NCBI GenBank assembly: GCA_029262065.1
Contig: JAJDAC010000014.1
Coordinates: 62,001 to 126,000 of the forward strand
Direction: 5' to 3'
DNA: 64,000 bases
DNA from: Candidatus Krumholzibacteriota bacterium
GTDB taxonomy: Bacteria > Krumholzibacteriota > Krumholzibacteriia > JAJRXK01
Numbering within the stretch: position 1 is the stretch's first letter; each line of letters starts with the position of its first letter. The position numbers were made by a program, and so were the translations under genes. Below, one piece after another: positions 1 through 64,000 of this stretch. The notes under the pieces are model-generated. The model saw only the letters and a program-made list of their open reading frames with translations, had not been told where the DNA came from and did no database searches.

Positions 1-2
1 AG

Positions 3-1382
3 GCCGCGCGGATCGAATTCGCGCGACTGGGCGGCCGGATCAACACCGACTTCATCGACAACGCGGGTGGTGTGAACACCAGCGACCACGAAGTGAATCT
101 CAAGATCCTGTTTCAGCCCCTGATAGCCAAGAAGCAGCTGACGACCAACGCCCGCAACAAGCTGTTGGCCAAGGTAGAACCCCAGGTTACCGCCGACGTG
201 CTGGCCGCCAACGATGACCAGGCGTTGCTGCTCAGCCTGGACGAGCGGCGGAGCCGGGCCAACCTGGCGCCGTTCGACAACCTCATGGACCAGGTCGCGC
301 GCCGGTTCCAGGTCAAACGAAGCCACCTTCAGTTGCCCCCGGTGCGCGATGTAGACGGTCGCATGCAGCGTGGCGAAGGACTGGTGCGTCCGGAGCTGGC
401 GATCCTGAGCAGCTACGTGAAGATGATGCTCTACGACGACCTCGTGGAAGACCCCGCCGTGGAGCTGCGGGGAATTCGTCCTTCGCTGGAGAAGTACTTT
501 CCCGATCAGATCACGAAACGGTTTCGCAAGGCCGTGCACGGCCATCACCTGGGTCGCGAGATTGCTCTGACCCGGTTGACCAATCGAATCGTGGATCACA
601 CCGGAGCGACTTTCTTCCTGGAGATGCGGGAAGACTGCGGCGCGGGCGCGCGCGGGACGTTTGAGGCCTACTCCATGTTGTCTCGGGCGTCCGATGCGTG
701 GCAGTTCAAGGAAAAGGTCTTGGCGTTGAAATACAAGGTTCCCACCGAGGTTCGGTACGACGCCATGCTGACGGTGGAGACCGCGCTGCGGGTTGGGACG
801 CGCTACCTGCTGGAGTATTGGACCGGCAACCAGATCCGCGAAGTGCTTCGCAATACGGGTCCGTACACGCGGCGCATCGTGGGGCTGGTGGATGGTTTCG
901 ATGACGCGCTCGATCCCCTGAGCCTGGCCCGGGCGCGAGCGATCAAGGCCGAGTTCGTGGATCACGGCGTGCCCGCCCCCATGGCACGTCGACTCGCACT
1001 TTTCCGGTTCCTGCCCCACGGCCTGGTGGTGCTCGATCTGGCCAAGGATGTGAAGAAACCGGCCAAGCGTGTGGCCGCCGACTATTTCGCGCTGGGTCGC
1101 GCTTCGAACATCTTCGGCACGCTGCGACGCATCGAAGATCACAAGGCCACGTCGTACTACGACGCGCTCGCGCTGCGGTCGCTTCGTCTCGATGTGGAGG
1201 CACAACTCAGCGCACTCGTACGAAAGCTGTCGCCCATCCGCGGCACGGTCGAGGAAAAGATGGCTTCGTTGGGAGACGACGCCGATGCGTTCGCCGCTCT
1301 CGATCGAATTCCCGGCGATCAACTCGGTCCTGGCTCGCTGCTGGTGTGCCTGGATCGGATCCGGAATGTGCTTCAACGCTAA
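3..1382 (+). CDS. NAD-specific glutamate dehydrogenase, large type, C-terminal part (partial at window start)
   Basis: The reading frame is open from base 3 and its N-terminal part lies outside the window. The protein oxidatively deaminates glutamate to 2-oxoglutarate with NAD, feeding amino acid carbon to the TCA cycle in the cytosol. The motif [17 protein letters not shown] near the start is the hallmark of the large (about 1,600-residue) bacterial GDH family. The remaining ~460 residues match the helical C-terminal region of that family, which ends shortly after the dehydrogenase domain. The stop at 1380-1382 is followed after 17 bases by an acyl-CoA dehydrogenase, so the two are probably cotranscribed in a catabolic unit. 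Family assignment rests on remembered motifs; the catalytic lysine region is not visible because it lies upstream. Confidence 0.9.
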
Positions 1383-1399
1383 GGCTTGCAGGTGAACCC

Positions 1400-2539
1400 A
1401 TGATCGATTTCCAGTTGAGTGACGAACAAGCACAACTGCGCCAGGTGACGCGGGAGTTCGCGCTGAAGGAAATGCGTCCGCGCGCGCCGCACCACGACCA
1501 GACGGGTGAGTATCCCCGCGAAATCATCGAGAAGGCGTGGGGGATCGGCCTCATGAATACCGCCGTGCCGGCCGCGGTAGGTGGGTTGGGGCTGGGTTCG
1601 CTCGAGGGGTGTCTCATCGTCGAACAGTTGGGGTACGGCTGTTGCGGCATCGCCACGGCCATGGAGGCCAATTCGTTGGCTAGTGCGCCCTTGATTGTCG
1701 CCGGCGATCTGGAACTGCAGAAGCGATGGTTGTCGCCGTTGATCGAAGAGCCCAAGCTGGCGGCCTACTGCGTCACCGAACCAGGCGCGGGCAGCGACGT
1801 GGCCGCCATGCAGTCGACCGCGGTTCGCAAGGGCGACACCTACGTGCTGAACGGCAGCAAGATGTGGATCACCAACGGCAACGTCGCCGATTGGTATTTC
1901 GTGCTGGCGGTCACCGATCGTGAAAAAGGCCATCGCGGGCTCAGTGGGTTCGTGGTACCGCGCAGCGCCGACGGCATCGAAGTGGGCAAGAAAGAACAGA
2001 ATATGGGCCAGCGTTGCTCGGACACGCGGGCCGTGACGTTTACCGACGTGGCGGTGCCCGCGGCCGATCGCGTGGGAGACGAGGGCGCCGGTTGGTTGGC
2101 GGCCATGAAAGCCTTCGACCACACGCGTCCGACCGTGGCGGCCATGGCGGTGGGCTTGGCGCAGGCCGCGCTCGAACACTCGGTGACCTACGCCAAGGAG
2201 CGCGAGGCGTTCGGCAAACCGCTGGCCCGTCATCAGGCTGTGCAGTTCATGCTGGCCGACATGGCCAAGGACATCGACGCCGGGCGCCTGCTCACATGGT
2301 TGGCCGGCTGGACCATCGACCAGGGGCGGCGAAATACCAAGGAAGCCGCCAACGCCAAGGCGTTTTGCGCCGACATGGCCATGCGGGTCGCCACCGATGC
2401 CGTACAGGTATATGGCGGTTACGGTTACAGCCGCGAGTACCCCGTGGAGAAGCTGATGCGCGACGCCAAGGTTTTCCAGATCTACGAAGGGACAAGCCAG
2501 ATCCAGCGACTAATAATTGCCCGGGAACTGCTTTCCTGA
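1400..2539 (+). CDS. acyl-CoA dehydrogenase
   Basis: FAD-dependent alpha,beta-dehydrogenation of an acyl-CoA, with electrons passed to electron-transfer flavoprotein; cytosolic. The 379-residue length is typical. The start [10 protein letters not shown] is the usual N-terminus of the family, and the ATG at 1400 follows an AGGTGA-type ribosome site; an upstream in-frame start at 1346 would overlap the GDH gene and adds no conserved sequence. The flavin-contact motif VTEPGAGSD is near residue 125. The C-terminal [10 protein letters not shown] contains Glu363, at the position of the catalytic base in short/medium/butyryl-CoA dehydrogenases. Substrate chain length cannot be told from sequence alone. 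The next gene has its own promoter candidate, so this probably ends the operon. Confidence 0.92.
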
Positions 2540-2564
2540 CTAAGTGTTCAATATATTGTAGTAT
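2536..2564 (+). promoter_or_regulatory. candidate sigma70-type promoter (CTGACT-N17-TAGTAT)
   Basis: CTGACT at 2536-2541, a 17-base spacer and TAGTAT at 2559-2564 fit a housekeeping promoter. The site lies in an AT-rich patch directly after the acyl-CoA dehydrogenase stop and about 114 bases before the secreted TPR gene it would serve. Pattern match only. Confidence 0.4.
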
Positions 2565-2677
2565 CGCCGGTCGTCGGCGGGGTGACTCGCCTCGACGAAT
2601 ACAGTTTCTTCCCCACTCGACCGTAAAACTTTGGTTTGGCCCACGATAGCCGAGCCGCCAGTACGGAGGTTCAAACC

Positions 2678-3853
2678 GTGACCGCAACGACCACAACCGG
2701 GACGCCCAAGGCCTGGTCTCGAATTTTCGCAGGTCGCGTGGCCGCGACGATGCTGATGGCATGGACACTCGCCTCGGCCGGGCTGATCGTTTCTGCCCAG
2801 GCCCAGGAGTGCACGCCCACAGCCCAGGCCGAGGCCGAGCAGGCCTACTCCACGGCCTACCAGTTCGTGACCGCGAACCAATGGGCGGAAGCCATCCCCT
2901 CGCTCGAGCAGGCCATTGCGGCGTGTCCGAGCCACTGGTCCAGCGTGGAACTGTTGGCTGGCGCATCCATGCGGGTCAAGAAAATGGGGGCGGCGCAGAA
3001 GAACTATCGCGCGCTCATCGACGGCAAGTTCAAGGGCGATATGGCCACCGCCGACCAGCGCGTGTTGTCTGCGTACGGCTACGTGCTGCTTCGCAACAAG
3101 AACTGGTCCGAGGGGGAGAAGGTCTTCCAGACCATCCTGGTGCAGGACCCGGCCAACCTCGAGGCGCACGATCGCCTGGCCATTTGCTACAAGAGCTGGC
3201 GCAAGCCAGAGAAGAGCATCGAGCATCTCGAGAAGTTGTACGACCTGCATACGGACGAGGCCAAGAAGGTCGAAGTCGCCAAGCGTCTTGGCGAGGCCTA
3301 TAAGGGTTTGGGCGACAACGCGCAGGCTACCGCATGGCTTGGCAAGAGTGGTGGTGGTGGTGGTTCCAGCCTGTTCGGGGTTGGCGTCGACCACATGAAG
3401 AAGAAAGAGTGGCAGCAGGCCGCCGACGTGTTCAAGAAGTTCGTCGCCGAAAAGCCTGACAGCGCAGCGGGATGGAAGAACCTGGGCCAGTGCTACCAGA
3501 AGCTGAGCATGACCAACGAGGCCGCCTCGGCCTACGAGAAGACGCTTGAGCTCGATCGCAGCAAGCACGACGTCATGAGTCGTCTGGGTCTCTTGTACCT
3601 GGATATGGGTCGCTTCAACGGGGCGGGGAAGCTCAGCGAAGAAGCCATCAATGGCTGGTCGAAGGATGATCCCGAACTGGGTGCGATGTACTACCTCCAG
3701 GGCAAGGTCTACGAGAAGCGCGATGAGAACTACCAGGCCGCTATCTCGATGTTCGAAAAGGCGCTTGGCGATTCGCACTGGGGTGACCCGGCGCGTCGCG
3801 AGATCGAACGCCAAGAACAACTAATAAGAATCAAAGAAATGCAAGGCGGCTGA
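2678..3853 (+). CDS. secreted tetratricopeptide-repeat protein
   Basis: A 391-residue protein with an N-terminal export signal: basic segment around residues 11-21, hydrophobic stretch ending SAQAQ near residue 45, then a mature region rich in TPR helices (for example EKTLELDRSKHDVMSRLGLL). A run of glycines (GGGGGSS, about residues 226-232) separates two TPR blocks. The GTG start at 2678 is preceded by GGAGG at 2665-2669 with ideal spacing; a TTG at 2636 in the same frame lacks a ribosome site. It probably acts as a periplasmic or cell-surface scaffold, but no specific partner is evident. It stands alone and ends at a terminator region shared with the convergent gene. Confidence 0.75.
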   Translation: MTATTTTGTPKAWSRIFAGRVAATMLMAWTLASAGLIVSAQAQECTPTAQAEAEQAYSTAYQFVTANQWAEAIPSLEQAIAACPSHWSSVELLAGASMRVKKMGAAQKNYRALIDGKFKGDMATADQRVLSAYGYVLLRNKNWSEGEKVFQTILVQDPANLEAHDRLAICYKSWRKPEKSIEHLEKLYDLHTDEAKKVEVAKRLGEAYKGLGDNAQATAWLGKSGGGGGSSLFGVGVDHMKKKEWQQAADVFKKFVAEKPDSAAGWKNLGQCYQKLSMTNEAASAYEKTLELDRSKHDVMSRLGLLYLDMGRFNGAGKLSEEAINGWSKDDPELGAMYYLQGKVYEKRDENYQAAISMFEKALGDSHWGDPARREIERQEQLIRIKEMQGG

Positions 3854-3869
3854 GCTCCGCTCAGCCGCC
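3845..3869 (+). other. perfect 10-bp stem-loop overlapping the TPR stop codon
   Basis: GGCGGCTGAG (3845-3854) and CTCAGCCGCC (3860-3869) are exact reverse complements around a 5-base loop; the TGA stop is inside the 5' arm. No T-tract follows, so it is more likely an mRNA 3'-end stabiliser than an intrinsic terminator. Confidence 0.6.
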
Positions 3870-3876
3870 GCAGTCC

Positions 3877-3963
3877 CGGGACCGAAGGTCCTGGGGCAAG
3901 GCGCGAAAAGAAGAGAACCCCGGACCCCCAGACGCGCCCACGGGACCGAAGGTACTGGGACAA
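3877..3963 (+). repeat. two near-identical 23-bp direct repeats, each able to form a small hairpin
   Basis: Copies at 3877-3899 and 3941-3963 differ at two positions. Each begins CGGGACCGAAGGT; in the first copy GGACC and GGTCC flank a GAA loop. They lie between the TPR stop and the bidirectional terminator. The 11-mer CGGGACCGAAG recurs in the accA leader (22008-22018). Function unknown. Confidence 0.5.
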
Positions 3964-3987
3964 AGCTCCCCGGAGCAACGCACAAAA

Positions 3988-4028
3988 AAACGGCGGATGG
4001 GACACCCCATCCGCCGTTTCTCTTTTCC
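3988..4028. terminator. bidirectional intrinsic terminator
   Basis: A 14-bp perfect stem (arms 3988-4001 and 4006-4019, loop ACAC) has an A-tract on its left side and a T-rich tail (TTTCTCTTTT) on its right. It can stop transcription from both the TPR gene (+) and the convergent diiron-protein gene (-). Confidence 0.88.
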
Positions 4029-4040
4029 AAACGCCTGCCG

Positions 4041-5183
4041 CTAGCTCTTCTTCAGGTTCGGACTCGGCGGCGGTGCGATCCACCCATCTTCCTTCATGAG
4101 CGCGCGCAGGTACTGCTTGTCGCTCTCGCTCGGCAGCACCGACGTGATGTACTCGCGGTACGCGGCTTCATCCAGCTCACGCCCGGAAGCGTCGACTCGT
4201 GCGCCCACGTTGTCGCCAATCGAGCGGTGGAAACGCACATGGGGGATGTAGAAGTCCTCCCAGTCCTTGGGTCGCACCTTGTTCAACGTATCGATTTGAC
4301 CCTGGACTTCGGCCATGTAGGCAGCGCGCGCGGACTCGTTGAGTTGCGACTTGTCCACGGCCTGCTTGGCCTTGTGCTTGGCGCGTTCGTCGTAGCGTCC
4401 CTTCAGACCCCATACGTAGCCCCAATGGGCACTGGAGCTGTGGTCGGTCCCGAACAGGTCGTAGGCCGTCGATAGCCACTTGTTGATGTAACGTTGGATG
4501 AGCTCCTGGGGGACCCGTCCGGCCTGAACGATCCGCTTCAATCCGTTGCCGCCGGTGCCCAGGTGAAACGCTTCTTCCTTGAGCATGGGGCCCATGCTCC
4601 GGGCCAGTGGGCCAAAGGCCGACGTGGACAGCATGTTCAGTTGGAACTTGCCGTCGCGGTCGACGAAGTTGGTGAATGCGAAGAAGTCGAGCCAGTTGTC
4701 GATGTCTTCGTTGAAGCTTCCCAACAGCCGCTCCTGATTCCACGCACGGCGTTCCAGGAGCTTCATGGCTTCGCGTTTGCCTTGCTCGCCGAAGTGCTCG
4801 ACCAGGATGTGGCACATCTGCCAGCCATGGCGCATCTCTTCCACGTTCACGCGCACCAGGCTTTGAAGGTCGTAGTCGGAGGGGGCCGTTTCCAGCAGAT
4901 TCTTCTGCTGTTCAACCGAGGCGAACTCGGTATCGCCCTGGTAGACAATGAGCGAGAGCAGGGAGTCGCGGATACGTTGGTCTGGGATGTCGATCAGACG
5001 CTCCCACCGGTCCTGCCCGGCGAAGTCGCCAAACTCGATCTCATTGGTGGGAAGCTCGCCGTATTTGGCGTCGAAGGTGAAGTCCTTCACCAGGGAGGTG
5101 TCGTATCCGATGTCCTCGCGCCATTCGTAGAACATATCCACCCAGTCGTCGAACGAGCTAATGGATTTCCCTGCCGTCACCAT
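4041..5183 (-). CDS. BoxB/PaaA-like diiron (ferritin-fold) oxygenase
   Basis: A 380-residue soluble protein resembling the catalytic diiron subunit of benzoyl-CoA 2,3-epoxidase (BoxB) and the phenylacetyl-CoA oxygenase family. Candidate iron ligands occur in the expected order: Glu86, VEEMRH (Glu116, His119), Asp175/177 in FVDRDGKFQ, and KEEAFH (Glu204, His207). The segment FVDRDGKFQLNML also recalls BoxB. The usual partners (BoxA reductase, BoxC lyase, CoA ligase, Paa subunits) are absent nearby, so the substrate is unknown and the BoxB name is only a family pointer. The ATG at 5183 follows a GCGAGG-type site. The gene is single, convergent with the TPR gene and divergent from folB. It could also be a non-aromatic hydroxylase or N-oxygenase of the same fold. 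Confidence 0.75.
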   Translation of the reverse strand: MVTAGKSISSFDDWVDMFYEWREDIGYDTSLVKDFTFDAKYGELPTNEIEFGDFAGQDRWERLIDIPDQRIRDSLLSLIVYQGDTEFASVEQQKNLLETAPSDYDLQSLVRVNVEEMRHGWQMCHILVEHFGEQGKREAMKLLERRAWNQERLLGSFNEDIDNWLDFFAFTNFVDRDGKFQLNMLSTSAFGPLARSMGPMLKEEAFHLGTGGNGLKRIVQAGRVPQELIQRYINKWLSTAYDLFGTDHSSSAHWGYVWGLKGRYDERAKHKAKQAVDKSQLNESARAAYMAEVQGQIDTLNKVRPKDWEDFYIPHVRFHRSIGDNVGARVDASGRELDEAAYREYITSVLPSESDKQYLRALMKEDGWIAPPPSPNLKKS

Positions 5184-5297
5184 GTAGAACCTCGCCTTGA
5201 AAGGTTTGCCTTTATGGGGTGTTTCGAACGAACGTTTGACAAACCGAAGATACCCGCGATCCGGCAGGTCGGCAAGCGCCCGAAACGGCGGCCAGCC

Positions 5298-5326
5298 TTG
5301 GAAAAGGGGCGTTCCGCTGCTAGGGT
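5298..5326 (+). promoter_or_regulatory. candidate promoter TTGGAA-N17-TAGGGT for the folB operon
   Basis: TTGGAA (5298-5303), 17 bases, then TAGGGT (5321-5326). The folB ATG begins only 8 bases after the -10 hexamer, so transcription would start at or next to the start codon. The same GCTAGGGTG core occurs in candidate promoters at 9899 and 18315. Confidence 0.5.
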
Positions 5327-5333
5327 GTCGGCC

Positions 5334-5717
5334 ATGGAACGTCGTAGCCCAAAAGACCAGATAATCTTCCGCAGCATGGCGCCGTCGTGTCGAATCGGCG
5401 TACTTCCTGGGGAAGCCGATGGCCCACAGCCGCTGGAAATCCGCCTCGCCGTTGACGTTGATCTCGACGCGGCGGCACGCAGCGATGCCCTGGCCGACAC
5501 GTTGGATTACCGCGATCTGGCCGCCGCGGTCGAGTCGGCGTGTGGGCAGCGATACGGCTTGCTCGAAGCGCTGGCCGGGCAGATTCTGACGAATGTCCTG
5601 GAGGATCCTCGCGTCAAGGCCGCCAGCGTGGAAGTGACGAAGGCGCGGGCACCGTTGGGCGAGAGAGTGGGACCGATATCCATTCGACTCTACCGAGGGC
5701 AGGAGGCGAACTCGTGA
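5334..5717 (+). CDS. folB: dihydroneopterin aldolase (FolB)
   Basis: Cleaves 7,8-dihydroneopterin to 6-hydroxymethyl-dihydropterin and glycolaldehyde in folate synthesis. The 127-residue protein has the family hallmarks: IGVLPGE near residue 22, TLDYRDL near residue 61, LLEALAGQI in the middle and VEVTKARAPLG near the C-terminus, containing the conserved lysine. The ATG at 5334 is chosen because the family-specific sequence starts a few residues later. There is no ribosome site, and a promoter -10 ends 8 bases upstream, which suggests a leaderless message. The stop overlaps the folK start (GTGA), giving a folB-folK pair as in many bacteria. Confidence 0.9.
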   Translation: MERRSPKDQIIFRSMAPSCRIGVLPGEADGPQPLEIRLAVDVDLDAAARSDALADTLDYRDLAAAVESACGQRYGLLEALAGQILTNVLEDPRVKAASVEVTKARAPLGERVGPISIRLYRGQEANS

Positions 5718-6244
5718 ACACCGTTTTCCTGGGTTTGGGTGGCAACCTGGGCGACCGTCGCCGAATTTTGCGCGACGCGGTGCGAGGTGTGCGGCAATGG
5801 CCGGCCACGCGCGAGGTGCGGGTCAGTTGCCTTTACGAAACCGACTACGTTGGCCCCGGTGAGGACCAGGCCCCGTACTACAATGCAGTGGTCGAAATGG
5901 TCACCCAGTTGTCCCCATTTCAGCTCCTGGAGCGGGCGCGGCGACTGGAGGGAGCGGCCGGGCGCCGCCCGGACGGCCACATGCAACCGCGACCGTTGGA
6001 CGTAGATGTGTTGATGTACGGCGAACTGCAATTGGTGGAGGCCCATCTCGTGGTGCCCCATCCGCGCATGCACCTGCGCCGATTTGTTCTGGAGCCGCTG
6101 GCCGAGCTGGCTCCTCACGTCGTCGTTCCGGGAATGGATCTTTCAGTGGCCCAGTGTCTGGAGAATCCCGAGCTCGAGTCGCAGAGGGTCCGCGTCGTCG
6201 AGAACTCGGATTGGTGCAGCGAGGCGACGGCATGGACGAGCTGA
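5714..6244 (+). CDS. folK: 2-amino-4-hydroxy-6-hydroxymethyldihydropteridine pyrophosphokinase
   Basis: Transfers pyrophosphate from ATP to 6-hydroxymethyl-dihydropterin, the step after FolB. 176 residues. Recognisable HPPK elements are FLGLGGNLGDRR at the N-terminus, the metal-binding RPLDVDVLMYG, and PHPRMHLRRFVLEPLAELAP. The GTG start at 5714 is preceded by AGGAGG (5701-5706) at seven bases, the strongest ribosome site in this operon, and overlaps the folB stop by four bases. The last 13 bases overlap the next gene. Confidence 0.95.
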   Translation: MNTVFLGLGGNLGDRRRILRDAVRGVRQWPATREVRVSCLYETDYVGPGEDQAPYYNAVVEMVTQLSPFQLLERARRLEGAAGRRPDGHMQPRPLDVDVLMYGELQLVEAHLVVPHPRMHLRRFVLEPLAELAPHVVVPGMDLSVAQCLENPELESQRVRVVENSDWCSEATAWTS

Positions 6245-6894
6245 ATTGCCCCTGGAACTACCTTGTCATCGAGGGCGTCATCGGCGTCGGCAAGACCAGC
6301 CTTACGCGTATGCTTTCGGATTCGCTGGGGGCCCGTGTGAACCTGGAAGTCGTGGAGGACAATCCCTTTCTTCCGCGGTTCTACGAGGACAAGGACGCTC
6401 ACGCGTTCGTCACGCAGATGTTCTTCCTGCTCAGCCGTTTCCGTCAGCAGCAGTCGATTCCGCAGTCGGATTTGTTCCAGGAGAGAATCGTCTCGGACTA
6501 CCTGTTCGCCAAAGACCGGATCTTCGCGAACATCAACCTCGATGACGACGAATTGCGCATGTACGATCAGATTGCCAATATACTGGAGTCGCGGGTGCCC
6601 CGACCGGACGTGGTCATCTACCTGCAGGCCAGCACCGAAGTGTTGTTGGAACGTATCCAATGGCGTGGACGTACCTATGAGAAGGACATGGACGAGGAGT
6701 ACATTCAGGCGCTCAACGAGGCCTACAATTACTTCTTTTTCCACTACGGCGACACACCGCTGCTCGTGGTCAATTCGAACGAATTGGATTTCGTGAAGAA
6801 TCGCGGGCATTACGAAGATCTGCTGCACCGCATCGTGCAGCCTTTCACGGGTACGCAGTACTACGTACCCAGCTGGATGGAGGGTGATGACTAA
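6232..6894 (+). CDS. deoxynucleoside kinase family protein
   Basis: 220-residue P-loop kinase of the dNK/dGK family, which phosphorylates deoxynucleosides at the 5' position for nucleotide salvage. The Walker A is GVIGVGKTS (Lys21); the family ER motif appears in FQERIVSDYLF; the lid region is ERIQWRGRTYEKDM. The ATG at 6232 gives the usual family length; an upstream in-frame start at 6154 would lie inside folK. The gene overlaps folK by 13 bases and panB by 8, so it is translationally coupled in the folate-pantothenate operon. This placement between folK and panB recurs in other bacteria, but substrate specificity is not evident from the sequence. Confidence 0.88.
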   Translation: MDELNCPWNYLVIEGVIGVGKTSLTRMLSDSLGARVNLEVVEDNPFLPRFYEDKDAHAFVTQMFFLLSRFRQQQSIPQSDLFQERIVSDYLFAKDRIFANINLDDDELRMYDQIANILESRVPRPDVVIYLQASTEVLLERIQWRGRTYEKDMDEEYIQALNEAYNYFFFHYGDTPLLVVNSNELDFVKNRGHYEDLLHRIVQPFTGTQYYVPSWMEGDD

Positions 6895-7717
6895 AGTCAC
6901 TCGGGTCGATCTACAAAAGAAGAAGGACGCCGGTGAGCGTTGCGTGGTGGTTACCGCGTACGACTACGGCATGACACGACTGGTCGATGAGGCCGGCGTC
7001 GACGCAATCCTCGTGGGCGACAGCCTGGGCATGGTCGTGCAAGGCCACGACAGTACACTCAAGGTCACGCTCGACCACATGATCTACCATACCCAGTGCG
7101 TCCAGCGAGCGGCGCCGCGCGCGCAGGTCATCGCCGATCTTCCTTTCGGCACTTTCCAACAGGGGCCCGAACTTGCCCTGTCGTCAGCGGTGCGCCTTGT
7201 GCAGGAGGGTGGCGCCGAAGGCGTCAAGATCGAAGGACATCGCCTGCCGGCGCTCGAGGCCATTGCGCAGGCGGATATTCCCGTCTGGGGCCATCTGGGT
7301 CTTACGCCGCAATCGATCCACGCATTCGGCGGCTTTCGGGTACAAGGCAAGAACGAGGGCGACGCCGTGCGGTTGGTCGAGGATGCCAAGCGGGTGGAGG
7401 ACGCCGGTGCTTCACTGCTGGTGTTGGAGTGCATTCCCTGGGATGTGGCGAGGGCCATTACCGAAGCGTTGCACATTCCCACGATCGGCATCGGGGCGGG
7501 GCCGCACTGCGATGGTCAGGTTCTGGTGATCTACGACATGCTGGGCTTTGGCCACGACTTCGTGCCAAAGTTCGTGCGCCGCTACGCTGAAACGGGCGAC
7601 TCCATTGTCGACGCCGTGAAGTCCTACGCGCAGGAAGTTCGTGACGGCTCGTTCCCCACGTACGACGAGAGCTACGGCGAGTCCGCGGCCAAGATGGAAA
7701 GCGCCGAGGAGCACTGA
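6887..7717 (+). CDS. panB: 3-methyl-2-oxobutanoate hydroxymethyltransferase
   Basis: First committed step of pantothenate synthesis: transfer of a hydroxymethyl group from methylene-tetrahydrofolate to 2-oxoisovalerate, giving ketopantoate. 276 residues, a TIM-barrel enzyme with typical motifs VTAYDYG, ILVGDSLGMVVQGHDST and KIEGH, and the AFGGFRVQGK segment. ATG at 6887 is preferred; a GTG directly before it (6884) is possible. The GGAGG at 6879-6883 serves either. It uses a folate cofactor, which gives a metabolic reason for sharing an operon with folB and folK. It ends two bases before the panC start. Confidence 0.96.
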   Translation: MTKVTRVDLQKKKDAGERCVVVTAYDYGMTRLVDEAGVDAILVGDSLGMVVQGHDSTLKVTLDHMIYHTQCVQRAAPRAQVIADLPFGTFQQGPELALSSAVRLVQEGGAEGVKIEGHRLPALEAIAQADIPVWGHLGLTPQSIHAFGGFRVQGKNEGDAVRLVEDAKRVEDAGASLLVLECIPWDVARAITEALHIPTIGIGAGPHCDGQVLVIYDMLGFGHDFVPKFVRRYAETGDSIVDAVKSYAQEVRDGSFPTYDESYGESAAKMESAEEH

Positions 7718-7718
7718 C

Positions 7719-8681
7719 GTGAGCGGTGTTCCCGCGCCGGCGGTTCTGTACGGCGCCCAGGAGTTGCGCGCCTTCCGTGCTTCTCTTTCGATAGCGAAGC
7801 GCCCCGTCGTGTTCGTACCCACGATGGGCGACCTGCACGCCGGCCACCTGAGCTTGGTGCGGCACGCGGCCGACCTGGGCCCCGTGATTGTCAGCATCTT
7901 CGTGAATCCCACACAATTTGGCGAGGGCGAGGACTTCGACCGCTACCCGAGGAATCTCGAGGTCGATCGGGCACGCCTGGCCACATTGGGTGTAGCGGCC
8001 ATCTTCGCGCCGGCGGCCGACGAAATCTACAACGAGGAGGCCGCCACGTGGGTGGATGTCGATGCCTTGCGGGGTCGTTTGTGTGATGCCCATCGCCCCG
8101 GCCATTTTCGCGGTGTGACCACCGTGGTAACCAAGTTGTTCAACCTGGTACAGCCTGACGTCGCCGTATTCGGCCAGAAAGACGCGCAGCAATGCCTGGT
8201 CTTGTATCGCATGGTTCGCGATCTTCATCTGCCAATCGAGATGGTGGTCGCGCCCACGGTTCGCGATGACGACGGACTGGCGCTGTCGAGCCGGAACCGA
8301 TTCCTGAGCAGTTCTGATCGTCGGCGTGCCTTGGGGCTATCGCGCGCGCTTAGACGCGGCGTGCAGGCGTTGGCCGAAGGCGTGCAGTCGACGGCCGAGA
8401 TTGAACAGGCGATGGCCGAGGTCCTGGTCGGCGAGGATGTCGACTACCTTGATCTGCGCAGCCTGCCCCGGTTGGACCACGAGCCGGTGGTGGCTGACCA
8501 CGTGGTGTTGGCCGGTGCCATGCGCATATCCGGGACCCGTCTGATCGACAACATCAGCCTGCGGAGGGTCGGCGATCGCTTCGATCCCGCGCCGTTGATT
8601 CCGGCCGCCGACGTGAACGAAGTGGCCGATCGCCTGCGTGAACGAGGGACGTTTGCGGTCTTGAGCGATCCGCCAGGATGA
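7719..8681 (+). CDS. panC: pantothenate synthetase
   Basis: ATP-dependent condensation of pantoate with beta-alanine. The nucleotidyltransferase signature PTMGDLHAGHLSLV is present, with FVNPTQFGEGED, HRPGHFRGVTTVVTKLFN and VFGQKDAQQ, all typical PanC motifs. The GTG start at 7719 follows GAGGAG and lies directly after the panB stop; an earlier in-frame start (7641) would lie within panB and adds no conserved residues. At 320 residues it is longer than the usual ~280, with the extra residues in a C-terminal tail after the ISLRRVGDRFDP segment. That tail resembles no domain I recognise. Confidence 0.95.
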   Translation: MSGVPAPAVLYGAQELRAFRASLSIAKRPVVFVPTMGDLHAGHLSLVRHAADLGPVIVSIFVNPTQFGEGEDFDRYPRNLEVDRARLATLGVAAIFAPAADEIYNEEAATWVDVDALRGRLCDAHRPGHFRGVTTVVTKLFNLVQPDVAVFGQKDAQQCLVLYRMVRDLHLPIEMVVAPTVRDDDGLALSSRNRFLSSSDRRRALGLSRALRRGVQALAEGVQSTAEIEQAMAEVLVGEDVDYLDLRSLPRLDHEPVVADHVVLAGAMRISGTRLIDNISLRRVGDRFDPAPLIPAADVNEVADRLRERGTFAVLSDPPG

Positions 8682-8716
8682 CCGCATGAGACGAGACTAC
8701 CGCATGAAACAAGACT
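8681..8716 (+). repeat. two tandem 18-bp units between panC and the glmU-like gene
   Basis: Units at 8681-8698 and 8699-8716 share the pattern ACCGCATGARACRAGACT and differ at two positions. They fill the short gap between panC and the next gene. Confidence 0.6.
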
Positions 8717-8738
8717 ACTGACGGACACCGAGGTGACG

Positions 8739-9491
8739 ATGGATGCAACGTACGCCGTGGTTCTGGCCGCGGGCAAGGGAACCAGAATGAAGAGCGACCT
8801 GGCCAAGGTTCTTCACGAACTCGATGGCCGGCCGCTCATTGAGCACGTTCTGGCGACGCTCAAGAAGTTGGAGGTGGAAGACACCGTATTGATCGTGGGG
8901 CACCAGGCCGATCGCGTGGCCGGCGCCGCTCGCGACTACGGAGTTTCGGTGGCTATGCAGCACGAGCAGTTGGGGACGGGGCACGCCGTGCTGCAGGCTT
9001 CGCCCGCGTTGCAGGCACACGATGGCATTACGTTGGTTCTGTGCGGCGACGTTCCGCTGCTGCGGGCGAGCACGCTCGAGAAACTGGTCCAGACGATGCG
9101 GTCCGCCAACGCGGCGGCGGCGGTGCTGAGCGCGATTGCCGAAGACGCCACTGGATACGGGCGGATACTGCGGGATGAGGACGGGCGGGTCGTCGGAATC
9201 GTCGAACAGAAAGATGCCTCCGAAGCGCAGCGGGAAATCCGCGAGTACAACAGCGGCACCTATTGCTTCGACAACAAGATGCTCTGGAGCGCGCTGGAGC
9301 AAGTAGGGTCGGACAACGCCCAGGGCGAATTCTACCTGACCGATGTGGTCGAGATCCTTGTGAAGGGTGGTCATACCGTGGTGGGCGTCGTCTGTGAGGA
9401 CGAGCGCGAAGTACAGGGGATCAATTCCCCCGAAGATCTGGCCCGGGCCCACCGCGATCTCCAGGCTATGCGGGACGCCCGGGGGGCCTAG
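8739..9491 (+). CDS. UDP-N-acetylglucosamine pyrophosphorylase domain protein (GlmU N-terminal domain only)
   Basis: 250-residue nucleotidyltransferase with the GlmU signature AVVLAAGKGTRMKSDLAKVLHEL at its start (given in part), followed by GTGHAVLQA, LCGDVPLL, and NSGTYCFDN. In standard GlmU this domain makes UDP-GlcNAc from GlcNAc-1-phosphate and UTP, and a left-handed beta-helix acetyltransferase domain of ~200 residues follows. Here the frame stops at 9491 with no beta-helix, and the next gene starts at once. So acetylation of GlcN-1-P must be done elsewhere, or the enzyme is a related sugar-1-phosphate uridylyltransferase. ATG at 8739 is preceded by GAGG at five bases; a GTG at 8733 is also in frame. 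Confidence 0.85.
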   Translation: MDATYAVVLAAGKGTRMKSDLAKVLHELDGRPLIEHVLATLKKLEVEDTVLIVGHQADRVAGAARDYGVSVAMQHEQLGTGHAVLQASPALQAHDGITLVLCGDVPLLRASTLEKLVQTMRSANAAAAVLSAIAEDATGYGRILRDEDGRVVGIVEQKDASEAQREIREYNSGTYCFDNKMLWSALEQVGSDNAQGEFYLTDVVEILVKGGHTVVGVVCEDEREVQGINSPEDLARAHRDLQAMRDARGA

Positions 9492-9878
9492 GTGCGTCGT
9501 TCCACCACGTTGCTCCTGGTGGCCGCGGGGTTGTGCCTGACCTCGGCGGGATTCGCCCTGCTGCGCCACTCCAGCGCGCGGCCGTTGCCGCAGATGCGGG
9601 TCGAGGTGCTCAACGGCAGTGGGCAGGCCGGGGCCGCCGCGGCCGCGGCCGAGCGGATGCGGGGCTGGGGGCTGGATGTGGTGGCGGTGGGCGATGCCCC
9701 CCGGAAGGACCACCCTCGAACCTTCTTGATCGATCGAGGCGGACGCCCGGCCCTGACACAACGCCTGGCCGAGAGGCTGGGCGACGTTCTGGTGGTCCTG
9801 GAGCGGGTTGAGCGCCCTCAGGCCGACGCCGTACTGGTATTGGGCCAAGATGGCTTGATGTCCCGCGTTCCGCGTTGA
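9492..9878 (+). CDS. LytR_C-domain small membrane-anchored or exported protein
   Basis: 128 residues: N-terminal hydrophobic anchor (LLLVAAGLCLTSAGFALL), then a single domain resembling the LytR C-terminal domain, with VEVLNGSGQAGAAAAAAERM and a conserved pattern of a second strand and helix. In Gram-positives this domain follows LCP transferase domains; here it stands alone and is probably periplasmic. The GTG start follows the previous stop with no gap, so it depends on coupling. Proximity to the UDP-GlcNAc gene fits an envelope role, but that is inference. Its stop codon lies within the -35 region of the next promoter candidate. Confidence 0.65.
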   Translation: MRRSTTLLLVAAGLCLTSAGFALLRHSSARPLPQMRVEVLNGSGQAGAAAAAAERMRGWGLDVVAVGDAPRKDHPRTFLIDRGGRPALTQRLAERLGDVLVVLERVERPQADAVLVLGQDGLMSRVPR

Positions 9879-9904
9879 TCTTCCGCTGTGCGTAGTGCTA
9901 GGGT
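9875..9904 (+). promoter_or_regulatory. candidate promoter TTGATC-N18-TAGGGT
   Basis: TTGATC (9875-9880), 18 bases, TAGGGT (9899-9904), followed by GGCGCC. The region GCTAGGGTGGCGCCG is identical to that upstream of dnaE (18313-18327). It would drive the DUF4321-like and tatA genes. Confidence 0.5.
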
Positions 9905-9961
9905 GGCGCCGCTCGCGTCGAGCCGAGGGCTTAGAAGGCCCTTCGTGCAGGAGGTTTTTCG

Positions 9962-10228
9962 CTGACACGTCGTTCCCTGGGTTTTCTGGCCCTTACTTTC
10001 ATTCTGGGTATACTGGTGGGGAGCGTCCTGGGGCAGGCTATCGGGCTTTTCCTACCCGAAGACGGTGTAGCCCGCCAGTTGTTCGTGCAGTACGAAACCC
10101 TGGGGTTCTCGCCTACGACCATCGATCTGATCGTGTTCGATATCACCCTTGGTTTCTACGTACACGTGAATCTCATGAGCGTCATAGGCATTTTCGTCGT
10201 GGCGCAATTGCTTCGCTGGGTACGCTGA
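9962..10228 (+). CDS. DUF4321-like small membrane protein with probable CTG start
   Basis: 88 residues with two membrane segments: SLGFLALTFILGILVGSVLG near the N-terminus and NLMSVIGIFVVAQLLRWV at the C-terminus; a GF-V-NL motif precedes the second. The frame has no ATG, GTG or TTG between an upstream stop (TAG at 9932) and 10016, yet the coding sequence of the first membrane helix lies before 10016. A perfect AGGAGG (9949-9954) sits seven bases before CTG at 9962, so CTG is the likely start. The DUF4321 family is of unknown function. The product is followed 16 bases later by the TatA-like gene. Confidence 0.7.
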   Translation: MTRRSLGFLALTFILGILVGSVLGQAIGLFLPEDGVARQLFVQYETLGFSPTTIDLIVFDITLGFYVHVNLMSVIGIFVVAQLLRWVR

Positions 10229-10244
10229 CCCTCGAGGAGAACCA

Positions 10245-10469
10245 ATGTTTCAAGGCCTGAGTCTGGCCGCCTTCCTGCCGAGTTTTGGCTGGCCAGAGAT
10301 GCTGCTCATCTTTGGTGTGGTACTGCTTGTTTTCGGACCGCAGAAATTGCCCGAGGTCGCCGAAGCCATGGGTAAGTCCATCCGGAAATTCCGCTCGGCA
10401 ACGCGCGAAATGAAGAACGACATCACGAACGATCTGGAGTCGTCTGACAAGGACAACTCCGACACCTAG
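10245..10469 (+). CDS. TatA/TatE-family twin-arginine translocase subunit
   Basis: 74 residues: N-terminal membrane helix (GWPEMLLIFGVVLLVFG), the FGPQKLPE hinge and an amphipathic helix with GKSIRKFRSATREMK, then an acidic tail. This is the TatA/B family layout; the FGP hinge and short tail favour TatA over TatB. TatA oligomers form the pathway for folded proteins across the inner membrane. GAGGAGA precedes the ATG. No tatC is nearby, so the rest of the translocase must be encoded elsewhere. Confidence 0.88.
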   Translation: MFQGLSLAAFLPSFGWPEMLLIFGVVLLVFGPQKLPEVAEAMGKSIRKFRSATREMKNDITNDLESSDKDNSDT

Positions 10470-10531
10470 TCGCCGATTCCATCTGGCCGTGGCTCCCCGC
10501 CGGTCCTGAGGATTCGCTCTCGGGAGACGCC

Positions 10532-12814
10532 GTGAATCTCGCGCAGCTATTGGACCGATTGGAATCCGAACCAGGGTTCCGTCAGCACGTTACCCTGTGG
10601 CACACACTGGAAGCGCAGGACGCGCGCACCGTGCCCGTTCCGCCTCACGTCGACCCGCGCCTGACGCAGGCTCTGTGGGCGCGTGGTATCGAGAATCTCT
10701 ACTCGCATCAGGGGCAGGCCGCGCAGGCGCTGGCCGACGGCCACGATGTGGTAGTGGTCACGCCCACGGCCAGTGGCAAGACCCTGTGCTTCAATCTACC
10801 GGTGCTGAACGAGTGTCTGCGTGACCCCGAGGCTCGCGCGCTGTACGTGTTTCCCACCAAGGCCCTGGCCCAGGATCAGCTGCAGGAACTGCACGGTCTG
10901 GTGGACGAGATGGGCGTGGACATCAAGACGTACACGTTCGACGGCGATACGCCGGCCGCGGCCCGTCGCACGATTCGCTCGTCGGGCCACGTGGTGGTGA
11001 CCAACCCGGACATGCTGCATCAGGGCATTCTTCCGCACCACACCGCCTGGGTGAAGTTGTTCGAGAATCTGCGCTACGTCGTGCTGGACGAACTCCATCA
11101 CTACCGCGGTGTATTCGGCAGTCACCTGGCCAACGTGGTGCGCCGGCTGCAACGCATTTGCCGATTCTACGGCTCCGATCCGCAATTCATCTGTTGCAGC
11201 GCCACCATTGCCAATCCGGTGGAGCACGCCGAGAAGCTGGTGGGCAAGTCCATGAAGCTGGTCGACGACAACGGGGCTCCGCGCGGGCGCAAGCACATCG
11301 TGTTCTACAACCCACCGGTGGTGAACGCCGAGCTGGGTATTCGGCGGTCGGTCATCAAGGAAGCGGTGCGCCTGGCCAAGCCGGTGCTCGAAACGGGGTC
11401 ACAGGTCATCGTATTCGGCCGCAGTCGAATGCGCGTGGAATTGCTGCTCACGTATTTGCGTTACGCCATGCGTCAGCTCAAGAAGCCGGCTTCGAAAGTC
11501 AGAGGATACCGCGGCGGCTATCTGCCCAACGAGCGACGCGAGATCGAACGTGGCCTGCGTTCGGGTGAGGTGTTGGCCGTGGCCAGCACCAACGCATTGG
11601 AACTGGGTATCGACATCGGTCAGCTGGATGTGTGCATCATGGCGGGCTACGCCGGTACCGTGGCCAGCACGTGGCAGCAGGCAGGTCGAGCCGGGCGCCG
11701 GCGCACCGAGAGCCTGGCCATTCTCGTGGCCAGCAGTGCGCCGCTCGACCAGTACGTGATCGAGCATCCCGAATTCTTCCTGGAAAGCACGCCCGAAGCG
11801 GCGATCATCGACCCCGACAACCTGGCCATTCTGCTCAGCCACATCAAGTGCGCGGCGTTCGAGCTTCCCTTCGAAGAGGAAGAACGCTACGGCCAGACAT
11901 CGTCACGTGAAATGATGGAGTACCTGGCCGAGCACGGCGTGGTGCACAACAGCGGCGGCAAGTGGCACTGGGTGGCCGACACCTACCCGGCCGAAGACGT
12001 AAGCCTGCGTAGCGCCGTGATCGAGAACGTGGTGATCATCGACACCACGCGGTCGCATCGTGTGATCGGCGAGACCGACCTGTTCAGTGCCCAGCTGTTG
12101 TTGCACGACGATGCCATCTACCTGCACGAGGGCGCTCAGTACCACGTGGACAAGCTGGACTGGGAGCGCAAGGAAGCGTATGTGCGAAGCGTTTCGGTGA
12201 ACTACTACACCGACGCCCAGATGAAGACCGACATCCATACGCTCGATACGTTCGTCGAGGAACCGGTGCCGGCCGGTCGCAAGGGTCACGGCGAAATCGG
12301 CCTGATCACCAAGGCCACCATGTTCAAGAAGATCAAGCTGCAGACCCACGAGAACCTGGGCGTGGGAAAGATCCATCTGCCCGAGTTGGAGCACCACACC
12401 ACCAGCTACTGGTGGATGTTGGACGAATCGCTCGAGCTTCAGCTGCGTGACGAGGGGCTCAGTCTGGGTGACGGCCTGAAGGGGTTGGCCCACCTCCTGG
12501 GCCAGGTGGCGCCGTTGTACATCATGTCGGATCCGGCCGACATCCGCGCCATTCCGATGGTGCGCGCACCGCTTACGGGTACCCCCGCCGTTTTCATCTA
12601 CGATACCTATCCCGGAGGCGTGGGATTCGCGCGCAAGCTGTTCGACCTGCACCAGCTGCTGCTGGACGCCGCGCGCGAGCTGCTGCGGCGCTGCGCCTGC
12701 CCATCGGGTTGTCCCAGCTGCGTGGGTAGCGCACTGGAAGCCGGCGATCTCGCCAAGAACAGTGCGGCTCGTCTTCTTCGCCTGGCCACCGCGGCCCAAG
12801 TGGCGCAGGGGTGA
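10532..12814 (+). CDS. mrfA: DEAD/DEAH-box helicase of the MrfA (YprA)/Hrq1 family
   Basis: 760-residue superfamily 2 helicase. Motif I is TPTASGKT (around residues 77-84), motif II DELHH (from residue 186), motif III CSATIANP, and motif VI in QAGRAGRR. The C-terminal half matches the DUF1998 (MZB) region with a cysteine cluster CACPSGCPSC (Cys721, 723, 727, 730), which binds a metal in this family. In Bacillus subtilis the MrfA helicase acts with MrfB in an excision pathway for mitomycin C damage. The next gene here, overlapping by four bases, is MrfB-like, which supports the name. Start: GTG at 10532 with GGGAG upstream. Confidence 0.88.
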   Translation: MNLAQLLDRLESEPGFRQHVTLWHTLEAQDARTVPVPPHVDPRLTQALWARGIENLYSHQGQAAQALADGHDVVVVTPTASGKTLCFNLPVLNECLRDPEARALYVFPTKALAQDQLQELHGLVDEMGVDIKTYTFDGDTPAAARRTIRSSGHVVVTNPDMLHQGILPHHTAWVKLFENLRYVVLDELHHYRGVFGSHLANVVRRLQRICRFYGSDPQFICCSATIANPVEHAEKLVGKSMKLVDDNGAPRGRKHIVFYNPPVVNAELGIRRSVIKEAVRLAKPVLETGSQVIVFGRSRMRVELLLTYLRYAMRQLKKPASKVRGYRGGYLPNERREIERGLRSGEVLAVASTNALELGIDIGQLDVCIMAGYAGTVASTWQQAGRAGRRRTESLAILVASSAPLDQYVIEHPEFFLESTPEAAIIDPDNLAILLSHIKCAAFELPFEEEERYGQTSSREMMEYLAEHGVVHNSGGKWHWVADTYPAEDVSLRSAVIENVVIIDTTRSHRVIGETDLFSAQLLLHDDAIYLHEGAQYHVDKLDWERKEAYVRSVSVNYYTDAQMKTDIHTLDTFVEEPVPAGRKGHGEIGLITKATMFKKIKLQTHENLGVGKIHLPELEHHTTSYWWMLDESLELQLRDEGLSLGDGLKGLAHLLGQVAPLYIMSDPADIRAIPMVRAPLTGTPAVFIYDTYPGGVGFARKLFDLHQLLLDAARELLRRCACPSGCPSCVGSALEAGDLAKNSAARLLRLATAAQVAQG

Positions 12815-14064
12815 ACGTGCGTTCGCTTCGCGACCGACTGTCGCAGTTCGATCCAACGCCGACCAAGGGTCGCAAGAAGTCCCGGCCGACATCCAAGGTG
12901 GAAGCCGGTCGCGATGTCGACTCGTTGATCGACGCGGGCTTCGAGTGGCAAGGGAGTCCGCCCACCGGCTACCTTCGCAGCGAGTTTTCGTTGGAAGAGA
13001 AGTCGTGGCCTGGTAGTCCCCACGAGGTAATTCCCCGGGACGCATGGTTGCGCTTGACCGGAGAAACCGAACTGCCGCCGCCGCCGTGGGGCGTCATCGA
13101 CACCGAAACCACGGGGCTCGACAGTGGAACCGGCACCATGGTGTTCCTGTTGGGCGTCGTGTTGTGGGAGGAAACAGGGGCAAAGGCCGTTCAGTACTTC
13201 CTGCCCGAGCCCGCGGCGGAGGCTCGCATGTGGGCGGACGTGGTGGACGAGTTCGCGAACGTGGGGGCCTGGATCAGCTACAACGGAAAAGCGTTCGACC
13301 TGCCGCGCCTGCGCACGCGGATGGCGTTGCAAAGACGTGAAGCGGAAATTTTTCTACGGCCCCATCTGGATCTCATCCACCCGTGTCGGCGCCTGGCCCG
13401 CGACTGGTTGGTGGACGGTCGACTGCAGACCATGGAGCAGGCCTTCTTGGGGCACACGCGCAGCGACGACCTACCGGGTTGGGAAGTCCCCGAGGTCTAC
13501 TACACGTACCTGGTGGACGGAGAAGACACGGGACTCGATCGTGTGGCTGAGCACAATCGGTGGGACATCGAGAACCTGCTACGGTTGTCGGCCTGCATCA
13601 GCGATTGTTTTCTGGATCGGCCACAGGCGCGACCGTTGCCGCCCGTGGCGCGCTTTCAGCTGGGACGTGCCCTGCACGCCCGCGGAATCTGCGATGACGC
13701 CAGCGTGCACCTGGAGCGGGTGGTGGAAGAGGGGGATGCGGATCTGGCCAGTCGGTCGCGTCTGTTGCTCAGCCAGATCTACCGGCGCCTGACGCGTCAC
13801 CCCGAGGCCGAAGCCCACCTTCGCGCGGTCGTCCACGCTCAGCCCGAATGGGTGGACCCTCACGTGGAACTGGCCAAGTTGCTCGAGCATCGGCTGCGTG
13901 ATGTGCCCGGGGCCACGAATGCGGCCGAGGCGGCGCTGAACGCGTTGCGCCGGCGAATGGACCTACAGGCCCGGTCGTCAGCGCGGGACGAGGAGTTCGT
14001 GCGGGCGTTGGTACATCGGTTGGCGCGACTACGCCGCAAAGCCGAACGCGCCGCCGAGGCCTGA
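12811..14064 (+). CDS. mrfB: MrfB (YprB)-like DEDD-family exonuclease with C-terminal TPR-like region
   Basis: 417 residues. The RNase H-like (RNase_H_2) domain begins with VIDTETTGLDSGTG (Asp97, Glu99), continues with ISYNGKAFDLPRL and ends with EHNRWDIENLLRL, giving the acidic catalytic set of DEDD exonucleases. A C-terminal part of ~150 residues has TPR-like helix pairs. The N-terminal ~90 residues are unassigned but typical of YprB. The GTG start overlaps the helicase stop (GTGA), so the pair is made together. By analogy with Bacillus, it would degrade the damaged strand unwound by MrfA. The gene is convergent with the PpiD-like gene; the 48-base gap shows no clear terminator. Confidence 0.85.
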   Translation: MNVRSLRDRLSQFDPTPTKGRKKSRPTSKVEAGRDVDSLIDAGFEWQGSPPTGYLRSEFSLEEKSWPGSPHEVIPRDAWLRLTGETELPPPPWGVIDTETTGLDSGTGTMVFLLGVVLWEETGAKAVQYFLPEPAAEARMWADVVDEFANVGAWISYNGKAFDLPRLRTRMALQRREAEIFLRPHLDLIHPCRRLARDWLVDGRLQTMEQAFLGHTRSDDLPGWEVPEVYYTYLVDGEDTGLDRVAEHNRWDIENLLRLSACISDCFLDRPQARPLPPVARFQLGRALHARGICDDASVHLERVVEEGDADLASRSRLLLSQIYRRLTRHPEAEAHLRAVVHAQPEWVDPHVELAKLLEHRLRDVPGATNAAEAALNALRRRMDLQARSSARDEEFVRALVHRLARLRRKAERAAEA

Positions 14065-14112
14065 AGCGAAGCACGCCAGGCTCAGACGGCGCGGTAGTAG
14101 AGGTCGGGCCGC

Positions 14113-15921
14113 TTACATGAAGTCGGCGCGACGATCCTCGATGCTGGCCGACTCTTCGAGTTGCTTCAGCCATTCGGTCACGAGTTGACGCTGACGATTG
14201 TAGAGAAGCGAGGAGCCAAGTTGGGCGCGTCGCGAGTCGAACGCGTTCTGATCGAACTCACTCTTCCAAAGCACGCGAAGCGCGTACACGCCGCGCGGCG
14301 TTCGCACTTCGGGCAGCGTGTCGCCCACGTCCATGGATGCAGCGGCCCGCGCGAACGCGGTGTTGAAACCCACGTTCGGGATGTTCTGACGCAGCGTGAA
14401 CGTGTCGGTCACCGCGAAGGTAGCTACGGTGTTCTTGGCGGCTTCCTCGAACGATTTTCCACCCTGGATGTCGGCCCAGACCGCGGCCAGTTGCTCGGCG
14501 GCCTGATCAGCGCGCTGATCGCGCTTGACGGCCCCTTCCACCAGGCTGCGTACGTCGGCGAGAGGGCGGTGTCCCGCCGGGATGCGTTCGGCGACCTCGA
14601 TCGCGTAAAGCACTTCGCTCGACTCGAAGACGGGGGACAGGGTTCCGGGCTCGTTGGCGAACGCGAAGGTGGCGCCGGCCAGCGAGTTGGTGATGCCGGG
14701 GATGTTCAGTCCCTCCTGGAAGGGCTCACTGGTGACGACTTCAAAGCCACTCTCGGCGGCGGCGGCGTCCAGGCCCTGTGAGGTGGCCTTGTCGTGAAAC
14801 GTTTCGAAGCGCTCGCGCATGGATCGGATGGTCTCTTCGGACGGCGTGGCCTTCAGCAGCAGATGGCTGGCCAGGACCTCGGTACGCTTGCCGTCGTCAT
14901 CGAGCTTCTCGTCGGTCACCTGGATCAGGTGGAAGCCCAGAGGTGTCTTCACCGGACCCGAGATGTCGCCTACCGGCAGCGCGAACGCCGCGTCGGTGAA
15001 CTCGGTCGACATGCGGTTTCGGTCGATGAAACCCAGGGCGCCGCCGGCCGTGCTGCTGGGATCCTCACTGTAGGAGGTCGCCGCGCCGGCGAAGTCGGAT
15101 TCACCGTTGGTGATTTCCTTGCGGATGTCGTCGAGCAGCTCGCGGATCTGGGCCTCGTCTTCATCGTTGGCCACTTTGGGCAGCGACACCATTCGCACGG
15201 TGGAGCGCTCGGGCAGTTTGTAGTCGTCCAGATGATCCTGGTAGTAGCGGTTGATCACGTCGTCGGCCGGAGTCTCCTCGGGCAGATCGATGTCGGAAAA
15301 GCTTACGCCGACGTACTCGGCCACGACGCGCGTTCCTTCTTCGTGGAAGGCGTCACGGATCTCGGTTTCGCTAACGACGGCCCGGCCGGCGATGCGCGCG
15401 GTGAGTTTCTCGACCGGAATGCTCTCGCGCATCACGTTCTCTATTAGAGGCCAGTTGATCGAGGGATCGTTCAGCGCGGCGTAGTAGGCGTCGTAGTTGA
15501 TCTGACCGTTGGCGTCCATGAACTGCGAGGTCAGGAAGTCGGGGGGGCGATTGCTGAGCAGATCGACGATCTCTTCGTCAGTGACCGAGATCCCCAATTT
15601 CTCGGCTTCCATCTGCTGTAGCGTCTCTCGCACCAGCGCGTCGAAGGCCTGCTGCTCGGCCCGGATACGCTGGTTCTCCGTCATGGCGTTGTTGCCCTGC
15701 TGCTGGCGTTGCGAGGCCATGATGGAATTGGCTCGGGCTTGCCAGTCTTCGAAGCTGATTTCCTGACCGTTGACCACGGCCACGGCACCCGACGAGCCCT
15801 GGTCACCGTTGGGATCGGTGTTGTCCAGACCGACACCCCATACCAGGAACATCAACCCTACAAAGGTTGCAATCACAACCCAGTAGATCGCCTTGACCTG
15901 GTTTCGCATCGCCTGCATCAT
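14113..15921 (-). CDS. PpiD-like membrane-anchored periplasmic peptidyl-prolyl isomerase/chaperone
   Basis: 602 residues: short cytosolic N-terminus, one membrane helix (IYWVVIATFVGLMFLVWGV, about residues 13-31), then a SurA_N-type region with VNGQEISFEDWQAR. A parvulin-type rotamase domain follows at about residues 240-355 (SSTAGGALGFIDRNRM, PVKTPLGFHLIQVTD). A further helical/rotamase-like part follows. PpiD helps secreted and outer-membrane proteins fold as they leave the Sec channel, which suits a genome rich in outer-membrane barrels. GGGGAG precedes the ATG. It is transcribed divergently from the M23 peptidase gene. Confidence 0.9.
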   Translation of the reverse strand: MMQAMRNQVKAIYWVVIATFVGLMFLVWGVGLDNTDPNGDQGSSGAVAVVNGQEISFEDWQARANSIMASQRQQQGNNAMTENQRIRAEQQAFDALVRETLQQMEAEKLGISVTDEEIVDLLSNRPPDFLTSQFMDANGQINYDAYYAALNDPSINWPLIENVMRESIPVEKLTARIAGRAVVSETEIRDAFHEEGTRVVAEYVGVSFSDIDLPEETPADDVINRYYQDHLDDYKLPERSTVRMVSLPKVANDEDEAQIRELLDDIRKEITNGESDFAGAATSYSEDPSSTAGGALGFIDRNRMSTEFTDAAFALPVGDISGPVKTPLGFHLIQVTDEKLDDDGKRTEVLASHLLLKATPSEETIRSMRERFETFHDKATSQGLDAAAAESGFEVVTSEPFQEGLNIPGITNSLAGATFAFANEPGTLSPVFESSEVLYAIEVAERIPAGHRPLADVRSLVEGAVKRDQRADQAAEQLAAVWADIQGGKSFEEAAKNTVATFAVTDTFTLRQNIPNVGFNTAFARAAASMDVGDTLPEVRTPRGVYALRVLWKSEFDQNAFDSRRAQLGSSLLYNRQRQLVTEWLKQLEESASIEDRRADFM

Positions 15922-16120
15922 GCCGATTCACTCCCCGGAAACTATTTTGGTTGATCCAAAAGATTGGGCGGCGCCTATAACTGAAAGCGCCCTGAGGGCT
16001 TACGCCAACGCCCGGTTCTATCCGAAGGGGGCGTTCAAAGCCAGACCGGAAACTCTAGCATCGCCCAGGTGTACTGGCAAGGGAGCCCGCTCCACGCCCG
16101 CCGTAACCCAAGGTGTACCG
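15922..16120. other. divergent intergenic region between ppiD-like and M23 peptidase genes
   Basis: About 200 bases that should hold promoters for both genes. It contains a perfect 6-bp inverted repeat TTTTGG/CCAAAA (15945-15950 and 15956-15961) around TTGAT, and a TATAAC (about 15976) that could be a -10. No strong paired promoter elements were identified. The coding frame of the peptidase gene is open through part of this region, so its true start is uncertain. Confidence 0.4.
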
Positions 16121-18283
16121 TTGCCCACCCCAAGTACTTCACCGCGCAACCTGAGCCGTCCGCGGCCGGGACTTTCCTGGGTCTGCATCTCCTGGCTTCT
16201 GTACGCAGCCATCACCTGGGTGGTTCCGGCGGAGGCCCAGGAGGGGAATGGCCAGGTGCAATATTCCTGGCCGCTGCGGGTCGATCCCGAGGGCATAACG
16301 GGCACATTCATGGAGCCCCGCTCCGCGCACTACCACTCGGGGCTCGATATCAAGACCCAGGCCCGGACCGGACTCCCGGTATACGCGCCCGCGGCCGGAT
16401 CAGTGGTCCGTCTACGCGTTTCCCCCGAGGGCTACGGAAAGGCGCTGTACCTGCGGTTGGAAGATGGGCGCACGCTGGTCTTTGCCCACCTGAACTATTT
16501 CTGCGATCGCCTGCAGGCCGCCGTAACGAAAGCGCAGGAGAAAGACCGTTCCTACGAACAGGATCTGCATTTCGAGCCCGGACGACTGGTTTTCGAGTCA
16601 CAGCAACTTCTCGCGTTGAGCGGCGATACGGGCACTGGCGCGCCGCATCTGCACATGGAGCTTCGGGGCGTCGATGGCCGGCCCCGCAATCCGCTCACGC
16701 ATGGGTTCAATGCCCCCGATCGTGAGGCACCCACCATTGGCGCTTTGCGGCTCGTGCCGCTGTCAGCCGACGCCAGGATCGAAGGACACGCGCGCCGCCA
16801 TGAATTCAAGCCAGGGGCGAGGGTGATCGCCCGCGGACGCCTGGGACTGCAGGTGGACGTTCAGGACAAGACGGGGATCTATCCCCATCGGCTGATGCCG
16901 CTGGGCCTCGAGGTGACCCTCGACGGTCGGCCCGTGGTTTCGGTGGAGCAGCGGGAGTTCGCGTTCGGACAGGGGCGTCAGATGCGGTTGGAAGTCGTGC
17001 CCGACGCCACGCAACCGCGGCGTCGTTGGTTTCGACTGTACAAACGCCAGGGCAATGATCTCCCCGGCCGTGAGTTTGAACACGAGAGCGCCACGTTCGA
17101 CGTAGCGGCGGACGGCCATGACCACGAGGTTCGTGTGCGGGCCTGGGACGCCAAGGGCAACGAAACCATCGAGACATTCACGCTGGTCGCCGCGGGCGCC
17201 GCGCCTCTCGTGCGGCCCGCGCGCCGCCTCGATTTCGATCGGCAGCGGTTATTGCGGGACGGGCCGTGGGCGTTGCAGGTAACGCCGCGCGAAGACCTGT
17301 TCGAGATCGAAGTACTGGGGCAGTCCTCGGTCGCGGCGAGTGAACTCTCGCACCTGGAGGTCGTGGCCTTGCAGCCCGATCGCGCGCCCGCGGTCGCCAC
17401 GGCGACCGAGACCGACGACGGCCACCTGTGCGCGTCACTGGTATATGACTCTCTCGAGAGCGGTCCGATTCGTTTCGCCCTTCGTATTCGCGGCGAGGAG
17501 TTGCCGCTCAACAGTCAGGACGGGCAGTTCCTATTGGGTCGAACCCGGACGGCGACGACACTACATGAGTTCGAAAGTGGCCACGTTCGGCTGTCTACCC
17601 AGACCAACAGCTCGTTGTTCGAAGGTGGGGCAATCTGGGTGGAAACGGGTTCCAGGCCCAAGTCGTTGCCCGAGGGAACGCGTTTCCGCGGCCGCGCGTG
17701 GCGCGTGCGGGGAGCGGGAGTGGCGTTTTCGGGCGAGTTGGATCTGTCGGTGGATCTGGCTCCCGGCGATGCTGATAGGCGGGTGGGGCTGTTTCACCTG
17801 AGTCCCCGCGGCAAGTGGACGTTCCTGGGAGCCGAGCCCACCGATCGGCCGTCGGTCACGGACGAGCGTGCACGCGTTGCGGGCTTGGGAGCGCCGCTGG
17901 ATGCCACGGGCTTGGTGTGCCTGTTGGTAGATGCCGACCCTCCGTACCTGGGCGAGTTCTCAGCGAGCGGACGACCGCTCACGGGTTCGTTGCCACGGCT
18001 GGTACCCCTGTCCGATCGCGACTATCGCGGCGTGACCCTGCCGCGGTGGCCGACGCTCGAATTGCCACTGGCCGATCCGGGGGCTGGACTCGAAGCCGAT
18101 GACGTGGTGTGTCGCCTGGACGGTCGTCCGTTTCCCGCGCGATGGGATCCCGAGGAAGATCGGCTGTACGTAGACTTCTTCGTCGACCCGGGCGAGGGTG
18201 CCCACCGGCTGGAGGTAGAGGTGGCCGACCGTCTGGGCAACCGTAACTCCAAATCCCTCAACTTCGAGCTGAGAACTCCTTAA
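16121..18283 (+). CDS. secreted M23-family (LytM-type) metallopeptidase with long C-terminal extension
   Basis: About 720 residues. Signal peptide near the N-terminus (LSWVCISWLLYAAITWVVPAEAQ, given with its cleavage region). The M23 zinc site is intact: YHSGLDI (His-x3-Asp) and GAPHLHMELR (His-x-His). Such enzymes cut peptidoglycan cross-links or, when inactive, regulate amidases; this one looks active. The following ~500 residues are beta-rich, Ig-like segments with no domain I can name. Start uncertain: TTG at 16121 has AAGGTG at five bases and places the signal sequence correctly, whereas frame-open starts further up overlap the ppiD promoter region. Confidence 0.82.
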   Translation: MPTPSTSPRNLSRPRPGLSWVCISWLLYAAITWVVPAEAQEGNGQVQYSWPLRVDPEGITGTFMEPRSAHYHSGLDIKTQARTGLPVYAPAAGSVVRLRVSPEGYGKALYLRLEDGRTLVFAHLNYFCDRLQAAVTKAQEKDRSYEQDLHFEPGRLVFESQQLLALSGDTGTGAPHLHMELRGVDGRPRNPLTHGFNAPDREAPTIGALRLVPLSADARIEGHARRHEFKPGARVIARGRLGLQVDVQDKTGIYPHRLMPLGLEVTLDGRPVVSVEQREFAFGQGRQMRLEVVPDATQPRRRWFRLYKRQGNDLPGREFEHESATFDVAADGHDHEVRVRAWDAKGNETIETFTLVAAGAAPLVRPARRLDFDRQRLLRDGPWALQVTPREDLFEIEVLGQSSVAASELSHLEVVALQPDRAPAVATATETDDGHLCASLVYDSLESGPIRFALRIRGEELPLNSQDGQFLLGRTRTATTLHEFESGHVRLSTQTNSSLFEGGAIWVETGSRPKSLPEGTRFRGRAWRVRGAGVAFSGELDLSVDLAPGDADRRVGLFHLSPRGKWTFLGAEPTDRPSVTDERARVAGLGAPLDATGLVCLLVDADPPYLGEFSASGRPLTGSLPRLVPLSDRDYRGVTLPRWPTLELPLADPGAGLEADDVVCRLDGRPFPARWDPEEDRLYVDFFVDPGEGAHRLEVEVADRLGNRNSKSLNFELRTP

Positions 18284-18290
18284 CCCCCCC

Positions 18291-18320
18291 TTGTTTGTGG
18301 TGCGCGCGTTGGGCTAGGGT
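18291..18320 (+). promoter_or_regulatory. candidate promoter TTGTTT-N18-TAGGGT before dnaE
   Basis: TTGTTT (18291-18296), 18 bases, TAGGGT (18315-18320), then GGCGCCG. The -10 context is identical to that at 9899. It leaves a leader of about 95 bases before dnaE. Confidence 0.5.
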
Positions 18321-18420
18321 GGCGCCGTCGAGGCCAGAGCACTCGTTGCCATTGGGTGTTTCGGCCGGACTTCCTGGTGAGCTCCTTAGTGCTCCCTCTC
18401 CACGCCGAACCGAGCCGCCG

Positions 18421-21400
18421 ATGTCGTTCGTTCATCTGCACGCCTACAGCGACTACAGCCTTCTGCACGGCGCCGCCCGGGTGAAGGCGCTGGTCAGCAA
18501 GGCCAAGGCCAGTGGCATGGATGCACTGGCTCTGACCGACCAGGGCAATCTGTTCGGCGCCATCGAATTCTATCTTGCGTGCCGCTCGGCCGGCGTGCGT
18601 CCCATCCTGGGAATCGAAGCCTACGTGGCTCGCGACCGGCACGAGCACAACGAAGCGGGGGGCAAGGGGTTCCCCTTGGTACTGCTGGCCGAGAATGAAA
18701 CCGGCTGGCGAAATCTCATGAAGATTGCGTCGGTCGGGTACCTGGAGGGTCTGCACGGACGCCCCCGCATCGACCGCGAGGTTCTAAGGGAGTATTCCGG
18801 TGGACTCATCGCTCTGAGTGGCGGTCGCACGGGCGAGATCGAATCGGCGCTGGCCGAGGGAAACATGCCACTGGCCGAGCAGGTCGCGCAGGAGTACGTG
18901 GAGCTGTTCGGCAGTGAGAACTTCTTCCTGGAGCTGCAGAACCACGCCCAGGCTGGCGAGGCCCGGGTTCGCACGCTGGCGGCGCAACTGGGTCAGCAAA
19001 TGGGGTTGCGGCTGGTAGCCACGAATTCGTGCATGTACCTCGATCGCGAGCACGCGCCGGCTCACGACGTATTGTTGGCCATTTCCCAGGGCACGTCGAT
19101 CGACGACCCCACACGGTTCAGCTTCGATTCACACGAATACTATTTCAAGTCCGCCGACGAAATGGTCGCGCTGTTCCCCGACTTTCCCGACGCGGTCGAG
19201 AATGCTCGCGTGTTGGCCGATCGGTGCCATGTGGAACTCGAGTTGGGCAAGCTGCTCCTACCCGAGTTTCCGTTGCCGGCGGGATACGACGAGCCGGACG
19301 ACTACCTTTCCAAGTTGGCCGACGAGGGTGCGCTACGCCGTTACGGTGGTATCGACACCCGCGTGCGTGAGCGGTTGGACTACGAGCTGGGTGTCATCCG
19401 CGGCATGGGCTTCGCGGGTTACTTCCTGATCACCGGCGATTTCGTGCAGGCCGCCCGCGATCGTGGGATCCCCGTGGGTCCGGGTCGTGGTAGCGCCGCC
19501 GGTTCGCTCGTCTGCTATTGCACTGGGATTACCGACGTCGATCCGCTGGAACACGACCTTCTGTTCGAACGGTTCCTGAACCCCGAACGCATCAGCATGC
19601 CGGACATCGACATCGACTTCTGTTTCGAACGACGCGACGAGATCATCGATTTCGTCATCCAGAAGTACGGCAAGGGCAACGTGTGCCAGATCATCACCTA
19701 CGGAACCATGTTGGCGCGTGGCGTGATCCGGGACGTGGGACGGGCGCTGGGCCTCAGCTACGGCGAGGTTGATCGCATTGCGAAGATGGTACCCGAGCAA
19801 CTGGGCATCACGCTGAAGAAAGCGTTGGAAGACGTGGAGGAGTTGCGCGCGGTACGCGAGGAGGATCCCCGCTACGATCGGCTCATCCATACGGCGCGCG
19901 AACTGGAGGGGTTGCACCGACATTCCTCGATCCACGCCGCGGGGATCCTGATTGCTCCGGGCGACCTCACCGACCACGTTCCGTTACACAAGTCGAACAA
20001 GAGCGAACTCACCACGCAGTGGGACATGAAGATGGTGGAGGAGGTCGGTCTGCTGAAGATGGACTTCCTGGGCCTGCGAACGCTCACGGTGATCGAAAAG
20101 GCGCTGGAGAACGTCGCGGCCAGTGGCGGCCCTACCCTGACGGCCAGTGAAATTCCCATGGATGACCCGGCGGTGTACGAACTGCTCACACGGGGCGAGA
20201 CCGTGGGCATCTTCCAGCTGGAGTCCAGCGGTATGCAGGAGATCCTGCGCAAGCTGAAGCCCGGCAGCTTCGACGAAGTGACCGCCGTGAACGCCCTGTA
20301 TCGACCGGGGCCTCTGGGCAGCGGCATGGTCGATGACTTCATTGCGTGCAAGCACGGGCAGAAGGCGATCAGCTACGCCCACCCGATGCTCGAACCCATC
20401 TTGAACGAGACCTACGGCGTCATCCTGTATCAGGAACAGGTGATGCGCATTGCCGGTGACATGGCGCGTTTCACCATGGGAGAAGCCGATACGCTGCGTA
20501 AAGCCATGGGTAAGAAGAAGGTCGACGTGATGGAGCAGATGAAGCTGAAGTTCATCGAGGGCTCCACCAAGAACGACGTGAAGGCCAAGACGGCCGAACA
20601 GATCTTCGATCTCATGGCTTTCTTCGCGGGTTACGGGTTCAACAAGAGTCACAGCGCCAGCTACGCCGTGTTGTCGGTGCAAACGGCGTGGTTGAAGACG
20701 CATCACCCGGCGGCGTTCATGGCCGCCACGCTGACCACGGAAATGGGCAACACCACGCGCGTGGTCACCCTTCTATCCGAAACGCGACGTTTGGGAATCG
20801 CCGTGCTGCCGCCTGACGTGAACACATGCACCACCGCGTTCAAGGTGGTCGACGGCGCGGTACGGTTCGGCTTGGGCGCGGTGAAGAATGTGGGACGTGG
20901 GGCGATCGAAGCCATCGTCGAAGCTCGCGACGAATTGGGTCGTGGCTTTCGCAGCCTGTATGAGTTCTGCGAGGAGATCGACCTGAGCCGGGTGAATCGA
21001 CGGGTGATCGAGAGCCTGGTTCTCGCCGGAGCTCTCGATGCACTGGGGGGGCGGCGCGAGCAGAAGTTGGCGGCTCTGGATCTGGCGTTGGCGCGGGCTC
21101 AACGTCGGGCCCGTGACCGCGACCGGGGTCAGGCCAGCCTGTTCGGCGGTGGCCCCACCTCGGAGTCAGCCGACGACGACAACGACGGCGTGTTACCCAA
21201 CGTGGCCGCCTGGACCGAGACGGAGCGCCTGCGTCGCGAGCGAGAACTGGTGGGCTTCTACGTCTCGGGCCATCCCCTGGATCAACATCGCCCGCTGCTG
21301 CATTGGATTCGGCCACAGACCACGGGGTTGGTATCGGCGCTGGCCGACGAGACGCCCGTCGTGCTCTGCGGAGTCATGTCTTCATTGAAGACCGTCACCA

Positions 21401-21936
21401 CCCGAAAGACCGGCCGGCTGATGGCATTCGTGGGCGTCGAAGACTTCGATGGCGTGGCCGAGGCCATGTGTTTTTCCGAGGCCTACGAGACGCACCGGAC
21501 CACGTTCAACACCGAGGACATCTTCCTGTTCATGGGACGCGCGAGCTCGCGCGAGGAAGACGACGAAAGCAAGCTGGTGCTGGAAAAGGTCATGAAACTG
21601 GATGATGCCTGCCGCAGCCTGGTGCATCGCATTTCCGTGCAGTTTTCGGCCGACATCGGGCGCGAGCGGGTGGACGCCCTGATGAAGGTGGTGGCCGCCC
21701 ACCCCGGACGCTGCCCGTTGGTGTTCGAGGTCGTGGCCGATGGCGGTTTCCAGACCTCGGTGGTGGCCCGCCGGGCGGCCGTGGACCCCACGGCTGATTT
21801 CCTGGGGGCGATGGTGAGGCTGTTCGGGTCCGATTCGGTCCGGCCGGATGTGCGTTCGGCGTCGAGCTTGCTACCTCCGCAACAGGGCCGGTCTTTCCGG
21901 CGTAGGGGGGCGGCTTCGGCCCAGGCGCCGAACTGA
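18421..21936 (+). CDS. dnaE: DNA polymerase III alpha subunit
   Basis: Replicative polymerase, 1,171 residues. The PHP domain begins at once (FVHLHAYSDYSLLHGA; ALTDQGNLFGAIEF). The polymerase domain has GPGRGSAAGSLV and the catalytic PDIDIDF (Asp395, 397, 399). YQEQVMRIAGDMARFTMGEAD and FNKSHSASYAVLS are characteristic of DnaE. A helix-hairpin-helix region and an OB-fold domain (VVLCGVMSSLKTVTTRKTGR) follow, as in DnaE1. ATG at 18421 is chosen because the PHP motif begins three residues later; an upstream in-frame start at 18295 would place unrelated sequence in front and sit inside the promoter candidate. Confidence 0.96.
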   Translation: MSFVHLHAYSDYSLLHGAARVKALVSKAKASGMDALALTDQGNLFGAIEFYLACRSAGVRPILGIEAYVARDRHEHNEAGGKGFPLVLLAENETGWRNLMKIASVGYLEGLHGRPRIDREVLREYSGGLIALSGGRTGEIESALAEGNMPLAEQVAQEYVELFGSENFFLELQNHAQAGEARVRTLAAQLGQQMGLRLVATNSCMYLDREHAPAHDVLLAISQGTSIDDPTRFSFDSHEYYFKSADEMVALFPDFPDAVENARVLADRCHVELELGKLLLPEFPLPAGYDEPDDYLSKLADEGALRRYGGIDTRVRERLDYELGVIRGMGFAGYFLITGDFVQAARDRGIPVGPGRGSAAGSLVCYCTGITDVDPLEHDLLFERFLNPERISMPDIDIDFCFERRDEIIDFVIQKYGKGNVCQIITYGTMLARGVIRDVGRALGLSYGEVDRIAKMVPEQLGITLKKALEDVEELRAVREEDPRYDRLIHTARELEGLHRHSSIHAAGILIAPGDLTDHVPLHKSNKSELTTQWDMKMVEEVGLLKMDFLGLRTLTVIEKALENVAASGGPTLTASEIPMDDPAVYELLTRGETVGIFQLESSGMQEILRKLKPGSFDEVTAVNALYRPGPLGSGMVDDFIACKHGQKAISYAHPMLEPILNETYGVILYQEQVMRIAGDMARFTMGEADTLRKAMGKKKVDVMEQMKLKFIEGSTKNDVKAKTAEQIFDLMAFFAGYGFNKSHSASYAVLSVQTAWLKTHHPAAFMAATLTTEMGNTTRVVTLLSETRRLGIAVLPPDVNTCTTAFKVVDGAVRFGLGAVKNVGRGAIEAIVEARDELGRGFRSLYEFCEEIDLSRVNRRVIESLVLAGALDALGGRREQKLAALDLALARAQRRARDRDRGQASLFGGGPTSESADDDNDGVLPNVAAWTETERLRRERELVGFYVSGHPLDQHRPLLHWIRPQTTGLVSALADETPVVLCGVMSSLKTVTTRKTGRLMAFVGVEDFDGVAEAMCFSEAYETHRTTFNTEDIFLFMGRASSREEDDESKLVLEKVMKLDDACRSLVHRISVQFSADIGRERVDALMKVVAAHPGRCPLVFEVVADGGFQTSVVARRAAVDPTADFLGAMVRLFGSDSVRPDVRSASSLLPPQQGRSFRRRGAASAQAPN

Positions 21937-21951
21937 TGGCGCGCAAAACCG

Positions 21952-21979
21952 TTGGCAAATGTCGCCAGGCGGCTATCCT
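21952..21979 (+). promoter_or_regulatory. candidate promoter TTGGCA-N16-TATCCT before accA
   Basis: TTGGCA (21952-21957), 16 bases, TATCCT (21974-21979). Located 15 bases after the dnaE stop and 53 bases before the accA ATG. Confidence 0.5.
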
Positions 21980-22032
21980 TTGGCCACCGGTGCAGCAACG
22001 CGCACCCCGGGACCGAAGCTAAGGAACTCACC

Positions 22033-23007
22033 ATGGTCGATCCAAAGCGAAACGGGGGCTATCTCGACTTCGAGAAGCCCATGGTCGAGCTGGAGGAAAA
22101 GATCCTCGCGCTCCAGGAATCGGCCAATGGCAACGATCTGGACGTGACGGCCGAGGTGGATCAGCTTCGCGACCGCGTCCAGAAGCTGGGGAAGCAGATC
22201 TTCAGTTCGCTTGAACCCTGGCAAAGGGTTCAGTTGGCCCGGCATCCGCGACGCCCGTACACCCTGGATTATGTCGCCCGCGTCTTCGATTCCTTCACGG
22301 AGCTGCACGGCGATCGTCTGTACGGCGACGATGCGGCCATCGTGGGGGGATTCGCGCGCCTGGGGGCCCGCCAGGTCATGGTCATCGGCCACCAGAAGGG
22401 CCGTGACACCAAGAGCAATCTGCACCGCAATTTCGGCATGCCACACCCCGAGGGGTATCGCAAGGCACTGCGCCTGATGGAAATGGCGGCGCGTTTCGGA
22501 CGGCCCATCGTGACCTTCGTGGACACGCCGGGAGCCTATCCGGGAGTCGGCGCCGAAGAACGCGGTCAGGCCGAAGCCATTGCCCGCAGTCTGTTCGTCA
22601 TGTCGCGGCTTCCGGTCCCCATCCTGGTGATCATCGCCGGCGAAGGCGGCAGCGGTGGGGCGCTGGCGTTGGCGGTCGGCGACCGGGTGTTCATGCTTGA
22701 GAACAGCATCTATTCGGTCATCAGTCCCGAGGGATGCGCGGCGATTCTCTGGAAGGATCGGGCCAAGGCGCCGCAGGCGGCCGCGGCCATGCGCATAACG
22801 GCCGAAGAGGTCCATAAGCTGGGAGTCGTGGACAAGGTTGTGGCCGAGCCGCTGGGCGGCGCCCACCGCGATATGGATGGCATGGCCGAAACCCTGCGGA
22901 CGCTGATCGAAAGCAGCTTCGACGAGCTGGAAGCCATGTCACCGCAGGCACTTGTCGCTTCTCGCCTCCAGAGATTCCTGAACATCGGCGTGGTCCACCA
23001 GGAGTAG
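22033..23007 (+). CDS. accA: acetyl-CoA carboxylase carboxyltransferase subunit alpha
   Basis: Forms, with AccD, the carboxyltransferase that makes malonyl-CoA for fatty acid synthesis. 324 residues, the usual length. Family motifs: FEKPMVELEEKI at the N-terminus, PRRPYTLDYV, FTELHGDR, GRDTKSNLHRNFGMPHPEGY, VDTPGAYPG, GEGGSGGALAL and SVISPEGCAAILWKD. ATG at 22033 follows AAGGAA; an earlier in-frame start at 21952 lies in the promoter candidate. accD is not in the window. The gene ends before a new promoter, so it is probably monocistronic. Confidence 0.97.
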   Translation: MVDPKRNGGYLDFEKPMVELEEKILALQESANGNDLDVTAEVDQLRDRVQKLGKQIFSSLEPWQRVQLARHPRRPYTLDYVARVFDSFTELHGDRLYGDDAAIVGGFARLGARQVMVIGHQKGRDTKSNLHRNFGMPHPEGYRKALRLMEMAARFGRPIVTFVDTPGAYPGVGAEERGQAEAIARSLFVMSRLPVPILVIIAGEGGSGGALALAVGDRVFMLENSIYSVISPEGCAAILWKDRAKAPQAAAAMRITAEEVHKLGVVDKVVAEPLGGAHRDMDGMAETLRTLIESSFDELEAMSPQALVASRLQRFLNIGVVHQE

Positions 23008-23023
23008 CTCCTGGGCCCGGGCG

Positions 23024-23052
23024 TTGACGAAATAGCTCGGCCAGCGTATTCT
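23024..23052 (+). promoter_or_regulatory. strong sigma70-type promoter candidate TTGACG-N17-TATTCT
   Basis: TTGACG (23024-23029), exactly 17 bases, TATTCT (23047-23052): the closest match to the housekeeping consensus in the window. It would produce a leader of about 220 bases before the Trm112-like gene. Confidence 0.65.
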
Positions 23053-23058
23053 GAAGTC

Positions 23059-23281
23059 TGCCAACCATCACAACAGGAACGGTTTCGGTCGGTGTCCAGT
23101 CTCTCGATTGTCAGGGACGCTCGACAAACCATTCCCCCTCCACCGCGCTCTTGGCCATTGTGGCTGGGGGCTTTCTTTCGACGGGGCCGGCCCTACAAGA
23201 GTTGGGTCAGCTGCAAGGAAGCAAAAGCACCTAAGGCTATCGAATGGGGCGAGTACCCCGATTCCCAGAGAGGAACTCGGC
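23059..23281 (+). other. long, potentially structured 5' leader of the Trm112-like gene
   Basis: The leader can form nested pairings: GCCCT near 23191 with GGGGC near 23250, GGGT with ACCT inside, and GAATGGGG with CCCC-G-ATTC (about 23241-23265), the last ending just before the ribosome site. A GGTCAG...AAGGAAGCA sequence inside recalls the SRP RNA core but lacks required bases. A CCCCC...GGGGG pairing followed by CTTTCTTT (about 23133-23175) could act as an attenuator. These are hand-found pairings, not a computed fold. Confidence 0.35.
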
Positions 23282-23542
23282 GTGATCAGTAATGAGTTGC
23301 TGGAAATCCTAGCGTGTCCTGAAACGAAGACTCCGGTCCATAGGGCCGACGACGGCTTGCTTGCGGCGCTCAATGAGCTCATCAACCGCGGCGAGCTTCG
23401 CAATCGTGACGGCGACATCGTGGTCGATCCTTTAGAAGAAGGACTGGTCCGGGACGACGGTACGGTGCTGTATCCGATCCGAGAAGACATCCCGATCATG
23501 CTGATCGGCGAGTCGATTCCTCTGGAAGGTTTCCAGGGATAG
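23282..23542 (+). CDS. Trm112-like (YcaR/UPF0434-type) protein
   Basis: 86 residues. Begins with the family pattern ELLEILACPETKTPV and ends with GTVLYPIREDIPIMLIGESIPL, the usual 'YPI...IP.ML..EA' element. In this family a zinc ribbon is common in some members, but here only one cysteine remains (CPETK). Eukaryotic and archaeal Trm112 activates methyltransferases; the bacterial role is less clear. GTG at 23282 follows GAGAGGAA. Upstream in-frame starts (23108) fall within the leader and add no family sequence. A porU-like gene starts 56 bases later. Confidence 0.8.
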   Translation: MISNELLEILACPETKTPVHRADDGLLAALNELINRGELRNRDGDIVVDPLEEGLVRDDGTVLYPIREDIPIMLIGESIPLEGFQG

Positions 23543-23598
23543 CCAGCGGGGCGGCTTCTTGCCGGGGGGCTCGCCGTGCCCGCCCCCGACCGAGGACG

Positions 23599-26500
23599 AT
23601 GCACTACTACGCAGCTCGCCGGCGCCTACTTGCGTGCGGTTTGCTTTTCTTCGCATCTGTTGTTTCCGGCTCCGCCGACGCCGGTGAGTTACGCCCTGTC
23701 GTATCCACCACGTTGGAGCAAAGCGCCGATCGGACCGTGGTCCAGTGGACATGGTCGGAGTCGCTCGACCTGGCCAAGCGCGGGTTGGCCGGCCGGGGTC
23801 CGGAACGCGGCATAGCACCGGCCTACTTCTCGTTGGCCGTGCCGGAGGAACGCGCGCCCGGTGTGCGCGTGCTTCGCATGGCCACGTCGCCGTTGCCCGA
23901 GCTGTCGCTCAAGCAGGCGTTTCCGTCGGCCGATTCCGCCCCCGTCGATGCCATCGAGTTGGGCTCGCTGGTTCGCATGCGCGGTCAGTGGATTGCCCCG
24001 GTGACGATTCAGCCGGCGGTAAGAGTCGGAGACCGTTTGGAACGCGTCCAGGAGCTCGTGATCGAGTTCACGCACCCTGCGCGTAGGTCGATCAGCGTTC
24101 CCGCTACACCGCTTGAAACCCAGCTTGAATCCAAGAACGATGTTCGCGACGACATCTTCCTGAACCCGGCTTTGGCCCGGACCATACGCATCGAGCGTGA
24201 CAACGCGCGACAGGGTCCCGCCACCGTGACCGACGTGTTTGCCCTGAGCGACAATTGGTTGCGGATGGAAGTGACCACGACCGGGCTATACCGCTTGGAC
24301 TACGATCTCCTGATGCAGGTCATGCCCGGTCGTGTCGATACGATTCGGCCCGAGACCTTTCGCGTGTTCGCACCCGGTCGCGCGTTGCAGCCATTGCTGC
24401 CCGAGGATACCGCGGGTAGTTGGAATCCAATGTACCTGCCGGCCGAGCGTGCCATCGAGGTGCAGATCGACGCGACCAATACGGGCAGCTCGTTCCTGGC
24501 CGCCGGTGACGCTTTGTTGTTCTTCGCGGCGGGTCCGGAGGATTGGGCCGATCTGTTTGATCCGTCGGCCGACGCCCGCGAGCACTTCGAGCACGAGTTC
24601 TCTGACAAGCTCGTCTACTGGCTCACCTGGGAAGAAAACCTCGATACGTCCCAGTTCGCGGGCGCGCCGCTGCGGATGGCCCAGCTCGACGTTACGCCCA
24701 CCGGCGCGACCGAGCCCAGTCCTCGCGGCGACTACCGTGAGCGTGTGAACGTGGAAGAGAATTCCACGATGCAGTACGGGGCCACCCTCGACAATTGGCT
24801 CTGGACGCTCAAGATCGATCCCGGTTCCCGCGTGGTATACGAGTTCCTTGTCGATGACCTGGCCCCGGGGGCCGAGTCGCAAACCACGTTGTACAAGTTC
24901 GGGCTTGCCCGTGACCGGACACCGCAGGGCTCACCGTCAACTCCGTCGGTTTTCGAAGAGCTGAGTATCAACGGTACGCTGGCGGAAACGTTCGAGTGGA
25001 ATGTGCGTCGCCAGTTCCAGTACCTGAATGCCCCCGTCGAACTCGAGACGTCGGGCTTCACGCTGGTGGGCGGCACGAATAGCATTGATCTGAAGAACGG
25101 CAGCGCCAACCACTGGTTGGTTACCGACTTCTTCTACGTTTCCTATCGACGCTCCCTGCGCCCGCGCGCCGGTGTCCTGCGTTGGTCGGTCTACGAAGAC
25201 GAGGTGGCCGCCGCGGAAACGCGCTGGTATGGCCTGACCAACCCGGCGATGTGGTCAGCCGGCGCGATCTCGCTCGACATTACCGACTCGCGCAACCCGG
25301 TGCGCCTGGTGGGGGCCGCCCGGGCCAACTCGGACCAGCGGCTCGATATGGATATTCCGTTTGCCGCCGACGCTCGGCGACACTTCTACACGGTGGAGAG
25401 CAGCGCTCTGCTCACGCCCAGTCGTATCTCGTTGTCACGGCCGCGCCGGCTGCGCGAAGAGGTCGCCTCGGGTTCGGGCTACCACATGGTCATCGTGCAT
25501 CCCGACGAAATGACCGGTCCGGCCGAACAGCTGATGGACCACCGCCGTCAGAATCTGGGCGGCATCAGTTCACCGCGCGTAACGGCGACCCGACTGCAGG
25601 ACATCTACGACCAGTTCGGCCACGGCGTGAAAGAGCCGGCGGCGATTCGCAACTACCTGAAGTTCCTGTACACGGTGGACCCCAGTTTCGAATTCCTGCT
25701 GCTCATGGGCGATGCCAGCCGCGACTATCGCAATCGTTTCGAGCGTGACGAGGCCGGGCCCGAGTTCGATCGATGTCCCACCTACATCCAGGTCCAGTAC
25801 CCAGGCGACTACAACACCTTCACCTATGTGCCCTACGCAGCCGACGACTGGTTCGTGGCGTTCGACGACCCCCGGCAACAGATCAGCCTGGCTCGTTTCG
25901 TCGATCTGCCCGAGGCCGCCGTGGGCCGCTTGCCCGTGGGCAATGTGGCCGAGGCCAGCCAGATGGTGCAGCGCATCATCGACTACGACCGGTCCCCCGC
26001 TCCTGGTCCGTGGCGCAACAAAGTGCTCATGGTGGCCGATGATCTCATCGCGGGTCAGCAACGGGGCGAGACCTACCACATCAACGAGGCCGAGTTGCTG
26101 GCTGAGCAGTTGTTGCCGCCGGCGCTCGATGTCGACAAGCTGTACCTCACCGAGTTCGATGCCGTACCCGGCGCCAACGCCAAGCCCAGCGCCCGCCAGG
26201 CCATGCGCGAACGGTGGAGCGCGGGTGCGTTGGTCGTGCACTACATCGGTCACGGCTCGCCGCAGCAGATGGCCGACGAGGCGGTGTTCCGTATCGAAGA
26301 CGTGGCGTCGCTTCGCAACGGCGAGAAACGACCACTTTTCCTGGCGTTCTCGTGCGATGTGGCCATTTTCGACGATCCCAGCAGCAAGAGCATGACCGAG
26401 CAGCTGGTGCTGGCCACCGCGGGCGGAGCCGTGGCGGGGATCGCGGCCACGCAGGTTACCTTCGTGGGGCCCAACGAGAACCTGACCGAGGCATTCTATC

Positions 26501-27735
26501 CGCGTCTGTATCCATCGACCGACCTGGATCGGTCGGTCCCCATTGGCCGTGCCCTGTACCTGGCCAAGGCCAACGTGATCGGCAATACGTCGGCGTTCAA
26601 CCAGCACAACAACCAGCGCTATCACGTTCTGGGTGATCCCGCGATGCAACTGCAATCGCCCAAGAGCAGCTTGACGCTTTCCGGGGATCTGGCCCAGTCG
26701 ATCCAGTCGGGCCGGATTCTGCCGTTGGTGTCGGCGGTGGACGAGGGTGGAGGTGTGCGGACCGAGCTGTCGGGACGTTACTATCTTGAGACGCGCGAAT
26801 CCCTTCGGAACGTGCAGTTCGAGTACTTCATCGATCCCAACCCCGAACCCGGGGATGCGCCGTTCGTGCTGCCGTACCGCTTGGATGGTGGGTCCTTCTT
26901 CACGGGCACGGGCACCTACGAATCGGGCGAGGCCCGGGCCGAGGTATTGGCGCCGGCCTTCATGCGATTTGGCACCGAGGGTCGGGTGCGGGTGCTGCTG
27001 GAATCGGGGACCGAAATGTTCGTGGGATTGGTGGAGCCCATTCCGGTAGAGCGGGTCGATATCACCATCGACGACGACGACGGGCCCAGCATCGAGTTGG
27101 CATTCGTCAACAATGCCCGCCAGGTTACCGCGGGATCTCAACTTACCGCTCGCATCGTTGATCCCAGCGGAGTAAACGTGTTGGCCACGGTACCGGCGAA
27201 CTCCATTCAACTGGAATTCGACGACAACGGATTCGCGACCGACGTGACCCCGTTGTTTCAACTCGATGAAGGGCGCTTTGACCGAGGCGAGATGGCGTAC
27301 GAGCTGCCGGTGGACCTATCACCCGGACCTCACACCATCAAGCTCAGTGCGTCCGACATGCTGAGCAACCTGTCGTCGGCGGAAATTTCCTTCACGGTTA
27401 TCGCCGCGGGCGGGATCGACATCGCGGGCCATTCGGTGTATCCGAACCCGTTCACCAACGACACCCGGATTCTGGTCGAGGTTACCTCGCCCAACACGCC
27501 GGCCGCGGTGCCGGTGGAAGTTGACGTCACGGTGTTCACGACTTCGGGACACCGCGTCAAGCGATTGAGCGGCGCGTTGGACCAGGGTGGCGTAGTCATT
27601 CTGCCCTGGGATGGCCGCGACGACGACGGCGACGAGATTGCGAATGGGACGTACCTTTACACGGTGCGCGCCACGTTTCAGACCCAGCCCCCGCTCACCG
27701 AAACGAGCACGGGGCGAATCGTAAGAATGCGGTAG
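23599..27735 (+). CDS. PorU-like C25-family (gingipain-type) cysteine peptidase, putative T9SS sortase
   Basis: 1,378 residues with a signal peptide (RRRLLACGLLFFASVVSGSADA). A beta-rich N-terminal region of ~620 residues precedes the peptidase C25 domain (about residues 625-1040). The catalytic dyad is visible: HYIGHGS (His885) and AFSCDVAIFD (Cys919). PorU in Bacteroidota removes C-terminal sorting domains of T9SS cargo and links them to the surface. The last ~105 residues (VYPNPFTNDTRILVEV ... NGTYLYTV) form a FlgD-Ig/T9SS-type C-terminal domain. The next gene is PorV-like, PorU's partner, which favours PorU over a secreted gingipain-type enzyme. ATG at 23599 has GAGGA closely upstream. 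Size is similar to PorU; assignment is by motif and context. Confidence 0.82.
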   Translation: MHYYAARRRLLACGLLFFASVVSGSADAGELRPVVSTTLEQSADRTVVQWTWSESLDLAKRGLAGRGPERGIAPAYFSLAVPEERAPGVRVLRMATSPLPELSLKQAFPSADSAPVDAIELGSLVRMRGQWIAPVTIQPAVRVGDRLERVQELVIEFTHPARRSISVPATPLETQLESKNDVRDDIFLNPALARTIRIERDNARQGPATVTDVFALSDNWLRMEVTTTGLYRLDYDLLMQVMPGRVDTIRPETFRVFAPGRALQPLLPEDTAGSWNPMYLPAERAIEVQIDATNTGSSFLAAGDALLFFAAGPEDWADLFDPSADAREHFEHEFSDKLVYWLTWEENLDTSQFAGAPLRMAQLDVTPTGATEPSPRGDYRERVNVEENSTMQYGATLDNWLWTLKIDPGSRVVYEFLVDDLAPGAESQTTLYKFGLARDRTPQGSPSTPSVFEELSINGTLAETFEWNVRRQFQYLNAPVELETSGFTLVGGTNSIDLKNGSANHWLVTDFFYVSYRRSLRPRAGVLRWSVYEDEVAAAETRWYGLTNPAMWSAGAISLDITDSRNPVRLVGAARANSDQRLDMDIPFAADARRHFYTVESSALLTPSRISLSRPRRLREEVASGSGYHMVIVHPDEMTGPAEQLMDHRRQNLGGISSPRVTATRLQDIYDQFGHGVKEPAAIRNYLKFLYTVDPSFEFLLLMGDASRDYRNRFERDEAGPEFDRCPTYIQVQYPGDYNTFTYVPYAADDWFVAFDDPRQQISLARFVDLPEAAVGRLPVGNVAEASQMVQRIIDYDRSPAPGPWRNKVLMVADDLIAGQQRGETYHINEAELLAEQLLPPALDVDKLYLTEFDAVPGANAKPSARQAMRERWSAGALVVHYIGHGSPQQMADEAVFRIEDVASLRNGEKRPLFLAFSCDVAIFDDPSSKSMTEQLVLATAGGAVAGIAATQVTFVGPNENLTEAFYPRLYPSTDLDRSVPIGRALYLAKANVIGNTSAFNQHNNQRYHVLGDPAMQLQSPKSSLTLSGDLAQSIQSGRILPLVSAVDEGGGVRTELSGRYYLETRESLRNVQFEYFIDPNPEPGDAPFVLPYRLDGGSFFTGTGTYESGEARAEVLAPAFMRFGTEGRVRVLLESGTEMFVGLVEPIPVERVDITIDDDDGPSIELAFVNNARQVTAGSQLTARIVDPSGVNVLATVPANSIQLEFDDNGFATDVTPLFQLDEGRFDRGEMAYELPVDLSPGPHTIKLSASDMLSNLSSAEISFTVIAAGGIDIAGHSVYPNPFTNDTRILVEVTSPNTPAAVPVEVDVTVFTTSGHRVKRLSGALDQGGVVILPWDGRDDDGDEIANGTYLYTVRATFQTQPPLTETSTGRIVRMR

Positions 27736-27808
27736 CGATGCCGCCAACCAAGAGTGATTTTCGAGACATTTCGAGAAGCGCCATTCAACCTTCACAGGAG
27801 GCAGAGAA

Positions 27809-28801
27809 ATGAGATTCTTGATTGCGACGGCCCTGATGGTCGCCCTATTGGCGACCGTGGGAGCCGAATCGGCAAAGGCGGTGAGTCAGGCCGGTGGTAT
27901 TTCGCTGCAGTTTCCCATCGGCTCTCGCTACAACGCGCTGGGGGAAGCCGGCACCGCGCTTTCCACCGACCTCAGTTCCATCTGGTGGAACCTGGGTGGA
28001 TTTGCATTTGCCGGTGATGCTGGCAACGACAACGGCATCCATTTCATGTATTCGAAGCTCGCGGCGGGCCTGGCCGACGACGTCAGCCTGAACTGGTTGG
28101 GATACGGTCACTACATTCCGGGCTGGGGCATGGTGGGGGTCACCTTGACCTATCTCGACCAAGGTGAGCAGAACGCCACCGGCGAAGACGGCGAGGATCG
28201 CGGTACGTTCAACGCATATCAGTTTGCGGGTTCGCTGGCCTACGGCGCCAAGTTGGCCAACAACGTGGGCGCGGGTATTTCCGTGAAGTACTTCCGCGAC
28301 GAGTTGGCTCCCGACTCGGTAACCCAGGATCAGGATTCGGGCTCGGGTTCCACGTGGGGCGTCGACATGGGTGTGCACTATCGGCCCGTGAACGTATTGG
28401 CGCTGGGTCTGAGTGTGACCAACATCGGACCCGACATCACGTTCGTGGATGCCGACCAGTCCGACCCTCTGCCCTTCACGCTGAGACTGGGTGCGGCCTG
28501 GGAAGCGTGGCGCACGCCATTGACCTCAGTCACCATCATTACGGACTATCTCATTTCGCTGGTACAGGACGACGAGACCAAGGTGCTCGGAGTGGGCGTG
28601 GAATGGGGCTACGTGGAGAGTCTGTTCGTGCGCGGTGGTCGCAAGGCCGATCCCGAGGGCGACATCGAGGACTGGACCTGGGGATTCGGCGTGGATCTGC
28701 AGCGTTGGACCAAGCAGGCTGTTTCGTTCGACTACGCCAACGTACCGCAGGCGTCTGGCCTGGATTCGGTGGACCGGTTTAGTCTGACGTTCGATTTCTA
28801 G
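27809..28801 (+). CDS. PorV-like (PorV/PorQ family) outer-membrane barrel protein
   Basis: 330 residues with a cleavable signal (LIATALMVALLATVGAESAKA). The mature start SLQFPIGSRYNALGEAGTAL followed by SSIWWNLGGFAF is the signature of the PorV/PorQ/UPF0164 barrel family: the chain reads R-x-x-x-L-G-x-A-x-x-A and then a W-N-P/L-G pattern. The C-terminal strand ends in phenylalanine, as in outer-membrane barrels. PorV shuttles T9SS cargo from the translocon to the PorU attachment complex. AGGAGG precedes the ATG, and porU lies 73 bases upstream. Confidence 0.85.
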   Translation: MRFLIATALMVALLATVGAESAKAVSQAGGISLQFPIGSRYNALGEAGTALSTDLSSIWWNLGGFAFAGDAGNDNGIHFMYSKLAAGLADDVSLNWLGYGHYIPGWGMVGVTLTYLDQGEQNATGEDGEDRGTFNAYQFAGSLAYGAKLANNVGAGISVKYFRDELAPDSVTQDQDSGSGSTWGVDMGVHYRPVNVLALGLSVTNIGPDITFVDADQSDPLPFTLRLGAAWEAWRTPLTSVTIITDYLISLVQDDETKVLGVGVEWGYVESLFVRGGRKADPEGDIEDWTWGFGVDLQRWTKQAVSFDYANVPQASGLDSVDRFSLTFDF

Positions 28802-28843
28802 GCATAGGTCGAATAACCCATCGCCCCGGGAAGAGGTCGAGAA

Positions 28844-31800
28844 ATGCTGAGCAAGGGGTCGCGCCTGTCGTCGCCGTTGCAGCTCGTGTGGTTGGGGTTT
28901 CTCCTGTGGGGGTTGGCGCTCCCTCGAAATGCCCCCGCCGCGGAGCGGGACATACCCGCCGCACAGCGGGAAGTCATGGCGAGCAACGGCGCCGGGCGCA
29001 TGGCGCGCGTGACGGTTGGGTCGAAGAACCTGGGGCCGGACCAGATTGAGCTTCTGGAGCGACGCCGGATTGCCGAGCGGGGCGTTCTGGAAGCGTTGGG
29101 ACCCCATGGCGTTTCGCGCAAGGCACGTGCGCTCATCGAGCAGCGCAAGCGCGACATCGCCAGCGGCAAGATAGGCCCCGCGCAACCTGAGGTGTTGCGG
29201 GTTCTGCTCGTGCGTATCGCCTTTGAAGAGGATCGTTCGGGCTCGCTGACGAGCATTACCGAAGATGGCGACTTCCAGCTCGACCCCGACGAGTCGATTC
29301 TGTTCGATCCGCCACCGCACGACAAGGCCTACTTCGAATCGCATCTGCGAGGTCTGAGTTCCTACTGGGGTAGCATGAGCGACGGTCTGCTGCAGATCGA
29401 CGCCCAGGTGCTGCCCGCCGGCGATACCGACTCCTACAAACTGAGTGACATTGCCGACTACGGTCCGGGCAGTGGCGGATTCTGGGATATCGACGGCCTG
29501 GTGCGGTTGGTACAGGACATGATTGTGGCCACCGACGAAGGTACCCAGGCCGACGGTACGGTCAATCTGGCCGACTTCGATTTCGACGATCCCAACACCT
29601 ACATCATCTTCGCGCACGCGGGCGGCGACCTGCAGAGCAATCTGGTGCGTTCGCCCGGGCAGAGCGGCTATTCGCCCAACGACATCCCCACCTTCTTCGT
29701 GCAACTGGGGGACGAAGACTTCGTGGACCTCACGTCGACCGACACCGACACCGGTGAATTGGGTCGCGTAACCGAGTGCAGTGTGATTCCCGAGACCACT
29801 TCGCAAGACGGATTGAATGGCAGCATCGGGGCGCCGCTGTACCACGAGTTTGGCCATGCATTGGGGCTGCCTGATCTGTACAACACGTTCAATGGTCTGC
29901 CGCAGGTGGGGTATTGGGACATCATGGGCACCGGCACCAACCTGGAAGCCGTGGTCAATTTCGAAAACGACCCCAGGAACTACCTGGTAGTGGGGTTGTT
30001 GCCGCCCAGTACCAGCGTATGGTGCAAGTGGTTCCTGGGTTGGGTGGATCCGGTCGTGGCGGGCGGCCGCATCCAGAAGCGCTCGCTCGTGCCCTCGCAC
30101 CGCCAGGTCACACCCGAGGCCCAGGCGATACTCATAGACGTGAGCCCCGACGAGTTCTATCTGGTGGAGAACCGTTGGATTCCGCCGATCGCCGAGGGCG
30201 TGTTCCTGTACCGCGACCCCGATACACGAACTTCGCAGTACCTGGCGTTGGATGACGGATCGGATCCGCCCACCAACAGCAATCTCTACGACTTCTTCAT
30301 GCCCTGGCCCGGCGGACTCCTGGTGTGGCGGGTGCGGCAGGACATCATCGACGCCACGATCGATGTCAACGTGATCCAGGCGCTGGATACGCCGGGACTG
30401 TCGTTGGTGGAAGCCGACGGCATCCAGGACATCGGTGTGTTCGAGTTCAGTACCGTGGGATTGTTCGGTAGCGACACCGATGCGTTTCGCGACGGATCTT
30501 CGTTCGAGTTCATTCGGGGCGCCAATGACACATTGCGCATCGAGTATCCGACCACCGCCACCGAATTCACCCCCACGTCGCTGCCCAATTCCAACAGCAG
30601 TTTCGGGTTTCACACCGGTGTGCAATTGCTCGAAGTGCCGACGTCCGTCGACGACGAGATGTTCTTTCGCGTGGGCGTGGAAGACGGTGTATTCATCGAT
30701 CTGGGCGACCTGCAGGATCCGTACTTCCCGCTGACGCTGCCGCCGGTGGCCGGTACCGGCGGGGCACTGGTTCCCATTGCCGGTGATGCACAGAGTCTGG
30801 GCTTCTTTCAGTTCGACCGCGGTCCGGCGTTCGTGATGACCGGTCAGGCGTCCGATGCGAGTGGTGCCGTGGGGTTGTACGCTTACAACATGCGCGCGCG
30901 GCCACGCTTTCCCGACCAGCCGCGTATTTCCGACCTTACCGCGCCATTGGTGGGACCTCTGGTGTGGGCGCGTGATTTTTCCGGACAGGATGTGGATGCC
31001 TTGGTGGCCGTGTCGGTCGACGGCAACGTACACGCCTTCACAAGCGAGGGTGTGGTTGGCACGCTGGCCGGCGAAGTGCCTCCGTTTCCGGTGGCCTACT
31101 CGGACTCGGTCGACACCGCGCCCATCGTCATGGATTCGGGAACGCGGCGCTACGTGGTCACGGCCAACGTGTCCGAGGGCCGATTGTTCGTGGTCGGCGA
31201 TGACGGCCTGACCCACGCCGACTGGAGCGACACGTTTCCGGGACCGGTCCGGAGCGGAGCGGTTGCGGCCGACCTGACGGGATCGGGTTCGCCCGACAAG
31301 CTGGCGTTCATCGGCGGCGCGTCGCTGCAGGGAACCGAAGTGTCGGGCCAGACTCTGCCGGGATTCCCCGTGAGCTTACCGTCCACCTTCTTCGTGGATC
31401 CGGGCGACAAGGTGTGGCTGGTGGCGTGGCCGTCACGCGGTACCGTCAATCGACCCGATCGCATTCTCATCGCCAGCGAGAATCAGGATACCGGCCTGGG
31501 GCTGTTGCTGCGGGCCGAACAGGACGCTGACAGCGGTGAGTGGTCGAGCGATTTCTTCGGTCGTGTGCTCTCGACCTTTCCCATCGGTGAACCTGCATTG
31601 GGTGACCTCGATGGCGACGGCGCGCTCGATCTGGTCGTGGCCACGCAGGGCCGCGTCTGGGCCCGCAACGAAACCGGCGTGGACATGACGGGTTGGCCGA
31701 TCGATCTGGCCGAACAGTACCTGTCGGGATACGTGGAAGACGGACCGGGCTCGACGCCGTTGATCGTCGACGTCGATGCCGACGGTCTGAACGAAGTAGT

Positions 31801-32434
31801 GATTCTGAGCCAAGGCGGTCTGCTGTACGCCTTGGAACACGATGGCAAGAATACGCCCGGCTATCCCCGGAAGTTTTCCAGCCCAACGCCGTCGCCCATG
31901 GTAGTCGACGTGGAAACGAGTTCGCGCGACTTCCGTTCGCTGGTGTTGTTCGAGGCGTTGGGCGATACCATACGCGCGGGCAACCGCACCCGTTCGGCGC
32001 GCCTGTCGGCTCTGGACCTGGGCGAAGCGCCCACGTTGGGAGCGGGTCAGCGCCCGGCCGAGTGGTTGATGCGCGGTGGTAACGCGTTTCGTACTGCCCG
32101 CGGCGCGGCGGGGGCCGTGAGTTCATCGACCGGGCCGGCGGTAGCCGTGCAAACGCAGCGCCCGATTCTCTATCCGAATCCCATCCGTTCCGGCGCGGGC
32201 GCGTCGGCTCGCGTGCGGTTCTTCAGCGCTCAGGCGCAGACGGCGCGCCTGACGTTGTTCAATCTCGAGGGCGAGAAGATTCTCGAGAGCGAGCAGTTCA
32301 ATCAGGGTGGGGTGACGGGGGAGGTAGCCTGGGATGCGCGATTTCTGGCACCAGGAGCCTACGTGTGTCGCCTCGACTACATAGGGGAGGCCGGACCGGC
32401 CACCGAAGTGCTGACGGTGTACGTCGAGCGATGA
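28844..32434 (+). CDS. M6-family secreted metalloprotease with FG-GAP-like repeats and T9SS-type C-terminal sorting domain
   Basis: 1,196 residues. N-terminal signal (VWLGFLLWGLALPRNAPAAE). The zinc motif HEFGHALGLPDLYN (His334, Glu335, His338) places it in the M6/immune-inhibitor-A metalloprotease group. The second half has repeats with calcium-like DxDxDG loops (GDLDGDGALDLVVAT; VDVDADGLNEVVIL) as in beta-propeller FG-GAP proteins. The last ~90 residues (ILYPNPIRSGAG ... GAYVCRLDYIGE) match the T9SS type A sorting-domain pattern, also seen at the end of the PorU-like protein. It is the likely cargo of the neighbouring PorU/PorV pair. An ATG start is supported by AGAGG upstream. Confidence 0.85.
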   Translation: MLSKGSRLSSPLQLVWLGFLLWGLALPRNAPAAERDIPAAQREVMASNGAGRMARVTVGSKNLGPDQIELLERRRIAERGVLEALGPHGVSRKARALIEQRKRDIASGKIGPAQPEVLRVLLVRIAFEEDRSGSLTSITEDGDFQLDPDESILFDPPPHDKAYFESHLRGLSSYWGSMSDGLLQIDAQVLPAGDTDSYKLSDIADYGPGSGGFWDIDGLVRLVQDMIVATDEGTQADGTVNLADFDFDDPNTYIIFAHAGGDLQSNLVRSPGQSGYSPNDIPTFFVQLGDEDFVDLTSTDTDTGELGRVTECSVIPETTSQDGLNGSIGAPLYHEFGHALGLPDLYNTFNGLPQVGYWDIMGTGTNLEAVVNFENDPRNYLVVGLLPPSTSVWCKWFLGWVDPVVAGGRIQKRSLVPSHRQVTPEAQAILIDVSPDEFYLVENRWIPPIAEGVFLYRDPDTRTSQYLALDDGSDPPTNSNLYDFFMPWPGGLLVWRVRQDIIDATIDVNVIQALDTPGLSLVEADGIQDIGVFEFSTVGLFGSDTDAFRDGSSFEFIRGANDTLRIEYPTTATEFTPTSLPNSNSSFGFHTGVQLLEVPTSVDDEMFFRVGVEDGVFIDLGDLQDPYFPLTLPPVAGTGGALVPIAGDAQSLGFFQFDRGPAFVMTGQASDASGAVGLYAYNMRARPRFPDQPRISDLTAPLVGPLVWARDFSGQDVDALVAVSVDGNVHAFTSEGVVGTLAGEVPPFPVAYSDSVDTAPIVMDSGTRRYVVTANVSEGRLFVVGDDGLTHADWSDTFPGPVRSGAVAADLTGSGSPDKLAFIGGASLQGTEVSGQTLPGFPVSLPSTFFVDPGDKVWLVAWPSRGTVNRPDRILIASENQDTGLGLLLRAEQDADSGEWSSDFFGRVLSTFPIGEPALGDLDGDGALDLVVATQGRVWARNETGVDMTGWPIDLAEQYLSGYVEDGPGSTPLIVDVDADGLNEVVILSQGGLLYALEHDGKNTPGYPRKFSSPTPSPMVVDVETSSRDFRSLVLFEALGDTIRAGNRTRSARLSALDLGEAPTLGAGQRPAEWLMRGGNAFRTARGAAGAVSSSTGPAVAVQTQRPILYPNPIRSGAGASARVRFFSAQAQTARLTLFNLEGEKILESEQFNQGGVTGEVAWDARFLAPGAYVCRLDYIGEAGPATEVLTVYVER

Positions 32435-32445
32435 GGAGGACTCGA

Positions 32446-33318
32446 GTGAGTAAGATCTGGGTATTCACGTTGATGATGACCGTCGCCGCAAGCCTGGGCA
32501 CGGTCTCGGTCACGGTGGCTGGCCCACTGGGCGAGCAGGAGCGGGGTACGGCTTCCGACCTGCTGGGCGCGCAGGGAGATTGGGCCTACACGGTAGCGCA
32601 AGCGCGATCACAGGACTCGACACCAAGGTCGGTGTCGTTTGCCGAAGATGCGCCGCGTCGTTGGTGGCCGGTGCTCATGTCGCTCGCGGTGCCCGGTCTG
32701 GGCGAAGTAGCGACCGGCCACAAGCGTGGCTACTTCCTGCTGGCCGCCGATGCGGGCAGCATCTACAGCGCGGTCGACAAGAACAACGAAGGAAACGACA
32801 TCGAGGTGGAGTTCGAAGCATTCGCCGACCAGCATTGGGACGAAGACGAGTGGCGTATCGCCCTGAGTGACGGTCTACTCGAGCCCTACTTCCCCGACCT
32901 GGGAACGGGAAGTACGGCGCAGGACGTCCCGTTGTGGGTGACCCGGGAAGAAGACGAACGCGAGTACTACGAGAATCTTGGCAAGTGGGACCAGTTCGCC
33001 TGGGGCTGGCGCGAATACTGGGAAGCGGGTTTTGATCCGGGAGACCCCTCCAATCCCAACTTCATTACGCCGCTGCGTCAGGAGTACCTGAACCTACGCG
33101 GCAAGAGCAACGATGCGTTCAATCGGCGCGATCTGTTCCTGAGTGCTTCGCTGCTCCTACGCGTGTTCAGCGTCTTGGAAATGGCCTACCTGGAAGGTTT
33201 CATTGGCAACCGATTTGGTTCCAACTCGGCTTCATACGAAGACGCGCCCCAGGTCTCGATGTACGTGAGCCCCCTGGTTCAGCGGGAAACCAAAGTAGGA
33301 TTGAAGGTGACGTACTGA
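32446..33318 (+). CDS. uncharacterised envelope protein, DUF5683-like
   Basis: 290 residues with a signal peptide (VFTLMMTVAASLGTVSVTVAG). A central hydrophobic, glycine-rich segment (WPVLMSLAVPGLGEVATGHKRGYFLLAADAG) resembles DUF5683-type membrane proteins; below it is an acidic, charged middle domain. GTG at 32446 has GAGGAGG at five bases; an upstream in-frame start at 32365 would overlap the metalloprotease gene. The next gene encodes a protein with a similar layout, suggesting an old duplication. The stop overlaps the next ATG by one base. Function unknown; context links it to the T9SS/outer-membrane block. Confidence 0.6.
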   Translation: MSKIWVFTLMMTVAASLGTVSVTVAGPLGEQERGTASDLLGAQGDWAYTVAQARSQDSTPRSVSFAEDAPRRWWPVLMSLAVPGLGEVATGHKRGYFLLAADAGSIYSAVDKNNEGNDIEVEFEAFADQHWDEDEWRIALSDGLLEPYFPDLGTGSTAQDVPLWVTREEDEREYYENLGKWDQFAWGWREYWEAGFDPGDPSNPNFITPLRQEYLNLRGKSNDAFNRRDLFLSASLLLRVFSVLEMAYLEGFIGNRFGSNSASYEDAPQVSMYVSPLVQRETKVGLKVTY

Positions 33319-34121
33319 TGAAAACCATCTTTGCGGTCCAATTGACGGTTCTTGCGCTCTTGTCAGTGGTCGCAGCGGGAGACGCAACCGCGCAGTTGGA
33401 TTCGGGTTCCGCCCAGTCTCACATGCAGACTCGGGCACAGTTGGAGGCAGTGTCGCGCGAGGTGGTTTCGTCCAACTTCCAGGACGACCGCGCGCGTCCC
33501 GCCATGAACGCATTTCAGGGCGACAGGCTGAAGCGGGTGGGACACGGAGCCTGGTCGCTGCTGATTCCGGGGTGGAGTCAGTTGAAGTCGGGCCATACGA
33601 ACCGGGCGATAGCCTTTGCCAGTGCCGAGGCGGCAATCTGGACCAGTTACATCGTGTTCAAGGTTCAGGGTCGCAAGCGCCAAGACAGCTACCAGGAGTT
33701 TGCGACGTTGTTCGCGGGCGTCGACGCCGGCGACCGCAACGACGATTACTGGCGTGCGCTCGCGAGTTTCGACAACAGCGAGCAATACAACAACACGGTG
33801 CGCCGCGATGAGCGCGTGGGGATCGAACCCGACGGGCCGCTGTATGTGGGTCCCGATGCCTGGCGCTGGACCAGCGAACGGCGATTCCGTGAATATCGCA
33901 TCTTGCGCGGCGATAGTATCGATGCTTTTGATCGCGCTACATTCGTAACCCTGTTTGCGCTGGTGAACCGCGTGGCCTCGTTCGTGGATGCGGTCCGAAG
34001 TGGTCCGCCCGGTACCGAGAACGCAGCCAATGCGCGCTTGCACGGTCTGGGGCTCGACCTGCAACTCGACCCCGACACCTTCCAGCCAGTGACCAACGTG
34101 ACGCTCAGTCGCACGTTCTGA
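33318..34121 (+). CDS. uncharacterised envelope protein related to its upstream neighbour
   Basis: 267 residues with a signal peptide (QLTVLALLSVVAAGDATAQ). A hydrophobic segment LLIPGWSQLKSGHTNRAIAFASAEAAIWTSYIVF mirrors the 'PGLGEVATGHKRGYFLL' segment of the upstream protein, and both end with a similar repeated 'R...F' barrel-like tail. The order signal, acidic/charged region, PG(x)GQ-type helix is shared. The ATG overlaps the upstream stop (TGATG). I do not recognise a family with a known function; a DUF5683-like envelope protein is the best description. Confidence 0.6.
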   Translation: MKTIFAVQLTVLALLSVVAAGDATAQLDSGSAQSHMQTRAQLEAVSREVVSSNFQDDRARPAMNAFQGDRLKRVGHGAWSLLIPGWSQLKSGHTNRAIAFASAEAAIWTSYIVFKVQGRKRQDSYQEFATLFAGVDAGDRNDDYWRALASFDNSEQYNNTVRRDERVGIEPDGPLYVGPDAWRWTSERRFREYRILRGDSIDAFDRATFVTLFALVNRVASFVDAVRSGPPGTENAANARLHGLGLDLQLDPDTFQPVTNVTLSRTF

Positions 34122-34125
34122 CCCC

Positions 34126-35097
34126 ATGAGTTTCTCTGGCGTGCGAACAACCGCGTGCGGGGCGCTGATTGGCACGGCGCTGGTCCTGTCCGGATGTGCC
34201 CCGGCCCTGCCGACGCCGCGTGGAGTCGCGGCGCTCGACGGAGTGGCTCCGCGCAGCGTGGATTTCGTGTACGCCTACGAAAATCGGCGCAACGAACCGT
34301 ATGCTCCTCTGGTGCGTCCATCGGCGGTTACGGTTCTGCCCGACGGACAGTTCCTGCTGGCGGATTTCGGTGCGGGCCGTCTGCACGTCTTCGACCACGA
34401 GGGTTACTACGACTCCGAGGCCGACGCCGCCGATCTACTACCGCTGGATCTGGGTAGCTACGGCTTTCTGGTGTACGTGCTGGATGCCGGCTCGCGCACG
34501 GTGGTTCGCTTCACCGAGCAAGGCATCTTTCGGGACGTCCTCCTGGATATCGGTAGCCTCGACCCCGGGTCGAACGTTGATCCGTCGGCCATGGCGGTCG
34601 ATCGGGACGGTCGATTGGCCGTGTGCGACATTGCCGGGCACCGTGTTCTTCTGACCGGCCCCTTCCTCAATCTCGAGACGATCGTCGGCGAGTACGGCAG
34701 CTTCAACGGGCAGTTCAACGAACCGCGGGGGGCGGCGTTTGGCAACCGCGGCCATCTGTACGTCAGTGAACGCGGCAACCGACGCGTGCAGGTCTTCGAT
34801 CGGACCGGACAGCCCGTAGCCTCCACCGCCAGCCTGGGCGGAACCAACGATCTGTTCGTGGCGCCGTCGGGCATGGCCACCGATCGCCATGGCAATGTCT
34901 ATGTCACCGACACCGTGGCGGGACAGGTCGTGGTTCTGGCACCGGACCTGTATCCCATCATGGTCGTGGGAGGCGACGATTTCGGACCCGGTAGCTTGCG
35001 CAGTCCGATTGATTGCGCGGTCAGCGACACCAACCAACTGTTCGTGGTGGACGCGGGAGCCCAGGCGTTGCTCGTGTACGACATCGAATTTCCTTGA
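34126..35097 (+). CDS. NHL-repeat (6-bladed propeller) lipoprotein
   Basis: 323 residues. The signal ends in a lipobox LVLSGC (Cys24), so the mature protein is probably lipid-anchored. It is followed by NHL-type propeller repeats: 'PSAVTVLPDGQFLLADFGAGRLHVF' class segments, EPRGAAFGNRGHLYVSERGNRRVQVF and SGMATDRHGNVYVTDTVAGQVVVL (each given only in part here). Such propellers usually bind proteins or polysaccharides. It begins four bases after the preceding gene and its stop overlaps the start of the next, placing it in the envelope operon. Binding partner unknown. Confidence 0.8.
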   Translation: MSFSGVRTTACGALIGTALVLSGCAPALPTPRGVAALDGVAPRSVDFVYAYENRRNEPYAPLVRPSAVTVLPDGQFLLADFGAGRLHVFDHEGYYDSEADAADLLPLDLGSYGFLVYVLDAGSRTVVRFTEQGIFRDVLLDIGSLDPGSNVDPSAMAVDRDGRLAVCDIAGHRVLLTGPFLNLETIVGEYGSFNGQFNEPRGAAFGNRGHLYVSERGNRRVQVFDRTGQPVASTASLGGTNDLFVAPSGMATDRHGNVYVTDTVAGQVVVLAPDLYPIMVVGGDDFGPGSLRSPIDCAVSDTNQLFVVDAGAQALLVYDIEFP

Positions 35098-38000
35098 AGC
35101 CGCGCTTCGGACTGTGGCCCTTGATCCTGGGGGGGCTGATTGCCGCGCAGCCCGCCCAGGGTCAGAGCGATTCCACGCCGAAATCGCCCGGCGAAGCCGT
35201 GACCGAGTCAATCTGGCTGGGACATGAGACCTGGACCGTGCGGGTCGACAGCCTCGCGCTACGCGCGGGCCAGGTGCGCATCCCGCTCACGCATGGTTTC
35301 ATTGCCGAAGTCATTTCCATCCGGCGAGATGGCGTCGAGCTGGTCGCCAATGTGGACGTAACGGTATCGCAGATTCTGGGCTTCCTGGCTCTGGCGGAAC
35401 CTGGACGCGAGGGCGAGAGCCTGGTGGTGCGCTATCGCATCGAACCGGCCGCGGTGATTCCTCGCGTGCAACTTCACGAGCCGATTCGCGCCGGGCCCGC
35501 GGCCGATGACTCCACGACGCGACGGCCGCCCTCACCGTGGGCGGGTCGTGACACCACGCGGGTGGGCTTGCCGCCGCCGGGCGCGTTGCGCATCCAGGGC
35601 AGCAAGAGCGTGTCGGTGCAGGGGGGATCGAACCGTGACGCCACCGTCGATCAGGCGCTTCGACTCACGGTGCAGGGAGAGCTGGCCCCGGGCATCGGGG
35701 TGCGCGCTGAGATCAGCGACGAAAACCTTCCCATCACGCCGCTTGGCAATACCGAAGAGTTGTCCGACCTGGATCAGGTTCGGATCGAGTTGTTTGGACC
35801 ACGCGGCCGCACGGTCCTGGGGGATTTTCGTCTGCGCAGTTCGGTCGGTGCATTCGTGCCCTACGAGCGCAAGCTCCAGGGCCTTTGGTTGCAGGGGAGA
35901 GACGAGCGCGGCAACGTCTCGCTGCTGGGCGGCTCGCCCAAGGGAACCCGGATCGAGGTGGAGATCCGCGGACGCGAGGGCGTGCAGGGACCCTACGAAC
36001 TACTGGACGGTGCGCGGCTGGACCAGAGTTTCATCGTGGCCGGAAGTGAACGCGTATGGGTCGATGGTTCCATCGCCACGCGAGGGGCCGACCGTGACTA
36101 CGTGATCGACTACGTGCGCGGCACCATCACATTCACCGAACGTCGCCCGGTGGGACCGGAAAACCGTCTTGCCGTGGACTTCGAGACCAGTACGACCGGT
36201 TACTCGCGTACGGTGTTTTCGGTGGGGGCTGATTCGTTGTTGGCCGGCCCGGCAACGATCAAGATCGCCTTCCTGCAGGAGGCAGACGACCCCAATCGGC
36301 CCACCGACGGCGAGCTGAGCGTGGCCGACCAGGACACGCTGTCGCTGGCCGGGGACGACCCCACCCGCGCGTTCGGCAACGGCGTAACCCCGACCGAGCC
36401 GGGCGAGGGTCAGTACGTCGAGCGATTCACCGTCGACGATGTGCGATTCTTCGAGGTTGCGGATAGCACCGGTGGCGACTTCAACGTTTCGTTCGTGCGT
36501 GTGTCGGCGGGCGAGGGAGACTACAGCCTGGACCGGGTGGGGCAGGAAGGGCGGCTGGAGTTCACGTTCGTGGGAGCCACGCTGGGCGACTACCGCATTG
36601 GTCGACAACTCGTTTTGCCCCGGCGCACGCAGACGGCCGTGGCGCGCGTGCAGATGGGTGAACGGGGCCACTCCATGTGGTTGCGGGCCGAAGGAAATCT
36701 CAGTCGTCACGACGCGAATCAGTTGAGTGATCTGGACAGCGCCGACGATGACGACGCCGCCTGGCGCGCCCAGGCCGAAACCCCCTGGCTGGGCCCGGGG
36801 TCGAATCCAGAGCTGGGGCGGGGTTTGCGCTTGGGAGTGGTGGCCGAGGCCATCGGCGGCAATTTCGAGGCTCTGGGCCGTATCCGTGAACCATTCTTCT
36901 ACGAGCGCTGGAACCTGCAATCAGAAGCCCGCGATACCCGCGAGAGTCGCGAGGAGGTGAAGGCCGAATTCGTATCCGAGCGTCGCCAGACCACGGCCAC
37001 GTTCGAGCATCTGCGCCGGAGCGGGCAGTACGACGGCAAGCGTGGGACCTGGCGGGGAAGCGGTCGCATCGTCGATCGCCTGGGTTGGAATCATCGACTG
37101 GCGCTCACCGAAGCCGACCGCGGCCAGGCGCAACGCAACGATCGCCGCGACCGCCAGGTGACCGTTCGCTGGGAAGATCCCCGTTTGGGGCCGTTCCTCA
37201 CCTGGGACGACGAGAGATTCCGCGATCGGCGCCAATCGGGTGAGCAAGGCTACCGCGCGGGCGCGTGGACGGCGGGCGTGCAGCGTAGTCGTCCACGGTT
37301 TTCCGGGCAGCTACAGTTCCGACGCGAGATCGCCGACAGCTTGGTGACCGGAGATGAATGGAAGTTCGCGCGTGACATTCGCCAGTGGCGCGGCTCCAGT
37401 TCGGCGACCGTGGGAACGTTCGCGCTGGAGGCCGATGTGAATTGGCGACGGGCCATATCCGGAGGGGCGGGCGACGAGAGGACGCGCCTGGGGCGCATTC
37501 GGCTGGCACGACGTTCGTTGGGTCAGGGGCTCGGGGTTGATCTGGACTACCGGGCGGGTACCGAAGAAGCCCGCGTATTGGGACGCGAGATCGTATTCGT
37601 GGGCCTGGGCGAAGGTGACTTCGACATCGAAGGCAAACCCGTGGGGGTGCGGCAGGGCGACTACAACGTCATCTTCACCCCAAGCGACAGTCTCGTGGCG
37701 TCCATCAACGTGGAGGCCACGGCCAAGGTCGGCTGGACCTCGTCGCCTGGTTTTCTGGGTGGAGTGGCCACTGAGGGCCTGGTGCAGGTTCGCGAACGCA
37801 GCCGTTCCGACGATGCCGGCGCGGTTCTGCGACTGTCGCCGGGCGAGCTGCGCAATCCGGCCACGACGATTTTTGGCGAACGCAGGTTGCGAGAGGAACT
37901 GGTGTTGCTGCGTGGGCTCAGTCGATTCGATCTGCGTCTGACCTACGATCGACTGGACGTGCTGGATCAGCAGTTTCGCGAGGGCCCCGAGACCTCCAAG

Positions 38001-38515
38001 CGCGACCAACGCAGGGTTCGCCTGGAAACCGTGCTCACGCGGGGATTCAGTCTGAGGCTCGAGGCGGCACGCGAGTTCCGCACGCGCGATGGCGTAGCGT
38101 CGAACAACCCATTGCTACAGAGTTTCCGCGTGGAAGATCAGACGGCCGACGCCACGCTTCGGTATCGGCCCACCGCGCGCTCGCGTCTTGCATTGCAGGT
38201 GCGCTGGACCGATCGCGTGGAAGAAGTGGGAGGCATAGATCAGCGCGTGGCCGAGCTGATTCCCTCGGTGACGTCAGACTTCTTGCGCGGGCGCTGGACC
38301 GTGGAGACGCGCCTGGTCGATGTGAACGAGACGAAACCGGCCGCATCGGTACGACCGTTTTTCTTTGAACGGCCCGGAACCGGACGTGGTGCTTTGGTGT
38401 CGGCGCAGTGGGGTGTGGGGGGCAGCGTCACCGTCACCGCCCGGTATCAGCTGCGTGACGAGCCCGAGCGCGACGTTCGTCAGAACCTATCGTTGGAAAC
38501 AAGGGCGAGATTCTG

Positions 38516-38516
<1 letters not shown>
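35094..38516 (+). CDS. very large outer-membrane barrel-like protein of the FCB surface-protein type
   Basis: 1,140 residues. It begins with a short signal (LWPLILGGLIAAQPAQGQ). An N-terminal domain has the pattern IQGSKSVSVQGGSNRDAT, then ENLPITPLGNTEELSDLDQV, VLGDFRL and GSPKGTRIEVEIRGREGVQG, followed by 'WVDGSIATRGADRDYVIDYVRGTITFTERRP' (quoted in pieces). Similar motifs occur in large, unnamed surface proteins of Ignavibacteria and other FCB bacteria. The second half is rich in alternating charged/aromatic residues ending in a phenylalanine (SLETRARF), as in barrels. It resembles SprA, the giant T9SS translocon, only in size class, so I do not assign it. TTG at 35094 overlaps the previous stop (TTGA). 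Confidence 0.6.
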
Positions 38517-45055
<6,539 letters not shown>

Positions 45056-45123
45056 CAACATCTCTGGCGGCGTCGATCGCGGTTCGATTATGGTGGCCGT
45101 GAAACCTCATCGGGAGTGAAGAC

Positions 45124-46791
45124 ATGAAGACCAAGCGTACGGTGCGCGCGCCGCATGGGACCCAACTGTCCTGCAAGGGATGGGTTCAAGAAGCGGCCTA
45201 TCGCATGATCCAGAACAATCTGGATCCCGATGTAGCCGAAGATCCGGATCAGTTGGTGGTATACGGAGGGCGTGGCAAAGCGGCTCGAAGTTGGCCCGCT
45301 TTCGATGCGATCCTCCACGAACTGCGCGAACTCAACAACGACCAGACGCTCCTGGTGCAGAGTGGCAAACCGGTGGCCGTCATGCCCAGTCACGCCGATG
45401 CACCGCGGGTGCTCATTGCCAACAGCATGCTCGTACCCCGGTGGGCCACCTGGGAGCATTTCGACGAGTTGGATCGCAAGGGTCTCATGATGTACGGCCA
45501 GATGACGGCCGGAAGCTGGATCTACATTGGGACCCAGGGAATTCTCCAGGGTACCTACGAGACCTTCGCCGCTTTGGCTCGCGCACACGGCTACGAGGAT
45601 CTGCGGGGCAAGTTGGTGGTGACGGCGGGGCTGGGTGGCATGGGAGGCGCGCAGCCCCTCGCGGTGACCATGAACAACGGGGTGTGCCTGTGCGTCGAGG
45701 TCGACGCCCATCGCATCCAACGCCGCCTCGACACGCGCTACGTAATGGACGAGTGCGATGATCTGGACGAAGCTCTAAGGCGGTGCCGCACGGCGATGGC
45801 CGAAGGGCGCCCCTACAGCGTGGGTCTGCTTGGCAACGCGGCCGATGTGCTACCGGAACTGGCGCGGCGCGCCGAAGCAATCGATGTGGTAACCGATCAA
45901 ACGTCCGCGCACGATCCGCTGGTTGGGTACGTACCCAATGGTCGTTCGCTCGAGCAGGCGCTGGCCCTGCGGGTTGCCGACCCTGACGCATACATGGTCG
46001 AGGCGAAGCGGGCCATGCGAGAACACTGCGAAGCCATGGTCGCGTTGCAGGATCAGGGCAGCGTCGTGTTCGACTACGGCAACAATCTGCGTGGCGTAGC
46101 CCTGGACGAGGGATTCGAAAAGGCATTTGCGTACCCAGGTTTTGTTCCCGCGTACATTCGCGATCTGTTCTGTGAGGGCAAGGGGCCCTTTCGGTGGGTG
46201 GCCCTCAGCGGCGATCCCGCCGACATTGCGGTCACCGATGACCTGGTTCTCGAGTTGTTCCAGGACGAAGAACCACACCTGGCCCGGTGGATCAGTTTGG
46301 CTCGCGAGCAGGTGGAATTCCAGGGACTGCCGGCGCGGATCTGTTGGCTGGGCTACGGGCAACGCGCGCGCGCGGGCCTGGCCTTCAATGAGCTCGTGGC
46401 GCGCGGCAAGGTGAAGGCACCGATCGTCATAGGTCGCGATCACCTCGATAGTGGTTCGGTGGCCAGCCCCCACCGCGAAACCGAGGCGATGAAGGATGGC
46501 AGCGACGCCGTCGCCGATTGGCCCATCTTGAACGCGATGATCAACGCCGTGAACGGCGCCAGTTGGGTTTCAGTTCACCACGGCGGGGGGGTGGGCATGG
46601 GAATGTCGATTCACGCCGGCCAGGTGATCGTGGCCGACGGCACGCCCGACGCCGCCCGGCGACTGGAGCGCGTGCTCACTTCAGACCCCCTCATGGGGGT
46701 GGCCCGTCACTACGATGCCGGATACGAAGAGGCCGCAAACTTCGCCAGGGACCAGGGCGTTCGGTTCCCACTCGATCCCCCGCGTAGCTGA
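45124..46791 (+). CDS. hutU: urocanate hydratase
   Basis: Converts urocanate to imidazolone propionate in histidine degradation, with NAD as a bound electrophile. 555 residues, the normal size. Typical motifs: [85 protein letters not shown] and [14 protein letters not shown] precedes the ATG. No other hut genes are in the window, so the pathway is split here. It is followed by a 282-base gap and probably ends its unit. Confidence 0.97.
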
Positions 46792-47073
46792 CCAGCGGCA
46801 ATTCTTGCCTATCGTGCTTCATGCGTTGTGGGCCGTCTTGCCGGTCTTTATTCGCGACCCAGCCGGCTGCGTGGGGTAGCCCCCGACGGCGGAATCCGTT
46901 GCAAAGGTGTGCACTTGCCGGTCGTGGCTCCCTGCGGGCCAGTCGACCTCTACTGGTAGAAGACTTGCTACGCTGGTACGTAGACTACTTCCAACCGGGA
47001 CAGGTCGCGCGGTTCACCGCGAAGATCCACGGCTTGATTTCAACTTCGACGCGATCGGCATCCAAGGAGCGCG
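46792..47073 (+). other. 282-base gap between hutU and the TPR gene
   Basis: No ORF, tRNA or hairpin terminator was recognised here. It contains the possible sigma-54 element at 46954-46969 and the ribosome site of the next gene (AAGGAG, 47064-47069). Confidence 0.5.
46954..46969 (+). promoter_or_regulatory. possible sigma-54 promoter (TGG-N8-TTGCT, GG-N10-GC)
   Basis: TGG at 46954-46956 and TTGCT at 46965-46969 give the GG-N10-GC spacing (GG 46955-46956, GC 46967-46968). It lies 105 bases before the TPR gene at 47074. Such a match is expected by chance about once in tens of kilobases, so its value comes from its intergenic place and from similar sites in the pil genes nearby. Confidence 0.3.
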
Positions 47074-48645
47074 GTGAGCAAGATCAACGATTTGCGCCGA
47101 AAGGCCTCGGGCGCGGTGCGTTCGAGTAAGTGGGCTGAAGCCGTCGAGCTGTACGAACGAATCTGTAGTCTAGATTCTAGTAATGCTAGTTATCGCAATG
47201 AATTAGGGGATATCTATCTCAAAAAAGGTGAGATCCCTACGGCGATCCAGGCCTTCGAGAGCGCCGCTGAGTTGTACATGGCGGTGGGTCTGACCAACAA
47301 CGCGATCGCGGTCCACAAGAAGATCCTGCGCCATTCGCCGACTCAGCTCGACAGCCTTTGGGGTCTGGGAGAGATTCGGCGGCAGCAGAATCTGGAGACC
47401 GATGCGGTTGGTCATTTCATGGACTTTCTGACCCAGTCGGGCAACGTGACTGATGCTTCCACGCGGGCTCGTTTTCTCGATCGCTGCGGGCTCCTCATGG
47501 AGAACCTGCCCGGCGATCCCCAGATTCTTACCGCGCTCGAGACGATTTTCAAAGATTGGGACCAGTCCACCGATCGAGCCCGGGTGCTCGTACTGAAAGC
47601 CAGGTTGGCGTACGAGTCGGACCAGGGCGACATGGTCGACAAGTACATCGAGGCGGCGCGCGAACTCTATTCCGAGCTCGAAATCGTTCCGGAGTACCTC
47701 GAGCTGCAAATGGTCATGAATCCGCCCGAGCCTGAAATGGAGGTCGAAGACGCCGCCGGCGTCGAGCCCGAGGCGGAAGAGGTTTTCGAGCTCGACGAAG
47801 AAATCGACTTCGGTGACGTGCAGCTCGATGCAGAGCCCGTGGCTCCGGCGGCAGAGACCCGCGATTCCGACGTTGTGAGCGAAGGACTGGAAGGCGAATT
47901 TCTCGACATCGGATTCGATGTCGAGGAAGAGTCGGCCTCGGCCAAGGAACCAACTGGGTCCGTCGATCGGCCGCCGGCGCCGCCCGAACCGTACCTTCCG
48001 CCCGAACCTGGCGCGGTTTCGCTGGATGCAGATGTAGGCGCCTTCGATCTTCCCAGCGCCGAGCAGCCGGTCGCCGCGGCCGAAGACACGGCAGCGGCGA
48101 GTACGACCGAGGTGGCGGAGGAAGCAAGTCCGTCCCAGGCGACCGATAACGGCGTCGACCTGCTCGATGCGATTCTGGCCGATGGCGGATTCGAGGACTC
48201 GGGCGAAAGCGACGACCGGCAGGTTTCCTCCATTGCCAACGATGTCGAGGGTCAAATCGCCTCGCAGGTAGCCGTTGATGACCACAAGGGTCAGTACGAC
48301 GTGGGTATCGTTTGCATGGACATGGGACTGTACGACCAGGCCATCGTGGCGTTCGATCGTGCCGCCGAGGGTGACGCGTACCGTCTCAAGGGCCTGGAAA
48401 TGAAAGGGTCCTGCCTGCTGAAGATGGGGCGTCCCGAGGAGGCGTTGGTGGTCTTCCAGGCTGGCCTCGACACCACGGGTCATCCCGGTCGCTTCTACCT
48501 GGGACTACTCTACGAGGTTGGTTCGTGCCTCGAGGGCATCGGAAAGTCGGACGAAGCGCTCACCTACTACCAGCAGGCCCTCGCGATCGACGCCGGGTTC
48601 CTCGACGTGCACCAGCGCGTGGAGCGCCTCTCGGTGCAGCAATAG
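47074..48645 (+). CDS. TPR protein with long acidic linker
   Basis: 523 residues. An N-terminal TPR array (MSKINDLRRKASGAVRSSKW through residue ~215) is followed by a linker of ~180 residues rich in Glu, Asp, Ala and Pro, then a C-terminal TPR array (YDVGIVCMDMGLYDQAIVAF...). No signal peptide, so cytosolic. This layout fits a scaffold, and it precedes an outer-membrane receptor, ComEA-like gene and the pilus cluster. GTG at 47074 follows AAGGAG. Bases 47161-47230 are only about one-third G+C by my count, unlike flanking sequence, although the protein stays TPR-like there (SNASYRNELGDIYLKKGE). Confidence 0.75.
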   Translation: MSKINDLRRKASGAVRSSKWAEAVELYERICSLDSSNASYRNELGDIYLKKGEIPTAIQAFESAAELYMAVGLTNNAIAVHKKILRHSPTQLDSLWGLGEIRRQQNLETDAVGHFMDFLTQSGNVTDASTRARFLDRCGLLMENLPGDPQILTALETIFKDWDQSTDRARVLVLKARLAYESDQGDMVDKYIEAARELYSELEIVPEYLELQMVMNPPEPEMEVEDAAGVEPEAEEVFELDEEIDFGDVQLDAEPVAPAAETRDSDVVSEGLEGEFLDIGFDVEEESASAKEPTGSVDRPPAPPEPYLPPEPGAVSLDADVGAFDLPSAEQPVAAAEDTAAASTTEVAEEASPSQATDNGVDLLDAILADGGFEDSGESDDRQVSSIANDVEGQIASQVAVDDHKGQYDVGIVCMDMGLYDQAIVAFDRAAEGDAYRLKGLEMKGSCLLKMGRPEEALVVFQAGLDTTGHPGRFYLGLLYEVGSCLEGIGKSDEALTYYQQALAIDAGFLDVHQRVERLSVQQ

Positions 48646-48659
48646 GTCGTTCTCCCGCC

Positions 48660-48689
48660 TTGCTCTCGAGCCTCGGTGTAGGCTAGTCT
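48660..48689 (+). promoter_or_regulatory. candidate promoter TTGCTC-N18-TAGTCT
   Basis: TTGCTC (48660-48665), 18 bases, TAGTCT (48684-48689), 36 bases before the TonB-receptor-like ATG. The -10 context GGCTAGTCTG resembles the GCTAGGGTG of other candidates. Confidence 0.45.
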
Positions 48690-48725
48690 GCCCCCTGCCT
48701 CTGATCACCACTCCTACGAGGCTTC

Positions 48726-50819
48726 ATGCGGGCGGTCTCAGGTTCCCAAATCCAATCAGGCATCGACGGCACCAGTAGGGGGGCCGGTCGCGTTCGACTG
48801 AACGCGTCAGTGTTCCTGTGCGTATTGGTGGCGGCCGCGTCGGCCGTGGCCCAGGTCGATTCTTCACCCGCCGATTCCGCGCCGGCGGATTCCAGCGCCG
48901 CGGGGCTTTCGCCGTCCCTGGCGGACTCTCTACTGCCCGTGGCCGCCGACTCCTTGAAGAACGCACTGGCCGCCATCAACGACTCGTTGATTACCACCGC
49001 GGACTCAACCGCGGCGTCGTCCCTATCGCTCGGCCCCGGCGACTCACTGCGGGTCGAGCCATGGCCCGTCGAGTCCTGGGTCGCCAGCGCGGCCCTGGGT
49101 GACGACGAGCTGGAAGAGTTACGCCCCCGTCTGTTGGCGGAGGCCCTGGACGCGCTACCGGGCGTGGCGGTGCGAGTCGCCGGCGACCATGGAGCACCCG
49201 GCTACCTTTCTCTGGGTCCCATCGCTGACACCGGAACCGAACTGTTGGTCGACGGGATTCCCAGTCTGAACCCGGCGGATCTCGATCCGGCCATCTTCGA
49301 CCGCAGTATTGCCGGGGTAGGCGCGCTCGAGGCGGGACGTGCATCCGGAACGTCATCGGCGGGTGGACCGTCGATTCGAATTGCGCCGCACGCGCCGGCC
49401 GAGGGACGCACCGTATTGCGCACCCACTTCACCGACGAAAACCACGAGAGCTTCGTGCGCGGCGTAAGTCTCACCACGCCGCACGCGAGGCAAAGTGTTC
49501 GCTTCGATTTCGAAGAATGGAAGACCGAAGACGGGTTCAACTTCACTCAGAATGTGTCCAACGACGGTCTTCCGAACAATCTGGGCCGCTCCAAGATGCG
49601 CCGGTTTCGTGTTGCCCTGGGCGCGCAACTCGATCGCGGTCGGGCGACGGTCGCGTTCGGGCGGGGGCGTCGTTTCTACCGGGGGTCGGTGCTGGGATCC
49701 CGAAGTGTCGAACGGTGGACGGGTGAGGTGAGTGCCAGCGTCGATCGTGCGGATGCCAGCGGTCAATGGCGTGCCAGGGCGTACCATCTTGACTGGCACA
49801 CCGATGACGATTTGCATCAGGAGTCCCAGGATGCGACTCGTTTGGGGCTTCGCATCGAACGACAATCTTTGGCTGGCTGGCGTGGCCTGCTGCAGGTGGA
49901 GCGATGGGCATCACGTTTCGACACGGAAACCGTGCTGAGGCCCGATCCGGCCTACGTTGCCCGCGCAGGAATCGGGCGAACCTGGTTCGAGCGTAGCGCC
50001 CTGCACACCGAGACCGCGGTCGAAGTCGCGTTCGCCGACCACACCAGTGACGCGTTTGACGTCGGGGGTCGAGCGGCTTTGGTCTACCACGGATCATCGT
50101 CGGGCCTCGAGCTGGGCGCAGAGCGTACCCTGCGTACGCCCAGCCTGGCCGAGACCCACGGACAGTTCACCCAGGATTTCGCGAACGGCGACATTCGCCG
50201 GTACATGGGTAGTGGTGAGCTTCCGTTCGAGCGGCAGGACCGCGGCTTCGTCGAGGCAAGGGCGCTCGTGGTCTCCGCCAGCGTAGCGGTCACCGCCGAA
50301 GTCTGGCGATTGAGTCAGGGCATCGGTTGGCGGGCGCCCGATAGCGGCGCGGCGGTCCTGAATTCCACCGGTGGTCTCGAGGTCACCGTGCCCCAGATTG
50401 CGGCGTCCGTTCGGCGCAGCTGGGGGGGGCGGAGCGCGGGCGTGTCCTGGTGGGCCAACGGTCACCGCGTGCTGGGTGATCTGGAACATCGCGCCAATCG
50501 GGTGGCCGGGTGGCCGCTGTGGAGTGCGGCCAGTGGGCTGCGGCTGTGGCACGACCTGGTGAACCACAACAACCAACTGTTCCTGGATCTGCGCGCGCGC
50601 GGGTGGGGCGTGCGGTTTGACGATGCGCTGGCTGCCATCGACGAGTCGCAGCTGCCATCGCTGGCGCGTTTGGACCTGCGGGCGGGGCTTCGTATTCGTG
50701 ATGCGGAAATCTACGCCAGTCTTTCCAATCTGACCGACGAGGAGCAGGTCGAGGTGCTGGGTACGCATCGCCGCTTTCGCGAGTTCCGCCTGGGACTGAA
50801 CTGGCCCTTCTTCAACTGA
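48726..50819 (+). CDS. TonB-dependent receptor-like outer-membrane protein
   Basis: 697 residues. Signal region around residues 25-42 (LNASVFLCVLVAAASAVAQ). A Ser/Ala/Asp-rich segment then leads to a plug-like domain (LLAEALDALPGVAVRVAGDHGAPG; ELLVDGIPSLNPADLDP, the pattern of TonB plug domains). A large barrel follows (SRFDTETVLRPDP, GAERTLRTPSLAETHGQF, FLDLRARGWGVRF, ASLSNLTDEEQVEVLG), ending in Phe-Asn. The DGIP and SNLTDE elements are common in TonB receptors, but a clear TonB box was not seen. Substrate unknown. It has its own promoter candidate and is followed by a ComEA-like gene after 30 bases. Confidence 0.72.
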   Translation: MRAVSGSQIQSGIDGTSRGAGRVRLNASVFLCVLVAAASAVAQVDSSPADSAPADSSAAGLSPSLADSLLPVAADSLKNALAAINDSLITTADSTAASSLSLGPGDSLRVEPWPVESWVASAALGDDELEELRPRLLAEALDALPGVAVRVAGDHGAPGYLSLGPIADTGTELLVDGIPSLNPADLDPAIFDRSIAGVGALEAGRASGTSSAGGPSIRIAPHAPAEGRTVLRTHFTDENHESFVRGVSLTTPHARQSVRFDFEEWKTEDGFNFTQNVSNDGLPNNLGRSKMRRFRVALGAQLDRGRATVAFGRGRRFYRGSVLGSRSVERWTGEVSASVDRADASGQWRARAYHLDWHTDDDLHQESQDATRLGLRIERQSLAGWRGLLQVERWASRFDTETVLRPDPAYVARAGIGRTWFERSALHTETAVEVAFADHTSDAFDVGGRAALVYHGSSSGLELGAERTLRTPSLAETHGQFTQDFANGDIRRYMGSGELPFERQDRGFVEARALVVSASVAVTAEVWRLSQGIGWRAPDSGAAVLNSTGGLEVTVPQIAASVRRSWGGRSAGVSWWANGHRVLGDLEHRANRVAGWPLWSAASGLRLWHDLVNHNNQLFLDLRARGWGVRFDDALAAIDESQLPSLARLDLRAGLRIRDAEIYASLSNLTDEEQVEVLGTHRRFREFRLGLNWPFFN

Positions 50820-50849
50820 TACCCGTCCTCCGGATCGGAACGCTCCGCG

Positions 50850-51269
50850 TTGCGCGCCGCACTCCTGGTTCTGTCGGCGGGGATGCTGCTGACCTTCGGT
50901 TCCTACCTTGCGCACCGCGCTCCCGCGTGGCTCACCGCTGACCCTCTGGAGAGCCCTTTTGGGTGGACCGTGGGCCAGGAGGCGGACTCGACCGAGCCCG
51001 CGGCAAGAGATGCCGACCCACCCCCGGCCACGCCGGATGACCCGGTGGTTCTGCCGCTCGCATCGGCCGAAGAACTTCGCCGATTGCCCGGTGTGGGTCC
51101 CGTTCTCGCAGCCCGGATCGTAGCTCATCGCGACACGGTGGGAACCATCTCTCAGTGGTCACAGTTGGTCGAGGTGAAGGGAATCGGTCCCAAGACCCTT
51201 GAGCGCCTGAAGCCGGTCCTACGACTCCAAAACTCCTCCCAGTCGCTGCCCGATAGCTTGAATAGGTAG
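50850..51269 (+). CDS. ComEA-like helix-hairpin-helix protein, membrane-anchored
   Basis: 139 residues: N-terminal anchor (LLVLSAGMLLTFGSYLAH), a Pro/Asp/Ala-rich linker, then a double helix-hairpin-helix domain with ELRRLPGVGPVLAARIV and QLVEVKGIGPKTLERLKPVL. ComEA binds incoming double-stranded DNA during natural transformation in the periplasm. The start is a TTG with only a weak ribosome site, so it may depend on the upstream gene. Its position just before pilB is meaningful because DNA uptake uses type IV pilus machinery, although HhH proteins also act in other pathways. Confidence 0.75.
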   Translation: MRAALLVLSAGMLLTFGSYLAHRAPAWLTADPLESPFGWTVGQEADSTEPAARDADPPPATPDDPVVLPLASAEELRRLPGVGPVLAARIVAHRDTVGTISQWSQLVEVKGIGPKTLERLKPVLRLQNSSQSLPDSLNR

Positions 51270-51283
51270 GAATCGCGAGGCTT

Positions 51284-51299
51284 CGGCCCATCCCTTGCA
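51284..51299 (+). promoter_or_regulatory. candidate sigma-54 promoter before pilB
   Basis: CGG at 51284-51286 and TTGCA at 51295-51299, with GG-N10-GC spacing (GG 51285-51286, GC 51297-51298). The -12 element TTGCA is consensus; the -24 element is weaker (CGGCCC instead of TGGCAC). It lies in the comEA-pilB gap, 202 bases before the pilB start. Confidence 0.45.
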
Positions 51300-51340
51300 A
51301 AATGCAGGGCGACGCGATTTCTGGCGGGGGACCAGGAGGG

Positions 51341-51359
51341 AACGATGTTCTGCATCGTT
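51341..51359 (+). other. 7-bp inverted repeat AACGATG/CATCGTT in the pilB leader
   Basis: AACGATG (51341-51347) and CATCGTT (51353-51359) flank a 5-base spacer, between the sigma-54 candidate and pilB. Could be a small regulator site or leader hairpin. Confidence 0.35.
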
Positions 51360-51500
51360 ACCGACTACGCCTCGTGATGTCTCTTCATGGAACGGCACCG
51401 CTTGCGTTCTGCGGCAGAGACTGCACTCGATGCTCCCTTCCGGCGCTCGCGACCCGTGCCCCCAATGGGCCCATGCTCTCCATGCGATCAGGGGAACGCC

Positions 51501-53180
51501 TTGAAGGACAAGATTGCTGGCAAACTTCTGGAAGCGAACCTGGTAAGTCAGGATCAGCTGCAGAAGGCGCTCGAACTGCAGAAAAACACCGGCGGCACCA
51601 TCGGTCACAACCTGATGAAGACCGGTGCGATTTCTGACAAGGCCTACGCCGAGTTCCTCGGCAAGATGTATAGCCTCCCGACGGTCATACTGGGCGAGAT
51701 GGACGTCGACCCCGAGACGGCGGCGCTGATTCCCGAAGACGTAGCCACCCGGTTTCAGGTAGTCCCGCTCAAGCGTCAGGGCCGCGTTCTGACCGTGGCC
51801 ATGTCCAACCCGTCGAACATCTTCGCGATCGACGACATCAAATTCATTACCGGCATGGAAGTCCAGCCAGTCGTCTGCACCGAAGGCGATATCAAAGCGG
51901 CGATCGACAAGTACTACGACTCGGCCGATAGCCTCAAAGAGGTGCTCGAAAACCTCGGTGATGACATCGAGGTCGTCGAGGAAGAGGAAGAGGAAGACGA
52001 GCAGCGTCTCTCGGCCGAGAGCCAGAACGCGCCCGTGGTCAAGCTGGTCAACTCGCTCCTGGTGGACGCAGTCAAACGCGGCGCCAGTGATATCCACATC
52101 GAGTGCTACGAGAAGGTCATGCGGGTGCGTTACCGCATCGACGGTGTGCTTCAGGAAATGATGAATCCGCCGTTCAAGATGAAGTCGGCCATTACCTCGC
52201 GCCTGAAGATCATGGCCGAACTCGACATCGCCGAGCGACGCATTCCTCAGGATGGCCGCATCAAGATCAAGGTAGGCGAGAAGAAGATCGACCTACGTGT
52301 ATCGACGCTGCCATGCATCTACGGCGAAAAAGTCGTAATGCGTATCCTGGACAAGTCGAACCTGAAGCTCGACCTCGACGACTTCCACATGGAACCCACG
52401 GCCATGGCTCATATCACCAAGGCCATCGCTTCTCCGTTCGGAATGGTACTGGTCACCGGACCCACCGGTTCTGGTAAGACGACCACCCTGTACTCGTGCC
52501 TGAACCGTGTGAACGTTCCCGGTATCAACATCATGACCGCCGAGGATCCCGTCGAGTACAACCTGGACGGCATCAACCAGGTGCAGGTGAAGGATGAAGT
52601 GGGTCTCACGTTCGCCGCGGCCCTGAAAGCGTTCCTGCGTCAGGATCCCAACATCGTCATGGTTGGTGAGATTCGAGATCTCGAGACCGGTTCAATCGCC
52701 ACCAAGGCTGCGCTCACTGGACATCTCGTGTTGTCCACCCTGCATACCAACGACGCCCCCTCAACCATCAATCGTATGGTCGACATGGGTCTCGAACCGT
52801 TTCTGGTGGCCACTTCGACCAATCTCATCGCCGCCCAGCGTCTGGTGCGGCGTATCTGCGTCAACTGCAAGGAGCCCGTGGAGGTCACGGCCGAGACGCG
52901 CGCCGAGTTGGGTATCAAGCCCGACGCCGTCATCTACGAGGGCGCCGGTTGCGAAGATTGCAGCGGCACCGGATATCGAGGGCGACAGGGTCTGTACGAG
53001 GTTTTGCCAATTACCTCGGGCATCCGCGAACTCATCATTGATCGCGCAAGTACCACCGAGATCCGCGACGGAGGCATTGCCGAGGGCATGTTGACGCTGC
53101 GCATGGACGGTATTCGCCAGCTGGAAAAGGGCGTCACCACGATCGAAGAGGTCCTACGCGAGACCTCCGACCAGAACTGA
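51501..53180 (+). CDS. pilB: type IV pilus assembly ATPase PilB
   Basis: Powers pilus extension from the inner membrane. 559 residues. N-terminal MSHN/GSPII_E-type domain (LVSQDQLQKALELQKNTGG, SLPTVILGEMDVDP), an acidic hinge (VVEEEEEEDEQ), then the ATPase: Walker A GPTGSGKTTT (Lys326), Walker B (NIVMVGEIRDLETG), His box (STLHTNDAPSTINR). A zinc tetracysteine motif is present (ICVNCKEP ... CEDCSGTGYRGRQG). TTG at 51501 has AGGGGA just upstream; an earlier in-frame start at 51387 gives an unrelated N-terminus. First gene of a pilB-T-C-S-R-A cluster. Confidence 0.95.
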   Translation: MKDKIAGKLLEANLVSQDQLQKALELQKNTGGTIGHNLMKTGAISDKAYAEFLGKMYSLPTVILGEMDVDPETAALIPEDVATRFQVVPLKRQGRVLTVAMSNPSNIFAIDDIKFITGMEVQPVVCTEGDIKAAIDKYYDSADSLKEVLENLGDDIEVVEEEEEEDEQRLSAESQNAPVVKLVNSLLVDAVKRGASDIHIECYEKVMRVRYRIDGVLQEMMNPPFKMKSAITSRLKIMAELDIAERRIPQDGRIKIKVGEKKIDLRVSTLPCIYGEKVVMRILDKSNLKLDLDDFHMEPTAMAHITKAIASPFGMVLVTGPTGSGKTTTLYSCLNRVNVPGINIMTAEDPVEYNLDGINQVQVKDEVGLTFAAALKAFLRQDPNIVMVGEIRDLETGSIATKAALTGHLVLSTLHTNDAPSTINRMVDMGLEPFLVATSTNLIAAQRLVRRICVNCKEPVEVTAETRAELGIKPDAVIYEGAGCEDCSGTGYRGRQGLYEVLPITSGIRELIIDRASTTEIRDGGIAEGMLTLRMDGIRQLEKGVTTIEEVLRETSDQN

Positions 53181-53193
53181 AGAAAGGACGACC

Positions 53194-54264
53194 ATGGCCA
53201 GCCTGCGAGAGCTGCTAGAGGAAATGATGAAGCGGGATGCGAGCGACCTGCATCTGACGGCCGGCTTACCACCCCAGTACCGGGTCGATGGCGATATCGT
53301 GAGCTCCAGCTTCGAGGTGCTCACCGCCGACGACACCCGCGCGCTGGCGTACTCGGTTCTGAACGACGAACAGAAAAAGTCGTTCGAGAACAACCGGGAG
53401 CTGGATCTCTCATTCGGTGTGCAGGGCATGAGCCGCTTTCGCGCGAATTGTTTCGTGCAACGCGGCGTCACCAGCATGGCCATTCGTAAGATCCCGTACG
53501 AAATCCTCTCGTTTGATCAACTCGGTCTTCCCAAAGCCGTCAAGAAGTTCGCCGAACTACACCGGGGCATGCTGTTGGTGACCGGACCCACGGGCTCGGG
53601 TAAATCGACCACGCTGGCCAGCATCGTCGACTACATCAACTCGAAGCGTCCGGGTCATATTCTGACGATTGAAGATCCCATTGAGTACGTTCATCACCAC
53701 AAGAGATGTGTCATCAATCAACGTGAAGTTGGTGCGGACACCGACAGTTTCGGCAAGGCTCTGAAGTATGTTCTACGTCAGGATCCTGACGTGATCCTGG
53801 TGGGTGAAATGCGCGATCGCGAGACCATCCAGGCCGCGATCACGATCGCCGAGACCGGGCATCTGTGCCTGGCCACTTTGCATACCAACAGCACGTACGA
53901 GTCCGTCAATCGCATCATCGATGTATTTCCCGCGAACCAGCAGCCGCAGGTGCGGGCGCAGCTCGCGTTTGTGCTCGAAGGCGTGGTTACGCAGCAGTTG
54001 ATTCCAAGAATGAAGGGCAAGGGTCGTGAGCTGACGGCTGAAGTCATGGTCTGCACGCCGGCAATCAAGGCGTTGATTCGTGACGACAAGGTGCATCAGG
54101 TCTACGGCATCATGCAGGCCGGACAGAAGTACGGCATGCAGACGATGAATCAGGGTCTCTACCAGGGTTACGTGAACCGCAAGATCTCCTATGAGGAGGC
54201 GATGGGTCGCAGCCCCGATAAAGATGAGCTTCTCAAGATGATTGGCGACACCGTTCCCGTGTGA
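53194..54264 (+). CDS. pilT: type IV pilus retraction ATPase PilT
   Basis: Drives pilus retraction and twitching motility. 356 residues, typical. Walker A TGPTGSGKSTTLAS (Lys137), Asp box IEDPIEYVHHHK, Walker B DVILVGEMRD, His box TLHTNSTYESVNRIID, and the PilT-specific C-terminal region with a 'DDKVHQVYGIMQAGQKYGMQTMN' stretch quoted only in part here. The N-terminus MASLRELLEEMMKRDASDLHLT is classical. AAGGA precedes the ATG, 13 bases after pilB. Confidence 0.96.
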   Translation: MASLRELLEEMMKRDASDLHLTAGLPPQYRVDGDIVSSSFEVLTADDTRALAYSVLNDEQKKSFENNRELDLSFGVQGMSRFRANCFVQRGVTSMAIRKIPYEILSFDQLGLPKAVKKFAELHRGMLLVTGPTGSGKSTTLASIVDYINSKRPGHILTIEDPIEYVHHHKRCVINQREVGADTDSFGKALKYVLRQDPDVILVGEMRDRETIQAAITIAETGHLCLATLHTNSTYESVNRIIDVFPANQQPQVRAQLAFVLEGVVTQQLIPRMKGKGRELTAEVMVCTPAIKALIRDDKVHQVYGIMQAGQKYGMQTMNQGLYQGYVNRKISYEEAMGRSPDKDELLKMIGDTVPV

Positions 54265-54293
54265 ATCGGACGGGAATCTAAGGAGGTTCGAAG

Positions 54294-55511
54294 TTGGCGA
54301 CGACCTTTGTCTGGAAAGGGCGTTCTCCCCAGGGCGAGGAGCTCAGCGGAGAGTACCAAGCAGATAGCAAACAGGACGTAATGGGGTACCTGCGCAAGCG
54401 CAGGATCCAGATCAAAACCGTTCGACCGAAGGCCAAGGAGATCAATCTCAGTCTTGGCATGAAGCAGAACGTCAAGGTCCGGGATATGAGCGTGTTCACG
54501 CGCCAGTTCTCGACCATGGTGAACGCCGGTTTGCCGATGGTCCAGTGTCTGGACATTCTGTCCAAGCAGACCGAGAACCAGCGCCTGAGGAAGGTGATCC
54601 AGGAGGTCATGCACGATGTCGAGAGTGGTGGCACGCTCTCCGAGGGCATGGGTCGTCACCCGGATGTGTTCAGCGATCTGTTCACCAACATGGTCGACGC
54701 CGGGGAGACCGGCGGTATCCTGGACGTGATCCTGGCTCGACTCGCCGTATACCTGGAAAAGGCCGATGCGCTGCAGCGCAAGGTCAAGAGCGCCATGACC
54801 TATCCGGTCATCGTCGCGGTGGTGGCCGGTGGCTCCACGATCTTCATGCTCATGTTCGTGATTCCGGTGTTCGCCAAGATGTTCTCCGACTTCGGCGGCA
54901 CCCTGCCGGCACCGACTCGATTCGTGATGGGGATCAGCGATTTCCTTCGTGACTACTGGTGGGTGTTGATTGGCAGTGCAGCCGCTTTCACCTTCGGGTT
55001 CCGGGCGTACGGGAAAACGAAAAAGGGTCGTCTGAACATCGATAAACTCGCGCTGCGGATACCAGTACTGGGCAACGTGATTCGCATCAGCTCGGTGGCG
55101 CGTTTCACGCGAACGCTGGGTACGTTGGTAGGCTCGGGCGTTCCGATTCTGCAGGGCTTGGATATTACCGCGCGCACCGCGGGCAACATGGTATTGACCA
55201 ACGCCATCATGGAAACCCGTGATTCAATTACCCAGGGTGCCACTATTTCAGAGCCACTGAAGAAGTGTGGCGTGTTTCCACCCATGGTCGTGCAGATGAT
55301 CTCCGTGGGAGAGCAAACCGGTGCCATCGACGAGATGCTTGCCAAGATTGCTGACTTCTACGACGAAGAAGTGGATACCGCGGTCGAACAGCTCACGTCG
55401 GTGATCGAGCCCATCATGATCGTGGTCATGGGCGTAGTGGTCGGTGGCATGCTCATCGCGATGTACCTGCCCATGTTCAAGATGGCAGACGTCATGAGTG
55501 GTGGCGCCTAG
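54294..55511 (+). CDS. pilC: type IV pilus inner-membrane platform protein PilC
   Basis: 405-residue GspF/PilC-family protein that couples the ATPases to pilin assembly. N-terminal cytosolic domain begins ATTFVWKGRSPQGEELSG, typical for PilC. The motif MVDAGETGGILDVILARL and its second-half counterpart MISVGEQTGAIDEMLAKI mark the two repeated GspF domains, each followed by membrane helices. TTG at 54294 with AGGAGG at seven bases. Located between pilT and pilS as in Myxococcus and Pseudomonas. Confidence 0.96.
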   Translation: MATTFVWKGRSPQGEELSGEYQADSKQDVMGYLRKRRIQIKTVRPKAKEINLSLGMKQNVKVRDMSVFTRQFSTMVNAGLPMVQCLDILSKQTENQRLRKVIQEVMHDVESGGTLSEGMGRHPDVFSDLFTNMVDAGETGGILDVILARLAVYLEKADALQRKVKSAMTYPVIVAVVAGGSTIFMLMFVIPVFAKMFSDFGGTLPAPTRFVMGISDFLRDYWWVLIGSAAAFTFGFRAYGKTKKGRLNIDKLALRIPVLGNVIRISSVARFTRTLGTLVGSGVPILQGLDITARTAGNMVLTNAIMETRDSITQGATISEPLKKCGVFPPMVVQMISVGEQTGAIDEMLAKIADFYDEEVDTAVEQLTSVIEPIMIVVMGVVVGGMLIAMYLPMFKMADVMSGGA

Positions 55512-55524
55512 CGCGTTTTTCTGG

Positions 55525-55550
55525 GGCCCCTTCCCGAATACGAAGGGGCC
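55525..55550 (+). other. 9-bp stem-loop between pilC and pilS
   Basis: GGCCCCTTC (55525-55533) and GAAGGGGCC (55542-55550) flank an 8-base loop. No T-run follows, so it may limit read-through or stabilise the pilC message end rather than terminate fully. Confidence 0.5.
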
Positions 55551-55584
55551 TCTGCCTTGAAAGTTCAGTCCTGGGGGGACTACC

Positions 55585-57321
55585 GTGGGTGTCGGGGGAC
55601 GACATTCCCTTGAGCGTTGGCTGTTTTTGCGCACGGCCATGGCCACGTTGGTCATGGCCGCGGCAATCTCGCTGCTGATGCTCGCTACCGAGGCAACGCC
55701 TCGGGATCAGCTTCTGCTGGTCCTGTCGATTCAGTACCTGGTGGTAGGCACCGGATACTGGATGGCGCGGCGCGGAGTTACGATCTCGCGGGTCCAGTCG
55801 TGCGAGCTGGCCTTCGACGTGGTGATCATCACCGCGTGCGTGCATCTCACGGGCGGCGCCACCAGCCTCTTTTCGCTGCTCTACTTCTTTCCCATACTCA
55901 TGGCCGCCTTCGAGCTTCGGCGCCGTGGCGCCATGCTCATGTCGTCGTGGGCCGCCGGCTGCTTCCTGGGTTACGCCCTGCTTTCGGCCATGGGGGTCGT
56001 GCATCCTTTTACCGTGGCCTACCGGGTTGGTGCCGTCGGCAGCCAGACCCTGCTACAGGGGTACTTCGTAGGCGCATTGTTGTTGGTCGTGGGGTACCTG
56101 GCCGGTGAACTCTCGGCTCGGGTCGAGAGCAAGACCAAATTGCTCGAAACGCAATCGGAGCAGCTCGATCGGGCGCGTCGCGAGACCCAGAGCATCTTGT
56201 ACAACATGAACAGTGGCATCCTGGTGCTCGATTCGAAGGGGGCGATCCGGCGGATCAACCCGGCCGCAGAGCGAATCTTCGGGACCGGAGTCGCCGACAT
56301 GGACGGCCGCGCGATCAAGGACGTCCTGGGCAATGCCAACCCCGTGCTCGTGGGGACGCTGCTCGATGCGTTGGCCGATGGCAGCACCGGTGAGCGTATG
56401 GAGATCAACATTGTGCGCCCCGATGGAGTGACCGTCCCGCTGGGTCTGTCCGTGAGTCTGCAGCGTGGCCCCCAAGGTGAACCGCAGGGCCTGATCGCGG
56501 TGTTCCAGGATCTGACTTCGGTGGTGCAGATGCGCGATCGCATTCGCAAGAACGATCGTCTGGCGGCCATGGGCGAGTTGTCGGCCAGTATCGCACACGA
56601 AATACGCAACCCGCTGGCGTCCATCCGGGGCTCGGTGGAAATGCTTACGGGTGAACTGGACCTGGACGGCGAGAACGGGCGCCTCATGGAGCTCGTGGCC
56701 AAGGAAAGCGCTCGGCTCAACCGCATCATAGAAAACTTCCTGGAGTACGCGCGCTTGAAACCCATCGCGCCGCGCAACTGCCATCTCCATGACCTGCTGA
56801 GCGAGTTGGAGGCACTGGTCAGCAATCGAGATGACCTTCGTCAGTCGAAGGTGAACTTGACGGCCTGTCCGTTGGACGTGGTGCTGAACCTCGACGAGGA
56901 GCTCATGATGCAGGTCTTCCAGAACCTGTCGATCAATGGCCTCGAATCGATGGGCGGCTCTGGGACGCTAAGGATCGTATCGGCGTTGGGATTCAATGAC
57001 GGAGTACACGAAGTGGCCGTGCGCTTCATCGACGACGGCGAGGGTCTGGATGAAACGGCCCTGGCTCGCTTGTTCGAGCCTTTCTTCACGACCAAGAAGC
57101 AGGGGACCGGATTGGGCCTGCCCTTGGCCAACCGCATCGTCGCCAATCATGATGGGCGCATAGAAGCGCATAACATCGACGGTGGCGGCGCCGAATTCAC
57201 AGTTACGTTGCCCTTGGCGGGCATATGGCACGAAAGCAGGCTGGAGACAACTCCAGCGGTCATTGATGATTTGCTTCGTTCGTACCAGCGAAGCGTTGAT
57301 GAAACACCCGTGGCCCACTAG
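55585..57321 (+). CDS. pilS: PilS-like sensor histidine kinase
   Basis: 578 residues. About six membrane helices at the N-terminus (IQYLVVGTGYWMA, LFSLLYFFPILMAAF), a PAS domain (ILYNMNSGILVLDSKGAIRRI, in part), a dimerisation-phosphoacceptor domain with SIAHEIRNPLAS (His338), and an ATPase domain with FEPFFTTKKQGTGLGLPLAN. This matches PilS, which senses pilin in the membrane and phosphorylates PilR. GTG at 55585 is supported by an upstream G-rich site. The gene lies directly before pilR. Confidence 0.92.
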   Translation: MGVGGRHSLERWLFLRTAMATLVMAAAISLLMLATEATPRDQLLLVLSIQYLVVGTGYWMARRGVTISRVQSCELAFDVVIITACVHLTGGATSLFSLLYFFPILMAAFELRRRGAMLMSSWAAGCFLGYALLSAMGVVHPFTVAYRVGAVGSQTLLQGYFVGALLLVVGYLAGELSARVESKTKLLETQSEQLDRARRETQSILYNMNSGILVLDSKGAIRRINPAAERIFGTGVADMDGRAIKDVLGNANPVLVGTLLDALADGSTGERMEINIVRPDGVTVPLGLSVSLQRGPQGEPQGLIAVFQDLTSVVQMRDRIRKNDRLAAMGELSASIAHEIRNPLASIRGSVEMLTGELDLDGENGRLMELVAKESARLNRIIENFLEYARLKPIAPRNCHLHDLLSELEALVSNRDDLRQSKVNLTACPLDVVLNLDEELMMQVFQNLSINGLESMGGSGTLRIVSALGFNDGVHEVAVRFIDDGEGLDETALARLFEPFFTTKKQGTGLGLPLANRIVANHDGRIEAHNIDGGGAEFTVTLPLAGIWHESRLETTPAVIDDLLRSYQRSVDETPVAH

Positions 57322-57374
57322 GGCTGACGTTTTTTTGTTCCGGGCGGAGAAATCCGTTGGAAAGGATCGACTCG

Positions 57375-58799
57375 ATGATTGAGGGCAAGATTCTCATCGT
57401 TGATGATGAAGAAAGCATGTGCCAGTTCCTTTCGATCATGCTTCGCAAGGAAGGGCTGGAGGTGACGACGGTGAACGAGGGCGCCGAGGCCCTGCGCTGC
57501 ATGCAACGTGGCAAGTTCGACGCGGTGATCACCGATATCCAGATGCCCAAAATGGACGGCATCCAGGTGCTTTCGGGCGTGAAGGCCATCGATCCCACCA
57601 TCCCCGTGATCATCATGACTGCCTACGCCAGTAAGCAGACGGCGATCGAGGCGGTGAACAAGGGGGCGTTTCACTATCTGGACAAGCACGCCAAGAACAA
57701 TGAAATCAAGATGGTCGTGCGCAACGCGCTGGAGGTGCACCAGGTAAAAAGTGAGAATCGCGTTCTCAAGCGTGAGCTTACGCGTAAGTCCGGCGGTCGC
57801 GATATGATTGGCCAGAGCGATGAGATTCGCAGGGTCCTGAATATGGTCGACCGCGTAAGTCGAACTGACGCCACGATCCTCATCCACGGTGAGAGTGGTA
57901 CGGGTAAGGAGCTCATTGCTCGCGCGATCCATGACAACAGCCACCGGGCCGACGGATCGTTCGTGAGCATCAATTGCGGAGCGCTGCCCGAGAGTCTGCT
58001 GGAGAGCGAACTGTTCGGTCACGTCAAGGGGTCGTTCACCGGCGCGATTCGCGACAAGGACGGCTTGTTCAAGGTAGCCAACGCGGGCACGTTCCTGCTG
58101 GATGAAATCGGTGAGACGTCACTGGCAATCCAGGTGAAGTTGCTGCGTGTGTTGCAGGAGCGGGAGATCATACCGGTTGGCGGCACCAAGCCTCTCAAGG
58201 TGGATGTGCGCATCATCGCGGCCACCAATCGCGATCTTGAAAAGGAAGTTGCTTTGGGCAATTTCCGGCCCGACCTGTTCTACCGCCTGAACGTGATTCC
58301 CATAGTGTTGCCACCCCTGCGTGATCGCCGCGACGATATTCCCTTGCTGGCCGATCATTTCCTGCGCCGGTACCACGCCGACTACAACGGTAACCTCAAG
58401 GGTTCCGTCAGCGACGAGGCGATGGATGCGCTCATGAACTACTCGTGGCCCGGAAATGTGCGCGAGTTGGAAAACGTCATCGAACGCGCGGTGATCCTCC
58501 AGGAAGACGAGAATCAGATTACCGTGAGTGACCTGGCCGAGAAGATCGTCGACGGAGGGGCCTCCGACGGAGCCACGGCGGTGCGCGAGATGGGCATCAC
58601 GCTGGAAGAACTCGAGAAGCGCTACATGGTGCAGGTTCTCAACGAGACTGGTTGGCACAAGAAGCGGGCGGCCGAGATCCTGGGGATCAATCCTTCCACG
58701 TTGTACCGCAAGATTCGCAGTTACGGGATGGAAGTCCCCGGCGGCGCGGGTCACGACATGGAAGACAGCTTTGAGGCCGAAGAGAACGTTGAAGTGTGA
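57375..58799 (+). CDS. pilR: PilR-like sigma-54-dependent response regulator
   Basis: 474 residues: receiver domain with phospho-acceptor Asp54 (TDIQMPKMDGI), AAA+ domain with Walker A GESGTGKE (Lys178) and Walker B LDEIGE, and a Fis-type DNA-binding helix at the C-terminus (KKRAAEILGINPSTLYRKIR). The sigma-54-contact loop reads GSFTGA (residues 219-224) instead of GAFTGA. In Myxococcus and Pseudomonas, PilR activates pilA through sigma-54. ATG at 57375 has AAAGGA at about eight bases; a TTG at 57357 is in frame but has no site. It lies between pilS and pilA. Confidence 0.95.
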   Translation: MIEGKILIVDDEESMCQFLSIMLRKEGLEVTTVNEGAEALRCMQRGKFDAVITDIQMPKMDGIQVLSGVKAIDPTIPVIIMTAYASKQTAIEAVNKGAFHYLDKHAKNNEIKMVVRNALEVHQVKSENRVLKRELTRKSGGRDMIGQSDEIRRVLNMVDRVSRTDATILIHGESGTGKELIARAIHDNSHRADGSFVSINCGALPESLLESELFGHVKGSFTGAIRDKDGLFKVANAGTFLLDEIGETSLAIQVKLLRVLQEREIIPVGGTKPLKVDVRIIAATNRDLEKEVALGNFRPDLFYRLNVIPIVLPPLRDRRDDIPLLADHFLRRYHADYNGNLKGSVSDEAMDALMNYSWPGNVRELENVIERAVILQEDENQITVSDLAEKIVDGGASDGATAVREMGITLEELEKRYMVQVLNETGWHKKRAAEILGINPSTLYRKIRSYGMEVPGGAGHDMEDSFEAEENVEV

Positions 58800-58823
58800 C
58801 CGCACAACGAGCGGCAAAATGAG

Positions 58824-58880
58824 TCACCCGGGGACGCAAGCTGCAAGCGTGGCTGCGTGTCCGGGTCATGGATCACCCGG
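58824..58880 (+). repeat. two TCACCCGG sites and overlapping hairpins upstream of pilA
   Basis: TCACCCGG occurs at 58824-58831 and 58873-58880, 49 bases apart. CCGGGT at 58861-58866 pairs with either site, so two competing hairpins are possible: one with arms about 58827-58841 and 58852-58866, the other with 58861-58866 and 58875-58880. They lie 64-120 bases before the sigma-54 element and may be PilR sites or an attenuator after pilR. Confidence 0.4.
58836..58850 (+). promoter_or_regulatory. candidate PilR enhancer site GCAAGCTGCAAGCGT (pilA copy)
   Basis: Tandem GCAAGC hexamers separated by one T, followed by GT. The same 15-mer with one change occurs upstream of pilM (62967-62981). The copy ends 94 bases before the -24 GG of the pilA promoter, a normal distance for an upstream activator site of an NtrC-type regulator. 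Confidence 0.5.
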
Positions 58881-58942
58881 CATGATTGGGTTAAGTAGCT
58901 GAAAACAATGGGTTGGCGTGGGATGCAAAACTTTCCCCCCTC

Positions 58943-58958
58943 TGGCACGCCGTGTGCT
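58943..58958 (+). promoter_or_regulatory. sigma-54 promoter of pilA (TGGCACG-N4-GTGCT)
   Basis: TGGCACG (58943-58949) matches the -24 consensus; GTGCT (58954-58958) gives the -12 element, one base from TTGCT. GG-N10-GC spacing is exact. pilR ends 144 bases upstream, and pilA promoters in Myxococcus and Pseudomonas are sigma-54-dependent. Confidence 0.75.
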
Positions 58959-59036
58959 TTCCCAGGGATCACCGTGTGTCACCCATACGGCAAGTATGCA
59001 ACAAAGACCGTACTCACCACAGGAGGCCTAAGAGCC

Positions 59037-59447
59037 GTGCTGAAGAAGAACCAGGGTTTTACCCTTATCGAGCTCATGATCGTCGTAGTCATCATTGGTA
59101 TTCTGGCTGCGATCGCCGTTCCCAACTTCATTAGCATGCAAGATCGTGCTAAGGAAGCTTCCACCAAGTCGAACTGCCACACCGTGCAGCTGGCCGCCGA
59201 GGACTTCGCCGTACAGAACGACGGCGTGTACCCCGCGAACGTCGCTGCTTTCTCGGCTAGCCTGCCCAGTGGCGCGCTGCTGGAGAACCCGTTCACCAAG
59301 GCCGCTACCGAGCCCGTGGATGGCGCTGCTGCTACGGCCGGTCAGACCGGTTACGTCGTGGTCGCCCAGGGTGGCGCCAATGTTGGTTACACCATCAACG
59401 GCTTCGGTAAGACCGTCGAAGTGATCAGCCTGACCAGCGGTCAGTAG
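59037..59447 (+). CDS. pilA: type IV major pilin PilA
   Basis: 136-residue prepilin. Leader VLKKNQG is cut before Phe, giving mature FTLIELMIVVVIIGILAAIA with Glu5, the classical type IVa N-terminus that is methylated and packed in the filament core. PilD (62109) is the likely processing enzyme. Only one cysteine (SNCHTV) is seen, so no disulfide-bounded D-region is predicted. GTG at 59037 follows AGGAGG (59021-59026) at ten bases; upstream in-frame starts would put the prepilin leader inside the protein. A sigma-54 promoter sits 79 bases upstream and a strong terminator follows. Confidence 0.95.
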   Translation: MLKKNQGFTLIELMIVVVIIGILAAIAVPNFISMQDRAKEASTKSNCHTVQLAAEDFAVQNDGVYPANVAAFSASLPSGALLENPFTKAATEPVDGAAATAGQTGYVVVAQGGANVGYTINGFGKTVEVISLTSGQ

Positions 59448-59497
59448 ATCCTTCAAACGATCAAAAGGGCTCAGCACGATCGGTGAGCTCGATCGGA

Positions 59498-59536
59498 CGG
59501 GGGCCACGCTAACCACGCGTGGCCCCCGTTTTTTGT
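59498..59536 (+). terminator. intrinsic terminator after pilA
   Basis: Perfect 12-bp GC-rich stem (arms 59498-59509 and 59519-59530, 9-base loop) followed by TTTTT. It isolates the pilA message and lies just upstream of the next promoter. Confidence 0.92.
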
Positions 59537-59541
59537 TGTAT

Positions 59542-59557
59542 GGCACCGAATCTGCAT
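59542..59557 (+). promoter_or_regulatory. sigma-54 promoter candidate for the ABC-transporter operon (TGGCACC-N4-CTGCA)
   Basis: TGGCACC (59542-59548) and CTGCA (59553-59557), with GG-N10-GC spacing. It begins 12 bases after the pilA terminator stem and 77 bases before the ABC ATPase start (59634). Confidence 0.6.
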
Positions 59558-59633
59558 TTTGAGCCGCGGGTCCCAGCGGCCGGGGTCCAAGGTCGACATC
59601 GCGCCGCACCATCGATACGACTCGAGGAAGCAG

Positions 59634-60641
59634 ATGATGACGGTTCTGGAACTTCGCTCGGTCAGCAAGAGCTACCGTAGCGATTTTCTCTTTCGACGCA
59701 TGCCCGCGCTTACCGACGTGACATTCGACGTCGCAGCGGGGGAGACTTTTGCCTACCTGGGGCACAATGGGGCGGGCAAGACGACGACGATCAAGAGTCT
59801 ACTGGGGCTCATTCGCGTCGACGCGGGAAACATTCGTGTTTTCGGCCACGCCCCCGGCACCATGGCCGCGAAACGACGCCTGGGGTACCTGCCGGAGAAT
59901 CCCTATTTCTACGATCACCTGACGGCCCGCGAGTTCCTGCACCTGGCCGCGCGACTCAATGACATGAACCGATCCGACGCCAAGCATCGGGCCGATCAGT
60001 TGTTGGCTCTGGTCAAGATGGACCACAAGGCAAATGTACGCCTTCGCAACTTCTCGAAGGGGATGCTGCAGCGAGTGGGATTGGCCCAGGCCCTGATTGG
60101 CGACCCCGAGCTGCTCGTGCTCGATGAACCCATGGGAGGACTCGACCCCGTGGGGCGCTACGAGGTGCGCCGAATCCTCGAAGAACTGAAGTCTCGGGGC
60201 AAGACCCTGTTCATGAGCAGTCATATCCTGGCCGACGTGGAAACGTTGGCCGATCGGGCCGCGATCTTGAACGGAGGGACCCTGCGCCGGTTGGTTGACC
60301 TGCACGAGCTGGGGCACCAGGAGCGCATCATGGACCTGAAGTTCACCCAGTTGTCCGAAGCGATGGTGGGCGAACTGGTGCGGCGGGGGTATCCGGTCGA
60401 GCGCCGGGCCGAAGCCCATCATGTGTTGGTGGAGGAGCACTTCGCCATGGCCGGTCTCATTGACGAATTGGTGCGTTCGGGGAGCCGCCTGCTCCGCGCC
60501 GCACCCCACCGGGTGAGTCTCGAGGAGATCTTCTTGCGCGAAGTAGAACGTGATGTAGGACAAACTCCCGAAGATCTCCTGCATCGCACCGTGGACGAAT
60601 TGGTGGGGGCAACATCGGTCAAGGAGGAGTCGACGCCATGA
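59634..60641 (+). CDS. ABC transporter ATP-binding protein (PilH-like by position)
   Basis: 335 residues. Walker A GHNGAGKTTT, signature NFSKGMLQRVGLAQAL, Walker B LLVLDEPMGGLDP and H-loop MSSHIL. A C-terminal extension of ~100 residues follows the ATPase. The position after pilA and before an ABC-2 permease recalls the PilG-PilH-PilI region of the Myxococcus xanthus pil cluster, in which an ABC transporter is needed for pilus export. ATG at 59634 has GAGGAAG upstream; an earlier in-frame start (59559) lies in the promoter region. Substrate unknown. Confidence 0.85.
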   Translation: MMTVLELRSVSKSYRSDFLFRRMPALTDVTFDVAAGETFAYLGHNGAGKTTTIKSLLGLIRVDAGNIRVFGHAPGTMAAKRRLGYLPENPYFYDHLTAREFLHLAARLNDMNRSDAKHRADQLLALVKMDHKANVRLRNFSKGMLQRVGLAQALIGDPELLVLDEPMGGLDPVGRYEVRRILEELKSRGKTLFMSSHILADVETLADRAAILNGGTLRRLVDLHELGHQERIMDLKFTQLSEAMVGELVRRGYPVERRAEAHHVLVEEHFAMAGLIDELVRSGSRLLRAAPHRVSLEEIFLREVERDVGQTPEDLLHRTVDELVGATSVKEESTP

Positions 60642-61402
60642 AAAGCATCCTATTGGCTACGACCACCTTCCGCGAGGCCGTACGGGATCGTGTGTTTGGA
60701 TTGGTGGCTGCGTTCGGTTTGCTGCTCGTACTGAGTACGGTGATCATCAGCCCGTTGACCGTCGGTGCGCGCGGCAAGATCGTGACCGACATCGGCCTGG
60801 CGTCGATATCGTTGTTCTCGCTGCTCATGGTGTTGTTCGTGGGCAGTGGCATGGTGCACAAGGAAATCGACCGCCGAACGATCATGACCATCCTGAGCAA
60901 GCCGATCTCGCGCCTGGACTACCTGCTGGGCAAGTACCTGGGATTGTGGGCCACCCTGTTCGTCATGATGGCGGCCATGACGCTGATCTTCGCGTGTGCG
61001 TGTGCGCTGACCGAGGCCGAATGGAAACCCACCTACCTGGTCGCGTTGGGTATGGCCCTGTGCGAGATGACCGTGGTAACGGCCGTGGTCGTGTTCTTCA
61101 GCAGCTTTACGACACCGGTACTGACCAGTCTATTCACCTTGGCTACGTTCATCGTGGGACACGCCATCGGCGACCTGGAGCGATTCGCAATGGTCACCGG
61201 CAGTGCCGGCATGGAGCGCGCCGCTGATATTTCGCGCTTCGTGCTGCCGAATCTCGATCTCTTCAACGTTCGCAATGCGGTGGTTCACGATCTGCCCGTA
61301 CATTCTGAGCACGTGGTGTGGGCGGTCGTCTATGCCCTGCTGTACTCGGCCGTACTGCTGGCGATTTCCGACTTGCTGTTTCGTCGTAGGGAGTTCAAGT
61401 GA
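60638..61402 (+). CDS. ABC-2-type transporter permease (PilI-like by position)
   Basis: 254 residues with about six membrane helices (LVAAFGLLLVLSTVIIS, IFACACAL, FVIYALLYSAVLLAI class segments) and the ABC-2 motif MVHKEIDRRTIMTILSKPISR. It partners the upstream ATPase; the start codon overlaps the ATPase stop (ATGA), so the two are made in equal amounts. In Myxococcus, PilI is the matching permease. Export substrate unknown. Confidence 0.85.
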   Translation: MKSILLATTTFREAVRDRVFGLVAAFGLLLVLSTVIISPLTVGARGKIVTDIGLASISLFSLLMVLFVGSGMVHKEIDRRTIMTILSKPISRLDYLLGKYLGLWATLFVMMAAMTLIFACACALTEAEWKPTYLVALGMALCEMTVVTAVVVFFSSFTTPVLTSLFTLATFIVGHAIGDLERFAMVTGSAGMERAADISRFVLPNLDLFNVRNAVVHDLPVHSEHVVWAVVYALLYSAVLLAISDLLFRRREFK

Positions 61403-62112
61403 TCGCGCTGCGGTTGGCGTTGGTGGCCCTGTTGTTCATGGCCACCGGACATGCCGCGGCCCGGGCGCGCGACGAAAAGAATACGCGTTCGTTCGACGAG
61501 GTCGAGTACCTACCGCGGTCGGAAGTGCTGTCGACGGTAGCGAGCGGGTTCGACGACGCGGTGGCGGACGTCCTGTGGCTACGATCCATTCTGTACTACG
61601 GCGAGCTGCGTCGAGGCGACCACCGAGGCGCGTTCTATCACCAACTGGTCGAGACCGTGACCGATCTGGATCCGCGGTTCGAAGATGCCTATCGGTTCGG
61701 CGCGTCGGTCCTGGCCGACGATCTGGGCAAGGTCGATGAGGGCGTAGCCCTGCTGGAAAAGGGAATGACCAGCTTGCCCAATAGCTGGTGGTTGCCGTTC
61801 GAGGTGGGCTTCATCGAGTACACTGTGCACATGGACGATCGCGAGGCGGCTCGTTGGTTCCAGCGGGCCGCGAGGGTCCCCGGGGCGACCGACTACCCGC
61901 GACAGTTCGCGGCGTTTCTGACCGGCCGGGCCGGCGATCTGGCCGTGAGCTACGAGCTGTGGCGGTACGTGGCGGCGACGACACCGAACGACGACCTGCG
62001 CGCGAAAGCGGTCGACTACATGAATCAGTTGGAACTGGCCATCAAGGGCGACGGTCCAATCCCCGAGTGGATCACGCGCCAGCGGGCCATCAACGGAAGA
62101 AGCGAAGGATGA
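61399..62112 (+). CDS. TPR-like protein, envelope-anchored, downstream of ABC permease
   Basis: 237 residues with an N-terminal hydrophobic segment (LRLALVALLFMATGHAAARA) and a TPR-like mature part (FYHQLVETVTDLDPRFEDAYRFG, AARWFQRAARVPGATDYPRQF). Its GTG overlaps the permease stop, and its stop overlaps pilD (ATGA). The equivalent of Myxococcus PilG, another envelope protein in that cluster, might be this gene, but the order differs: here it follows the permease, whereas PilG precedes the ATPase. I do not assign the name. Confidence 0.7.
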   Translation: MIALRLALVALLFMATGHAAARARDEKNTRSFDEVEYLPRSEVLSTVASGFDDAVADVLWLRSILYYGELRRGDHRGAFYHQLVETVTDLDPRFEDAYRFGASVLADDLGKVDEGVALLEKGMTSLPNSWWLPFEVGFIEYTVHMDDREAARWFQRAARVPGATDYPRQFAAFLTGRAGDLAVSYELWRYVAATTPNDDLRAKAVDYMNQLELAIKGDGPIPEWITRQRAINGRSEG

Positions 62113-62891
62113 TTCTCGACGCATCGCACCCCCTTATCTGGGCCTATGTCGGAGTGGTTGGAGCGTGCGTGGGAAGCTTCCTGAACGTCGTCATCCACCG
62201 TTTGCCCCGCGGCGAGTCCTTGATGTTCCCTGCGTCCGCATGTCCCGGTTGCCAGAAGAAGATCGCGCCGTACGACAACGTGCCCATCGTGTCCTGGTTG
62301 CTACTACGCGGTCGCTGTCGCCGTTGTCAGACGGCCATTGCCCCGCGCTACGTGCTGGTCGAGCTGGCCACGGGCCTGTTGGCGTTGGCGTGCCTCTGGC
62401 GATTCGGACTGACGTTGCCCGCCCTGGCATTCTTCGTATTCCTGTCGGCGATGCTCGCGGTGGCTCTGATCGATTGGGAACACATGATCATTCCCGACGC
62501 CATCAGCCTGGGATTCCTGGCGATCGGCGTGGCGGTATCGCCCTGGATGGGTTTGGGGCTGGTGCGATCGCTGATCGGCGCCGTGGCGGCCGGAGGGCTG
62601 CTGCTGGTGGTCGCCGTGCTGTGGAAGAAGCTGCGGGGTATCGACGGCATGGGAGGCGGCGACATCAAGCTCATGGGGGCCGTAGGTGCCTTCGTGGGGG
62701 CGGTACCCGCGCTCCTGGTCATCTTCTTCGGAGCCATGCTGGGAGCGTTCTTCGGCGCCGTGGTCCTGCGCCGCGGCGGACAGGCACGAATTGCCTTTGG
62801 GACGTTTCTTTCTGCCGCAACGTTCGTGGTGGTGTTCTTCGGGAACGACCTGATTGCCTGGTATCTGCGCACCGCCGGACTGAATCACTGA
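62109..62891 (+). CDS. pilD: prepilin peptidase / N-methyltransferase
   Basis: 260-residue membrane enzyme that cuts the PilA leader and methylates the new N-terminus. It has the two CxxC zinc motifs (ACPGCQKK, Cys45/48; GRCRRCQTA, Cys70/73), the catalytic aspartates in LIDWEHMIIPD (Asp122) and MGGGDIKLM (Asp185), and the N-terminal SFLNVVIHRLPRGES box. The ATG overlaps the upstream stop. Confidence 0.97.
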   Translation: MILDASHPLIWAYVGVVGACVGSFLNVVIHRLPRGESLMFPASACPGCQKKIAPYDNVPIVSWLLLRGRCRRCQTAIAPRYVLVELATGLLALACLWRFGLTLPALAFFVFLSAMLAVALIDWEHMIIPDAISLGFLAIGVAVSPWMGLGLVRSLIGAVAAGGLLLVVAVLWKKLRGIDGMGGGDIKLMGAVGAFVGAVPALLVIFFGAMLGAFFGAVVLRRGGQARIAFGTFLSAATFVVVFFGNDLIAWYLRTAGLNH

Positions 62892-62966
62892 GAGTTTTTC
62901 CCCACTCGGTCGCGCAGTGTTCCTCGCTGCTTCCCTGTGCAAACCCGTCATTTACGGTGCTTCCGT

Positions 62967-62981
62967 GCAAGCTGCGAGCGT
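62967..62981 (+). promoter_or_regulatory. candidate PilR enhancer site GCAAGCTGCGAGCGT (pilM copy)
   Basis: Differs at one base from the pilA copy at 58836-58850. It ends 99 bases before the -24 GG of the pilM promoter. A partial second copy (GTGCATGCTGCTCGT, about 62985-62999) follows. Confidence 0.5.
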
Positions 62982-63078
62982 CCGTGCATGCTGCTCGTAC
63001 GTTCGCGCCATATTTCGCATGCCAGGACCTAAGCTACAGGTTCACACCGGTTTGGCTCCTGGGCCCCGAAGTCTTCAT

Positions 63079-63094
63079 TGGCATGTGCCTTGCC
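63079..63094 (+). promoter_or_regulatory. sigma-54 promoter candidate for pilM operon (TGGCATG-N4-TTGCC)
   Basis: TGGCATG (63079-63085) and TTGCC (63090-63094), with GG-N10-GC spacing; one substitution in each element from consensus. It lies 115 bases before the pilM ATG. Confidence 0.65.
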
Positions 63095-63123
63095 TTAAGC
63101 GCGTCGGTAGTGCCGGGCCCACG

Positions 63124-63153
63124 TGGGGCCTCGGTCCCGGTTGGGGCCTCGGT
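63124..63153 (+). repeat. two identical 12-bp repeats TGGGGCCTCGGT in the pilM leader
   Basis: Copies at 63124-63135 and 63142-63153, separated by six bases, downstream of the sigma-54 candidate. Role unknown. Confidence 0.5.
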
Positions 63154-63209
63154 ACACCTTCACGCGCCTCGAGGCACTACGAGCTGCTCTCCGGAGGTTG
63201 AGACACCAC

Positions 63210-64000
63210 ATGTTTGGTTTGCGCAAGCGCAGTAGGGCGACGGTTGCCCTCGATATCGGTTCGAACATCGTCAAGTGCCTCCGTATGGAGCACGGTGATG
63301 ACGGCCCTGTACTAACCCATTTCGCAATGGTTGATCTGCTGCCCGAAGCCATCGTTGAGGGCGAGATCATGGACCGCGACATGGTGGTGGAAGCGGTTCG
63401 CGAATGCCTGAGCCGGGCTTCCATCCAGGATGATCAGGTGGTGACCGCCGTTGGCGGTCGCTCGGTCATCGTGAAGAAAATCATCATGGACAAGATGACT
63501 GCGGCTGACGCACAGGAAGCGATCCTGTGGGAAGCGGAGCAGCATGTCCCCTTCGACATCGACGACATCTGTCTGGACTTCCAGATCGTCAAGGACGACG
63601 TGGGAGCCAATCAGATGGAGATCCTGTTGGTCGCCGCGAAGAAGGAGACCATCCAGGGACACGCGGAGCTTATCCGCGAAGCCAGTCTGCTTCCGGTCAT
63701 CATCGACGTTGACGCGTTCGCGGTTCAGAACGCGTGGGAGGCCGCCAACGGCGGGGCCAGCGACGAAGTGGTGGGGCTGTTGAACGTGGGGGCCGACGTC
63801 ACGAGCATCTGTGTCGTGCAGCGCGGCGTGCCCTACTTCACGCGCGACCTGGCCGTGGGCACCAATCGTTTCGTCGAGGAAGTCCAGAAGGAATTCGGCG
63901 TGGGCGTGGATGAAGCGCGGGCGATCGTGGCTGACCCGCTGGCGCACGAAGACATCGACGCGGATCGCCTGATCGACATCGTGCAGGAAGTGGCCGATGA
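63210..64000 (+). CDS. pilM: type IV pilus assembly protein PilM, N-terminal part (runs off the window end)
   Basis: Actin-like cytosolic protein that connects the inner-membrane alignment complex (PilN/O/P) to the pilus base. The visible 263 residues contain the ATP-binding phosphate-1 motif (VALDIGSNIVKCL), AVGGRSVIVKKI, EAEQHVPFDIDDICLDFQ and LLNVGADVTSICVV, all typical of PilM. ATG at 63210 has GGAGG twelve bases upstream, a slightly long distance; a TTG at 63198 is in frame but too close to that site. Genes pilN, O, P and Q are expected after the window end. Confidence 0.95.
   Translation, partial: MFGLRKRSRATVALDIGSNIVKCLRMEHGDDGPVLTHFAMVDLLPEAIVEGEIMDRDMVVEAVRECLSRASIQDDQVVTAVGGRSVIVKKIIMDKMTAADAQEAILWEAEQHVPFDIDDICLDFQIVKDDVGANQMEILLVAAKKETIQGHAELIREASLLPVIIDVDAFAVQNAWEAANGGASDEVVGLLNVGADVTSICVVQRGVPYFTRDLAVGTNRFVEEVQKEFGVGVDEARAIVADPLAHEDIDADRLIDIVQEVAD

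Follow-up and report, generated by a model that had tools for sequence, protein, structure and literature searches.

A type IX-like secretion locus in Candidatus Krumholzibacteriota, with no recognisable PorK/L/M/N energy chain

A conserved operon found in Candidatus Krumholzibacteriota, a phylum other than Bacteroidota, probably codes for the components that carry and mature the cargo of a type IX-like export system, one that extends across the phylum and whose energy chain is not recognisable. At the level of sequence, the parts of this system, their conservation, the proteins that bear its tag and the absence of detectable motor parts can all be read from the genomes. By homology, a cargo path, a cleavage step carried out by PorU and an energy source can also be proposed. 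Cargo proteins that have both a Sec signal and an Ig-like signal at the C-terminus would be delivered to the periplasm and would then leave it by way of SprA, a giant barrel in the outer membrane. A carrier barrel of the PorV family would withdraw the cargo from SprA, and the PorU peptidase would process it at the surface. Accessory parts would come from the same operon: the M6 protease, the NHL propeller, the g7 barrel and the Omp85 protein. Since the PorK/L/M/N chain is unrecognisable, some other drive would have to eject the carrier with its cargo from SprA, and the best candidate may be an ExbB-ExbD-TonB motor whose genes lie next to those of PorV-family carriers.

The PorU operon

The window, a stretch of 64,000 nucleotides, contains three adjacent genes, all on the + strand, whose order and coordinates were given correctly in the original prediction. 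These encode a PorU-type C25 peptidase (23599..27735, 1378 aa), a PorV-type outer-membrane barrel (27809..28801, 330 aa) and an M6-type metalloprotease with a C-terminal Ig-like domain (28844..32434, 1196 aa). The peptidase has a signal peptide, a C25 domain at residues 630-1018 and an Ig-like C-terminal domain at residues 1280-1378. It scores 489.7 bits with NF033707 (T9SS sortase PorU), above the cut-off of 420, and 265.8 bits with PF01364. The sole PDB relative obtained in a sequence search is 6za2, 'Por secretion system protein PorU'. The catalytic pair, His885 and Cys919, had been predicted to be intact; the positions are right, and both residues are invariant in the 19 sequences of the phylum PorU set.

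The barrel passes the cut-off of 90 for the PorV/PorQ family (NF033709) with 172.5 bits. It is closer to PorV (115.5 bits, equivalog cut-off 250) than to PorQ (55 bits), with both equivalog cut-offs missed. When a profile of the PorV orthologs was compared with the PDB, a single match was obtained, the PorV of the SprA complex (E 1.5e-40). The AlphaFold model of the barrel (pLDDT 87.4) has the PorV chains 8gl6_F and 6h3i_F as its top two Foldseek matches, with FadL behind.

The M6 protein scores 30.7 bits with Peptidase_M6 (cut-off 22) and has an intact HEFGH motif. HExxH is retained in 16 of 16 full-length M6 sequences of the phylum, which makes the protein a poor fit to NF052323, a family described as a T9SS-dependent M6-like inactivated metalloprotease; its score with that model is 208 bits against a cut-off of 600, and the assignment was rejected. 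The original prediction had taken the three products as attachment-complex proteins and cargo. For the M6 protease a role beyond that of ordinary cargo is probable, since its gene is kept in the PorU-PorV operon of 16 of 18 other genomes.

The operon continues downstream on the + strand. A small protein without a family match, g4 (32365..33318), has an uncertain start codon and a frame that overlaps the M6 gene; it is followed by a second small protein, g5 (33318..34121), which resembles g4 by eye. Family-model searches with g4 and g5 gave no significant match. Next is an NHL beta-propeller protein with a lipoprotein-like N-terminus (34126..35097; 73.6 bits with PF01436), then g7, a large outer-membrane barrel of ~1130-1200 aa (35013..38516, start codon uncertain). 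The final conserved member encodes an Omp85/POTRA protein of 569 aa (38516..40225) that is over the cut-off for both PF07244 and PF01103.

The nature of g7 can be narrowed to some extent. At 1167 residues, it contains two copies of a module of 66-74 residues that is common to SprA. In hhalign comparisons with SprA of the phylum, one copy was matched with 95% probability (E 2.6e-8) and the second with 87%. The AlphaFold model (pLDDT 74.5) consists for the most part of long beta strands, and its top Foldseek matches are SprA and TonB-dependent receptors, with low TM throughout. Classification of g7 as a short SprA paralog was rejected, as the fold also matches TonB-dependent receptors and every TM is low; on the model, it is a predicted large barrel with no narrower class assigned.

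Across families of the phylum the order DnaE-AccA-PorU-PorV-M6-g4-g5-NHL-g7-Omp85 is conserved. PorU and PorV were found in 18 of 18 other genomes, g4, g5 and g7 at their positions in 16 (as for M6), Omp85 in 15 and NHL in 14, with some of the regions interrupted by contig ends. This conservation argues that the adjacency of PorU, PorV and M6 is not due to chance. PorU occurs in all 19 sampled genomes. Its scores are 393-580 bits in the phylum versus ~1200 in Saprospiraceae; for PorV the values are ~172-224 versus 379-398. Each genome has 9-17 PorV-family matches, compared with 5 in the Bacteroidota controls. Such matches, like those to TPR proteins, are too unspecific to assign PorT/SprT, PorW/SprE, PorP, PorG, PorQ or PorZ.

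SprA and the tagged proteins

The translocon is encoded on another contig (C32). SprA is present there as one open frame of 2342-2354 aa with a score of 507.7-523 bits (cut-off 200), and its only meaningful PDB relative is the SprA of F. johnsoniae. Contamination was considered and rejected: the GC content of the contig is 62.3%, compared with 62.7% in the window, and synteny at the locus extends to relatives. SprA was matched in all 58 sampled genomes of the class, in 55 of them over the cut-off. The gene adjoins LptF/G-like genes, followed in most relatives by rimP-nusA-infB. SprA is followed by a gene of the M28 family in which a glutaminyl-cyclase-like motif was recognised by eye (G000:C32:27704-28648; L023:7704-8648, where G000 is the genome of the window). 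A gene of this family occurs in the SprA regions of 16 of 18 relatives, mostly adjacent to SprA. In Bacteroidota, cyclisation of N-terminal glutamine is a known trait and is found together with type IX secretion (PMC5837995).

Proteins that carry the C-terminal signal are abundant. A search of the window's own genome with TIGR04183 gave at least 150 matches over the cut-off (150 scored from 265 candidates). Sixteen of these proteins were sampled from different genome locations; in all 16, only 2-6 residues separate the end of the match from the stop codon, and a simple hydrophobicity test indicates a signal-peptide-like N-terminus. Within the window itself, the C-terminal domains of the peptidase and the M6 protein had been predicted to be sorting domains. 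With TIGR04183 (cut-off 23) they score 21.1 and 14.4 bits, respectively, both below the cut-off; the PorU domain does pass Pfam FlgD_ig, with 33.4 bits against 27. As the window domains fall short singly, it is the remainder of the genome that argues for the signal. Large sets of such proteins have been observed elsewhere: in Kryptonia, 811 proteins bear the signal (PMC4737851).

With PorU, PorV, SprA and this set of signal proteins, the prediction of a type IX signature outside Bacteroidota is borne out, and a lineage at or near the FCB group is plausible. Further C25 frames related to PorU occur in the same genome (G000:C17:101574-103508 and G000:C21:70861-77052; 1424-1751 aa), below the PorU cut-off. 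PorU-like frames were also seen in contigs labelled Chloroflexota (L013, Anaerolineaceae UBA5311) and Planctomycetota (L014, CSMAG_2201), the result of either mis-binning or a wider spread.

The energy chain and its possible substitutes

The inner part of the machine presents a different picture. Motor parts were sought through profile searches. In 80 genomes of the phylum, with one class for all, PorM/GldM was found in none and PorL/GldL in none over the cut-off. PorN/GldN was found in none of six phylum genomes. No GldK ortholog was found in seven genomes, where the best scores were 30 bits in the window's own genome and at most 100 in the other six, against a cut-off of 350; scores of this size are typical of the broad formylglycine-enzyme fold. 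The same models do match Bacteroidota controls. In two Saprospiraceae genomes GldL scores 101 and 94 bits, GldN 178 and 173, and GldK 539-547, and the GldM model gives 249 bits on a single protein of G012, a Saprospiraceae genome (cut-off 180). Thus, of the homologues that the original prediction had proposed to look for, SprA was found and PorK/GldK, PorL, PorM and PorN were not detected. That prediction was to fall if SprA, PorL/PorM and other tagged proteins were all missing; SprA and the signal proteins are present, but PorL/PorM homologues were not detected, and the picture of a machine like that of Bacteroidota is not supported. The PorK-L-M-N chain is here treated as absent or replaced. 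What is absent is detectable homologs; GldL and other short membrane proteins could be too diverged for the models to recognise. On a membership test the name of a complete type IX system is not warranted: what is seen is an outer-membrane module with no recognisable motor, which would resemble the known machine in its working as far as the energy-requiring step.

It is possible, though less likely than not, that the system is complete and conventional, with PorK/L/M/N present and too diverged for the family models. GldL is short, with only two helices in the membrane, and GldM is built of Ig-like domains in series; both may evolve fast. Three weak GldL matches within the phylum and the generic matches of formylglycine-enzyme-fold proteins to GldK would also fit. 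However, the GldL matches cover profile positions 100-235, lie in frames of 548-894 aa and miss the membrane helices, and they were set aside as chance. PorU and PorV keep about a third to half of their Bacteroidota bits, so motor parts that diverged likewise would remain obvious. A proportional fall predicts ~200 bits for GldK, ~90 for GldM, ~65 for GldN and ~35 for GldL; these values would lie far above the detection level, and none was seen.

An explanation of similar standing, also tentative, is that an ExbB-ExbD-ExbD-TonB motor powers export. Six genomes of the class and two Bacteroidota controls were surveyed for MotA/ExbB-family genes, and two conserved gene clusters stand out. The first (contig C12, L176; G000:C12:50001-64000), whose core is present in six of six genomes, encodes a PorV/PorQ-family barrel, a signal-bearing protein of ~900 residues, a GWxTD protein, ExbB, two ExbD, TonB and TolC. 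It also includes a barrel like those of TonB-dependent receptors. The second (contig C14, L178; G000:C14:27001-40000) lies ~50 kb upstream of the PorU operon and was found in five of six genomes. It encodes a signal-bearing protein, a PorV-family barrel, a TPR protein of ~1000 residues, ExbB, two ExbD and TonB. The TPR protein could bridge motor and translocon in the manner of PorW.

Pairs of PorV-family and ExbB genes at most 7 kb apart number 11 in the six genomes versus 1.17 expected, and none occurs in the two Bacteroidota controls; as the genomes are related, the 11 pairs represent two conserved linkages and not 11 independent events. In the near-complete genome G017 (2.6 Mb, 97% complete) there are two MotA/ExbB-family genes only, one in cluster 1 and one TolQ-like. 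The linkage, the conservation of the clusters and the retention of cluster 1 in G017 all argue for this drive, as does the 5:2 architecture that such motors share with PorL/PorM (PMC11205867). On the other hand, cluster 1 may serve nutrient uptake, a role made possible by the receptor-like barrel within it, and cluster 2 is missing in G017. Neither cluster adjoins SprA or PorU, and their PorV-family members score nearer PorQ than PorV. No better candidates for a replacement drive emerged than these two operons, which have a modest chance of filling that role. The broader form of the proposal, in which the type IX translocon throughout the phylum would be powered by ExbB-ExbD-TonB, partly via the long TPR protein, and coupled to PorV-family carriers in place of PorL/PorM and PorK/PorN, is slightly more doubtful still.

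Retention of SprA, PorU and PorV for outer-membrane assembly or surface maturation, with C-terminal domains that are not export signals, would accommodate the Omp85 protein in the PorU operon, the LptF/G-like genes beside SprA and the C-terminal Ig-like domains found without the system elsewhere (TIGR04183 also has matches in Deinobacterium, and Poribacteria have the domain with no Por structural genes, PMC3909097), but it is improbable given that a full-length SprA, a catalytically intact PorU, PorV and more than 100 strictly C-terminal signals on exported-looking proteins co-occur, and that proteomics of Fibrobacter succinogenes suggested cleavage of such domains (PMC6851124).

The window also contains the type IV-A pilus genes pilB, pilT and pilC, with genes for a sensor kinase and a sigma-54 response regulator after them (51387-58799). 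The original prediction had noted a pilus cluster in the same window as the secretion genes; PilB, PilT and PilC are indeed encoded at 51387-55511, but no link to the type IX system was found. Pilus genes were rejected as an energy source, as their only connection is that they share the window.

Comparison with known systems

The type IX-like export system proposed here has much in common with the systems of P. gingivalis and F. johnsoniae. As in those Bacteroidota, there is a SprA/Sov translocon, a PorV carrier, a PorU C25 peptidase with its own C-terminal domain and a large set of Sec-exported proteins whose C-terminal signal is type A-like. The porU and porV genes are adjacent, as they are in the Saprospiraceae control G012. 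In contrast to Bacteroidota, PorK/GldK, PorL/GldL, PorM/GldM and PorN/GldN go undetected, the PorU operon adds the conserved M6, g4, g5, NHL, g7 and Omp85 genes, and PorV-family matches are more numerous per genome.

Type IX systems were placed in Bacteroidota only by a 2016 survey (PMC4793230), and a 2023 review confined both system and signals to that phylum (PMC10202324). SprA has also been termed FCB-specific (PMC12611786). Its occurrence outside Bacteroidota is already known in outline for FCB phyla: SprA, C-terminal signals or both are found in Fibrobacter, Kryptonia, Gemmatimonadota and Cloacimonadota, as they are here. The new point is the missing inner motor beside an outer-membrane half and more than 100 tagged proteins. 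No report of a translocon without a motor was found in the literature within reach of the search, which left subscription papers and preprints outside, nor one that tested the energy chain over a whole phylum and found it missing.

The candidate operons, like the ExbB-ExbD-TonB, TolQ-TolR-TolA and Myxococcus AglRQS motors, encode one ExbB-type and two ExbD-type subunits with a TonB-type coupler. Unlike the genes of those motors, they also include PorV-family carriers and signal-bearing proteins, and their role in export is putative. F. succinogenes, which is outside Bacteroidota, likewise has an ExbB-ExbD-ExbD-TonB operon, and there it is raised on cellulose (PMC6851124).

In Bacteroidota, a 2025 paper assigned the energy demand to the step in which carrier and cargo are ejected from SprA, with the GldL/GldM motor feeding this step via GldK/GldN, and type IX secretion was proposed to have begun as part of a gliding machine (PMC12635249). 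It is this placement of the energy demand, and the derivation from gliding, that make absence of the motor informative. A phylum that has SprA, PorU, PorV and tagged proteins but no such chain would either use another power source or have an outer-membrane module that stands alone, and either outcome makes the origin and energetics of type IX secretion testable. Detection rules that require PorK-N would miss such systems. If the drive does prove to be ExbB-ExbD-TonB, the outer-membrane module would be separable from the gliding motor, and possibly older than it.
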